From positions 1-41,322 of the IMG/VR virus record IMGVR_UViG_3300031576_000139: a stretch of 41,322 nt of DNA; one strand, 5' to 3'. The DNA is from a virus. Positions 1 through 41,322 of the stretch are shown one piece after another (the first letter of the stretch is position 1; each line of letters opens with the position of its first letter). The position numbers were made by a program, and so were the translations under genes. The notes below the pieces were generated by a model. That model saw only the letters and a list, made by a program, of their open reading frames with translations. It did no database searches and was not told where the DNA came from.

Positions 1-51
1 AAAGCACCGTAAACACTCTAATATCGTCCGCACAACTTTAACGATTGCCAT
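1..51 (-). CDS. Zinc-ribbon protein, partial copy cut by the window edge
   Basis: These are the first 17 codons of the 50-residue zinc-ribbon protein whose complete copy lies at 41094-41246. The start codon at 49-51 overlaps the stop codon of the RlpA-like gene in a TAATG arrangement, so the two are probably translationally coupled. The truncation is an artefact of where the circular genome was opened and not a biological lesion. Confidence 0.85.
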   Translation of the reverse strand, partial: MAIVKVVRTILECLRCF

Positions 52-127
52 TATTTAACCTCCTCAATACTAATCGGAATAACCCCTTCACGCAAATCAG
101 CGATAGATGAAAATGCCGCTTTCGATA
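1..127. repeat. Direct terminal repeat, copy 1 (circular overlap)
   Basis: These 127 bases are identical to the last 127 bases of the window. An exact overlap of this size at both ends is typical of a circular contig from a k-mer assembler. The unique genome is therefore about 41195 bp and the two ends should be joined. The join places the RlpA-like gene directly in front of a zinc-ribbon gene on the minus strand. Confidence 0.93.
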
Positions 128-449
128 AATCCACAACACGACCTTCGCGGTACCATCTTTTTGCCGGTCCTCGATCCGAAACGCGCACCACAACCGACTT
201 CCCATTGCGCGTATTCGTAACTTTGATCCTCGTTTGAAAGCGATAATCCCATGATGCAGCGGTAAACTTGTTATCATCTAACGCCTCCCCGTTTGCCATA
301 ATCCCGGAAGATCCTTCCTTCCGACAAGATTCCACCGAATACCACGACGCTGTCAACTGCTCCCCGTGGCATAAGGATAAAACAACGCTGTAAAATAATA
401 GTGTCAAAACCACGACCGCTGGAATAAAAACTCTATAATCAGGTAACAT
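51..449 (-). CDS. RlpA-like double-psi beta-barrel protein, candidate peptidoglycan-degrading enzyme
   Basis: A 132-residue protein with an N-terminal hydrophobic segment (about residues 7-27) followed by an RlpA-type double-psi beta-barrel. Visible family signatures are ASWYS at the barrel start, the TAASW strand, the acidic loop VSDRGP and VDLSKAAF. Bacterial RlpA is a periplasmic lytic transglycosylase that cuts glycan strands lacking stem peptides. The start was chosen because AGGAG lies seven bases before this ATG; a start 16 codons upstream would run into the preceding gene. The sequence before Cys is LSLC, not a clean lipobox, so a cleaved signal peptide or membrane anchor is more likely than a lipoprotein. 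No other muralytic enzyme is recognisable in this genome. It could instead act in entry or host cell-wall remodelling. Confidence 0.85.
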   Translation of the reverse strand: MLPDYRVFIPAVVVLTLLFYSVVLSLCHGEQLTASWYSVESCRKEGSSGIMANGEALDDNKFTAASWDYRFQTRIKVTNTRNGKSVVVRVSDRGPAKRWYREGRVVDLSKAAFSSIADLREGVIPISIEEVK

Positions 450-474
450 GTCTTTTCTCCTCATTATCTTTTTA

Positions 475-690
475 TCATACCTTAACGGATATGTCAAGAG
501 GTATACTTATCTTTTTCTTTGCCTGCGCTTTCAAAATTTTCACCTCACACCGACGCAGAAACTCATCCACCGTCAACATCCCGTCATCCTCCTGTTCCTC
601 CGCAACAGGAAAATTTTCCTCCACAACAGAGAGAGAAAAGATTTCACATAATTTAACAACATCAAGACCATGTGAGAACTGAGCGCTCAT
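475..690 (-). CDS. Small acidic protein of unknown function
   Basis: A 71-residue protein that I do not recognise. It has an acidic middle (EEQEDDG) followed by a lysine-rich helix near the C-terminus. A good GGAGGT ribosome binding site precedes the ATG, and the start overlaps the stop of the upstream gene in an ATGA arrangement. It sits in the early run of small genes between an unknown protein and the RlpA-like gene. Coupling and the strong ribosome binding site support a real gene; nothing in the sequence points to a role. Confidence 0.65.
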   Translation of the reverse strand: MSAQFSHGLDVVKLCEIFSLSVVEENFPVAEEQEDDGMLTVDEFLRRCEVKILKAQAKKKISIPLDISVKV

Positions 691-1121
691 GTTTCCACCT
701 CCCGTAAAGGAACAGACAACACATCCGGATCTTTAATCAGCGCGATAAGCGGCTTTTGTTTGACCGATTCCAGCGCTATCCGCAAATACTTCCGGTCAAA
801 ACACCGCAACGATTCTCTGACTGTTACCGGACCATAATCGGAATCCATGACAGAACGCCGGACGTACATATCCACCTTTGGTTCGACCCACCCTTCCCAT
901 ATAATCAGGTCCTTAATGTCATAGAACCGCAACCCCATCGGAATCTTCTTCCGTTTAGGAAGGCATCGGATAAGGTACGTTTCCGGATACTGCGCCCACG
1001 GATGAACATTTACAGAAGTAAAAGTCATCCGGCAAGCGTAAGGAAAACCAAACTCCGCCATCGCACATAAGGTATACCGCTTCCCCGGGACCAACCATTT
1101 TAACTTAGAATAATCGTGCAT
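687..1121 (-). CDS. Conserved-looking phage protein of unknown function
   Basis: A 144-residue protein, probably mostly beta-strand, with a basic PKRKK patch and several Trp/Tyr-rich strands (VHPWAQYPETYLIRCLPK). The motif of a Pro-Tyr-Ala-Gln-like segment followed by a strand ending in PK and then a Trp-containing strand recalls small uncharacterised phage proteins, but I cannot name a family. Of two adjacent ATG codons the second (1119-1121) has the better spacing from AAAGGAG. The start lies inside the end of the preceding gene, and the stop overlaps the next start by ATGA. Confidence 0.7.
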   Translation of the reverse strand: MHDYSKLKWLVPGKRYTLCAMAEFGFPYACRMTFTSVNVHPWAQYPETYLIRCLPKRKKIPMGLRFYDIKDLIIWEGWVEPKVDMYVRRSVMDSDYGPVTVRESLRCFDRKYLRIALESVKQKPLIALIKDPDVLSVPLREVET

Positions 1122-1389
1122 CATCAACTCCTTTCTTAGTAACCTGCCAATGTTTAAGAGACAGTATCCACTTCGGTTCACCTTTCATGACCATCTGAAA
1201 CCCCTTTTCTTTGAGCGTTTTGACATCCGTCTTGTATATTGCAGTTTTCGTCTCATAAACGATTGTGTGCACGCCAAGAGGAAGTAGGTCAAAACGGACA
1301 CTCCAAGCGCCTTCTTTCCCGAAATTCCGCAGCTTGGAGCCATCTTTCTCATATTTATGCAGGACACCGTCTTTGATTGAATATTTCAT
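1105..1389 (-). CDS. Unknown 94-residue early protein
   Basis: A 94-residue basic protein of alternating short strands and loops (SIKDGVLHKYEKDGSKLRNF and so on). It has no motif that I recognise. Its ATG overlaps the TGA of the upstream mini gene, and its own end overlaps the next gene by 17 bases, so it belongs to a tightly packed, translationally coupled run. A DNA- or RNA-associated role would fit the charge but is only a guess. Confidence 0.65.
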   Translation of the reverse strand: MKYSIKDGVLHKYEKDGSKLRNFGKEGAWSVRFDLLPLGVHTIVYETKTAIYKTDVKTLKEKGFQMVMKGEPKWILSLKHWQVTKKGVDDARLF

Positions 1390-1553
1390 AACAATTCACT
1401 CGCTTTCAGCCTTTTCGCACTCGCCGGGAGGTTCTTAATTGCCTTATAAACCCTCTCTCGGACAATAGCGTCCAGCCGCTCGATAAACTCCTTACTACAT
1501 TGTTTATCGTACTCTTTAATGACTGCCTTAACCCGTTTGACGTTCAACAACAC
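1386..1553 (-). CDS. 55-residue histone-fold-like mini protein
   Basis: A 55-residue basic protein starting at GTG (TTG follows directly) behind AGGAGGTGGAAA. The layout is a short helix (VKRVKAVIKEY), a CSKEFIERLDAIVRERVYKAI long helix, and a short KRLKASELL end. This order (short helix, Ser at the loop, long amphipathic helix, then Lys/Arg plus a short strand and helix) resembles single bacterial and archaeal histone-fold proteins, in which the last element usually reads like GRKT-x-x-x-EDL. The family call is an inference from pattern and length; sequence identity is low and no lysine clamp can be proven by eye. It is coupled to the next gene by an ATGA overlap. An alternative is an unrelated two-helix DNA-binding protein. 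Confidence 0.55.
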   Translation of the reverse strand: MLLNVKRVKAVIKEYDKQCSKEFIERLDAIVRERVYKAIKNLPASAKRLKASELL

Positions 1554-1563
1554 TTTCCACCTC

Positions 1564-1806
1564 CTATTTTAACTTTGCTTTTAACTCTTTGATCTTCGCT
1601 TTGTGCTCCTCGATCTGCCGGAGCGTTTCCTCATCCCTCTGGCGCAACTCAACAAATACGCCATTGACAAGGATCCTTACCGGTCTATGCTTAACGATCT
1701 TCGAATACTGAGCGCCGGACAAATACCGGACAACTGTCGGGATCTTACAATCCTTCAACCCTCTTAACTTCCTCTTCTTCCCCCCCCCTATCGCTTCTAA
1801 AGTCAT
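1564..1806 (-). CDS. Small basic protein with C-terminal helix, unknown
   Basis: An 80-residue, strongly basic protein. The N-terminal third carries a GGGKKRKLRGLK patch, the middle has short strands (PVRILVNGVFVEL), and the last 30 residues are a charged heptad-like helix (EETLRQIEEHKAKIKELKAKLK region) suited to coiled-coil pairing. AAAGGAG sits before the ATG. Charge and layout suggest nucleic-acid binding with dimerisation, but I do not recognise a family. Confidence 0.6.
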   Translation of the reverse strand: MTLEAIGGGKKRKLRGLKDCKIPTVVRYLSGAQYSKIVKHRPVRILVNGVFVELRQRDEETLRQIEEHKAKIKELKAKLK

Positions 1807-1821
1807 ACAAACTCCTTTCTG

Positions 1822-2226
1822 TTAAACATCATATTTCCGTAAAAACTCCAGATACTCTTCCCTGTTTACATCGGACAATGCCTTTTCGTAATTCTCCAGC
1901 GACATCCAGCCAGGCTTAAAGATCCCGGCATAAAACGACATAAACTCGTTCACATGCTTCTTCACATCCTGGTCATTATCCCCGCAGATCAACTGCTTCA
2001 CATCCAGCCTCCCGGAATACGTCTCACCGTCCTCGAAGTACACAACAAAATCATGCTTATCGTACCCCTGATTCATTCCGGGGTACGTGCTATTATCCCG
2101 CGCTAACCCATACTTGGCTAATTCCCAAGAAGAGTACATGTGCGGCTTTCCGCATAACTTCGTTAGCCCCTCTGCCCGGGTTATCACAATTTTTGAAACT
2201 CCAACCTTTTTGACTGTCTCTAACAT
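1822..2226 (-). CDS. Unknown early protein with a YDKHDF...GETYSGRLD motif
   Basis: A 134-residue protein. The centre holds a motif (YDKHDF, then YFEDGETYSGRLD) of a kind I associate with small domains that recur in phage and mobile-element proteins, including large polyvalent ones; I cannot assign the exact family. The rest is helical, with a C-terminal Tyr/Glu-rich helix. The start was placed at the ATG behind AAAAGGAGGG; the open frame runs 24 codons further upstream, but that would overlap the zinc-ribbon gene out of frame. The ATG overlaps the previous stop in TAATG, showing coupling with the first gene after the promoter. Confidence 0.65.
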   Translation of the reverse strand: MLETVKKVGVSKIVITRAEGLTKLCGKPHMYSSWELAKYGLARDNSTYPGMNQGYDKHDFVVYFEDGETYSGRLDVKQLICGDNDQDVKKHVNEFMSFYAGIFKPGWMSLENYEKALSDVNREEYLEFLRKYDV

Positions 2227-2447
2227 TAAACCCTCCTTTTCTTGCGGCTCGCGACCGCTTTGATTGCCTCTAACCATCCAGCAAGATCCCCCGCCCAATA
2301 CTTAAACGAGGTCACATCCTGCCGCCTTTTAAAACAGTCCCAACAAACAACCAGCCCAACAGCCTTCGGGCGCGCGCACCCAAGACAAGTATCCATGCCC
2401 CGGGCGCGGCGTTCCAACTCTGGTTCCACCATCATTTCGTTTTCCAT
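2226..2447 (-). CDS. Small zinc-ribbon protein, first gene after the early promoter
   Basis: A 73-residue protein with two CxxC knuckles (CLGC and CWDC) 14 residues apart, the layout of a zinc ribbon or treble-clef finger, followed by a Trp-rich helix and a basic tail (SRKKRRV). The ATG lies seven bases after GGAGGT and about 23 bases after the predicted transcription start. Being the first gene of the early run, it is a candidate early regulator or host-takeover protein. The zinc-binding layout is visible; the role is inferred from position. Confidence 0.7.
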   Translation of the reverse strand: MENEMMVEPELERRARGMDTCLGCARPKAVGLVVCWDCFKRRQDVTSFKYWAGDLAGWLEAIKAVASRKKRRV

Positions 2448-2476
2448 CTTTCTCACCTCCTTTCTCATGCAATATG

Positions 2477-2505
2477 AATATATAATATCCACATGAGAAA
2501 GTCAA
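2477..2505 (-). promoter_or_regulatory. Strong sigma70-like promoter for the early genes
   Basis: On the minus strand the sequence reads TTGACT, a 17-base spacer, then TATATT, five of six matches in each hexamer with ideal spacing. The -35 box is at 2500-2505 and the -10 box at 2477-2482, so transcription should start near 2470, just upstream of the ribosome binding site of the zinc-ribbon gene. It lies directly behind the last structural gene and faces the run of small genes that continues across the circular junction. Confidence 0.75.
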
Positions 2506-2585
2506 GAAAAATCTTTACCCTCACAAAAAGCCGATTCTCCGTCGAGCTCTTTGCCGGCAAGATTGTCATGCAGACTATACGTGGA

Positions 2586-2708
2586 TTAAATCAAGAGGAA
2601 AATGAACAGCAGAATAGGGGAGAGAATCAGCCAAAACCAGCATAAAAATTTCTCGCCATCATTTAAAATAATGTTATGGCGCCGCGCCTTCCAGAACTTC
2701 TTCATCAT
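2586..2708 (-). CDS. 40-residue single-span membrane protein overlapping the polyvalent gene end
   Basis: A 40-residue reading frame starting ATG ATG AAG AAG inside the last codons of the giant polyvalent gene, shifted by one base, and ending 88 bases beyond it. The first half is charged (MMKKFWKARRHN) and the second half is one hydrophobic span rich in Leu, Ile, Phe and Trp that runs to the C-terminus. The ribosome binding site (GGGTGG) is weak, so expression would depend on coupling to the preceding gene. Its place at the end of the late block fits a small lysis or membrane-active protein, but this is not proven. Confidence 0.45.
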   Translation of the reverse strand: MMKKFWKARRHNIILNDGEKFLCWFWLILSPILLFIFLLI

Positions 2709-5700
2709 CAACCACCCGGATATTTTCTTCTAAACGAATCTTTTTATCCGAGGGCTCTTCAACGGCGCGGATTTCTTCGTTCTCGATTTCCTGTTTCTTT
2801 TCGCCTATATACAACATGATCGCCTTCGCGTCTTTACTCAAACCCCGCTGCGGCTCGTACCCTAACACATAACTCTTTCCGGCAGCGTAAATATCCTTTA
2901 AATACTTTGCCAGTACCTCCGCTTTTCCCTCATCACTCAACGATCCAAAAGGCACTTTCTTCCTGTCATGGGTCACAATCATATTAGGGTCATCGTTTAA
3001 CATCGTAAAAAGCACATCCGTTTTGTTTCCGATATACTTCTGGAACTCAAGATATTTACCCGGGGTCAACCGCACTTTCTCCGGACCAAGATCAATCGTC
3101 GTCTGCGCCACGCGCGGGAAATGGACCCGCTCCCCGCTATTCTCCCATATATCCAGCACCATCTTCGACACCGGGTCCGGTTTATACTTTGTCACAAACG
3201 CGGGGTTTAAAAACACGTTAAAAGGATTATTCGTCCCGAACTGGTACATCGACCGCTCTTTTCCAAGCGGTGTCACATTCACGGGCAATGTTCCTGATAA
3301 GATGGGGACGCGTAACGCCGCCTTGTTATACATTTCTTTCCAATAATTAGGGTCTTTCGTATGCCGGGACGTGTTATCTAAGACCTGCCGGACCTGATTA
3401 AGAAGTGTCGGGATGAAACTTGCAGGGAGCTCCTTCCCAACTTCACCCACACCGGCAAAGAGGTCCTGTTTCCGCATAAGCGTTTCAATCCCGCGAAAGA
3501 GAGGCTGTTCCTGTATAGTCTCACCGGCAACCAATAGTTTCTCCCCTAAATTCGCTATTTTGTCCGTCAAATTGTCTTGCGGTTCAAGAACCATATTCGC
3601 GCCAAGCGCCATCCCGATTGACGCCGGTAAAAGCCAGTCATAAGTAATCAAAAAATCATTTTCTTGCATTTTTGCCTGTTCAGGGTCAAACCCGGAAAAC
3701 ACAAACCTCTTGAACCCGGAAAGATTAATCTGATACGGCTTCACTCCCGCCTCTCCTAAAGTAGCAGTCACGTCCTTGTCCTCTTCTCTCTTTCCTGTGA
3801 TAAGCCCGAGAGAAGCCAGCCAAGCGCCAAAAGCAATCATCCCAAGCGTCCCTGTCCCAACGCGCGCAATCGACCGGGTAAACTCCGCCTGATTAAACTC
3901 ACCCCATCCGGCAAGAGGACGCGCCGCCAGAATAGCCGTCTTAACTAAACCAAACGGTGAATACTCGATTCCGCGCATAGCAATACTAGCCGGTGTCTTC
4001 GGATACTTAATAACCAAGTCTCCGAATCCAAAACCTCTTCCTAAATTCAACGCCTCTTTCGTCTTCTGAAACACAAATGTCAAAGCATTATTATCCTGAA
4101 ACGTGCGGTATAACCCCAACAAATGCGCCGCTTCAATCATTTCCTCAGTAGGTTCCGTTATATCCAGCCCTTTATTTTTTGCCGTGATCATCTGGTTGCG
4201 GATACTCTGGTTAAATGCCGCTTGGTAGAAAGCGCGGTCCGGAACGCCCAAAGAGTACCGCAACGCTTTTTCAAAACCTCCCATAACGCCTTTATTAAAT
4301 ACACCGCTTGGCGGAAGGGTAAATTTGTCCGTAACAGATGGCTTTAAATTCACGCCCGCGCGCGTCTCTGCAATAGCCTCTTTCGCTCCCTGTATCAACC
4401 CGCGAACTTGTGTTGGAATATGGGGAAAGTAAACCGACCGTTCGCCAGTTTTAAAGGAATGTAAAATGTCTATCGGAACAGCGACCGCGTCAGCGACATT
4501 CTCCGTCACCCAAAAAGCGGCGTTACCGAGAAGGTTCCTGACCATTGTTTTTGGGTTAAGCAACTGTGCCATCGTCTGAACAAGAGAAACTTTACTTGAC
4601 AAGGCTTTTGGGATAAGATCTGCGATCTTCTTTAACATCAATGCTGTCTGTATTTGCTTTTCTCTTCCCTCCGGCATATCCTGGATCTGTTCCGCCATAC
4701 GCCGCAACTCTGCTGCAAGGATCTCGGAAATGTGCGGAACACCTAATTTATCAGCCAATTTCGTTGTGTCTTCATCGTTTAACCCTTTCCGTAACTTTTC
4801 AAAATTCGTTATTTTCTCCTTCTGGCGGATATTCTCCCTCGCCTTTTTGACAGCACGCTCTGCCGTCTGTAAAATCCCTTCCGGTGTAAGACGCGCGTAC
4901 ATCGAAAGAGCCTGTATCGCCTGACCTAAAGAAGTCTGTTTCTCAGCTGTTGTCTCAACTAACCGAATGGCATCCGCGTACCTTCCTTCCGCCTGCGCTT
5001 TGTCAATAAGAACAATCGCTACCGCGTTACTAAACGCCGTCGGTTTTCCGACGATTTCAACCATTGTGACTGCTCCATTGTAATCTTCCGCTACAAACTC
5101 CTGTGCCTGACGTAATGTCTCTTTGTTTGTAATAGGCTCGTACCGGCTCTCGATCTTCTTTACCACCTCCGGCGCAGTCTTCTCTGCCCGTTTAACTGTT
5201 GTGATAAACTTCCGCCTTTTCCCTTCCAAGCTCGAGGTAAGAGCCTCTTCCACATTCTTGTTTTTACCAGCCTGACGGATAATCTCCTGTAACCCGGCGC
5301 GGTCAGCCTTCTTAACCGGATTCCTAGCCTGGCGGACAATCTCCTGTCTTAACTCATCCTCGCTCTCAAACCCCCATCCATACTGCTTTAGCTCACCGGT
5401 CAACTGATCTAACGTATTTTTCGACTTATTGCTCTTTAAGTAAAACGGGACTTCCCGCATTTCCTCCGCCAAGTACCCTTTAGCATACGGCTTAATCCCG
5501 CCTAATTTTCGTATAGCGATAAAAAGGTTCCCCTCCGGCGTCTTACGGAAATCGTCCAGCTCAAGCTCAATACGCGCGCGGTCTTCCGGCGTTACAGCGT
5601 CATATACTTCCTGAGCATTGCTTAAATTAATCTCTTTTGGTTTTTCTTTGAGGGGGACTACACCTGCGGGTTCTGCTGCGGTTTTCTCTGCGGGTTCGGG

Positions 5701-7986
5701 TATTTTGTCTTGCGAAACGATCTTGTCGCCACGAGGTACTCCCGGTAATCCTCCGGGTCCTTTGATGTCCGGAGCTTCTCTAACTCCTCCGGCGAGTACG
5801 TCACTTCTTCCTTCGATTCCATGTTCACCACCTTTATCAATTAACTTCGGAGCTGTTCCGATAGGAACATTAACGTCCCAAGAAGCGTATCCATCAAACT
5901 CCATTTTAAGTTTATCATAAATATTCTTAATCGTCAAATCGCCGATCCCATCGATGTATTTGTGAGGGACAAGGCGTTTTTCTTCCAAGTACCTTTTATA
6001 CGCCCTCTTTTTGCTTTCTACAACAGAGACGTCATTAAAATACAGTTTAACTTGATACCCGTTCTTTTTTCCCTGTTCTAAAATATTACGAACACTCTTC
6101 TCGCCTTTACCGATCTTGGTCCATATAATATTTTTCTTCTCATCCAACAGCCTTCTAAATAAAAGGACATCCGCCATGTACGTGCTTTCATTCTGAACAT
6201 ACTGCGCCAAAGCCGGATTGTTCTTTGATTCGGGAATAAACTTCTTCGCATCATCCGGATCCACCTGCACATGCGTCTTGTTTAGCTGCAAGGCTTTGGA
6301 CAGCTGCGTCTTTTGCGCGCCGGGCAGACCGATCCATACAATCATTTCCGGCTGACCTTTTGCCGGAACCACGCCTTTACCATCATGTGCATCTAAATAT
6401 TCATGGTGATATGGAGGAAGGTCCCATCCCGTATCATCCCGAATAAAAGGCTTCGTCCCCTGATCTTCATTCAACTTTAGATCAGAGACATACTGTTCAT
6501 CGGTTTCTATTGCCGCATCAACATCCTTATTTGTATCCAGCTTAAATAACTGTTTAACGCCTTCTCTTTTTTCTTCCGGGACATTCTTTAAAAAATCGTC
6601 TGATAAATCCTGCGATAACCCGCCTTCCGCATTAATCTCAATCGGCTTGCCTTGCGCATCACGCACAATATTGTCTTTCGGCTTTATATCCTCTGGCAAT
6701 GCAGCTTCCCCGGGCAGCGCGGCTTCCCCTTTCTCTGTCGCTAAAACATCCGGCACCGAACGGATAAACTCTACCCGTTCAGACACTTCTTTCGCTATCT
6801 CCGGCGCCTTTGCTCCAACAGCCTGAACTGTCTTTAACCCGCCGCCTGTAATAGCGCCTACACCAAAGGCTTCCAACGAACCGGCAAACTCCGGGTCATT
6901 CACCGCGATATTGCCAAGTACCTGTTGAGTAAACTCTTGTACACCCTCGCTTCCGGCACTCGATAAAATCTTAAACACTTCTTTCCCATCAACCCCAAAA
7001 ATACCAATCTTATTCAACCACACCGTAGCAGGAAGGTTCATCCAAAAATCAAATGACGCCGCTGCCTTTGCGCCTTCTTCACTAAACCCTTTTTCCTCCG
7101 CGCGATGATAAGAAGACCCTGCCTCTACCATTGATTCAAGAGCAGAAGAAGCCGCAACCCCTAACCATGACGCCAAGCGCGGCGCGAAACTCAACACCTG
7201 CGCGCCTTTAGCAACGCCCACACCCGGAACATAGAATGACAGTAACGACCCCGTTCCACTATACACCTGATCAACAAACTTCGGGTCCGGTACAGAATAA
7301 TACTCGCGCCCTGTTTTTCCCCATTGCGCTATATTTTTACCTAAATTCTTTAACCCCAACCATTCAAGACCTCCGCCAACTCCTTCAATCGTCCCAGCAA
7401 ACCCGGCAGTCACCCCGCGTAAGGGGCGTTGCCATCCAGGAACCAAATTTTGTTTGATTCCTTCAATTTCGGCAATATCTTTTAAATCTTGGTCCTTCTG
7501 TTTTTTATCATCAAGAAACACTTTCTGCTGCGCGGATTCTACCGGCGACTTCGCCGGGTTCATCTTGACATACTCCTCTGCCTGCCCAACAGTCCAAGTC
7601 TCAGGGTCCTCTTGTGTATAAAACGTCGGATGCCCGGACAACTTAAACTCATCCGATAAATGGAACTTCTTATCAACAGGATTGAATTGCGGAGGATCGG
7701 TTTGCCCTGCCTTAAGCGCCTTAAAATACCCGCGATAATCGTAAAAATGCCGCGGGTCGTCCGGATTCGGGTCAATCTTATTCGCCTCAGCGAATTGGCT
7801 ATAAAACCGCCGAAACTCCTCTTCTTCCTGCCCTGCCTGCTGGATAGACAAATCCTGCGCAGCTTTTATATCATTCTGCCGCTTTAAAGAATCTTCAAGA
7901 GGGTTAATCTCAATAAAAGGGACATCCTCTTCTTCTACTTCTTCCACGAACCGCACATCGTCATCTTCAATAAACCGGATCGGCAT
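2674..7986 (-). CDS. Giant polyvalent virion protein with zeta-toxin-like kinase and LPD38-type C-terminus
   Basis: A protein of about 1770 residues. The N-terminal part is acidic and helical, then comes a Gly/Ala-rich membrane-active-looking stretch (about 190-340). Around residues 540-700 lies a zeta-toxin/polynucleotide-kinase-like domain with P-loop GLPGAQKTQLSK. The middle (about 780-1120) is charged helix with a PYAKGYL...PFYLK segment seen in polyvalent proteins. From about 1130 to 1720 the sequence matches the LPD38 layout typical of large proteins injected with phage DNA. The start at 7986 is preferred because its ATG overlaps the upstream stop (TAATG); an ATG five codons earlier is possible. 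As the last large gene of the late block, after two ejection-type genes, it probably enters the host with the DNA. Zeta toxins phosphorylate UDP-amino-sugars; whether this copy does is unknown. Confidence 0.85.
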   Translation of the reverse strand: MPIRFIEDDDVRFVEEVEEEDVPFIEINPLEDSLKRQNDIKAAQDLSIQQAGQEEEEFRRFYSQFAEANKIDPNPDDPRHFYDYRGYFKALKAGQTDPPQFNPVDKKFHLSDEFKLSGHPTFYTQEDPETWTVGQAEEYVKMNPAKSPVESAQQKVFLDDKKQKDQDLKDIAEIEGIKQNLVPGWQRPLRGVTAGFAGTIEGVGGGLEWLGLKNLGKNIAQWGKTGREYYSVPDPKFVDQVYSGTGSLLSFYVPGVGVAKGAQVLSFAPRLASWLGVAASSALESMVEAGSSYHRAEEKGFSEEGAKAAASFDFWMNLPATVWLNKIGIFGVDGKEVFKILSSAGSEGVQEFTQQVLGNIAVNDPEFAGSLEAFGVGAITGGGLKTVQAVGAKAPEIAKEVSERVEFIRSVPDVLATEKGEAALPGEAALPEDIKPKDNIVRDAQGKPIEINAEGGLSQDLSDDFLKNVPEEKREGVKQLFKLDTNKDVDAAIETDEQYVSDLKLNEDQGTKPFIRDDTGWDLPPYHHEYLDAHDGKGVVPAKGQPEMIVWIGLPGAQKTQLSKALQLNKTHVQVDPDDAKKFIPESKNNPALAQYVQNESTYMADVLLFRRLLDEKKNIIWTKIGKGEKSVRNILEQGKKNGYQVKLYFNDVSVVESKKRAYKRYLEEKRLVPHKYIDGIGDLTIKNIYDKLKMEFDGYASWDVNVPIGTAPKLIDKGGEHGIEGRSDVLAGGVREAPDIKGPGGLPGVPRGDKIVSQDKIPEPAEKTAAEPAGVVPLKEKPKEINLSNAQEVYDAVTPEDRARIELELDDFRKTPEGNLFIAIRKLGGIKPYAKGYLAEEMREVPFYLKSNKSKNTLDQLTGELKQYGWGFESEDELRQEIVRQARNPVKKADRAGLQEIIRQAGKNKNVEEALTSSLEGKRRKFITTVKRAEKTAPEVVKKIESRYEPITNKETLRQAQEFVAEDYNGAVTMVEIVGKPTAFSNAVAIVLIDKAQAEGRYADAIRLVETTAEKQTSLGQAIQALSMYARLTPEGILQTAERAVKKARENIRQKEKITNFEKLRKGLNDEDTTKLADKLGVPHISEILAAELRRMAEQIQDMPEGREKQIQTALMLKKIADLIPKALSSKVSLVQTMAQLLNPKTMVRNLLGNAAFWVTENVADAVAVPIDILHSFKTGERSVYFPHIPTQVRGLIQGAKEAIAETRAGVNLKPSVTDKFTLPPSGVFNKGVMGGFEKALRYSLGVPDRAFYQAAFNQSIRNQMITAKNKGLDITEPTEEMIEAAHLLGLYRTFQDNNALTFVFQKTKEALNLGRGFGFGDLVIKYPKTPASIAMRGIEYSPFGLVKTAILAARPLAGWGEFNQAEFTRSIARVGTGTLGMIAFGAWLASLGLITGKREEDKDVTATLGEAGVKPYQINLSGFKRFVFSGFDPEQAKMQENDFLITYDWLLPASIGMALGANMVLEPQDNLTDKIANLGEKLLVAGETIQEQPLFRGIETLMRKQDLFAGVGEVGKELPASFIPTLLNQVRQVLDNTSRHTKDPNYWKEMYNKAALRVPILSGTLPVNVTPLGKERSMYQFGTNNPFNVFLNPAFVTKYKPDPVSKMVLDIWENSGERVHFPRVAQTTIDLGPEKVRLTPGKYLEFQKYIGNKTDVLFTMLNDDPNMIVTHDRKKVPFGSLSDEGKAEVLAKYLKDIYAAGKSYVLGYEPQRGLSKDAKAIMLYIGEKKQEIENEEIRAVEEPSDKKIRLEENIRVVDDEEVLEGAAP

Positions 7987-8672
7987 TATCTCAGCTTCCA
8001 TCCTTTCTTCAACACCTTCTGGACATCGTCCGGATGAACAGACACTTTTTTGCCTTTATCATTAACCATCTTTACCCATCCGGTCGTATTCAGATTACCC
8101 TGAACTGTTTTAGAAGGAACCTCTGTTTTTTTCTTAACAGCAGATTCAATATCAGAAACATCAGACCTGTTCCCGTACTTACGGAGGTACTCATCATAGA
8201 CCTTCTGCTCTCCAGACTTTAAAGAAACATCATCCGCCACCTTCTGTAAAATACGGTTCACCAACTTTTTTCTATTCGTATCCGCTTCAATACCTTCCCC
8301 TTTCGCCTTTTCAATACCGGAAGTCCGCATAGCCTTCATCTTTTTGACAGCCACCTCTTTCTCTTTGACTGTCTCTCCACCTGGCGCCCGCGGAAACTCC
8401 ATTTTCATCACTGCTTCATACGCCTTGCCCGGGTCATACCCAGAATCACGCAGGGTTTTATACATATCCATCCTTTTCTCTTCCCTCTTTAACTGCTCCT
8501 GCTCAACCGCGCGCTGCTGTGTTTGATGCTTCTCCAGCGCACGGCTCAATGTGCTTAACCGGTCCGTCTGGTAATCCGGACCATGCAAGACACCGTCTTC
8601 AATAACATTCGGCGTCATTCCCGGTAAAACCGTCCCTTGTGGGATCAAGCTGTTTAAAACGTCTATTGGCAT
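7986..8672 (-). CDS. Coiled-coil internal virion protein, putative ejection protein
   Basis: A 228-residue, highly charged, mainly helical protein with a long Glu/Lys/Gln coiled-coil region (about residues 45-75) and a C-terminal basic segment (VHPDDVQKVLKKGWK). It sits between a membrane-active ejection-type protein and the giant polyvalent protein, and its stop overlaps the start of the latter. Position and composition are those of an internal head protein that travels with the DNA; the sequence has no catalytic motif I recognise. Confidence 0.65.
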   Translation of the reverse strand: MPIDVLNSLIPQGTVLPGMTPNVIEDGVLHGPDYQTDRLSTLSRALEKHQTQQRAVEQEQLKREEKRMDMYKTLRDSGYDPGKAYEAVMKMEFPRAPGGETVKEKEVAVKKMKAMRTSGIEKAKGEGIEADTNRKKLVNRILQKVADDVSLKSGEQKVYDEYLRKYGNRSDVSDIESAVKKKTEVPSKTVQGNLNTTGWVKMVNDKGKKVSVHPDDVQKVLKKGWKLR

Positions 8673-8673
8673 G

Positions 8674-9612
8674 TTACGCCCCCTGTGGTTTTAAGATTCC
8701 CGCTAACTTTTCAAAAATACTACCCTTTTTAGATAAAGCGGACAAATTCAGTTTACTGATAATGTCCATAATCGTCCCAAGAGTGCTGTTCTGCTCAACA
8801 TCCGGTGTCGTTCCTCCCGGAAAGTACCGGGAAGCCGCTGTCCTCGGACTATACAACCCCTGCGCTACATCAACAACCCCGCCAAGCTCGTCCCGCTGGC
8901 GCTTAAAATCAGTATACCTGCGTTCAAGATCAGATTGTTCTAACGTACGGCGCAGACTGCCTAACGTCTGAGAGGCTGTCACTTTTTTTAACGGCGCGTC
9001 CGCTAACTCATACTCTTCAAGAGCTGCCGCCTGCGGGATCGCCTGTAACTGCCGCCCACGTTCCTGATTAATAAAGTCTCCGATAATCGTGTCGAGATAA
9101 GCCAAGGATTTATTGGTAATGTCTCCCTCTTCTTTAAGAGCAGCGTCGGTAAAATACGACCCTCTCGCCCCACGCCGCGCACGAGAAGCGTCAATCGCGT
9201 CCCTTAAATTGATCTTTGACAAATTAGTCGCCGAACGAATAAACGGAGACGTTTCCGGATTCGCGTACTTCCCGCCGATTGTGTCCAAAAGGTTCTGTTT
9301 AGAAACGCCGAACAACTCGCCTGTTGTCGGAGCGTTTAAATACGAACCTAACTTCCCTAACCCAGTTTCCTCCAAATCCGTCAATGGAGCCGTAAAGTCC
9401 CCGGAATATTCCTCTCCCGGAATAAACTTGTTTAAATACTGCTGGACAAAAGAAGACAATTCTTGCCCAGCGATCTGCTGTTCCGGAGGAAGAAACGACT
9501 GAGCCGGAATATTCTGTCCCTTCTTTTTTTTCTTCCCAAACAAACCTCCTATGATTGACATTATTGTTGGTGCGGCTTTCAAAATTAGTGGTATTGCGGC
9601 TGCCAATGCCAT
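8674..9612 (-). CDS. Ejection protein with N-terminal membrane-active segment
   Basis: A 312-residue protein. Residues 1-25 are hydrophobic (LAAAIPLILKAAPTIMSIIG) followed by GLFGKKKKK, a pattern common in DNA-transfer and internal virion proteins of podoviruses. The rest is helical and Gln/Ala-rich (SRARRGARGSYFTDAALKE), as in P22 gp7/T7 gp14-like ejection proteins. AAAGGAGGGG precedes the ATG. Its neighbours downstream are two further virion proteins likely to be ejected, making a three-gene delivery set. Family assignment rests on layout and context, not on a catalytic motif. Confidence 0.75.
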   Translation of the reverse strand: MALAAAIPLILKAAPTIMSIIGGLFGKKKKKGQNIPAQSFLPPEQQIAGQELSSFVQQYLNKFIPGEEYSGDFTAPLTDLEETGLGKLGSYLNAPTTGELFGVSKQNLLDTIGGKYANPETSPFIRSATNLSKINLRDAIDASRARRGARGSYFTDAALKEEGDITNKSLAYLDTIIGDFINQERGRQLQAIPQAAALEEYELADAPLKKVTASQTLGSLRRTLEQSDLERRYTDFKRQRDELGGVVDVAQGLYSPRTAASRYFPGGTTPDVEQNSTLGTIMDIISKLNLSALSKKGSIFEKLAGILKPQGA

Positions 9613-9624
9613 ATTACCCCTCCT

Positions 9625-9969
9625 TTAAAATATTAATACTTTAACATTACAATTTGCCGTGTTGAATTTAAGATAAACGTTTGTTGCTGTCCATGCCGTC
9701 CCGGAATCGTACGCCGAAACAGCTTTATTGGTATTAACTACAATAAAACCCACCGGGACACGCTTTAAAGTATGAGCTACCGTGTTTTCTGAATTTGCCG
9801 TCCCTGTATCCGTGATATTGACCGTGACAGCATTGAAATTATCCGAAAATTTCAATCCACCGTTTAAAATTTGCGACAGCTCACCAGAAAAAGACAAAAG
9901 CTCTTCTTCCAAACTCTTCTCAAAATCCGTTTCCGGTTTTGCCGTCTTTACCCTGTTTCTTATCTGCAC
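9625..9969 (-). CDS. Small beta-rich virion protein, probable tail appendage
   Basis: A 114-residue protein with a helical N-terminus and a beta-strand C-terminal half carrying a signature (NITDTGTANSENTVAHTLKRVPVGFIVV) of small receptor- or fiber-associated phage proteins found next to ejection genes. It starts at GTG directly after the stop of the membrane-protein gene, with GGCGGTG as the ribosome binding site. I see the strand pattern and context; a binding role is inferred. Confidence 0.65.
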   Translation of the reverse strand: MQIRNRVKTAKPETDFEKSLEEELLSFSGELSQILNGGLKFSDNFNAVTVNITDTGTANSENTVAHTLKRVPVGFIVVNTNKAVSAYDSGTAWTATNVYLKFNTANCNVKVLIF

Positions 9970-9970
9970 A

Positions 9971-10438
9971 TTACACCGCCAGTATCGGAAGAGTGACTGT
10001 TATCCAAAAACCTCTTCCCCACTCCTCCCACATCACATTGCTAAAACTCACGGACCATACCGTCACGATAACGGAAACAAGTCCCATACGAATCCAGAAC
10101 TCCAGCCACGCACTATACGCTATCGCTAAAGGGAACATGGCAAGAGCGACAAAGAATCCATGCAGCGCCCAATTCCACCAATACTCTTTTCCCTTATCCG
10201 CAACCGGCAAAAGTTTATTGACAAAGTCCCAATACGTCGTCAACGCGCCAAAGGTCATCCCCCAACACAAGACAAGGGACCAATGAAACATCCCCCATAC
10301 CGCCATAACCGCAAGCATGACTGTCGGAACGCCCATGTCCCGGACCTTTGAATTATAAGGTTTGCCTACCCCGCCCATACGATACAATACCCCAGCTAAA
10401 ACAGATAATGCCAATGTTACAATGACTTTTGTTATCAT
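9971..10438 (-). CDS. Polytopic membrane protein, conserved phage type, unknown function
   Basis: A 155-residue protein with four or five hydrophobic spans. Recognisable elements are YRMGGVGKPYNSKVRDMGVP near the N-terminus, a tandem of Trp/Gly-rich spans, and VMWEEWGRG before the last span. Proteins of this layout occur in other phages near tail and lysis genes without known function. AAAGGAGG precedes the start. Its place in a group of four membrane-associated small genes (9971-11317) suggests part of a lysis or envelope-crossing module. Confidence 0.7.
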   Translation of the reverse strand: MITKVIVTLALSVLAGVLYRMGGVGKPYNSKVRDMGVPTVMLAVMAVWGMFHWSLVLCWGMTFGALTTYWDFVNKLLPVADKGKEYWWNWALHGFFVALAMFPLAIAYSAWLEFWIRMGLVSVIVTVWSVSFSNVMWEEWGRGFWITVTLPILAV

Positions 10439-10450
10439 TGAAGACCTCCT

Positions 10451-10765
10451 TTAAAACTCAAACCTCAAACCAGCACGGATCCCTGTCTGAAAATCGTCGC
10501 TTGACGGCTGTTCGATAAACGCTTCAATAAACGGGATAAACACCCGTTTACGCTCATTCTTCTGGATGACCGTTACCGTTGACCCGCTTTCCGCACGGAT
10601 CGTCTGGACAGGTTCCGGTCTCTTAAAGTACGTCTTATAGATAGAGAGAACAATGATGAGGATCACAAGTGCCCCGCCGCTGAACATAAGCGTCTTTGTC
10701 CAGTACAATCCCGTAAAAGGAGACAATAACAACTTTTTTATACTAAACCCCTCACCGTTTGCCAT
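10451..10765 (-). CDS. Single-span membrane protein in the lysis-like group
   Basis: A 104-residue protein with one strong transmembrane span (about residues 30-50, GGALVILIIVLSIY) followed by a Pro- and charge-containing outer part and a C-terminal RAGLRFEF. The start was set at the ATG behind GGGAGG, which lies within the end of the previous gene. It has no lipobox, so it is not a standard outer spanin. It might be half of a spanin-like pair with the upstream gene, but this is conjecture from order and topology. Confidence 0.6.
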   Translation of the reverse strand: MANGEGFSIKKLLLSPFTGLYWTKTLMFSGGALVILIIVLSIYKTYFKRPEPVQTIRAESGSTVTVIQKNERKRVFIPFIEAFIEQPSSDDFQTGIRAGLRFEF

Positions 10766-11066
10766 CACCGCGCCTCCCTTCATTTTTCTCGAGCTCACTT
10801 ACCCGCCGTTCAAAATCACGGATAAGCATACTGGCTTTGTCCGCGTAATAATCATGGTCGGTCTTTCTCCACCGGTCATCGAGATTAACAGCCAACGCCG
10901 CCTTAAGCTCATCAATCGCCTTAGATTGATAATCCAACTTTGTCCATACAACCCCAGACATAAAACACACCCCGACAAACTGAACGACTATTGTTAAGTA
11001 CACGCCGAATAAAGAAGTAGGCACACGAACAAACTGTTTCACGTGCTTATCAATATCATCTTGCAT
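10752..11066 (-). CDS. Membrane-anchored coiled-coil protein, inner-spanin-like topology
   Basis: A 104-residue protein with a transmembrane span at about residues 18-42 (FGVYLTIVVQFVGVCFMSGVVW) and a charged helical C-terminal part ending in a coiled coil (MLIRDFERRVSELEKNEGRR). One N-terminal span plus a long helical domain is the topology of an i-spanin or a holin-accessory protein. AAAGGAGC precedes the ATG. No known spanin family can be claimed from sequence alone. Confidence 0.6.
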   Translation of the reverse strand: MQDDIDKHVKQFVRVPTSLFGVYLTIVVQFVGVCFMSGVVWTKLDYQSKAIDELKAALAVNLDDRWRKTDHDYYADKASMLIRDFERRVSELEKNEGRRGDGKR

Positions 11067-11077
11067 ACACCGCTCCT

Positions 11078-11317
11078 TTAATTTAAAAACTCAAGCAACT
11101 GTTGTTTAGCTTTCTCCACTAACTCATCCACCACATTAATATTCCGGCGGATAGTGAGAATAATTGACTGCGCCACGCTTGACGGCAACACTAAAGATAG
11201 AAAATCAAAGACCGCCGTCAAAATCTCCTTGACCATCTTGATCGCCGCCTGCAAAATACCAAATACCGCGGCACCGTTTGCCATCAACCAGTTTATAATC
11301 TTAATAAAAGGTCCCAT
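11078..11317 (-). CDS. Small amphipathic membrane-active protein, holin candidate
   Basis: A 79-residue protein with two hydrophobic or amphipathic helices (about residues 5-28 and 32-58) and a charged C-terminal helix (NVVDELVEKAKQQLLEFLN). Size, composition and its place next to two membrane-anchored small proteins fit a holin, though the spans are interrupted by Lys and Asp. A strong AAGGAGGTG site precedes the ATG. It follows the tail-hub gene after 11 bases, so it is part of the late transcript. Confidence 0.55.
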   Translation of the reverse strand: MGPFIKIINWLMANGAAVFGILQAAIKMVKEILTAVFDFLSLVLPSSVAQSIILTIRRNINVVDELVEKAKQQLLEFLN

Positions 11318-11328
11318 CAGACACCTCC

Positions 11329-12864
11329 TTACCGTTTAACCATGATCTGTTCGTTACTGAGATAATATGGATAAAATTGCCGAATATACATGTTCTCTCC
11401 TGATTCCGCGTTACGGAACCGAAAGCGTATCTTATCGGCAATGATATCAAAATACATTTCCACTTTAGTCGTTATACTCCCGAACTCGATATACGCCTGT
11501 GAGGAAGTATAGGGAATATTGGTCCATGTACTTCCTTCATCGGTCGAATAGTCCACATACATTTTCCCCGGACCATGCCCCCACACGTCCAGCTGCAACC
11601 ACCGCTTTAAAAACTCTAGCTGGTCACCGGTAAAATCCTTTGAAATGATATGCGAGCTGACGGCAACGCTGTTATCATTAGTCGTCGAGTAATCCACATT
11701 TTCCGTATACCCGTCACTTTTACCGAACACGATGTCTTCCCAATTCGCGACAGACGTCCCGCTGTCCCACACATCCGGCGCTGAATCCCATGGTCCCGGA
11801 TCGTCGTCCCAACTCTCCGAATTGACCCTCTCCCACGTGATCCCCGCGGTAAGGCTGTCACACGTATCAAAATACCAGAAGTTAAGGCGGTAATTGTATT
11901 TCCACACTTCATTCGGATAATCGTATCCGGATATAATAATAAAAAACCAAATTTCGTTCTCATGCTGGACATGGACAGCAAAACACCTGTCAATTTTTCC
12001 GCGATTGATCCGTTCAAACACATTATCGCGTACAGCCCTGCCGATAGACTCTTCCCTAATCCCATTCCACACATAAAAATCGTTTTGCCCCATAAAGTAA
12101 TGGCGACCTTCCGCGTCCGCGACCGCGCGTTGCGCGCCCAAGCCTATCCCTGTCTTAATCGGGTCAAGCAGAAAAATATCAGAAGTCTCAACCTTTCGCG
12201 CCAACCATAACGATTCTTTTTTATAAACAGCGATAAACTCATTGAGCTTTACGATATTCTGTATAACAGAAGTATCGTTACTCGCAAGAGCGCTCCCGGA
12301 AGTTCCTCCGCTCCACACTTCCGGCGCGTCCGTATCGCACCATTGAATCTTCCACGGATTGACCGTTGCCCCGGAATTGATATACCCTAAAACAAGATAC
12401 GGCGATAAATATGTACAGAACTTGGCTTTCGGAGGGCTGCCGCCTAAAATAGCATTGTTTCCGGACCCGGTCCATTTCCGGATCGAATCAATGTAATTCG
12501 TAATGATAAGAAGACCGCTTTCCGTGACAGTCGTGAAATGAAAAAAATCGTCATCGCCTCCTGAAAAATCCGTGCTCGCAATACTCACCCACGCGGAAAT
12601 AGACGTGTTAAACCTCTCGAACTTTGTCTTAGACGCGCGTACAAGATGCTTGGATGTAGAGAGCTCCAGCTTTCCTAACCCCATGATCCGAGAGGCGTCC
12701 GCAACCTGCCCCCCGAGCCGTGTCTTTCCTACACGTTTACGCATTTCGCCCTTATAATAACTCATGTTCTGAACAAACCCGGTCCGGTCATTCACAAACG
12801 TCGCAGGAATAGAGTAATCCACCCCTTCAACCGGCAATAACACCCCTTTACGCAATAAAGGCAT
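11329..12864 (-). CDS. Tail hub / DNA-stabilisation protein, P22 gp10-like
   Basis: A 511-residue beta-rich protein. The order of repeated strands with Trp and Asp (KESLWLARK, HYFMGQNDFYVWNG, NEIWFFI, NEVWKYNYRLNFWYF) is that of the beta-propeller-like hub proteins of P22-type phages (gp10, packaged-DNA stabilisation) that close the portal channel. The ATG is preferred to a GTG three codons upstream, since the GGGGG site has better spacing to it. The gene follows the tail-fiber-like and adaptor genes, as expected for this assembly step. Confidence 0.75.
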   Translation of the reverse strand: MPLLRKGVLLPVEGVDYSIPATFVNDRTGFVQNMSYYKGEMRKRVGKTRLGGQVADASRIMGLGKLELSTSKHLVRASKTKFERFNTSISAWVSIASTDFSGGDDDFFHFTTVTESGLLIITNYIDSIRKWTGSGNNAILGGSPPKAKFCTYLSPYLVLGYINSGATVNPWKIQWCDTDAPEVWSGGTSGSALASNDTSVIQNIVKLNEFIAVYKKESLWLARKVETSDIFLLDPIKTGIGLGAQRAVADAEGRHYFMGQNDFYVWNGIREESIGRAVRDNVFERINRGKIDRCFAVHVQHENEIWFFIIISGYDYPNEVWKYNYRLNFWYFDTCDSLTAGITWERVNSESWDDDPGPWDSAPDVWDSGTSVANWEDIVFGKSDGYTENVDYSTTNDNSVAVSSHIISKDFTGDQLEFLKRWLQLDVWGHGPGKMYVDYSTDEGSTWTNIPYTSSQAYIEFGSITTKVEMYFDIIADKIRFRFRNAESGENMYIRQFYPYYLSNEQIMVKR

Positions 12865-12883
12865 ATTTGACACCCCCTTCTAC

Positions 12884-12904
12884 AATGCCAGTTTTACCGG
12901 CATT
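12884..12904. other. Short perfect hairpin in the leader of the tail-hub gene
   Basis: Twenty-one bases fold into a nine-pair stem (one G-U pair in RNA) with a three-base loop: AATGCCGGT, AAA, ACTGGCATT on the minus strand. It lies in the 82-base gap between the fiber-like gene and the hub gene, about 20 bases before the hub start. There is no T-run on either strand, so it is not an intrinsic terminator. mRNA stabilisation, processing or translational control of the hub gene are options. Confidence 0.5.
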
Positions 12905-12946
12905 TCCTCTGTCAAATTTCAACGATCTCATCATAAACAACCCTCT

Positions 12947-13648
12947 CTACACCTTACTATACATTTTTAATTGAATATAAACAGGGATATTATTCGCTGA
13001 TGCTGAGGTCCCTGTCACCGCCCCTGTTCCGGACGCGCTGATGGTATGTTCATGCTCGCCTAAATTACCCAAAAGACCGCTACCCGCAGCTGCCTCTTCC
13101 GTACCTCCACTAACAATTGATGTTGTATGGGTATGACTAGGTCCCGCGTAACTCCCCGCAGCATGAGTATGCGTATCCGCCCCTCCGCTTGTTAAAGGCG
13201 TCCCTGAACTGATACGGATGAAATTGTTGTCATAAGTCGAAGACTGGTCCGTCCATCCTGTCGGAACTGTTGTATTGGATGACAATAGCTTGTCTCCGCT
13301 GCGCCACGCTTGGCTCCCTAAAACAGCTAACTTCCCGGCAACAGTAAACTGGATAATGTTCCCATCATCATCCACACCATAAAGCTCAATCGCGTCACTT
13401 CCAGCGTCTTTTGAAAACAGGATATAAGCGTCATTGACGGCGGCTTCATTACTGCCTCGCTTGGTCAATGTAACCTTTTTATGGTAACCGATCACCGAGC
13501 TGCCGGTCTCATCAGCGGCAAACTCATGGTCCGTCGCCAATCTTTCCCTAATCGCCGCTTTAAACTCGCGTATATCATCATCCCCGAGAGACCGGTCCCG
13601 GCTCCCTGCGGGTTTGGTTTCGTCCCATGTATTTGTGTATGTAGGCAT
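12947..13648 (-). CDS. Tail fiber / collar-like protein with His-rich C-terminus
   Basis: A 233-residue protein. The N-terminal 45 residues (TNTWDETKPAGSRDRSLGDDDIREFKAAIRERL, read in parts) are a common attachment segment of phage fibers. The C-terminal third is Gly/Ser/Ala-rich with HTH, HTHTT and HEHTI motifs, which in trimeric fibers coordinate metal ions along the axis, and ends in a strand QLKMYSKV. The start is the ATG behind GGGGGAG. It lies between the adaptor and hub genes and is probably a trimeric fiber or tail-knob appendage. Confidence 0.75.
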   Translation of the reverse strand: MPTYTNTWDETKPAGSRDRSLGDDDIREFKAAIRERLATDHEFAADETGSSVIGYHKKVTLTKRGSNEAAVNDAYILFSKDAGSDAIELYGVDDDGNIIQFTVAGKLAVLGSQAWRSGDKLLSSNTTVPTGWTDQSSTYDNNFIRISSGTPLTSGGADTHTHAAGSYAGPSHTHTTSIVSGGTEEAAAGSGLLGNLGEHEHTISASGTGAVTGTSASANNIPVYIQLKMYSKV

Positions 13649-13663
13649 CAATCTCCCCCTTTG

Positions 13664-14344
13664 TTATAAATCATTAAACTGTACTTGACCTATATGATCC
13701 CCTTCCATATCTTTCTCAACATCAAACAGCGTGGCGCATAACCCTACCGGAACATCCATCCCGTTTGACGGATTAATAGCATGGTACTTTGCCCCAAAAA
13801 GAGCCGATTCCTCAACAAGCCCCATCCCGGCGTATAGTCGTTCAAGGGTCCCCCATTTTAAAACTTCGTCCCACTCGCTCCCTAAACTTGGAAGATCCCC
13901 GTCCGCGCTCATTTCGGTCCGGCGTTTAGACCAGTTTATTTCAAGATAATACGTCGCCAAATCAGGGATCGGCGTCACCAGAATCGAACGGGAAAATATC
14001 GTATACGCACTTGGTCGACCTTTCGGCGGGTTCGTCTTGTTTGGGTTAGGCTCTCTGAAATCGTACTCTTGTTTCGTAATATGGTCCAAAGGGTACCCAT
14101 CATCCGAAGCGCCGGTCCCTAACAAAAACCGGATCGGATGGATTAAATGAATAATGTTTGACGGCAAAGCGTAATCTTCCGTCCCGACAATAGTTGAAAC
14201 ATAAGACTGGAACTTGTAATTTCCATGAGGCATAAATACAGTCACCCAATTCAGCATATCGTTATACGCCTGCACCAATTCCGTGTCTTTATCCGTCCTT
14301 TTAAAATCCTGTTTCACATAAGTCTTAAAACTCGATAATTGCAT
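13664..14344 (-). CDS. Head-tail adaptor (P22 gp4-like tail accessory factor)
   Basis: A 226-residue protein with an N-terminal helical pair (TYVKQDFKRTDKDTELVQAYNDMLNWV, in parts), a strand-rich middle (YVSTIVGTEDYALPSNIIHL) and a helical C-terminus. This order is that of the P22-type adaptor that binds under the portal ring. AAAGGAGGG precedes the ATG. It comes directly after the poly-serine LamG gene and before the fiber and hub genes, consistent with the tail-assembly order. No enzymatic motif is visible. Confidence 0.7.
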   Translation of the reverse strand: MQLSSFKTYVKQDFKRTDKDTELVQAYNDMLNWVTVFMPHGNYKFQSYVSTIVGTEDYALPSNIIHLIHPIRFLLGTGASDDGYPLDHITKQEYDFREPNPNKTNPPKGRPSAYTIFSRSILVTPIPDLATYYLEINWSKRRTEMSADGDLPSLGSEWDEVLKWGTLERLYAGMGLVEESALFGAKYHAINPSNGMDVPVGLCATLFDVEKDMEGDHIGQVQFNDL

Positions 14345-14356
14345 GTTACCCTCCTT

Positions 14357-15637
14357 TTATGCCGTCGAGCTCGATGAGCTGGACGAACTGCTGCACGAAC
14401 TCGATGAAGACGATTTACAGCTCGATGACGAAGAGCTGGACGAACTGGACCGGCTTGAAGAACTTGAACTCCGGCTGCTAGAGGATGACGACCGGCAGCT
14501 AGAGGATGATGAACTCGAAGACTTTGAGCTTGAAGAGCTGGAACTCGAAGAACTCGATGAGCTGCGACAGCTAGATGAACTCGAAGAATCGCGCGTAATC
14601 CATCCATCAGCGACCTCTCCCCTGTCTGTCCAGCGAAACAAACTCTGAGAACTAGACGAACTTGAGGAGCTTGAAGAACTACGGCACGAACTCGAAGAAC
14701 TCGAAGAACTCGATGATCGACAGGAAGAGCTCGATGACGATGACGAGCGACTACTCGAAGAAGAGCTGGATGACCGGCTGGAGCTGGAAGAACTCCGGCT
14801 GCTAGAGCTGGATGACCGGCTGGAGCTGGAAGAACTCCGGCTTGATGAAGACGAACTCCGGGAGCTCGATGAGCTCGAAGAGCTGGATGAGCTCCGGCAC
14901 GAACTCGAAGAGCTGGATGACCGGCTAGAGCTGGAACTGGATGACCGGCAAGAGCTCGAACTGGATGAAGAAGAATACTCACTTGAAGGAGGCGTAAAAT
15001 TAGACGTATGCCGCGCGATACCTTTAGAGACCCTGATTTCTTCCATCCATCCTGTTACACCATTCGCGCCGGTCCCCGCATCCGCACCAATCGCTAAAGA
15101 CGCCGCTAAATCGCCGACATCATTTGCGCCAAAAGAGGTCGATGTTGTAAGCGTTTGTGAAACACCGTCAATAAAAATAAACGCGCCGGTACCGTTACGA
15201 CAAAATTCCAGATGGTACCACGTATTCGGCTGCACACTCCACGCGGAAGTCATAATATAAGATCCTTTTTCGACGACAGATAATTCAAATTTCATTTCCA
15301 GTTTATGCGCGGTCGTCTTTCTGATCTGCCATTGATTATCCGCGTCAACCGTCTGCTGCATAAACTTCTGTATCCCGGAAGTTGAAGAAAATCTGACCCA
15401 AAAATCTATCGTAAAATCCCCTGTCCCAAAATACCAATCCGCATGGTCCGGGACAGTCAAATAATCGTTACCATCCAATAATAATGCCCCTCCGCCGAAT
15501 TTAGACTGCGCCGTATCTACCTGCGCGTTACCGTTCGCCGTGATCGTATGCCCGGACGCGGAATCGTCCGTAAACGTGGTCGACCCGTCTGTCCCGTTAC
15601 AATGCACCAATAGCTCTGTATAAATATCAGCTGGCAA
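14357..15637 (-). CDS. LamG-like lectin-fold protein with a C-terminal poly-serine tail
   Basis: A 426-residue protein. Residues 1-215 form a concanavalin A/LamG-like jelly-roll (LLVHCNG at the start, FGGGALLLDGNDYLTVP, DFTIDFWVRF, WYHLEFCRNGT, FIDGV, WMEEIRVSKGIARH), a fold that often binds sugars. Residues 222-424 are almost entirely Ser with single Arg, Cys or Lys, broken once near residues 327-349 by the motif FRWTDRGEVADGWITR. The start codon is TTG behind GGAGG, which lies within the end of the previous gene. The protein is probably displayed on the virion; the lectin fold suggests glycan binding, the tail a flexible or glycosylated stalk. Confidence 0.8.
   Translation of the reverse strand: MPADIYTELLVHCNGTDGSTTFTDDSASGHTITANGNAQVDTAQSKFGGGALLLDGNDYLTVPDHADWYFGTGDFTIDFWVRFSSTSGIQKFMQQTVDADNQWQIRKTTAHKLEMKFELSVVEKGSYIMTSAWSVQPNTWYHLEFCRNGTGAFIFIDGVSQTLTTSTSFGANDVGDLAASLAIGADAGTGANGVTGWMEEIRVSKGIARHTSNFTPPSSEYSSSSSSSSCRSSSSSSSRSSSSSSSCRSSSSSSSSSSSRSSSSSSRSSSSSSRSSSSSSRSSSSSSRSSSSSSSSRSSSSSSSSCRSSSSSSSSSSCRSSSSSSSSSSSQSLFRWTDRGEVADGWITRDSSSSSSCRSSSSSSSSSSSSSKSSSSSSSSCRSSSSSSRSSSSSSRSSSSSSSSSSCKSSSSSSCSSSSSSSSSTA
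14366..14974 (-). repeat. Poly-serine coding tract 3 (in the LamG-like protein)
   Basis: About 203 codons, nearly all Ser, written with a mixture of AGC, AGT and all TCN codons, and interrupted once by a 23-residue non-Ser island. A near-exact 39-base unit occurs twice with a 42-base period at 14762-14800 and 14804-14842, so at least part of the tract grew by in-frame duplication. Arg or Cys appears every 5-10 Ser. Confidence 0.9.
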
Positions 15638-17990
15638 CAGTCGCCTCCTGTCTATCTATCCATCCATCACTTGCTTCCGCACGGTCCGCCCATTGTGATA
15701 CTGCCGAAGAAGATGAAGAGCTCCGGGATGAACTGGAACTGCTGCGGCAACTTGAGCTCGAGCTAGATGAACGGCAAGAACTCGAGCTCGAGGACCGGCT
15801 GGAACTCGATGAGCTCGAAGAGAATTGGCTGGAAGAAGAACTTTTACTTGAAGACGAAGAACTGGATCGGCACGAACTGGATGAACAGCTCGATGAACTG
15901 GAACATGACGAAGAACTCGAGGACCGGCATGAAGAACTGGACCTACATGAACTTGACGAACTTGACCGAGAGCTGGATGAGCTGGAACTCGAAGACCGGC
16001 TTGATGAAGAGCTGGAAGACAAACGTAAACTGGATGAAGAAGAACTGCTGCTACACGAGCTTGAAGACGAACGGCTCGATGAGCTAGAGCTCGAAGAACA
16101 GCTCGATGAGCTGGATGAGCTGCGAGAGCTGGAACTCGAACTTGACGAACTGCGGCTGCTCGAGCTTGATGAAGAAGAGCTTGATGAAGAAGAGCTTGAT
16201 GAACTTCGGCTGCTGCTCGACGAGCTGCTCGACCGAGAAGAACTCGAAGAACTGGAACTGGAGGAGCGACTGCTCGACGAAGAGCTGGATGAACTTCTGG
16301 AACTTGATGAACTCGAAGATGAACGGCTCGAGGACGACGACGAAGAAGAACTCCGAGAACTCGATGAAGAGCTCGATGAGCTCCGGCTGCTACTAGAAGA
16401 ACTCGAAGATGACCGGCTCGATGAGCTAGAGCTCGAAGAACAGCTCGAGGATGAGGATGAACTCCGGGAGGAAGATGAAGAACTTGAAGAGCTCCGTGAC
16501 GAACTCGATGAACTGGATGAGCTCGATGAACGACTGGAACTCGAAGAACTGCTCGATGACCGACTACTGCTTGATGAGCTTGAAGACGAACGGCTCGAAG
16601 AGCTTGAGCTCGAAGAACAGCTCGACGACGAAGAAGAGCTCCGGGACGAAGACGAAGAACTGGATGAGCTCCGGCTAGATGAACTTGAAGAACTCGATGA
16701 CCGGCTAGAACTTGAACTGGAAGAGGACCGACTGGAACTTGAACTGGAAGAGGACCGACTGGAACTTGACGAACTCCGACTAGATGAAGAAGAACACGAT
16801 GAAGAGCTGGTATCATCATTTGCCGTAACCGCCACGCAACGTACCGTCAAAGATCCGGTCGTTGCGCCAGTTACTATCCTAGTATTAATAAGATCATTAA
16901 CCGAAATAGTGTCCGTATTCACCGCATCTTCAAACCATCCCGTCAACAATGTCGCAATAGAAACACTTTGATTCCCCGCCCCCGCATTCTTTCTCGATGT
17001 AAGAGTACAAGTATTAATATGAGTATTAGCAGAAATGTATATCCTTAAAAGCCGTAAAGTACAAGGCACGTTCGCCTCTAGTTGTTGATTAGCCTCAACG
17101 CCATCATTAACCAGACTATCCCCAAAAATGAAATACCGCGTCAAACTAACACCTAAAGCTAAACCTCCCGGATTAATCCCCGGCAACTCAAAATCAGAAG
17201 TAGAATTGTCCAATTCACCATAAGCCGTCTGAATTGTTATGTTCCCTGTCCCCGCACCGGTAGCGATTGAAATATTAAGAAGGTCATCCGCGGAAATTGT
17301 ATCCGTATTAGACGTATCTTCATGGATCCCTGTCGTCGAGGCACTAACAGATATAGACTGGTTTCCGTTAGCAGCATTTTTCCTCACACGTACAGTCGTC
17401 GCATCAGAACGGTCGTTGACTGTAACATTGCATTGAAAATTCCTTAACGTCCCGGCTACTTTAACTTTAAATTGGACATCCGTTTCCGTCGCGGATGAAG
17501 CAGAAAAATTCCCAACTAACGGCGCGTAAACTGTGCTGGACGCCCCAGTAGCAAAACCAGAAGAACCGAACGCGCAAAGTTTACAATGATGCACGGTCGG
17601 AACAAAACGAAAGGAAAACCCTTCCGGGGTAAACCCATTTACTGTACCGCCAGCAGTAATATGAATATTAACTTCATCCCCCGCAGCGATAGAATCATCA
17701 CTTGCCGTATCCTCAAACTCGCCCGTTGCACCATTGTTAATCAAAACCTTATTATTCCCATTCGCTGCGTTCTTCCTTAACAAAATTGTCGATCTTGTTC
17801 CTCCCCCACCGCCCAAAGTATTCGCACTAACATAAACCCATAAATTCGTTATTACCCCGGCTTGACGAAAAGTATGTTGAGCATCCGCTTCCACCGTCTC
17901 TACACCTCCCCCACCCATCACCGCTTTCATACGAACAGCAGCAGCAGCAATACCAGACCCGTGCCTACACGATAAAATCGTTGGAGCCAT
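15627..17990 (-). CDS. Virion protein with three beta repeats and a 368-residue poly-serine tract
   Basis: A 787-residue protein. Residues 25-392 contain three copies of a domain of about 130 residues, each with an RKNAANGN-like motif (at about 72, 203 and 333), then TGxFEDxxxxDTIS and a terminal strand; this pattern is that of phage surface beta domains. Residues 395-762 are a Ser tract with Arg at intervals of about 8-11 residues plus scattered Cys. The last 25 residues form a compact cap containing QWADRAEASDGWIDR. The start overlaps the previous stop (TAATG) and has only a weak ribosome binding site. Probably a surface fiber or decoration; the Ser tract may be a stalk or a glycan-bearing region. 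Confidence 0.8.
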   Translation of the reverse strand: MAPTILSCRHGSGIAAAAVRMKAVMGGGGVETVEADAQHTFRQAGVITNLWVYVSANTLGGGGGTRSTILLRKNAANGNNKVLINNGATGEFEDTASDDSIAAGDEVNIHITAGGTVNGFTPEGFSFRFVPTVHHCKLCAFGSSGFATGASSTVYAPLVGNFSASSATETDVQFKVKVAGTLRNFQCNVTVNDRSDATTVRVRKNAANGNQSISVSASTTGIHEDTSNTDTISADDLLNISIATGAGTGNITIQTAYGELDNSTSDFELPGINPGGLALGVSLTRYFIFGDSLVNDGVEANQQLEANVPCTLRLLRIYISANTHINTCTLTSRKNAGAGNQSVSIATLLTGWFEDAVNTDTISVNDLINTRIVTGATTGSLTVRCVAVTANDDTSSSSCSSSSSRSSSSSSRSSSSSSSSRSSSSSSSSRSSSSSSSSSRSSSSSSSSSRSSSSSSSCSSSSSSSSRSSSSSSSSSRSSSSSSSSSRSSSSSSSSSSSRSSSSSSSSSRSSSSSSSCSSSSSSSSRSSSSSSSSSRSSSSSSSSSRSSSSSSSSSRSSSSSSSSRSSSSSSSSSRSSSSSSSSSSRSSSSSSSSRSSSSSSSSSSSSSSSSSRSSSSSSSSSRSSSSSSSCSSSSSSSSRSSSSSCSSSSSSSSLRLSSSSSSSRSSSSSSSSSRSSSSSSCRSSSSCRSSSSSSCSSSSSCSSSSCRSSSSSSSKSSSSSQFSSSSSSSSRSSSSSSCRSSSSSSSCRSSSSSSRSSSSSSAVSQWADRAEASDGWIDRQEATVAS
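15705..16808 (-). repeat. Poly-serine coding tract 2 (longest)
   Basis: Exactly 368 codons, mostly Ser, with all six Ser codons used. A 34-base exact direct repeat lies at 16073-16106 and 16415-16448 (342 bases, 114 codons apart), and a 27-base tandem unit lies at about 16721-16774. Both are in frame. On the opposite strand the same DNA reads as a Glu/Leu/Asp-rich frame, which is a by-product and not a gene. Confidence 0.92.
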
Positions 17991-18409
17991 TAGACAATAT
18001 CCGCCTTTCCAGCACCGAACATGTTATTTAAAGCTGCCCGAACCACTATCTTCTCCCCAACACTTAAATTCCCATGCGCATCCAAAATCAGTTTACGCGT
18101 ATCGTCAAAAGACCAACTCATCACTCCACGTTTCATCCTCGTCAACGTCTCACCGTCAATCGTGACCTGCTCTGTTAAAGCAGGAAAGTCCGCTAAAATT
18201 TTACCTATCGCGCGGTTCTTGCGCGTGTTTTCATCCTGAACAACCGTAAAATGCTCTCCATTACTTAACGTGTTCTGATGAAAAGAACATTTCTTTGAAA
18301 TCTGATAAACCGTATGGACCAGCTGATCATCCGGAACAGCATCATCCCATTGATACAAAATAACACATCCGCAAGTATCCGGACGCCATGTGGTAATTTT
18401 AGTTGCCAT
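17990..18409 (-). CDS. Tail-region protein with a DTCGC motif, unknown function
   Basis: A 139-residue protein starting with MATKITTWRPDTCGCVILYQWDD (read in two parts), containing two close Cys and later a Cys-His pair (KKCSFHQ), so metal binding is possible. Proteins beginning with a W-x-PDTCxC-type segment occur in phage tail regions, but I do not know a function. AAGGAGGAG precedes the ATG. The stop overlaps the start of the poly-serine gene, so the two are translated together, which hints at a joint role. Confidence 0.65.
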   Translation of the reverse strand: MATKITTWRPDTCGCVILYQWDDAVPDDQLVHTVYQISKKCSFHQNTLSNGEHFTVVQDENTRKNRAIGKILADFPALTEQVTIDGETLTRMKRGVMSWSFDDTRKLILDAHGNLSVGEKIVVRAALNNMFGAGKADIV

Positions 18410-18418
18410 AACTCCTCC

Positions 18419-19339
18419 TTAATCTTTAGCCCACCATTCTTCCAAATGTTTCATGTCCCCGCTATCCCAATACGCCTTGATTTGATTATACTCATTACCC
18501 ATAAACCGCTGGTCCAAATACTTATAGTGCGGCGGGATCTTTTTATTCCTATACGCGTAATTATGTTCAGAATGAATATGCCGAAACCCCATAACTTCAA
18601 ACCAAGTCCCACGCCCAGGGATCTTTAACATATCGTCATTCGGCGGATCAACAATGAGCTGTTTTAACCCAAGATCAGCGATTGCCCTCCCAAACCGCCC
18701 TTCGGCATTGCCAATGTCATTCGTGTATTTCTCATATACATCCCACGGGATAAAACGATCCTGAAAATGCTGGACAACGCTCATAAATGCGGAAGACTTA
18801 ATAAAAAACCCGGCTGTATTCGCATACTTCCCCGGCTCATCATGCCCGCAGGTCATTACGTCATACCCTTCCACCATCTTAAACAGATCCCAAAACCCTT
18901 CCGGCTTTTCAATAATAAAATCAGAATTGGTACAGTAAATGTATTCAAACTGCTGCATAGCAGCTGCGCCCCATTTAATAAGCCAGAAATACGGGTAAAG
19001 CACTCCTCCCCATACCTGATGATGAGGAACCAAGAACATATCGACATTATGGAGAACCTCTTTAGCCGGCATAAACTGGTTATGGTCCACCGTCTCCCAC
19101 GCCGGATCAACATAGTTATCGTATGCTAGCGTTATCCATAGCCCAAGCCTTATATGGGATTCAATACACGCCTTTATATAAGGACGGTTCGCCTGATGAC
19201 CGGTCAAGAGGATCCCGACTTTATTAAAAATCTTTTTAGCCCAAACATCGTTAGACGCCGTCCGGTCGATCCATTCTTTCCGGCTAGCGTACTCCTCCGG
19301 CGACATTTCCCCTTCTAAATCTGCGCGCACCAACCCCAT
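18419..19339 (-). CDS. GT-A-like glycosyltransferase, paralogue 1
   Basis: A 306-residue protein. A Rossmann-like start (VGILLTGHQANRPYIKACIESH), a following AYDN strand, and YIYCTNSDFIIEKPEGF at the position of a DxD-type metal/nucleotide-sugar site suggest a GT-A-fold transferase. A C-terminal signature, YWDSGDMKHLEEWW, is shared with the neighbouring 358-residue protein (YWDTGDRRHLFRWW), showing that the two are paralogues. The start is the ATG eight bases after GGGGAGG. It is the last gene of the sugar island, directly before tail-surface genes. Sugar donor and acceptor cannot be read from sequence. Confidence 0.7.
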   Translation of the reverse strand: MGLVRADLEGEMSPEEYASRKEWIDRTASNDVWAKKIFNKVGILLTGHQANRPYIKACIESHIRLGLWITLAYDNYVDPAWETVDHNQFMPAKEVLHNVDMFLVPHHQVWGGVLYPYFWLIKWGAAAMQQFEYIYCTNSDFIIEKPEGFWDLFKMVEGYDVMTCGHDEPGKYANTAGFFIKSSAFMSVVQHFQDRFIPWDVYEKYTNDIGNAEGRFGRAIADLGLKQLIVDPPNDDMLKIPGRGTWFEVMGFRHIHSEHNYAYRNKKIPPHYKYLDQRFMGNEYNQIKAYWDSGDMKHLEEWWAKD

Positions 19340-19341
19340 GA

Positions 19342-19488
19342 TCAAAACCTCCCCAATAACATCCGCCAAGCCACTCTCACCCGGACTTGAAACGGTTGAT
19401 GATTAATAAAACTCTTAAGCTCTGGAAGAATCTGTTTGTCTCGTGCTTCCGCCGCAAGACGTGCTTCTCGCCTTATCTTTTTAGCCAT
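19342..19488 (-). CDS. 48-residue basic protein between the glycosyltransferases
   Basis: A 48-residue protein: a basic helix (AKKIRREARLAAEARDKQ) followed by a C-terminal RVRVAWRMLLGRF, a membrane-surface or partner-binding type helix. Its stop lies two bases before the next gene's start codon, whose ribosome binding site it contains. Similar short proteins ending in a WR-x-x-x-G-R/K helix sit beside phage genes of this type, though I cannot name a family. Confidence 0.5.
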   Translation of the reverse strand: MAKKIRREARLAAEARDKQILPELKSFINHQPFQVRVRVAWRMLLGRF

Positions 19489-19558
19489 TCGCCCGTTCAA
19501 TTTCGTCCCTCACCATCTGCTCAGAATCATTGTCCTGCATAAATAGGATCCTCTCCAT
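19481..19558 (-). CDS. Tiny 25-residue reading frame, tentative
   Basis: A 25-residue acidic frame (MERILFMQDNDSEQMVRDEI start) that overlaps the following 48-residue gene by eight bases in a coupled arrangement. A shorter version starts at the internal ATG at 19540. No good ribosome binding site precedes either start. It may be a real leader peptide or chance. Confidence 0.25.
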   Translation of the reverse strand: MERILFMQDNDSEQMVRDEIERANG

Positions 19559-19595
19559 TTCCTGCTTAACAAAAGATTATGAACTGAAAGAGATA

Positions 19596-20672
19596 TTATA
19601 TTCGAAGGAAGGAAAATCCATCATGCCCCCCCTTATCTAAAATAGGCTCTTTCCCATACGCCTCTAACGGCAAATACAATCTGTTATACCAGCTGTCCTC
19701 TCCACGATCCCACCATCGGAACAAATGCCGGCGGTCACCGGTGTCCCAATACTGACAGATCGTCTCTTTCTCGTCACCCGCAAAATAAAGCCAATCCATA
19801 TAGTTATCGACATACTTCCTGTCAAGAGGTTCAGTCCCCAAATTCCACGCCGTCTCCTGAATAGCGTAAAGGTTCATATACCCAAGCAATGCTTTCCAAG
19901 TGGATTCCTGATCGTACCGGGAATAACAATCAACAGTCCCGTCTGTATCAAGAGGCTGTTGCGGCGCGTGTTTCAACTTAACGCCCATGGCTGAGATAGC
20001 TTCAAACATAGATCCTTCCGGACTGCGGCTGCCGATAACCGGAACGCGGAACATTTCCGCCATATAATCGAACACTTTATGAAACGCCTCTGCCGTAAAC
20101 ATCACATCCGCCGTATGGACAAGACCGTCCCGACTCTGTCCTGCCATCACCTCACTATCACCCATCAAAGCGATAATATCTTTAAACCCTTCCGGTTTTT
20201 CACAAATACAGTCTCCATTTGTGATGTAAACATGTTTAATATTTGAGAACTGTTTAATGACCCCTTGAGCATAGCGAACATCCCAAAACCACCCGTTTCT
20301 CTTATCCGCATCATAGGTAATATGCTTATGCACAACGCTATTCGCCAAAAGGTAGTGGTCCATGTTCGGCATACATCGGTACATTTCATGCGGGTTCCGG
20401 TCGCACCACGCGTAAAACGGGTTATCATACGCCAAAATAACAAACGCCCCGGAAAGCCGGTACTGAGTTAAAACAGCCTTAAGCCATTTCAGCTGCCCGA
20501 ACCAAGACGTTAAAACTATCGCCATCGACGATTGACAAGGTATGCTATTACAATTAATAGACAGATCGTACCAACTCTGCCCATCAGCGCCTCGAAATTC
20601 CATCCCATGTCCGAAATTCTCCTTCCACGGGTCAATCCCCGCAACCAGCCTATGTAACTTTGCTTCGTTCAT
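19596..20672 (-). CDS. GT-A-like glycosyltransferase, paralogue 2
   Basis: A 358-residue protein related to the 306-residue protein downstream. Shared features are a first strand with SWFGQLKWLKAVLTQYR, AYDNPF, HVYITNGDCICEKPEGF (the likely metal/donor site, here NGD instead of NSD) and YWDTGDRRHLFRWW near the C-terminus. The start was placed at the ATG that overlaps the upstream TGA (ATGA); the open frame extends 29 codons further into the methyltransferase gene and is not needed. It probably adds a sugar in the same pathway; donor and acceptor are unknown. Confidence 0.7.
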   Translation of the reverse strand: MNEAKLHRLVAGIDPWKENFGHGMEFRGADGQSWYDLSINCNSIPCQSSMAIVLTSWFGQLKWLKAVLTQYRLSGAFVILAYDNPFYAWCDRNPHEMYRCMPNMDHYLLANSVVHKHITYDADKRNGWFWDVRYAQGVIKQFSNIKHVYITNGDCICEKPEGFKDIIALMGDSEVMAGQSRDGLVHTADVMFTAEAFHKVFDYMAEMFRVPVIGSRSPEGSMFEAISAMGVKLKHAPQQPLDTDGTVDCYSRYDQESTWKALLGYMNLYAIQETAWNLGTEPLDRKYVDNYMDWLYFAGDEKETICQYWDTGDRRHLFRWWDRGEDSWYNRLYLPLEAYGKEPILDKGGHDGFSFLRI

Positions 20673-21364
20673 GACTGATAATATACCCTTTCTTTTGGTT
20701 TTACCCTGACAATAGTTAAACCGACACCGATAGCCGTCCCGCGCGTCAAAGTCAAACAATCAAACCGCGCGTCACGCTCAATTTCCTGCCTCAACATAAA
20801 AACACTTCCACAGCGTTCTTCTCTCACATAATCCTCAGACGGAGGGTATGTATCATGTAAAAGAATGTACCCGTCCGACACTGTCAAATAAACAGCGTTC
20901 CAAAAATCCTTTTTCACTTGCGGATACAAATGGTCGCCGTCAATAAACGTCAAAGCTAACGGCTCCATATCAACACTATTAAAAAAATCGTCTGACGTCC
21001 CGATAAAAAACAGGCTGTTATCCTTTAAGATAAGCTGATCGTTAGGATGAGGGAAAACCGCTTCTTTCGTCAAATATCCATCTACTGTCAAAGGGTTAAC
21101 GATCTTTCCGCGCGCTACGTCACAATGGAAAATTTTCCTCCCGTACTTCCGCGCTACATGAGAAAGGTATATTGAACTTTCCCCAACACCGATCTCCGCC
21201 ACATTCCCAGGCATGCAGGACAGCACGTAATCAGTAAAAACGCCGAGAAACCCGAACCTGTGCCATACGTCTTTCTTGGAGTAAAAAAAATCCGGAGCGA
21301 TCCAATCCGCTATAAAATCACGCGTTTCCTGCGATTCCCGGTGTAAGACCTTTTCCATATTCAT
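20669..21364 (-). CDS. Class I SAM-dependent methyltransferase (Methyltransf_24 type)
   Basis: A 231-residue protein with motif I VAEIGVGESSIYLS, an acidic second-strand end (FHCDVARG), FIDGDHLYPQVKKDFWNA and YILLHDTY, the layout of the small methyltransferases that act on sugars or small molecules. The start overlaps the end of the preceding gene by 47 bases; an ATG two codons downstream is equally plausible from ribosome-site spacing. It is one of three methyltransferases in a row and likely decorates the product of the neighbouring glycosyltransferases. Confidence 0.8.
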   Translation of the reverse strand: MNMEKVLHRESQETRDFIADWIAPDFFYSKKDVWHRFGFLGVFTDYVLSCMPGNVAEIGVGESSIYLSHVARKYGRKIFHCDVARGKIVNPLTVDGYLTKEAVFPHPNDQLILKDNSLFFIGTSDDFFNSVDMEPLALTFIDGDHLYPQVKKDFWNAVYLTVSDGYILLHDTYPPSEDYVREERCGSVFMLRQEIERDARFDCLTLTRGTAIGVGLTIVRVKPKERVYYQS

Positions 21365-21668
21365 TCCTTTCCCTTGTTAAAAATTCGATAATGGCGTCCG
21401 CCGTCTTAAGAGAGAACAACAGCTCTCCCGCCTCTTCCATGATCTCTTCCTTGCTCCAAAGAGGGTTATTCTTTAACCTGTTTGGCGGAGGGTCGTTGAC
21501 ATACATGTCTCGACCATTAAAAAAATATTTACATATCTCAATAATCCGCCAGTCCGTGCACCATAGATATCCATTCTTCCGCCGGGTAATCTGCTCATCT
21601 AACGGCAAAGGTTTATCAATAATCGCTTGGCAAAACAGCTTCATTTTATGAATTTCATCATTTGTCAT
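21318..21668 (-). CDS. Unknown 116-residue protein within the sugar island
   Basis: A 116-residue, mainly helical protein with an aromatic segment (NGYLWCTDWRIIEICKYFFNGRDMY, read in parts) and an acidic C-terminal helix. I do not recognise it. It lies between two methyltransferase genes, overlapping the following one by 47 bases, so it is probably made in step with them, perhaps as a partner. Confidence 0.6.
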   Translation of the reverse strand: MTNDEIHKMKLFCQAIIDKPLPLDEQITRRKNGYLWCTDWRIIEICKYFFNGRDMYVNDPPPNRLKNNPLWSKEEIMEEAGELLFSLKTADAIIEFLTRERNEYGKGLTPGIAGNA

Positions 21669-21675
21669 GTCTTCC

Positions 21676-22320
21676 TCACCACATTTTTAAAAGCCCGGTT
21701 GTATGCGGACCGTCACGGTTTACATCGGTTTTTCTGACCACAACAAGGCTCTGATAAAAATTGATTGATTCGATATTCCTCCAGAAAGTATTTCTCGGGG
21801 TACCCCACTCCGCATAATGAAGATCGTCGATATACTGTTTCATATACTCAATAAGGCTTCCTGAACAGTAAAGCCCGCCACCGTAACCGGGACGGTACGA
21901 TGTATGAACATCCTCGATGATATACACGCCGTCATTGGCAACAAAAGGAAATACCGTTTCAAAAGATTTGATCTGGTCCTCGCAGCGATGGCTCCCGTCA
22001 TCAATGACAATATCCACACCTCCAATCTTCTCGAACACGCCTTTTAAAAACCCGACGTCCGCCTGATCGCCGACAAAAACTTCAATCTGCGGTTCATTGA
22101 ACTTCCGGCAATCCTGTAAATCTATCCCGTATACCCGCGCCTGAGCACCTAAATATTTCTTCCATAACTGTAAACTCCCGCCATACCCTACCCCTATCTC
22201 AACCAAAGAAACTTTTCTATCACGATACTTCTGGAATATCGGATCATACGCATCCAGATAATGCGGGTACTTAGTCATGACGTTGCCTTCATTTTCGTAG
22301 AACATCCGGCGCAACTCCAT
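21676..22320 (-). CDS. Class I SAM methyltransferase resembling sugar O-methyltransferases
   Basis: A 214-residue protein with SLVEIGVGYGGSLQLWKKY (motif I), VYGIDLQ, VDIVIDDGSHRCEDQIKSF and GVYIIEDVHTSY. The DDGSH and EDVH pattern is that of macrolide/sugar O-methyltransferases such as MycE and its relatives, in which these acidic and His residues hold a metal ion. The start overlaps the previous stop (TAATG). It probably methylates a sugar hydroxyl; the acceptor is unknown. Confidence 0.82.
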   Translation of the reverse strand: MELRRMFYENEGNVMTKYPHYLDAYDPIFQKYRDRKVSLVEIGVGYGGSLQLWKKYLGAQARVYGIDLQDCRKFNEPQIEVFVGDQADVGFLKGVFEKIGGVDIVIDDGSHRCEDQIKSFETVFPFVANDGVYIIEDVHTSYRPGYGGGLYCSGSLIEYMKQYIDDLHYAEWGTPRNTFWRNIESINFYQSLVVVRKTDVNRDGPHTTGLLKMW

Positions 22321-22883
22321 TATCGTTTCTTTAGTAACATTGTTAGGCTTGGGAATTTAAGGTACGTCCCGAATATATAATTCGCCCGGATAATCGGATT
22401 ATTCTCTACTTCCGGTTTTATCGGCTCCTTACTGTACTTGTTCATCCACTCCATACAATCCCGCTCTTCACTCCCGCCTTCAAAAAGAACCACCCCGCCC
22501 TGCACCATCTTCTGATCCCATTGTTCCATGATTTTACGCACAATGTCCCCGGTATTACTTAAATCTACATGGATAAAGTCAACAGTACGATCCTGATAAA
22601 GATCCGCTACTGTAAAAGCGTCACGTTTAAAAATTTCAACATTGTCGCAATTTTTAAACAATTCACGGACATCCGCCTCACTACTATGACGATAGGGATA
22701 ATCTTCAAACAAGTCATACACTTGTAAACGCCCGCGCCCGATCTTCCTCAACTGCGCGCCAATATGAAAAGCGCTATACCCATTCAAAACGCCCAACTCT
22801 ACGCAATTCACCGGTTTAAAAGCGTCAACAATAAACGAAAAAACTTCCCCATAATTGTTTTTTTGATACGAACTCTCCATCAT
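22320..22883 (-). CDS. SAM methyltransferase-like protein
   Basis: A 187-residue protein with VNCVELGVLNGYSAFHIG (motif I), VYDLFED at the second strand, VDFIHVDLSNTGDIVRKIM and GGVVLFEGGSEERDCMEW. The fold order is that of a class I methyltransferase, although the third motif has HVDLS in place of the usual HIDGxH. It starts with ATG overlapping the stop of the staple-like gene, with GGAG upstream. It is the first of three methyltransferases and is likely part of the same pathway. Confidence 0.75.
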   Translation of the reverse strand: MMESSYQKNNYGEVFSFIVDAFKPVNCVELGVLNGYSAFHIGAQLRKIGRGRLQVYDLFEDYPYRHSSEADVRELFKNCDNVEIFKRDAFTVADLYQDRTVDFIHVDLSNTGDIVRKIMEQWDQKMVQGGVVLFEGGSEERDCMEWMNKYSKEPIKPEVENNPIIRANYIFGTYLKFPSLTMLLKKR

Positions 22884-23125
22884 AACTTTATCTCCAAGAC
22901 CTCCAGATCATAAGAAGTCTTCCTATCACCATTATGCACATTCTCCGATATGTCTTTGAGCTTATACTTGATCGTCGCCGTTTTTTCTTTGCCGAGGTCA
23001 TCTACATTGAGAGGTAATTCAACTCCGTTAATGTAGAAGGTAGGTCCCATCGGCTCCGGCGCTTTTTCCGGAATGCTCATTCCGATACCTTCATGCGCGC
23101 GTTTTAAATTGATGAACTTTTCCAT
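22880..23125 (-). CDS. Capsid-staple-like small virion protein
   Basis: An 81-residue protein: a short flexible N-terminus, then a strand pattern TFYINGVELPLNVDDLGKE, TATIKYKLKDIS and a final YDLEVLEIKL. This layout (short lead, symmetric barrel strands, final L-x-I/V-x-x-L/I) resembles small capsid decoration or staple proteins of phages. The ATG was preferred over a GTG two codons upstream because of GGGGGG five bases before it. It sits between the origin-like region and the methyltransferases, a surprising place for a head protein. Confidence 0.5.
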   Translation of the reverse strand: MEKFINLKRAHEGIGMSIPEKAPEPMGPTFYINGVELPLNVDDLGKEKTATIKYKLKDISENVHNGDRKTSYDLEVLEIKL

Positions 23126-23139
23126 ATCCACCCCCCTTT

Positions 23140-23330
23140 AATTAAGTGTATTTGTTATATAGATCACCTTTAAATACTTCTTTTGTTTTTAGATTATATA
23201 AGATAGTAGCAGTAGTAGAGGCTGTGGAAAAGTGGATAACTCTAGAACTCATTTATCCTCAACAATTTGTGAATCATGCCATGTGGATAACTCTGTGGAT
23301 AAACCTGTGGATTCATGTGAATAACTCTAC
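23140..23330. other. Origin-like region: DnaA-box cluster with AT-rich flank and TAG triplets
   Basis: Two perfect DnaA boxes (TTATCCACA on the minus strand) lie at 23282-23290 and 23294-23302, followed by near boxes at 23306-23314 and 23316-23324, all in one orientation with 10-12 bp start-to-start spacing. TTTTCCACA at 23223-23231 and TTATCCACT at 23231-23239 add two more, and a TTATCCTCA lies at 23253. Beside them are five triplets TAG TAG CAG TAG TAG (23204-23218) and an AT-rich stretch (23130-23205) with TATATAA. This combination matches a bacterial-type replication origin. It occupies the largest non-coding gap inside the late block and slightly overlaps the end of the glycosyltransferase fusion. 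A minus-strand TATAAT near 23196 could also be a -10 box, but no -35 box is visible. Confidence 0.7.
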
Positions 23331-26057
23331 AAGCCATCTTTCCGGGACGAACTCGACTCGCGCCCGTTTACGGGCTGCATCTCCTTTTTTCTCCAGCTCA
23401 TCAGGTGTCACCGTACGCATAACCTCAACCATCTGCTCTTTTGTATCACACAACCATCCTGTCTCTGTGGTAACACGATCAACAGCCCCACCACAATTAT
23501 CCGCTAACACCGACAACCCGGCTGCCATAGCTTCCAGTATTACACGCGGTCCCATATCCATATACCCATGTGGAAGCGAATACCAAAATAGATTCCCACG
23601 CTGTAAGAACTGGGCAATCACATTAGGATCAGCTGTCCGTGGAAACTTTTTAATCTTGTTACCGTCTGCCTCCAGAAAACTCGGACCGGGAAGCAGGTTT
23701 AATTCAACATCAGAACGAGCAGAGATAACTCCTTCAACTTCCGCGCCAAACTCTTTAGAAAACTTCGTATCACCTTGCGAACTATGCCGGACGATCCGAA
23801 GATTATGATTATACGTTGGCGTTACAGCAAAGAACGGCGTTAAATCCGTACAAGGAGGAAGAACTTTTGTTTTCACTCCCGGAAGAAAACTTAGCAATTC
23901 CTTCTCTTGAGTGCTATTGAGGAACATGTATTTATTCCACCCTTTCGTCCATTCGATCTCGCCAACCCCACCGCGCCGGTAATTGAGCATCATGATCTTC
24001 CGATCTGCTCCGATATGAGAGAATACTTCTGCCATCACTTTCGTTTTAAACTCCCATACATAATCATCAGCATATACCAATAAAACATCACACCATTCCT
24101 TTATGCTATCGTAATGCTCTGTCACTATCACTTCTTTAAGCTCATTGGCAAGCATAGCCTTAAACTCACCGCTTGTGACTTTGTTTCTAAACGGGATAAA
24201 TTCGACACGATACCCGGCTTTTAACAACAACCTCATAATAGTCGTGACAGACTTGGCACATCCGCCCCATCCGCGGGCAGTCGATACGATCTTAATAAAT
24301 CCGGCACTTCTGCCTCTTGGGACCGCTTCTACAATGCCCTGTTTACCCTGTAAATTTCGTTCAGGCTGCACGATCTCCTTTAAACCCACCTCTAACCCCT
24401 TTTTGCGCCAAAGATAACTCCTGCCCCGCTTTTCCGGTCCATTAAAACCATCCTTTAAATATGTTTCCTGCCACTTAGTTTCCCACGTGTCCCAACCGTC
24501 ATGAACAATCACAATGTCCGCGTGTTTAGCAGCCAGCATAACAGCAGCTTCCCGCTTATCTCCACCGGAAGGACCATCTACCAACGCAAAGTCGTATTTC
24601 TTCCCCGGGTCAATACCGTTAGGAATGACCACCCCATCCCACATCCGAATATCGGCTTTCGGATTAATCTTCTCAATCCTCTCTTTCCAGGTTTTGCTTG
24701 TCTCATACGTCACGCATTGAACACCAGCATCATTAAAAAGAAGCGTAGATAATCCACACCCAAACTCAAGGACAGTCTTAACATTGTATTGCCCGATCAA
24801 CTCCTTAATCAGTCTCCAGTCTGATTCCTGAATTGAGCCACCACCCCATTTGAATCCGTAAATCTCAATAAGCGTTTCGTCTTTCTTGGGTACCGGGACA
24901 ACCACCTTTTTCACCGGTGTTGGAACGATATTTTTCAATTTTGGCTTTTCAGAAACAACGTCAAATTTTAACCTCCCGCCCTTATAATACGCGTTAATCG
25001 CCCTGGTTAAATCTTCCGGCTCAATAATATCCGCGCATTTCGGGATCTTTTTTTCCGCCGTATCCTCACGGACAACCAAATTTGTGCACGTGTCAATATC
25101 GCAATGCCAGCAAGCCTTTATCGCGCAAGGAAGACATCCGTCATTCGAGATATACTGATGCCCGGCGTACCTGGTAAACGACACAGGTTCCCGCGCACCT
25201 GCGACAACAACGCACGGTTTATTTAATGCCCCGGATAAGTGCATGTGAAAAGAAACCAACCCGACGGATCCTTCCGTATTAAGAAACAGCTTAAAGAGAT
25301 CCCGGATACCACTTTCTCTGTCCTGCGTGCATCCGACAAAATCAACCACATTCTTTCCTTGTAACCGTGGAGGGTTATCTTCTTTTGACCCTATCTGAAC
25401 AAACATGATATGCTGGTTCTGGTTGATGAACTCCTGCCATTTATTAAACGGGTACATTTTACATCCCCAACCCTTTTCCCCGCTTACACAGATCAGCCAG
25501 TAAGGGAACTTAAATACCCGCGGAGCGTCATACTCTTCCTGCGTAAACCAAATATCCGGGCGCGATTCTCCTTGTTGGATATGTACCTTAAGAGCGTCTT
25601 CAATAGCAACGCGGAACGCATTAGCAAAATGCCAGTCCAGACGGTTACTGGCATTCGTCAATTTCGATGGTCCGATCTTAACTGTATTTTCCAGAGTAGC
25701 GACTAACGTCCGGTCGATGTTTGAATTATGGTCCCAAATGTGCATTGCTGTCGATATGACATTCACACGGACATGCGGAAAAGCAGCTTTAAAATCCCGA
25801 ACCCCGCATGTGAACATAAGCATATCGCCGATCCTCTGGCGGTTATGAAACACGACCTCTTTCAACGCCAGCGTATCGCCTTTAAAAGTCGCACCAACCT
25901 CCTCAGCGGCAACTTCTATCAATTCTTTCATATCCTCTTTTTTTCCGAGGTCTCCGTGAACGTGAATATGGTCATCCTTGTCTTTCTGGATAACAAGATG
26001 CGCTTTGCGGGGAGCGTCAAAGGCAGGAACATTATCTTTACAAAAACTACATTCCAT
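23313..26057 (-). CDS. Three-domain fusion: GT9-like, SAM methyltransferase, GT4-like glycosyltransferase
   Basis: A 914-residue protein. Residues about 65-335 resemble GT9 (ADP-heptose:LPS heptosyltransferase): FHNRQRIGDMLMFTCGV at the start, a conserved SFHMHLSGALNKPCVVVAG, and a four-Cys cluster at about 307-323. A Lys/Pro-rich linker (about 368-390) follows. Residues about 405-560 are a class I methyltransferase (TVLEFGCGLSTLL, FALVDGPSGGDKREA). Residues about 580-914 resemble a GT4 transferase (IVSTARGWGGCAKSV, and MGPRVILEAMAAGLSVLADNCGG near the C-terminus). Such a fusion could add a sugar, methylate it and add another in one complex. A good GGGGGTGG site precedes the ATG. Its 3' end runs into the DnaA-box cluster. 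Confidence 0.8.
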   Translation of the reverse strand: MECSFCKDNVPAFDAPRKAHLVIQKDKDDHIHVHGDLGKKEDMKELIEVAAEEVGATFKGDTLALKEVVFHNRQRIGDMLMFTCGVRDFKAAFPHVRVNVISTAMHIWDHNSNIDRTLVATLENTVKIGPSKLTNASNRLDWHFANAFRVAIEDALKVHIQQGESRPDIWFTQEEYDAPRVFKFPYWLICVSGEKGWGCKMYPFNKWQEFINQNQHIMFVQIGSKEDNPPRLQGKNVVDFVGCTQDRESGIRDLFKLFLNTEGSVGLVSFHMHLSGALNKPCVVVAGAREPVSFTRYAGHQYISNDGCLPCAIKACWHCDIDTCTNLVVREDTAEKKIPKCADIIEPEDLTRAINAYYKGGRLKFDVVSEKPKLKNIVPTPVKKVVVPVPKKDETLIEIYGFKWGGGSIQESDWRLIKELIGQYNVKTVLEFGCGLSTLLFNDAGVQCVTYETSKTWKERIEKINPKADIRMWDGVVIPNGIDPGKKYDFALVDGPSGGDKREAAVMLAAKHADIVIVHDGWDTWETKWQETYLKDGFNGPEKRGRSYLWRKKGLEVGLKEIVQPERNLQGKQGIVEAVPRGRSAGFIKIVSTARGWGGCAKSVTTIMRLLLKAGYRVEFIPFRNKVTSGEFKAMLANELKEVIVTEHYDSIKEWCDVLLVYADDYVWEFKTKVMAEVFSHIGADRKIMMLNYRRGGVGEIEWTKGWNKYMFLNSTQEKELLSFLPGVKTKVLPPCTDLTPFFAVTPTYNHNLRIVRHSSQGDTKFSKEFGAEVEGVISARSDVELNLLPGPSFLEADGNKIKKFPRTADPNVIAQFLQRGNLFWYSLPHGYMDMGPRVILEAMAAGLSVLADNCGGAVDRVTTETGWLCDTKEQMVEVMRTVTPDELEKKGDAARKRARVEFVPERWLVELFT

Positions 26058-26058
26058 A

Positions 26059-27120
26059 TCACCACCCCCTTTTTATGCAGTCGCATATATAACATACATC
26101 ATCCTCGCTGACGTGCATGCCAAGAGGGAGTGAAATATACTGCTCTTCAATGGCATTCATGATCGGGAGATCCGCCCGTTCACCGCCGAATATCTTATAA
26201 ATGTCATTGCGTACCTGCACAACATTCGTGTCTACATCCGCTTCAAACATCATCCGGGCAAAATCATCCCTGCGTTCAACCAAAACCGTAAACAGCCAAC
26301 ACATATTCTCAGGATCATCAATAACTTTAATGCCGTCAAACCCTCGAAGGAGGTCTCGATAAAGATTAAAAAGAAATTTCCGGTAATCAATAACCCGCCA
26401 AAAATTTTTTAATCCTTCAATACCCATCGCCGCGGCAATATCCGTCATGTGCCGTTTCGTTCCCGGCTCTTCAATATCAAATGTCATTTTCCTCTCTCGG
26501 TACGCCTGCCAATTATTCGCAATCTTTTTCTCCCTGTCAATCCCGAACCACCGCAACAGTTTCGCTTTATGCGCTGAAGATTCATCCGGGCAAACGATCA
26601 TCCCTCCGTCACCGGTCGTGATATGCTTGATTGCTTGAAAAGAAAAACAGGAATAGTCTCCGATAAACGTCCCAAGCGCCTGCGCCGCATCCGATATAAC
26701 CGGAACGTGCATCTTCCCAACATTAGCGGGTAGCCCACCCAAATGCACCTGTACCACCGCTTTTGTTTTAGCTGTAACCTTCGCCCTGACATCCACAGGA
26801 TCAATACACAACGTATCTGCCAAAATATCTGCCCATACGATTTTACACCCTCGCCGCAACAAAAGAAGGTTCGTTGCCGTACAGGTTAAAGGCGTGGTAA
26901 TGACCTCATCCCCCGATCCTAACCTACAAAGGTCGTATGCAGTCTCAAGAGCCGCTGTCCCGGAAGAAAGAGAAACAGCATGCTCTACACCAAAAAGCGA
27001 ACAAAACTGCTTTTCAAACAAATCCACTTTTGGACCTTGCCCTATCCATCGGGAACGTAGCGTATCCGAAACAGCTTCTATTGCTGACTTCGGAACGTAC
27101 GGATAAAATAAATCGATCAT
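26059..27120 (-). CDS. DegT/DnrJ/EryC1/StrS-type sugar aminotransferase
   Basis: A 353-residue PLP enzyme, close to the family's usual length. Visible motifs: RSRWIGQGPKVDLFE at the N-terminus, SLSSGTAALETAY, ITTPLTCTATNLLLLRRG, SDAAQALG with the PLP-binding Asp, and FSFQAIKHITTGDGG with the Schiff-base Lys at about residue 165, then ERKMTFDIEEPGTKRHMTDIAAAMG (read in parts). These enzymes transfer an amino group to keto-sugar nucleotides, giving amino sugars for surface glycans. It is the first gene of the sugar island, following a terminator-like hairpin, and overlaps nothing. The keto-sugar must come from the host, since no dehydratase is present. Confidence 0.88.
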   Translation of the reverse strand: MIDLFYPYVPKSAIEAVSDTLRSRWIGQGPKVDLFEKQFCSLFGVEHAVSLSSGTAALETAYDLCRLGSGDEVITTPLTCTATNLLLLRRGCKIVWADILADTLCIDPVDVRAKVTAKTKAVVQVHLGGLPANVGKMHVPVISDAAQALGTFIGDYSCFSFQAIKHITTGDGGMIVCPDESSAHKAKLLRWFGIDREKKIANNWQAYRERKMTFDIEEPGTKRHMTDIAAAMGIEGLKNFWRVIDYRKFLFNLYRDLLRGFDGIKVIDDPENMCWLFTVLVERRDDFARMMFEADVDTNVVQVRNDIYKIFGGERADLPIMNAIEEQYISLPLGMHVSEDDVCYICDCIKRGW

Positions 27121-27145
27121 AACTACTCCATTGTCCGTTGCTGGT

Positions 27146-27180
27146 TAAAATATCCGGGAGCCCATAGGACCCCCGGATAT
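27146..27180 (-). terminator. Terminator-like hairpin after the head-protein gene
   Basis: On the minus strand ATATCCGGG pairs perfectly with CCCGGATAT (27172-27180 with 27150-27158), with further pairs inside and a small loop, followed by TTTT. The hairpin begins four bases after the stop of the 98-residue head protein and separates the capsid genes from the sugar island. The T-run is short, so it probably lowers rather than stops transcription. Confidence 0.6.
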
Positions 27181-27183
27181 AAT

Positions 27184-27480
27184 TTACTTATACGTCAATT
27201 CGGTAAAACAGTTTGCCGGTGTGCCTTCGTCATAATAAAGACCTACCTTAAACTCTTTCCCGTTTGCCCATTCTTTATTCAACGTCCCGTTAGCTGTCGC
27301 TAAAACGAAGACAACCAACGGAGCCGCTGCCCCATTCGTCCCATCCCGGAGATAGACTTTGTCTCCCACAGTCGCGCCTGTCCACGCAAGCGTGATCGAA
27401 AAGACATATCCTACGCCAGTCTTGAGCAACTGGCTTCCGGTAAGGGCGAGGGTATCTGTAAGTCCCTGTATCCTTCCCAT
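27184..27480 (-). CDS. Small head-associated beta protein, putative decoration
   Basis: A 98-residue beta-rich protein (TLAWTGATVGDKVYLRDGTNG, read as strands, VVFVLATANGTLNKEW, GLYYDEGTPANCFTELTYK). Proteins of this size and strand order sit close behind capsid genes in many phages and may decorate the head or bind a fiber. AAGGAAAG precedes the ATG. It follows the first poly-serine gene and ends before a terminator-like hairpin. Confidence 0.6.
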   Translation of the reverse strand: MGRIQGLTDTLALTGSQLLKTGVGYVFSITLAWTGATVGDKVYLRDGTNGAAAPLVVFVLATANGTLNKEWANGKEFKVGLYYDEGTPANCFTELTYK

Positions 27481-27495
27481 GTGTCTTTCCTTTCG

Positions 27496-28527
27496 TTAAA
27501 CAACCGCTTGCGAGCTCGATGAGCTTGAACTCGAGGAGCTTGAACTTGACCGGCTCGAACTGCTGGACGAACTGCTCGACCTCGACGAGCTGGACGAGGA
27601 CGAACTTGATGAACTGCTGCTTCGGCTACTCGAAGAACTCGAAGAGCTCGATGAACTCCGTGACGAACTGGAACTCGAAGAACTCGAAGAGCTCGATGAC
27701 CTGCAACTTGATGAAGAAGACGAACTGCTCGATGACCGACTGGATGAAGAGCTCGATGAGCTGGAACAGCTCGATGAACTTGAACTTGACCGGCAGGAAG
27801 AGGAGCTCGAACTTTTTGAACTTGATGAACTGCTACTCGAAGAAGATGACCGACTGGAAGATGAACTGCTGGAAGAACAGCTCGATGAGCTGGAGCTCGA
27901 TGAACTCCGGGAGCTCGATGAACTGCTGCTTGAAGAACAGCTGCTTGAAGAACTGGACCGGGAAGAAGATGAAGAACTCCGACTGCTGGAACTCGAACTC
28001 GAAGCCTCCACCACATCACCAACACGGTACAAACTGTCATAGTTTGTATCTGTCACACCCGTATCCGCATCAAGCGCAACCAGCCAAGCATTAAACTGGG
28101 TTATCATGTCATCAAGGAAATCCGAAACAGCGCCTTGATTTACACCCAATATTTTCATCTTGGCGTTAGGGACATCCACTAAATGCGTCAAATTGGCAAT
28201 TTTAAGATTCGTGAATACCGTTGTCCCGTTGACAGTGGCGTCCGCGGCTAACTTGTCCTGCACACCGTTAAAATTAGTCCGCAATTTTTTAAGTAACGTG
28301 ACAACATCGCCCAACAACATACCATTGTAAACAACCTTCTTTCCGAAAGTCGTTCCAATAGTCGGCGTACCAATCGCCCATAACGCATTGTAATTCGTGT
28401 CCGCAACACCGCCATCACTATCGAGCTTAGTCAAAACATCGTTGAAGTTATTGACAAGGTTCTCCAACACATCAAACAGACCCTTGTCATACCATCCACG
28501 ATCAAATATGTCTTCACTAAACCCCAT
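27496..28527 (-). CDS. Helical-repeat protein with poly-serine tail, directly after the capsid gene
   Basis: A 343-residue protein. Residues 19-52 and 137-170 are two copies of one unit (NNFNDVLTKLDSDGGVADTNY and TQFNAWLVALDADTGVTDTNY), and a third, shorter related segment lies near 78-103, so the N-terminal 173 residues look like a helical repeat domain. Residues 176-339 are a poly-Ser tract with Arg, Cys and Lys interruptions, ending QAVV. AGGAGGG precedes the ATG. Placement directly after the capsid gene suggests an abundant head protein, with the Ser tail displayed outward. Function is unknown. Confidence 0.75.
   Translation of the reverse strand: MGFSEDIFDRGWYDKGLFDVLENLVNNFNDVLTKLDSDGGVADTNYNALWAIGTPTIGTTFGKKVVYNGMLLGDVVTLLKKLRTNFNGVQDKLAADATVNGTTVFTNLKIANLTHLVDVPNAKMKILGVNQGAVSDFLDDMITQFNAWLVALDADTGVTDTNYDSLYRVGDVVEASSSSSSSRSSSSSSRSSSSSSCSSSSSSSSSRSSSSSSSSSCSSSSSSSSRSSSSSSSSSSSKSSSSSSCRSSSSSSSCSSSSSSSSSRSSSSSSSSSSCRSSSSSSSSSSSSSRSSSSSSSSSSSRSSSSSSSSSSSSSRSSSSSSSSSRSSSSSSSSSSSSSQAVV
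27511..28002 (-). repeat. Poly-serine coding tract 1 (in the capsid-adjacent protein)
   Basis: About 164 codons, mostly Ser using all six codons, interrupted by Arg, Cys and Lys at intervals of about 5-13 residues. The DNA is dense in palindromic GAGCTC and TCGA-type words because Ser codons of both boxes alternate. It is the third such tract in this genome and lies on the other side of the sugar island from the other two. Confidence 0.9.
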
Positions 28528-28547
28528 TGGTTTACCCTCCTGTTAAT

Positions 28548-28618
28548 AAGGAATTTAGGGAGCCTCTTTCGTTTTATCCGAAGACCAACAGTCCCCGTTG
28601 AGCACTCCCCCATTCCTT
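28548..28618 (-). ncRNA. Structured leader RNA between capsid and poly-serine gene
   Basis: Within the 106-base gap, AAGGAAT pairs with ATTCCTT (28612-28618 with 28548-28554) and GGGAG pairs with CTCCC (28558-28562 with 28605-28609), enclosing about 42 bases. There is no T-run after it on the minus strand. The closing helix ends just before the ribosome binding site of the poly-serine gene, so it could tune translation or stabilise the capsid mRNA. The pairing is seen; the role is inferred. Confidence 0.4.
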
Positions 28619-28633
28619 GTTTTTTAACAGCTA

Positions 28634-29644
28634 TTAGGCTGTACTAGCGGTAGTCCCCGCGGCAAACATTGTGATTACGCCATAATCCAGCGCGTTAAAG
28701 ATCGGTTTAATCACACCGAAAATCGCGCCACATGAAATACCCCAAGAATTGCCGTAGTCGAAACTCTTTTCGACCCAAGCAACCGGAGCACCCCAAGCGA
28801 TAACGGCAGATTGCTGTCCGCAGAGAATGTTTCGGGCAATCCGAGCGCTTCCGGATCCATCGGTATTGGTAAACACATATTCGTGTTCGTGAATGACCAT
28901 ACCGTTATAGATCCCGAGAGCACCACTAAAGATCGGGTTTTCTTCTCCACGCACATTCGCGTCTCTTTGCGCCTGATTCCACACAGGATCTTGACGCAAA
29001 TCTGTCGCGCTATACGGATGAAGGATTGCCACATAATACTCTTTTCCTCCAACACGGACAGGACGGATCATAGGAGCAGCCAATTTTGCCGTCTGTTTAG
29101 CGGAATCCAACACTTTCGTATCCATCTTCATCGCGGAAGTTAATGCTCCGACAGAAGTCTGCCCACCAGCAAACACGGATCGTGTCGCTGCCGCAGCAGT
29201 AGGAGTATTAGAAAATGTGGCTGATGTTTTACCGCAAAGTTTGTCAAGGATCTCTTGATCTAACCTTTCGGCAAACCAGTCCGCCAAACGGTTCTTGGCG
29301 CTCATGCGCATTTCATACGCATTTTTCTTCTCATCCATCCGACCGGTAAGACGAACAGCATGGCGTAACTGGTCGATAGCAACGTCTTCATCGTAATCAG
29401 TCATCGCCTCCTCATTACCTTCAAGGGTACTGTCACCAGTAATCCCGGCACCGGACAATTTGATCCCTAACCCAAAACTGATGTTATTTCCTTTTTCTTT
29501 CTTTAGATCCTCAAGCTCTTGGATCATAGACTGTTCGCTTGTTCCGATAAACCGTGTCATATACAAGTTATCCCGGACATCAGCAAACAGTTGTTTACGC
29601 CATAACTCAGGGCGTAACCCTGCAATACTGACTGATAGTGCCAT
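28634..29644 (-). CDS. Major capsid protein, N4-gp56 family
   Basis: A 336-residue protein with the family's landmarks: an N-terminal ELWRKQLFADVRDN segment, GIKLSGAGITGDSTLEGNEE (in parts), a DQLRHAVRLTGRMDEKK spine-helix segment, and HPYSATDLRQDPVWNQAQRDA followed by NPIFSGALGIYNGMVIHEHEYV (in parts). It forms the head shell. AAAGGAGC precedes the ATG; the scaffold gene lies directly upstream and a poly-serine gene downstream. Length and order are typical of the family. Confidence 0.9.
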   Translation of the reverse strand: MALSVSIAGLRPELWRKQLFADVRDNLYMTRFIGTSEQSMIQELEDLKKEKGNNISFGLGIKLSGAGITGDSTLEGNEEAMTDYDEDVAIDQLRHAVRLTGRMDEKKNAYEMRMSAKNRLADWFAERLDQEILDKLCGKTSATFSNTPTAAAATRSVFAGGQTSVGALTSAMKMDTKVLDSAKQTAKLAAPMIRPVRVGGKEYYVAILHPYSATDLRQDPVWNQAQRDANVRGEENPIFSGALGIYNGMVIHEHEYVFTNTDGSGSARIARNILCGQQSAVIAWGAPVAWVEKSFDYGNSWGISCGAIFGVIKPIFNALDYGVITMFAAGTTASTA

Positions 29645-29669
29645 AAAATTGCTCCTTTAACTACGAAGG

Positions 29670-30800
29670 CTATACTTCCCGCATAGCGTTTAAATACTTC
29701 TCCCGCGTCTTTTTTGGCAACCGGGCAAACTCACGATCTGTCATTTTAGCAATCTCTTCTAATGCGAGATCATTATCACCCTTATCGCCGGCGGTATCTA
29801 CATGCCCCGTAGTTTTTGTCTTATTTTGATTAGCCTCTAACCGTTCCTGCGCTTCCCGCGCTTTTTTTCCCTTTTCAACTTCTTCGGCTGTCTGCGCCGG
29901 CTTTACTTCTTCCTTCTTCGCTTCGTCTTTCTTAACGGGTTCTTTAGCTGCTTTCCGCGCCTTGATCCTAGTCTCGGCTATTGGGAACAGCTTGGCGAAC
30001 TCCGGATCGCCTTTAATCAACTCATAACTTTTTATAGCTGGATTCTCGCCATTGGCTAATGCCTCGGCAACTTGGTCCAAATATTCCGCATTTACATCCA
30101 AAATTTCTCCCGCCAATTCCATGACCGCGTCATAATCTTCCGAATGAGCAGTCCGGGCTTCATTATCAAACATCGTCAGCATTTTCATCCGTAACGGATC
30201 AATAGCCGGCTTCTTCTCTACCGCCGGTTTGGCATCTTCAGTATTCTTTACAGCGACAACTTTTTTCAACAAATCCGTCACTTCTTTAACTGTCAAAAAA
30301 TCAGTAGGATCCCTGCCTTTAAGCGCCGCTTCAATAGGGTCTTCTTCAACAACAGGCTTAACTTCCGTCTTTTTAGCCTGCGTTTCCCTGAACAACGCTG
30401 CATCACGTTCTTCTTCCGCTTTCTGTCGCGCCTTACGGTCCCTCTTCATTTGCCAATATAAAGCCTGCTCACTCTTAGAAAGTTTGCTCAAATCCACCTG
30501 TCCCTCTGATTTCGCTAGCTCAGTCTCAACACGCAACAATACGTCATCTCCTGCCGGTGTTTCCTCCGCTTTCTTTGCCGGTTCTTCTTTCTTAGTTTCT
30601 TCCTTCTTCGCTTCTTCCAATTTTTCCCCCTCAACCGGCTTATCCACCACTTTCCCCGGGATCGTACTAAGATCTTCCGGCTTCTGGTACCCTTCAACGG
30701 GACCTTCGCCTCTTAATACAGCCTCCACTTCTTCTTTGTTCAACTCCGCGGTCTTGCCAGATTCGACCTTCTCATTGATAACCTTTTCATCAACTACCAT
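29670..30800 (-). CDS. Scaffolding protein
   Basis: A 376-residue, highly charged helical protein rich in Lys, Glu and Ala, with long coiled-coil-like stretches (about 55-100 and 275-330) and a C-terminal helix-turn segment (LEEIAKMTDREFARLPKKTREKYLNAM, in parts) that in related scaffolds binds the coat protein. AAAGGAG precedes the ATG. It lies between portal and capsid genes, the usual place. It would guide head assembly and then leave the shell. No protease gene is visible nearby. Confidence 0.8.
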   Translation of the reverse strand: MVVDEKVINEKVESGKTAELNKEEVEAVLRGEGPVEGYQKPEDLSTIPGKVVDKPVEGEKLEEAKKEETKKEEPAKKAEETPAGDDVLLRVETELAKSEGQVDLSKLSKSEQALYWQMKRDRKARQKAEEERDAALFRETQAKKTEVKPVVEEDPIEAALKGRDPTDFLTVKEVTDLLKKVVAVKNTEDAKPAVEKKPAIDPLRMKMLTMFDNEARTAHSEDYDAVMELAGEILDVNAEYLDQVAEALANGENPAIKSYELIKGDPEFAKLFPIAETRIKARKAAKEPVKKDEAKKEEVKPAQTAEEVEKGKKAREAQERLEANQNKTKTTGHVDTAGDKGDNDLALEEIAKMTDREFARLPKKTREKYLNAMREV

Positions 30801-30823
30801 TTTAATCTCCTTTATTATAACGG

Positions 30824-32719
30824 CTATGAGGCTGCCGGCGCGCCTTGAGCAGCTGCTTGTAATTGTGCATCCTGCTGCTCCTTGATCCTATCTTTCACCT
30901 GTTGAGCATTAGACAAATCCATGTATTCAATCAACAAATCTATCGGTATCGGAGCGCCCGCTTTTAAGAGCTCCGTTAAATCTTGGAACGTCTCATACCG
31001 AATCGTCTTGTTCTGATCCGCTTCGGTGACATAAACGTCATACTTGTTATCTTTCACCATCTGTAAAAATGCGGCAACATGCCCTTCTTTAAGCCCCTCT
31101 GGATACCGTTCTTTGTCAACTGCCGTCCGCATATACTCCGGACCCAAAACCTTGATCATTTTCTTCTCATCAAACAACATTGGAACCATAGACAAAAGAA
31201 ATTTACCGATAATCTCCTTTGAATATTGATAATTAGAAAATAAGCGCACAAGAGCCAGAACAGCCTGCTTAATGCGCATAGAAATAGCCCGACCTGATGT
31301 TGTCCCGTCTTGAAACCCCAAAAGGTCCGGGTTAACGGAAGATATTTGTGTAAACTCTTCATCAGCTTTTTCTTCACGCACTAAATGCGACTGGTTCGGT
31401 CCTTTCGGTTGAATTTCACGTAACTCTGTCCCCGGCTTCTTTCTAACCGTGATCCCGGGTTTTGACCCCATCTTCTCAAGCGCCTTCCACCCGGTATCTG
31501 TCAAAGCGTTATCATCCCCAATCCATCCGGAATTAGCTTGCGTATTAATAATGTGTAAATATTGGGACTTTGCCTTATTCTTTTCCCGTTGTGGGTCCTT
31601 CAACGCCCGTGTCAATCCTTGTACGCGATACTTCTCGTTCTCCGCTGTCGGAGCCCAGTCTGCCATAAACCGGAAAAACGGGTAACCGGAATAATATGGC
31701 TCAAATGGAGACTTGTCATCTTGTAAAATAAACCCGCAACAATATGCAGCAACCCACATTTCAGGTACCATACGTTTAACGACTTTTGTTTCTTTCCCGT
31801 CAATCGGTCCTTGCTCTTTGGCGAACTGTGTACCGTCCTCTTCTTTATCAAATTTTTTAGGCTCGCCGCTCTCTTTATCAATTAGAAAATACCGGTCAAC
31901 CGTTTTTTTGCGCCAATATTCTTTGATAGTAAACTTTCCGTCTTTCTCAAAGTCTTCGTCATCCGTGACAGAAGCAATAAACTTCACATAATTCCTCTTC
32001 TGTTCATCGTTCCCATAATCATCATCCGCAACCACGCCCGGAGACCCGTCCATTCCTGAACCATTCTCGATAATGTCGTCATTATCTCTGACAAACCCTT
32101 TAATCAGCTTCTCTTTCTTTGGATATAACGCGATTAAATCATCTTTCGATAACGGAACAATTTTAAAAACATATTTCGCGCCATCGTTAAGGTCGTATTC
32201 TATACAATCAGGGTCGACCATGATCTGATAAGGAGACCGCTGTTTAATATCCAACTCCCCGCGAATAGGGTCGTTCTCATATTTTAAAACAGCTTCAAGA
32301 AAACCTTTCCCGCAAAAGCAGCCGTCATCAAACCAATACCCCATCTTGTAACTCATGTGTGACCATTTATCAATCGCCCTGATCATACGGTCCATGACTT
32401 CCGAGAACAGCCGGTCTTCTCCGCCTTCCGGATTAACCTTGATACGTGACGAATTCTCCCGCTGGTACCCTGACACGATATTAATAATCGGTCGTATCCT
32501 GTTAAACGTCAAAGCCGGACGCGACTGCTCTTTTAACTGGTCCCGCTCTTCCTGCGTCCATTGGTCCCCAAGGGCGAAACGATAATCCTCTTTTGCCTCA
32601 GTTTCCCAATCGGCATAATGGCGCGTACATCGGTTAAACCTCTTTAAAATTTCCATGCGCAAGCCGTCCTCTTTGATCGCGTCTTGCGATGTTGATTCAA
32701 CCATCTTTTCCTTTGGCAT
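30824..32719 (-). CDS. Portal protein, P22-like
   Basis: A 631-residue protein of the P22-type portal family, slightly shorter than P22 gp1. Signatures are FNRIRPIINIVSGYQREN near residue 72, SPYQIMVDPDCIEYDLNDGAKYVF (in parts), and a C-terminal long helix followed by a Gln/Ala tail (QLQAAAQGAPAAS). The portal ring is the DNA entrance and the platform for the adaptor and hub proteins coded at 13664 and 11329. AGGAG precedes the ATG, and the gene follows the large terminase after ten bases. Confidence 0.88.
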   Translation of the reverse strand: MPKEKMVESTSQDAIKEDGLRMEILKRFNRCTRHYADWETEAKEDYRFALGDQWTQEERDQLKEQSRPALTFNRIRPIINIVSGYQRENSSRIKVNPEGGEDRLFSEVMDRMIRAIDKWSHMSYKMGYWFDDGCFCGKGFLEAVLKYENDPIRGELDIKQRSPYQIMVDPDCIEYDLNDGAKYVFKIVPLSKDDLIALYPKKEKLIKGFVRDNDDIIENGSGMDGSPGVVADDDYGNDEQKRNYVKFIASVTDDEDFEKDGKFTIKEYWRKKTVDRYFLIDKESGEPKKFDKEEDGTQFAKEQGPIDGKETKVVKRMVPEMWVAAYCCGFILQDDKSPFEPYYSGYPFFRFMADWAPTAENEKYRVQGLTRALKDPQREKNKAKSQYLHIINTQANSGWIGDDNALTDTGWKALEKMGSKPGITVRKKPGTELREIQPKGPNQSHLVREEKADEEFTQISSVNPDLLGFQDGTTSGRAISMRIKQAVLALVRLFSNYQYSKEIIGKFLLSMVPMLFDEKKMIKVLGPEYMRTAVDKERYPEGLKEGHVAAFLQMVKDNKYDVYVTEADQNKTIRYETFQDLTELLKAGAPIPIDLLIEYMDLSNAQQVKDRIKEQQDAQLQAAAQGAPAAS

Positions 32720-32729
32720 TTTAATTCTC

Positions 32730-34121
32730 CTATGCTGTCATAGCGGATGTTGCCCCGGATCCGATCTCTTTCGGATAGGGATCATCACGCCAAGCATCTT
32801 TTTCTTTGACCGGGCTGGTCCTCTCAATCGCCCAACACCCCATGATATACGCGTCCGCGCGATCCGGAGACCTACCAAGCCGCTTCTTGACTTCTTCTTT
32901 CGGCAGTAACAAAACCTTACCATTTGAATTGACCACCTTAAACTTCAGCGCCAACAACTGCGTCCTAAGCTCTTCGTCTTCAGGAAACGGGATCTTACGG
33001 TCAATCACCAGCTGCATAAAATGCCATGCCATCGCTGCACGAAGATTGACACCCATAGATAACATCGGGTCCATCTTCTCCGCGGAATTAATAAACTGCA
33101 CATTGTTCCGTTCATCCATTTCCCGCAACCGGTCACCAATCCCCTGTCCAATCCCGATAATATCAAGCGCGTAATTGTTAGTCCTATACCGTTTACCCAT
33201 GACAACCATCTGCCCGGCGACCTTCATTGTGTCCCGCTCATGAAGGATCTCCATATCTTTAACACTATAATTCTCAGTAAAATAAATGACACACTCATCT
33301 CCGCCTAGTGATGGATCACAAACAATGATCCGCTTTAGATCCTTCGCCCACAACTTAACATCTTTTAAATCATTAAGCATTTTAGCGGATAACAATGAAT
33401 TTTCCGCCTGCAACGAGTACCAATCACCGTCAAGATACGCCGCCAAAAGCGCCTTATTGTACTGAAACGCACTCCGTAACGTATTCACATAACTCGAAGG
33501 CAAATGCGGGTTGTCCGCATGAAGCGCCGGGATGAAATAATGGTTGGGCTTCTTGTTATCAATAAAATCTTCCTTGAGCCAACAATCAGCCGGATTTGCT
33601 GTATATAACTGTTTATACGGCGGGATTAACTCATTGTATTTCAGGCGTAATGTGCCCTGTAAAACATCCACATCAACACGCTCTGTTTCTTCCCCCTGAT
33701 CTATACCGATAAAAGCGAACTCGGCTGAATTAAACTTATTAATCTTCTCCTGATCATCCAACCCGCCATAATACACCTTGACCGCCTCATCAATAATGAT
33801 CTCTTGGTCCTGCTCCCTGATCCGATAATGGTCCGGAGGGATGATACGTTTAAACGTCTCAAGGGTCGTATGCCGAAAATCAACACCCTGCTTACGACCA
33901 ATGAACCCAACTGGCAAAGGCGGTTTGGATGATGGTTGTAAATCAAAAAACTCTTTCAACCACCGGCACCACTCATCCACCCATAAACAAAATAAGACAG
34001 ACTTCCCACCGCCCTTGCCTCCGCCAAACAGCAAAGACACCATATCCAACTGTTTATCCGTCAGTAAGCGCCACGCGCGGCTTTGCTGGCGCGTCAACAT
34101 TATCTGTTGGTCCGTTATCAT
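32730..34121 (-). CDS. Terminase large subunit
   Basis: A 463-residue packaging ATPase/nuclease. The Walker A motif is GGGKGGGKS (about residue 34), with a Walker-B-type segment around FAFIGIDQGEE. The nuclease half shows CDPSLGGDE, LDIIGIGQGIGDRL and SPDRADAYIMG, the last two being the usual second and third acidic motifs. The ATG is preferred over a TTG seven codons upstream. It overlaps the end of the small subunit gene. The large subunit cuts and pumps DNA into the portal; the packaging mode cannot be told from sequence. Confidence 0.9.
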   Translation of the reverse strand: MITDQQIMLTRQQSRAWRLLTDKQLDMVSLLFGGGKGGGKSVLFCLWVDEWCRWLKEFFDLQPSSKPPLPVGFIGRKQGVDFRHTTLETFKRIIPPDHYRIREQDQEIIIDEAVKVYYGGLDDQEKINKFNSAEFAFIGIDQGEETERVDVDVLQGTLRLKYNELIPPYKQLYTANPADCWLKEDFIDNKKPNHYFIPALHADNPHLPSSYVNTLRSAFQYNKALLAAYLDGDWYSLQAENSLLSAKMLNDLKDVKLWAKDLKRIIVCDPSLGGDECVIYFTENYSVKDMEILHERDTMKVAGQMVVMGKRYRTNNYALDIIGIGQGIGDRLREMDERNNVQFINSAEKMDPMLSMGVNLRAAMAWHFMQLVIDRKIPFPEDEELRTQLLALKFKVVNSNGKVLLLPKEEVKKRLGRSPDRADAYIMGCWAIERTSPVKEKDAWRDDPYPKEIGSGATSAMTA

Positions 34122-34644
34122 TTCCAGGTTCTTTCTCAACAACGATTGTCAAACGGGTAAAATCCTGCCCAAACATAGTCTTCTCAAACGGCACAGAGAT
34201 TTGTTTTTTTAGCTTCCCGATCTGCTCAAGAGCGCGTAAACGAGCATTGTCATCCGGGACCTCTTTGCCTGCATCTTCAACTTCAATGCCGCCTTCTCCA
34301 TCCTCTCGGTACACCCGGCAAGATTCTTTTGTCATAGACCTAAACGCGATACGTGATAACTCACGCGCCTGCGCTTGATCAGTCGCTCCTGCCATTTCTA
34401 ACTCTTCGATAATGCTTGCCCTGACTTGTCTTTCTAACTTGATCGAAGCCGTTGTACGAGCATAAGAAACGGAATATCCAGCAGCTCGTGCAGCTGCAAA
34501 AATATTCATCCCAGCAAGGCGGTTTTTTCGATATTTAACCTGCCTCAAAGTCATTCCTATTAACGACTTTCTAATTTTATTCCGGATCTCTTTACGGCTT
34601 CGGCTCTTTTTTTGGACAGCTTTGCCGGATAAGCTCTTTTTCAT
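34054..34644 (-). CDS. Terminase small subunit
   Basis: A 196-residue protein with a very basic N-terminus (KKSLSGKAVQKKSRSRKE) and a helix-turn-helix-like region (MNIFAAARAAGYSVSYARTTASIKLE, in parts) that would bind the packaging site, followed by helical and acidic segments. GGGGGAG precedes the ATG; the open frame extends 35 codons upstream but would overlap the previous gene. Position before the large subunit and an overlap of 68 bases support the call. Confidence 0.75.
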   Translation of the reverse strand: MKKSLSGKAVQKKSRSRKEIRNKIRKSLIGMTLRQVKYRKNRLAGMNIFAAARAAGYSVSYARTTASIKLERQVRASIIEELEMAGATDQAQARELSRIAFRSMTKESCRVYREDGEGGIEVEDAGKEVPDDNARLRALEQIGKLKKQISVPFEKTMFGQDFTRLTIVVEKEPGNDNGPTDNVDAPAKPRVALTDG

Positions 34645-34645
34645 C

Positions 34646-34837
34646 TTACTCCCCCTTTGCTTTTTGTAATGATCCCATCCCGCCACCATAATACGATTCC
34701 GGAGATTTCTCTGTCCGGACGCCGTCTTGAATCTCTGTGTTGCCGCCATTAGGCGTCACCGGAGCATTAGCTGGATCATACTTTGAAAATCCAGTATCTC
34801 CTTGACCTTTTTGTCCTTCTTTCGCCATTCCTTCCAT
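34646..34837 (-). CDS. Small Gly/Lys-rich protein at the head of the late genes
   Basis: A 63-residue, low-complexity protein rich in Gly, Lys, Pro and Asn (AKEGQKGQGDTGFSKYDP). It has no recognised domain and is probably disordered. GAGGAGGG precedes the first ATG; a second ATG three codons in is possible. It starts 17 bases after the intrinsic terminator, so it is the first gene that late transcription meets. Its stop lies just before the small terminase start. Confidence 0.55.
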   Translation of the reverse strand: MEGMAKEGQKGQGDTGFSKYDPANAPVTPNGGNTEIQDGVRTEKSPESYYGGGMGSLQKAKGE

Positions 34838-34854
34838 ATTGACCCTCCTCTCAT

Positions 34855-34889
34855 AAAAAAAGCTATAAGACCCGTTGTCTTATAGCTTT
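34855..34889 (-). terminator. Intrinsic terminator between early and late genes
   Basis: A perfect 13-bp stem (34859-34871 with 34877-34889, GTCTTATAGCTTT on the minus strand with its complement) and five-base loop, followed on the minus strand by seven T (34855-34861). On the plus strand only three T follow, so it works for minus-strand transcription. It lies 153 bases after the last early gene and 17 bases before the first late gene. Confidence 0.88.
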
Positions 34890-34923
34890 CAATGGATGCC
34901 CCCTACCGGGCTCTTACAGCCTC

Positions 34924-34953
34924 AATTTATGACGTAATATCTTATTAAGTCAA
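34924..34953 (-). promoter_or_regulatory. Putative sigma70 promoter just upstream of the terminator
   Basis: On the minus strand TTGACT (34948-34953) is followed by TAAATT after 18 bases (34924-34929) or CATAAA after 16 bases. The -35 box equals that of the early promoter; the -10 match is fair (four of six). A transcript starting near 34917 would run about 60 bases into the terminator at 34855-34889, giving either a short RNA or an attenuated leader of the late genes. The 34890-35041 gap otherwise holds no gene. Confidence 0.5.
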
Positions 34954-35041
34954 TATAAAATCTTTATTTATTTTAAAATTGTTGTAATGTAGGGTATTAC
35001 AGAATATTTCCCGACGAGACTGGAATTAATAGGACGGGCAG

Positions 35042-35242
35042 TTAAATCGTAGCTTTAAGGTTAAGATTGAATTTGTCTTTTTTAATAGCATGAATAACAC
35101 GTACAATCATGATTCTTGCGTTACGGAAATTCATTAACTCTGATGATACAATAACGCGCCCATTAGATCCAACAATCCTCCACCAACATTGATGAGGATA
35201 TGGCGCTCCGGATGCCTTAATCTCTATACGAATCTTTTTCAT
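35042..35242 (-). CDS. YegP/DUF1508-like small protein
   Basis: A 66-residue protein with the single-unit DUF1508 pattern: WWRIVGSNGRVIVSSELMNF followed by a helix (RNARIMIVRVIHAI). In bacteria such proteins (YegP) are small alpha-beta proteins of poorly known function. AGGAGAG precedes the ATG. It is the last early gene before the terminator region and is somewhat AT-rich. Confidence 0.6.
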   Translation of the reverse strand: MKKIRIEIKASGAPYPHQCWWRIVGSNGRVIVSSELMNFRNARIMIVRVIHAIKKDKFNLNLKATI

Positions 35243-35272
35243 TTTTATATCTCTCCTTTCACATGTTCGTAG

Positions 35273-35455
35273 TCATGGCACTACTTCAACTTTTACACAT
35301 TGGAATTTATCAAGCCATGCATCTAATTGAATTACGTGTTGACCAATAAATTTTCTCAAAAATAGAGCAGTTTTAATAATTGTCCCATCTTCAGCAACTA
35401 AAACTCCACCAGTTTTCTCTCCAAAAGTAACCTGATATAATATTTCTTTTCTCAC
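35273..35455 (-). CDS. Unknown 60-residue protein, GTG start
   Basis: A 60-residue alpha-beta protein (EILYQVTFGEKTGGVLV, then a helix and FQCVKVEVVP). It starts at GTG behind AGGTGGAGGA. I do not recognise it. It lies between two short conserved-looking genes in the early run, and it is preceded by a 39-base gap. Confidence 0.55.
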   Translation of the reverse strand: MRKEILYQVTFGEKTGGVLVAEDGTIIKTALFLRKFIGQHVIQLDAWLDKFQCVKVEVVP

Positions 35456-35494
35456 TCCTCCACCTTTCTTAACTGCTGCTGCGTCGAAAAAGTA

Positions 35495-35617
35495 TTATTT
35501 GCTCGGTTTCCATCCAGTCTTTCTCATCGTTCCGTAAACATACGCATCTGCCTTCTTACCTTTCAACCCTTTTTTCCGAGCCTGCGCTTTCAACCGTCTT
35601 TCCATTGCTTTTGGCAT
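35495..35617 (-). CDS. 40-residue basic protein of a widespread phage type (YVYGTMRKTGWKP)
   Basis: A 40-residue, strongly basic protein with a helical MPKAMERRLKAQARKKGLKG start and the block AYVYGTMRKTGWKPSK. Short proteins ending in YGTMRKTGW-K/R-P occur in many phages without known function. AAAAGGAGGG precedes the ATG. Probably nucleic-acid associated, judging by charge only. Confidence 0.7.
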   Translation of the reverse strand: MPKAMERRLKAQARKKGLKGKKADAYVYGTMRKTGWKPSK

Positions 35618-35635
35618 ATACCTATCCCTCCTTTT

Positions 35636-35683
35636 CTAATACCCCATCTTTTTGCCCTTCCTCTTTTTTCTCTTCTTCGCCAT
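35636..35683 (-). CDS. 15-residue highly basic peptide
   Basis: A 15-residue frame MAKKRKKRKGKKMGY behind a near-perfect AAAGGAGGTG ribosome binding site, 14 bases after the previous gene's stop. Eleven of fifteen residues are Lys, Arg or similar. Such mini genes with strong ribosome sites occur in phage early regions. It may be a real peptide or a translational relay to the 40-residue basic gene. Confidence 0.4.
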   Translation of the reverse strand: MAKKRKKRKGKKMGY

Positions 35684-35697
35684 ATATCTCACCTCCT

Positions 35698-35880
35698 TTA
35701 ATGCCTGCGGAAATCCTCGGCGTTCGGACACGTATCAAAATGAGACACCATCCGATCAGGATCAAATTCCTCTTCCCTCTCTATCTCATCATCATAATCA
35801 ACAGGGATTTTTTTACCTTTTACCGTCACCATCCACAAAATATCCGAACCACACCCTCGACAGACCCCTTTATTTGCCAT
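35698..35880 (-). CDS. Small zinc-finger protein
   Basis: A 60-residue protein with CRGCGSDILWM, then KGKKIPVD, and HFDTCPNAEDFRRH near the C-terminus: two Cys, then His and Cys, a likely zinc site of a kind often seen in small phage proteins. The start is the ATG next to AAAGGAA; an upstream in-frame ATG would lie deep in the previous gene. It overlaps the end of that gene by 11 bases. Confidence 0.65.
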   Translation of the reverse strand: MANKGVCRGCGSDILWMVTVKGKKIPVDYDDEIEREEEFDPDRMVSHFDTCPNAEDFRRH

Positions 35881-36166
35881 TTCCTTTAACCCCTTTTTTC
35901 GCCTGATAGTGTTTCCATTGGACGAACAAAAAACCGACGGTATACATCCACTCCACAAAACTGTCAGTACGCTTAACGCTAAACTGCGGATGCAACTTCT
36001 TCCACCGCTCTATCCAGTCCGGAAATATAGGTATATACCATGCTCCCGGACCAAATGCCCATGCGATACACTCGTCAATTTCCGGACCGGTAACACCGGC
36101 TTTCATGAGGATATAAGCAACCCGCGCTTCTGTCGCGCTTTCTGCCTGATATTCATGCTTCATCAT
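35870..36166 (-). CDS. Unknown 98-residue early protein
   Basis: A 98-residue protein with a helical N-terminus (EYQAESATEARVAYILMKAGVTG) and an aromatic-rich second half (AWYIPIFPDWIERWKKLHP). I do not recognise it. The start overlaps the end of the 51-residue gene upstream (ATG within its last codons), so the two are coupled. The first of two adjacent ATG codons was chosen by spacing from GGTGG. Confidence 0.55.
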   Translation of the reverse strand: MMKHEYQAESATEARVAYILMKAGVTGPEIDECIAWAFGPGAWYIPIFPDWIERWKKLHPQFSVKRTDSFVEWMYTVGFLFVQWKHYQAKKGVKGNGK

Positions 36167-36308
36167 TGCCACCAAGAGTATGTTCAAGAAACGCTATACT
36201 GCTCTTCCAATGCTGAATAAGGATGATCTTCTCCCGCACCGGCAAATTAATTAAGTCATCCGACGAGATCTTCTTAAGCACTTCGATATACTGATCTATT
36301 TTGTCCAT
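36153..36308 (-). CDS. 51-residue helical protein
   Basis: A 51-residue protein, mainly helical (DKIDQYIEVLKKISSDDLIN, then REKIILIQHWKSSIAFLEHTL). AGCGGGG lies before the ATG. It overlaps the next gene by 14 bases. It follows a 124-base non-coding gap that contains two copies of a GTTTGCCTTT word and a short GGGG/CCCC hairpin. Function unknown. Confidence 0.55.
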   Translation of the reverse strand: MDKIDQYIEVLKKISSDDLINLPVREKIILIQHWKSSIAFLEHTLGGNDEA

Positions 36309-36432
36309 ATTTAACCCCGCTCTACATGCCTAAGTCACTTTGACGAAAAAGGCAAACTCTGGACGCTGTGACAAGGGGCTCTCCCCACTTGACTGCCGAT
36401 AAAGGCAAACCCAAAGTATCAAAGAACGGGGA

Positions 36433-36669
36433 TTATTTTTGGCACGCATATTCCTTTCCTTCAACAACCTTTTTACCAATGTAATGGCAATCAAATCCAT
36501 TCTTTTCCCATTGAGTTACTTTATCGGCAGATACTATGATGTTAGATTTTCCTTTCATAGCTTGCTCAACAGGGTTTAATGTTGCACAGCCTGAAAAAAA
36601 CCATAGAATAATGGCAACACATATAAAGACCATAGTTGTTTCAATAATGGTTTTCATTTTGTCTCCCAT
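36433..36669 (-). CDS. Small lipoprotein
   Basis: A 78-residue protein with a lysine-containing start, a hydrophobic span (about residues 11-26, VFICVAIILWFFSG) and the lipobox FSGC followed by ATLNPVEQ. It should be lipidated and sit in an envelope membrane, with a short outer part containing two further Cys. AAGGAGAG precedes the ATG. In phage early regions such small lipoproteins often block receptors against superinfection; here that is conjecture. The gene is AT-rich and belongs to the island at about 36.4-38.6 kb. Confidence 0.7.
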   Translation of the reverse strand: MGDKMKTIIETTMVFICVAIILWFFSGCATLNPVEQAMKGKSNIIVSADKVTQWEKNGFDCHYIGKKVVEGKEYACQK

Positions 36670-36707
36670 TTTCACTCTCCTTTTTTATTGATAAACTCGG
36701 CGGATTT

Positions 36708-37076
36708 TTAAATGTTTCTTTCCATAATTATCTTTTGATAAAAATGAAAACAATTATTATGGACATTAACATATTGCGTGAATGGTGGTAGAATCATAAT
36801 AACATCTCTCCTATTATCAAAAAACGGACAATCATTATAAATAAAATCTCTCATTTCATCCCATTCTGGATAAGAATCTCTACGGCTTATAGATATATGA
36901 AAATATTCTCCTTTACCCATTGGCGGTAAATCAACGCAAGTATTATCATAAGTGTCTATACTCAGCAACGCACACAAACCAGATAATTTTTGTTTTGTGA
37001 TTGCATAATTTCCTTCTGTCATGATAAATTCTTTCCATCCTTTTGGAATAATCAATGGTGCTTTACATGTATTCAT
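36708..37076 (-). CDS. DUF7694-like phage protein
   Basis: A 122-residue protein with YFHISISRRDSYPEWDEMRDF, then a loop and VIMILPPFTQYVNVHNNCFHFYQ. The pattern of HxSxSR-x-x-x-P-x-WDE followed by LPP-x-x-x-YVN-x-H-x-x-C-x-H is that of a family found in many phages (DUF7694 as I remember it) of unknown function. GGGGAG precedes the ATG, which overlaps the stop of the zinc-ribbon gene (ATGA). The DNA is only about 25% GC in parts. Confidence 0.65.
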   Translation of the reverse strand: MNTCKAPLIIPKGWKEFIMTEGNYAITKQKLSGLCALLSIDTYDNTCVDLPPMGKGEYFHISISRRDSYPEWDEMRDFIYNDCPFFDNRRDVIMILPPFTQYVNVHNNCFHFYQKIIMERNI

Positions 37077-37192
37077 TTCTCCCCTCCATACTCAACTCCT
37101 TTCAATATTAAAATTTCTCCACAAAACAGACAAGTTCCAAAGTACCCTGACTGGACTTCTTTATTACACCTTTCACACCACCACTTTTTCAT
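37073..37192 (-). CDS. 39-residue MKKWWC zinc ribbon
   Basis: A 39-residue protein, MKKWWCERCNKEVQSGYFGT followed by CLFCG: two CxxC knuckles 12 residues apart, a minimal zinc ribbon. GGGAGGG precedes the ATG, and the stop overlaps the next start. Its MKKWWC start is shared with the 53-residue protein at 38042-38203, so the two are probably paralogues. Confidence 0.65.
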   Translation of the reverse strand: MKKWWCERCNKEVQSGYFGTCLFCGEILILKGVEYGGEK

Positions 37193-37220
37193 ACCCAACC
37201 CTCCCTAGTTTTTTTACCTT

Positions 37221-37487
37221 CTAGTTAATAGGCGTAGTATCCTTTTGAACGATCTTTAAGTTCATAAAACCATATTCTTCAACAAAATTATTTACAATAA
37301 ACTTGCACCCTTTTATCTCAATCTCTTCACCAATTCTAAAAATTGAAGTAAATCCATCCTTTTTTAATTTTTCAATTGCAAGGTTAAAACTTTCTTCTGA
37401 ATTTGTTGAATCGTGTTCAATTCCCAATTTCTTTAATAATTCTTCATTGATCTCTTTAATAATTCCTTCGTTTGGATTACAAGCCAT
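37221..37487 (-). CDS. Unknown 88-residue early protein
   Basis: An 88-residue protein: helical acidic N-terminal half (EGIIKEINEELLKKLGIEHD) and a strand-rich end (IGEEIEIKGCKFIVNNF, LKIVQKD), the latter resembling small phage proteins with an EIKG-C-KF-x-V strand pair. The ATG was preferred over GTG two codons before it. The leader in front of it (AAAAAAGAAGAGTGAAAATGG) is almost the same as that of the lipoprotein gene. Function unknown. Confidence 0.55.
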   Translation of the reverse strand: MACNPNEGIIKEINEELLKKLGIEHDSTNSEESFNLAIEKLKKDGFTSIFRIGEEIEIKGCKFIVNNFVEEYGFMNLKIVQKDTTPIN

Positions 37488-37489
37488 TT

Positions 37490-37579
37490 TCACTCTTCTT
37501 TTTTATTAATAATTGATAAATTCAAGCCCATAAACGCTTTCTCTTTCTCATCCCACGCTCTGAACTTAATTTCCCGCAC
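37490..37579 (-). pseudogene. YopX-family N-terminal stub (29 residues)
   Basis: A GTG-started frame behind AAAGGAGAATAAC that begins MREIKFRAWDEKEKAFMG, the characteristic start of YopX-family phage proteins, but stops after 29 residues; family members are usually well over 100. The following gene is unrelated to the rest of YopX. The ribosome site is still excellent, so a short peptide is probably still made. The frame looks like the remnant of a deletion. Confidence 0.6.
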
Positions 37580-37580
37580 G

Positions 37581-37907
37581 TTATTCTCCTTTCGTGATTA
37601 GATCATGGATGGCATTGACTAATTCATCTACTGAAAATACAAATTTAATTGTTTTTTCTTTTTGATATTTCAGATTAAACTTATACTTTTCAAGAAAGAT
37701 TTTCCTTATCTCCTCACTTGTCACTTCTCTCACACCGAAGTAGTTACAAATAGCTTTGGATAAATATTTTGCTTCACCAATTAAAGTATGTTTTCTATCA
37801 GCAATCTTTAAATGTCCATGTAAAAACTCGACTAATTTCTTTTCATCCAACGGCTTTAAATTAGAGGGAATTGGCTCTTTATATCTACAACAAATGCAAT
37901 GGATCAT
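37581..37907 (-). CDS. Unknown 108-residue protein with N-terminal Cys cluster
   Basis: A 108-residue protein starting MIHCICCRYKEPIP, with three Cys close together, then a mostly helical, Lys-rich body (VTSEEIRKIFLEKYKFNLKYQ). Its ATG directly abuts a TAA of a possible 30-residue frame upstream (TTG start near 38000, too weak to list). AAAGGAG precedes it. The sequence is very AT-rich. No family is recognised. Confidence 0.55.
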   Translation of the reverse strand: MIHCICCRYKEPIPSNLKPLDEKKLVEFLHGHLKIADRKHTLIGEAKYLSKAICNYFGVREVTSEEIRKIFLEKYKFNLKYQKEKTIKFVFSVDELVNAIHDLITKGE

Positions 37908-38041
37908 TTACTCTGCTCCTTTCAATAGCTCTGGTGGTTCTGGGTTAATAGCTTTAGGCATAAAATCTTTGTAACTTGGAAAATGTTTATCAACTAACAA
38001 ATTCTGTCCCGAAGATCGGCTTTTCTAAATTCTTCTTCTGT

Positions 38042-38203
38042 TTACTCATTCGGGCGTTCCTTTCCACAAAGAGGACAAAATTTCCATTTTTTTGTATATA
38101 AAAAACCAACAATAGTAACCTTTTCTTGACCAATAAATGGGTAACCTTCTCCACAACAATTTTTAATAACTTTCTTAAAATGCTTACACCACCACTTCTT
38201 CAT
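38042..38203 (-). CDS. 53-residue MKKWWC zinc-binding protein
   Basis: A 53-residue basic protein: MKKWWCKHFKKVIKNCCGEG, then a strand region and WKFCPLCGKERPNE. The Cys at 6, 16-17 and the CPLC knuckle form a likely zinc site. It shares its first six residues with the 39-residue zinc ribbon at 37073-37192. AGGAGTAGGGGG precedes the ATG, which overlaps the stop of the preceding HTH-like gene (ATGA). Too short for many gene callers. Confidence 0.6.
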   Translation of the reverse strand: MKKWWCKHFKKVIKNCCGEGYPFIGQEKVTIVGFLYTKKWKFCPLCGKERPNE

Positions 38204-38490
38204 CCCCCTACTCCTCTGTAAAATTTCTTTTTATGATAATCCAATAAATTCCAATAATGATTAATCAAATTATATATTCCTCCAGTTGAATTTGTATTAC
38301 AGGCTTTTGCGATGTCTTTAAATTTCCATCCAGCATTACGAAGATAAATCATATTTATAGGATGAACCCTATATTTCTTTCCGCTTGTTGGACGATGATC
38401 TGTATTTCCTCGTTTTAAACCAACATATACACCATGATCTCCATGCCAGCCACGCCCAGAAACCCTATTAATGAATACTTCCCAAGTCAT
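38200..38490 (-). CDS. Helix-turn-helix-like DNA-binding protein
   Basis: A 96-residue basic protein with an N-terminal half rich in Gly, Arg and His and a C-terminal HTH-like part (NMIYLRNAGWKFKDIAKACNT followed by NSTGGIYNLINHYW). The pattern resembles a homeodomain-like resolvase or transposase HTH, with Trp and the KDIAKAC turn. GAAGGAG precedes the ATG. It may regulate the early genes; no partner is visible. Confidence 0.6.
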   Translation of the reverse strand: MTWEVFINRVSGRGWHGDHGVYVGLKRGNTDHRPTSGKKYRVHPINMIYLRNAGWKFKDIAKACNTNSTGGIYNLINHYWNLLDYHKKKFYRGVGG

Positions 38491-38520
38491 CCCCCTACTC
38501 CTTCGCCAAAGCCTCATTGG

Positions 38521-38604
38521 TCATTGTTTTATATCCCATTTAAAATATCGTACAAACTTTATTAATCCAACAATAGCCCACAATACCATAGTTGTACTAA
38601 GCAT
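38521..38604 (-). CDS. Tiny single-span membrane peptide, tentative
   Basis: A 27-residue frame (MLSTTMVLWAIVGLIKFVRY start) forming one hydrophobic span and a basic tail, filling the gap between two genes. A TTG four codons upstream is an alternative start. There is no clear ribosome binding site, so the frame is tentative. Confidence 0.3.
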   Translation of the reverse strand: MLSTTMVLWAIVGLIKFVRYFKWDIKQ

Positions 38605-38646
38605 TATGATCGACAAACCAACAGAAAGACGGAAAAAAATTACCTT

Positions 38647-38874
38647 CTATCCGTTATCACCTTCATAAAATTTCTTTAGCTGCTCAATAGCTAGAAGCAC
38701 ATCATCTTTGGAGAAATTATACCGCCGATAATTAAAATCTATAATATTGTTCCCCTTCTCATCCCGGCGGTTCGTGATGACCCCGGAAAAAATAACGTAT
38801 CCGAGACTGTCAAGGCACGTATTTGTCAAATCTTTTAACTCCGTTGTGTCCGGATGCAGACCTTCACCTTGCAT
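38647..38874 (-). CDS. Unknown 75-residue protein
   Basis: A 75-residue acidic protein (MQGEGLHPDTTELKDLTNT start, a strand pair around YVIFSGVITNRR, and a C-terminal helix DVLLAIEQLKKFYEG). The start lies behind GAGGAG at the end of the nuclease gene, overlapping it by 11 bases. I do not recognise it. It is in normal GC, at the edge of the AT-rich island. Confidence 0.55.
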   Translation of the reverse strand: MQGEGLHPDTTELKDLTNTCLDSLGYVIFSGVITNRRDEKGNNIIDFNYRRYNFSKDDVLLAIEQLKKFYEGDNG

Positions 38875-39214
38875 AAACTCCTCCTCTTCTTTTAACAATC
38901 ATATATGGGATGTCCGGGTTAAGCGCTTTGAAAATTTTATACTTAATCCGCCAAACATCCGTGCAGAACCCCTTAGTATCATGCACCTCTAAACTGCCGT
39001 CGTTTTTTAATACGGAAAAGTCGACAATATGTTTACAGATAGGATGACCGTTAAAAACAAAATCGAACGTATACTGAACCACAAAGTCTTGAATCTCGCC
39101 TTTCTGTTTCATGTCCTGTAACCGCGCGCAGTATACAGCCTCGAACCGGGAATCGTGTTTATGCCCGAGATAACAATACGTTTTTTTATTACCATACTTA
39201 GATCGTCGTATCAT
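38864..39214 (-). CDS. DUF1064-type endonuclease-like protein
   Basis: A 116-residue protein of the phage DUF1064 type. Visible are RRSKYGNKKTYCYLGHKHDSR (in parts), F-E-A at the start of a helix, the HIVDFSVLKNDGSLEVHDTKGF stretch with the likely catalytic Asp and the D-x-K-G motif, and WRIKYKIFKALNP. The D...E/D-x-K layout fits a PD-(D/E)XK nuclease; such proteins may process recombination or replication intermediates. The ATG with CCGGAG five bases upstream was chosen over an upstream frame extension. Confidence 0.8.
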   Translation of the reverse strand: MIRRSKYGNKKTYCYLGHKHDSRFEAVYCARLQDMKQKGEIQDFVVQYTFDFVFNGHPICKHIVDFSVLKNDGSLEVHDTKGFCTDVWRIKYKIFKALNPDIPYMIVKRRGGVYAR

Positions 39215-39256
39215 AGCAACTCCGGAAGAGGCGCCCAATGGGAAACACTTGTCATA

Positions 39257-39721
39257 CTATGCTTGCGTTTTCCCATCATAAATCCTGATTGCCAACTCTT
39301 CAACCGGAAAAAGCTCCGGCTTGGTCGTTTTTAACTCTCTCAAGAGATTCTGGATGATAATACACAAAATATCCAAATGCTTTCGCCGGTCACCTTCCAC
39401 CTTCGCCGGATCCGTCTTCTTGACAAGCATCATATCCAGCTTGTCGATAGCAATCATAACATCCGCAGCCCGGTCATACCAAACGAACCTCCTGTCTCCC
39501 GGCAAATCATCAAAAGACTGTCCACCTGGATTAGAAGGATAGTACATAAGGGCAGCCAGGGTTTTAGTAACAGGCGTTCTCTTAAGCGCTTCAAGTGTCC
39601 GCGCAGAGAGGGTAGAAATAGGCTGTTTAATCTCTTTTTCTTCCACAATCTCTTTTGCTCCAATTTCGTCAGACGGAGGCGGTACTTTAACGCGATCCAA
39701 TTCTTTTTTCTTAACCATCAT
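39257..39721 (-). CDS. Unknown 154-residue early protein
   Basis: A 154-residue protein with a charged, probably flexible N-terminal third (ELDRVKVPPPSDE) and a helical remainder (ALAALMYYPSNPGGQ-like turn, then WYDRAADVMIAIDKLDMM). I do not recognise it. AAGGAGGG precedes two adjacent ATG codons. It lies between a larger unknown protein and the DUF1064 nuclease, so a role in DNA metabolism is possible but unsupported by motifs. Confidence 0.6.
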   Translation of the reverse strand: MMVKKKELDRVKVPPPSDEIGAKEIVEEKEIKQPISTLSARTLEALKRTPVTKTLAALMYYPSNPGGQSFDDLPGDRRFVWYDRAADVMIAIDKLDMMLVKKTDPAKVEGDRRKHLDILCIIIQNLLRELKTTKPELFPVEELAIRIYDGKTQA

Positions 39722-39729
39722 AACCCTCC

Positions 39730-40113
39730 TTATTTAACAACCATTGAAATATCCCTTACACCTATACTTTCGAGGATAGAACTGATCTGCGCGCACCCTC
39801 CGCGCATAGCCTTAAAATCCTCTGCCTTATACTTCTTGTGTTCCTCGATATTAAATCGCGCGTTAAACTGGCTCCATTCCTGCTTTAAAACAAAAAGGAA
39901 CCACGGATACGCCCTGCGTATCCCATGTCGATATAGCCAGTAACTATCACAGACATTTAAGATCACCTCATCAGGAAAATGAACTTTTTGCATTTTCATG
40001 TCCTTTTTTGCCTGATTGATTAATGCGTGCAGATTAAATCCAGCAGCGACAACCTTATCAACTGCCGCTTTGACTGCCGGGTTTACCGGTATTGCTACTT
40101 TTCTCTCTTTCAT
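39730..40113 (-). CDS. Unknown protein, possibly DNA-metabolism related
   Basis: A 127-residue protein with a helical N-terminus (AIPVNPAVKAAVDKVVAAGF), FPDEVILNVCDSYW, and an aromatic segment PWFLFVLKQEWSQFNARFN. The FP-x-EVI-x-x-VC-x-x-Y-W plus YP-x-F pattern occurs in small phage proteins of the early region, but I know no function. The ATG behind GGGGGAGGG was chosen; it lies inside the end of the preceding gene. Confidence 0.55.
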   Translation of the reverse strand: MKERKVAIPVNPAVKAAVDKVVAAGFNLHALINQAKKDMKMQKVHFPDEVILNVCDSYWLYRHGIRRAYPWFLFVLKQEWSQFNARFNIEEHKKYKAEDFKAMRGGCAQISSILESIGVRDISMVVK

Positions 40114-40396
40114 TCCCTCCCCCTGCGATAAGAGACAATTTATCAATAGACCCTCTCAACTCCGCTGTCAATATAGATCCCCATGCCAACGAGCACCGCC
40201 CAACCCTCCGCGGAGGAGTAGAATTGTATGTAAGCTCAACCCAAAACTCGCACATGTGCTTTACGCATGGAGAGGCAACCGGGCGCCCAATACTCATAAG
40301 AGGACAAATCACCTGTCCAGCAATGCCGATTCCCGGAACAGGCAAATCTTCCGGCTCTTTCTTAAGAGCTATAACGTCTTTATCTATTGTTGCCAT
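40058..40396 (-). CDS. Cys-rich protein, possible metal-binding
   Basis: A 112-residue protein with four Cys in a pattern I have seen in phage proteins: VICPLMSIG, then SPCVKHMCEFWVEL and GRCSLAW. The four Cys could bind zinc or an iron-sulfur cluster. The C-terminal 35 residues are low in complexity (GGGNEREKSSNTG). GAGGG precedes the ATG. It overlaps the next gene by 56 bases and the previous by 17. Function unknown. Confidence 0.55.
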   Translation of the reverse strand: MATIDKDVIALKKEPEDLPVPGIGIAGQVICPLMSIGRPVASPCVKHMCEFWVELTYNSTPPRRVGRCSLAWGSILTAELRGSIDKLSLIAGGGNEREKSSNTGKPGSQSGS

Positions 40397-40679
40397 TTTT
40401 ATCCCTCACCGCTGATAAAAGGCTATACCCACAAATATCACTCCACGGAGATTCGTTAAACGCCTTTTTTTGTGTTGCTATCCGAAACAGCTTGTCAATA
40501 ACACGTACGACTGTTAAGGCATCATCCATTTGCTCAGGGCTGATGCCGTTCGGATATAATATCCTCATGACATGCCCGGACTTGCCGAAAGAATCGCCAT
40601 ACACCCGCTGCTTTTCAGTAACGAGTGAGGCTATTCTCCCGGCTTCAATAGCGTATTGGCTGATACAGACCTTAATCAT
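40380..40679 (-). CDS. DUF1599/Nmad1-like protein
   Basis: A 99-residue helical protein with LVTEKQRVYGDSFGKSGHV, then a YPNGI turn, DALTVVRVIDKLFRIATQ and ESPWSDICGYSLL. The YGDS, RxxDKL-x-R and ES-x-x-DI-x-GY-x-LL blocks match the layout of DUF1599 (called nucleotide modification-associated domain 1). Some members occur with modified-base phages, but no base-modification enzyme is otherwise visible here. The ATG nearest AAGGA was chosen; it overlaps the upstream gene by eight bases. Confidence 0.55.
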   Translation of the reverse strand: MIKVCISQYAIEAGRIASLVTEKQRVYGDSFGKSGHVMRILYPNGISPEQMDDALTVVRVIDKLFRIATQKKAFNESPWSDICGYSLLSAVRDKNGNNR

Positions 40680-41067
40680 CCCATCCTTTTTCTGTCGCAC
40701 CAACATTTCCCTGCTCTAATTCTTGGCTGACCGGATTGACCGGCTGACCGTATTTGTCGATTTCAACGACTTCATAAGATGATTTCTGCGCGGTTTCGGT
40801 CCCGTCCTTATTCATCCACTTACCGCGGGAGATCTTGATAAACGCGCCGTCTTTGATCTTATCCATGACCCGCATAACCCTAGCACTACCGTTTTCCCAA
40901 TACTTAACCCCGAGCTCCCCTTCGACCTTGTACTGCACAACCTCTTTGGCTGGGTCAAGACGGGACGGAACAAACCGATACCCGAGGTATTTAACCTTAA
41001 CAACCCCGCCTTTTTCAAGGATCAGGAAATTCGATTGTGCTGCGGCTTTATCTGCTAACGCGCCCAT
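40672..41067 (-). CDS. OB-fold-like protein, possible single-strand DNA-binding role
   Basis: A 131-residue protein of strands in the order of an OB-like barrel (GGVVKVKYLGYRFVPSR, VVQYKVEGELGVKYWENGSARVM (in parts), GAFIKISRGKW, YEVVEID) and an acidic, flexible C-terminal tail ending in EKGWDD. An acidic tail after an OB-like core recalls single-strand DNA-binding proteins, in which it recruits partners. GAGGAGG precedes the ATG. The assignment is by layout only. Confidence 0.5.
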   Translation of the reverse strand: MGALADKAAAQSNFLILEKGGVVKVKYLGYRFVPSRLDPAKEVVQYKVEGELGVKYWENGSARVMRVMDKIKDGAFIKISRGKWMNKDGTETAQKSSYEVVEIDKYGQPVNPVSQELEQGNVGATEKGWDD

Positions 41068-41093
41068 TTTGGATTCCTCCTCTTTTTATGGGT

Positions 41094-41246
41094 TTAACTT
41101 TCCCTTTTTTTGTCCCAATACGGACTTTTGCACCGCGGACATGTCCGTACATCGACTTTTCCGTTTAAACCTTTTCCCCGCGGCTGCCACTTGTAAAAGC
41201 ACCGTAAACACTCTAATATCGTCCGCACAACTTTAACGATTGCCAT
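41094..41246 (-). CDS. Zinc-ribbon protein (complete copy, coupled to RlpA across the junction)
   Basis: A 50-residue basic protein with ECLRC and TCPRCKSPYW, two CxxC knuckles 18 residues apart with the Trp that often follows the second. Small zinc ribbons of this kind (CLRC-x-W-x-PR ... CPKCKSPYW) are common in phages. On the circle its ATG (41244-41246) overlaps the RlpA stop codon by TAATG, so the two are read together. The 3' end of this gene is unique, the 5' end lies in the terminal overlap. Confidence 0.7.
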   Translation of the reverse strand: MAIVKVVRTILECLRCFYKWQPRGKGLNGKVDVRTCPRCKSPYWDKKRES

Positions 41247-41322
41247 TATTTAACCTCCTCAATACTAATCGGAATAACCCCTTCACGCAAATCAGCGATA
41301 GATGAAAATGCCGCTTTCGATA
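41196..41322. repeat. Direct terminal repeat, copy 2 (circular overlap)
   Basis: Identical to bases 1-127. It contains the start of the zinc-ribbon gene and the end of the RlpA-like gene, so the gene content is continuous across the junction. See the entry at 1-127. Confidence 0.93.

Follow-up and report, generated by a model that had tools for sequence, protein, structure and literature searches.

In mycobacteriophages, phage-encoded glycosyltransferases (GTs) have been tied to virion-protein glycans, which are reported from the C-terminal ends of the capsid and tail-tube proteins (Freeman et al. 2023, as cited in PMC11256854 and PMC12619734). The locus described here lies in a 41.3-kb record of a podophage-like virus; the whole stretch analyzed (41,322 nt) is called the window below. 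As in phage virion glycosylation systems, the GTs of the window are encoded and conserved together with virion-region genes. The locus differs from the mycobacteriophage systems in that the acceptors would be poly-Ser tails on proteins other than the capsid and tail-tube proteins, and in that a TibC-like GT9-methyltransferase-DegT cassette moves between phages.

The autotransporter heptosyltransferases TibC and AAH share with the locus a soluble GT-B enzyme of the GT9 type and adjacent genes for enzyme and acceptor. TibC, which heptosylates Ser but not Thr (PMC4358343), is also the best solved-structure match of the phage GT9 domain; however, the phage domain fails the TibC/AAH family model, is fused to a methyltransferase and a GT4, would act on phage proteins, and has a different Cys spacing. 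Streptococcal serine-rich-repeat adhesins are glycosylated by GtfA/GtfB and by further GTs encoded alongside them. These adhesins, with which an earlier note on the window had drawn its analogy, likewise have a Ser-rich acceptor encoded beside several GTs, but the conserved phage enzyme is a GT9 rather than a GtfA/GtfB pair, the window tracts are nearly pure Ser and contain no Thr, and neither a GtfA/GtfB pair nor SecA2/Asp accessory Sec export genes were recognized among the island proteins. The candidate initiating enzyme has the fold of TibC, a Ser-specific protein O-heptosyltransferase, which is a closer analogue than these adhesin systems. The gtrABC serotype-conversion cassettes of temperate phages use membrane flippase and transferase proteins; they too are phage-encoded GT systems, whereas the island lacks an integral-membrane flippase or transferase.

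Few examples of phage self-glycosylation are known. Virion glycosylation as such has been described, but putative poly-Ser acceptors and a mobile TibC-like cassette appear to be new: the literature that we searched contained no report of poly-Ser phage proteins tied to glycosylation or of a TibC-like phage cassette. Neither the GT9 domain nor GTA1 had a match among 50,697 phage records, and no cultured relative was found.

Layout of the locus and composition of the poly-Ser tracts

The genes are arranged on the minus (late) strand in the order TerL, phrog_156 portal, scaffold-like protein, and phrog_334 major capsid protein (MCP), followed by poly-Ser gene 1, a small gene, the enzyme island, the other two poly-Ser genes (2 and 3), and genes of the gp4/gp10-like kind (Table 1). 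The earlier note, made from the sequence alone, had claimed Ser tracts of about 164, 368, and 203 residues in three genes, with a DegT/StrS aminotransferase, a GT9-methyltransferase-GT4 fusion, three SAM methyltransferases, and two GT-A-like paralogues between them, all on the late strand and interleaved with head and tail genes. Each of these claims held, with all of these genes lying between the MCP and gp4-like tail genes, and the exact tract lengths were confirmed.

Table 1. Features of the poly-Ser and enzyme-island locus, with positions in the window.
Feature	Coordinates	Strand	Evidence
Major capsid protein (MCP), lineage marker	28634..29644	-	phrog_334, E 1.5e-83
Poly-Ser gene 1, immediately downstream of MCP: ~173-aa N-terminal domain, Ser/Arg/Cys tract of 164 aa, QAVV at the C-terminus	27496..28527	-	Tract coordinates; relatives have a tract in the gene next to MCP; homolog in outgroup G021 has none
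Small 98-aa protein between poly-Ser gene 1 and island, function unknown	27184..27480	-	Synteny across clade
DegT/DnrJ/EryC1/StrS sugar aminotransferase (NDP-amino-sugar synthesis)	26059..27120	-	PF01041, E 1.7e-74
914-aa fusion, GT9/methyltransferase-like/GT4-like; proposed initiating Ser O-glycosyltransferase (activity inferred)	23313..26057	-	Profile, alignment, structure model
GT9 domain of the 914-aa fusion, TibC-like fold	24969-25868	-	Structure model
MT3, Methyltransf_24 SAM methyltransferase	22320..22883	-	E 3.9e-13; kept in mobile cassette
MT2, Methyltransf_24 SAM methyltransferase	21676..22320	-	E 4.4e-6
MT1, Methyltransf_24 SAM methyltransferase	20669..21364	-	E 1.1e-10
GTA2, GT-A-like glycosyltransferase paralogue	19596..20759	-	Aligned with GTA1; kept in mobile cassette
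GTA1, GT-A-fold glycosyltransferase	18419..19369	-	AF2 pLDDT 88; GT-A enzymes as Foldseek matches, E 3e-6
Poly-Ser gene 2: three repeated ~115-aa domains (by eye), 368-aa Ser tract, C-terminal WxDRxE repeats	15627..17990	-	Sequence inspection
Poly-Ser gene 3: LamG/ConA-like lectin domain, Ser tracts of 109 and 74 aa with WxDR segment between	14357..15637	-	PF13385, E 1.1e-14; PHROG matches to baseplate/tail proteins
Structural protein adjoining the tail-side poly-Ser genes, gp4-like by position	13664..14344	-	phrog_2941, E 0.0065 (weak); synteny in relatives

The tract of poly-Ser gene 1 spans aa 176-339 and is 90% Ser, and that of gene 2 spans aa 395-762 and is 87% Ser; gene 3 carries tracts at aa 222-330 and 351-424, 20 aa apart (203 residues in total). 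All six Ser codons are used, AGY codons making up 34-39%, and TCN and AGY codons are intermixed, indicating that the tracts are not simple DNA repeats. Among the 91 interrupting residues, Arg accounts for 58 and Cys for 25, the rest being a few Lys, Leu, Gln, and Phe; Thr is absent from the window tracts. None of the 91 is T, P, A, G, or N, compared with 53% expected from single-base mutation (p = 8e-31), which shows that selection acts at the protein level. Tracts in relatives have the same depletion with different interrupting residues, which vary between lineages. The existence of the tracts and this selection are shown, whereas their modification is inferred. The interruptions by R/C (or L/F/I) are regularly spaced, a feature for which the glycosylation model offers no explanation.

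In the members examined, the tract of poly-Ser gene 1 starts at aa 173-187, so that the N-terminal domain has a near-constant length, while tract length ranges from 95 to ~190 aa. A conserved tetrapeptide, QAVV/QAIx (QAxx) or, in relatives, ESIG, is encoded 3' of the tract; since this conserved C-terminus comes after the tract, the reading frame has been kept. The +1 frame over the tracts is also open (ORFs 14314-14982 and 27411-28040). Read in this frame, Ser codons become codons starting with C or G and never stops, and the out-of-frame ORFs are thus a by-product.

Enzymes of the island

The N-terminal domain of the 914-aa fusion belongs to GT9 (PF01075), whose profile was matched by 10 of 12 homologs (best E 2.1e-10); the window member taken by itself falls short of the cut-off (E 0.032). 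The middle of the fusion was read from its sequence as methyltransferase-like, and its C-terminus is GT4-like (PF00534, 2.2e-5, slightly below the cut-off). TibC/AAH enzymes are further characterized by an N-terminal beta-barrel, a beta-hairpin thumb, and a dodecamer; in the window protein, only about 63 aa lie N-terminal to the GT9 domain, a position occupied by a methyltransferase in other members. A PDB search with the single fusion sequence returned only a weak GT4 match.

The model of the GT9 domain (pLDDT 82) has a GT-B fold of the heptosyltransferase type, and its best PDB match was TibC (4rap/4rb4; Foldseek E 3.6e-12, TM 0.69), followed by 3tov (TM 0.64), WaaF (TM 0.58), and then WaaC; the margin in favor of TibC is modest. 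By sequence, the TibC/AAH model TIGR04414 matched only 2 of the 12 members (best E 0.0091), short of the family criterion, and LPS heptosyltransferase models scored better (TIGR02201 in 11 of the 12 members; RfaQ, 1e-8). Membership in the TibC family was rejected on this basis, and the predicted resemblance to TibC is one of fold. Four invariant Cys lie near the C-terminus of the domain (domain positions 248, 253, 261, and 278), with a spacing that differs from that of the four-Cys iron finger of TibC (Cys339, 342, 358, and 370; PMC4358343). Heptose as the first sugar is no more than a guess.

GTA1 and GTA2 are paralogues with 22-27% identity and share an invariant Asp within an NxD motif. The AF2 model of GTA1, built from 20 sequences, has a GT-A fold, with B3GNT2-type enzymes as the best Foldseek matches (TM ~0.46). 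No membrane segment was found in the island proteins, whose maximum 19-residue hydropathy was at most 1.32, compared with 1.7-2.3 in lysis-region proteins; nor was a flippase, a polymerase, a membrane protein, or a base-modification gene recognized in the island. The enzyme families and folds and the absence of membrane proteins from the island are shown; which enzyme starts the glycan and which sugars are used are inferred. The suggestion of the earlier note that the glycans are methylated amino-sugar glycans remains an inference from enzyme families, from which both labels are taken.

Distribution of the tracts and the cassette

A search with the MCP yielded 69 relatives. Wherever coverage was adequate, those with an MCP of at least 64% identity had a poly-Ser tail in the MCP-adjacent gene, and those with ~40% identity had no tract (0/42 loci). 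All six long-contig relatives (G001-G004, G006, and G007) carry GT9 and Methyltransf_24 genes downstream of the head-side tract gene, and the island sits between the head-side and tail-side tract genes in such relatives, the G002 contig stopping before the tail side. Two types of island occur, GT9-MT-GT4 with DegT (the window, G001, G003, G004, and L018) and MT-GT9 without DegT (G002, G006, G007, and L011-L014). The G003 island additionally encodes an NDP-sugar dehydratase/epimerase, and that of G006 a radical-SAM protein. The outgroup G021 has both the gene-1 domain (166 aa) and a WxDR-repeat protein, each without a tract, and lacks the island; no Methyltransf_24 or DegT match was found in G021-G025.

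For the situation outside the lineage, the GT9 domain alone defined a set of 35 relatives with at least ~32% identity (L116-L153 and L155); L115, a member of the window's own lineage, was left out. Tracts spanning 30 aa or more lay within ~10 kb of the GT9 at 24 of the 35 loci (19/30 after clustering at 80% identity), compared with none of 139 control loci, comprising 80 random 14-mer viral loci (685 kb), the 42 loci of the ~40% MCP group, and 17 chance-hit loci (p = 2e-21; clustered, p = 9e-18). All 93 tracts counted beside these relatives were on the GT9 strand. Six of the 11 tract-negative loci have tracts elsewhere in the whole record. One such record, a phage of 273 kb, has ORFs as long as 3,621 aa that contain Ser tracts. 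GT9-positive records without a tract were G112 (30 kb), G113 (15 kb), and G116 (43 kb), and G114 had a short run only; these may be incomplete. Among more distant phage GT9s, only 5 of 28 were near tracts, indicating that the link is specific to this GT9 subfamily.

The reverse test started from contigs picked out, in a partial scan, by a seven-codon TCN/AGY Ser pattern. This GT9 was present in 7 of 45 tract-bearing contigs and in none of 31 tractless ones (p = 0.04), many of the pattern-found tract contigs being short fragments or having another kind of tract. Poly-Ser therefore also occurs without this GT9. In G060, which has no GT9 of this type, at least six GT2/GT4 genes and methyltransferase genes lie near a 400-residue tract. 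A host-group gene pool shared among phages could possibly explain part of the co-occurrence.

Five phage records (L116, L118, L120, L131, and L126) and the contig L443 carry DegT, the GT9 fusion, GTA1, GTA2, and at least one of MT1-MT3, but no homolog of the window MCP, portal, or TerL was detected in them. Their DegT homologs are mostly 60-71% identical to that of the window. Other phages carry different structural families, including a phrog_371 capsid with a phrog_332/1216 portal (G045) and a phrog_10963 portal (G062 and G073). One of the baseplate wedge subunits (phrog_6, E 3.7e-37) of the unrelated phage L118/G120 is a poly-Ser protein. The window GT9 shares ~70-75% identity with its counterparts in L116 and L443 and no more than 33-38% with those in G002 and G007, despite MCPs in the latter two that are 74-76% identical to that of the window. 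The GT9 tree splits the capsid lineage, well-supported branches forcing at least three changes. The cassette has thus been exchanged between phages as a unit. In cellular genomes, the only strong match was L443, a 67-kb contig in a MAG with a GT9 of 74% identity, most of the cassette, and a tract; the genome holding it gave no match to the Ser pattern. Other cellular GT9 matches were distant, lacked tracts, and pointed to no host.

Proposed virion O-glycosylation and rival explanations

O-glycosylation of poly-Ser on the virion is, in our judgment, the probable and best explanation of the tracts and the island; there are no biochemical data, and glycosylation is inferred. Under this model, the island would be a phage-borne protein O-glycosylation cassette with the poly-Ser tails as acceptors. 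During infection, Ser residues in the tracts of new virion proteins would receive their first sugar from the GT9 domain of the fusion, and the glycan would be lengthened by the GT4-like domain together with both GT-A enzymes; DegT would provide the amino-sugar donor, and the methyltransferases would cap the sugars. The outcome would be dense, brush-like glycans on head-adjacent and tail-adjacent virion proteins; that genes 1 and 2 encode virion proteins, and that the phage benefits, are also inferences.

The model is favored by the specificity of TibC for Ser over Thr together with the lack of Thr in the window tracts, by the outgroup in which both tracts and island are missing, by the association of tracts with the GT9 cassette in unrelated phages, by the exchange of the cassette as a unit, by the absence of membrane segments from the island proteins, by the other GTs and methyltransferases beside the tract of G060, which lacks this GT9, and by the identity of an L118/G120 poly-Ser protein as a baseplate wedge subunit. 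It is weakened by the closer sequence relationship of the GT9 to LPS heptosyltransferases, by a Cys spacing unlike that of TibC, by the GT9-positive records without tracts, and by the occurrence of poly-Ser without this GT9. The proposal of the earlier note that the tracts may be mucin-like acceptors of the island's glycans is supported by co-occurrence and fold, glycosylation itself being undemonstrated. The co-occurrence check it had suggested was passed both within the lineage and in phages whose structural genes are unrelated. A search for its refuting case, relatives that keep the tracts but have none of these enzymes, turned up no example in contigs of sufficient length.

A bolder reading, toward which the balance tips only slightly, is a protein O-glycosylation module transferable from phage to phage, whose TibC-like GT9, fused to methyltransferase and GT4 domains, would act on the long poly-Ser tails of virion proteins. 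Many uncultured phages that differ in their capsids would then bear a methylated, mucin-like glycan coat, and exchanging the cassette would switch the chemistry of that coat. If true, TibC-style Ser O-glycosylation would extend to viruses, virion surface chemistry would pass between unrelated phages as a unit, and near-pure Ser tracts with a GT9 cassette would provide a sequence rule for glycan-coated phages in metagenomes. The candidate acceptor is soluble and easily named, as is the candidate first enzyme, and a single co-expression experiment could therefore test the model.

The strongest rival is that the enzymes act on the host, remodeling its LPS or some other glycan of its surface for receptor masking or superinfection exclusion, and that the poly-Ser tails are unrelated. 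This alternative, which the earlier note had also raised, stays possible (ALTERNATIVES) because GT9 enzymes usually act on the LPS core; the GT9 domain fits LPS heptosyltransferases better than TibC models by sequence, and O-antigen sugar pathways typically include DegT and dehydratase-like enzymes. However, the island has no membrane protein, flippase, or polymerase and is placed on the late strand in the midst of virion genes, and LPS remodeling does not predict the association of cassette and tracts across unrelated phages. We consider it unlikely and less favored than virion glycosylation.

It is also unlikely that the tracts serve, without modification, as flexible linkers or brushes and that their association with GTs reflects a shared host gene pool. 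The occurrence of poly-Ser in many viral contigs without this GT9 and the differences in interrupting residues between lineages agree with this view. Against it stand the enrichment at GT9 loci over controls (24/35 versus 0/139), the common strand of tracts and GT9 (93/93), and the joint absence of tract and island in the outgroup; moreover, Gly, Ala, and Thr should be acceptable in a plain linker, whereas selection excludes T, P, A, G, and N.

Hypermodification of phage DNA by the GTs and methyltransferases is very unlikely. Glycosylation of phage DNA by phage-encoded GTs is known (PMC12619734, as a general statement), but base-modification genes were not recognized in the island, virion genes flank it on both sides, and a role in DNA modification does not predict a link to poly-Ser proteins.

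Finally, a low-complexity artefact (repeat slippage, assembly error, or a wrong frame), suggested by the low-complexity sequence and the open +1 frame, is all but ruled out by the mixed codons, the selection pattern, and the conserved C-termini, and by the conserved recurrence of the tracts in independent assemblies.

Repeat module and interruptions of the serine tracts

In the window lineage, each serine run is broken about every 6-12 residues by a single R or C, often as CR, and the interrupting residues in other lineages are L, I, F, M, N or E. A poly-Ser protein of G003, a relative within the window lineage, shows dense Cys spacing of the CSSCSSC type, whereas the tracts of its own relatives are interrupted by Arg. 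Its N-terminus (MAIxYDxSxxxY) is similar to those of tract proteins from the unrelated phages G045 and G073.

The tail-side poly-Ser proteins close with C-terminal x-W-x-D-R-x-E repeats of approximately 11 residues each. Since the same repeat forms part of a 304-aa protein in the outgroup G021, and that protein has no Ser tracts, the repeat module looks older, with the tail-side tracts inserted ahead of it.

Features and their locations
Feature	Record	Location
Tail-side poly-Ser proteins	window	14357-17990
Poly-Ser protein beside the major capsid gene	window	27496-28527
Out-of-frame ORFs, not genes	window	14314-14982, 27411-28040
Probable ejection/internal virion protein, 1775 aa	window	2674-8001
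Poly-Ser protein	G003	L074, 551-1336
Repeat-bearing protein	G021	L086, 3279-4193
Poly-Ser proteins, dockerin-like starts	G052	L439-L441
Large poly-Ser-rich open frames	G110	L503, L515-L516
GT9 gene	G110	42.7-45.4 kb
Tract and enzyme genes	G060	L523-L525

Other reading frames of the window

Two long ORFs overlapping the tracts in another frame were rejected as genes; they exist only because the +1 frame of Ser codons cannot yield a stop. The 1775-aa protein contains a P-loop kinase-like stretch near residues 550-690, with weak matches to PHROG polynucleotide kinase/ATPase.

Tract-bearing viruses with unusual layouts

In the 188-kb virus record G052, a full cassette is flanked by several poly-Ser proteins that were read by eye as having a dockerin-like start (DFDNSGxLDGxDVxIY). 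The 273-kb virus record G110 carries very large poly-Ser-rich open frames (1369, 2459 and 3621 codons) near both contig ends, far from its GT9 gene. Phage G060 combines a tract of approximately 400 residues with at least six GT2/GT4 genes and an FkbM methyltransferase, without GT9; these genes may make up a second set of poly-Ser enzymes, independent of the GT9 one.
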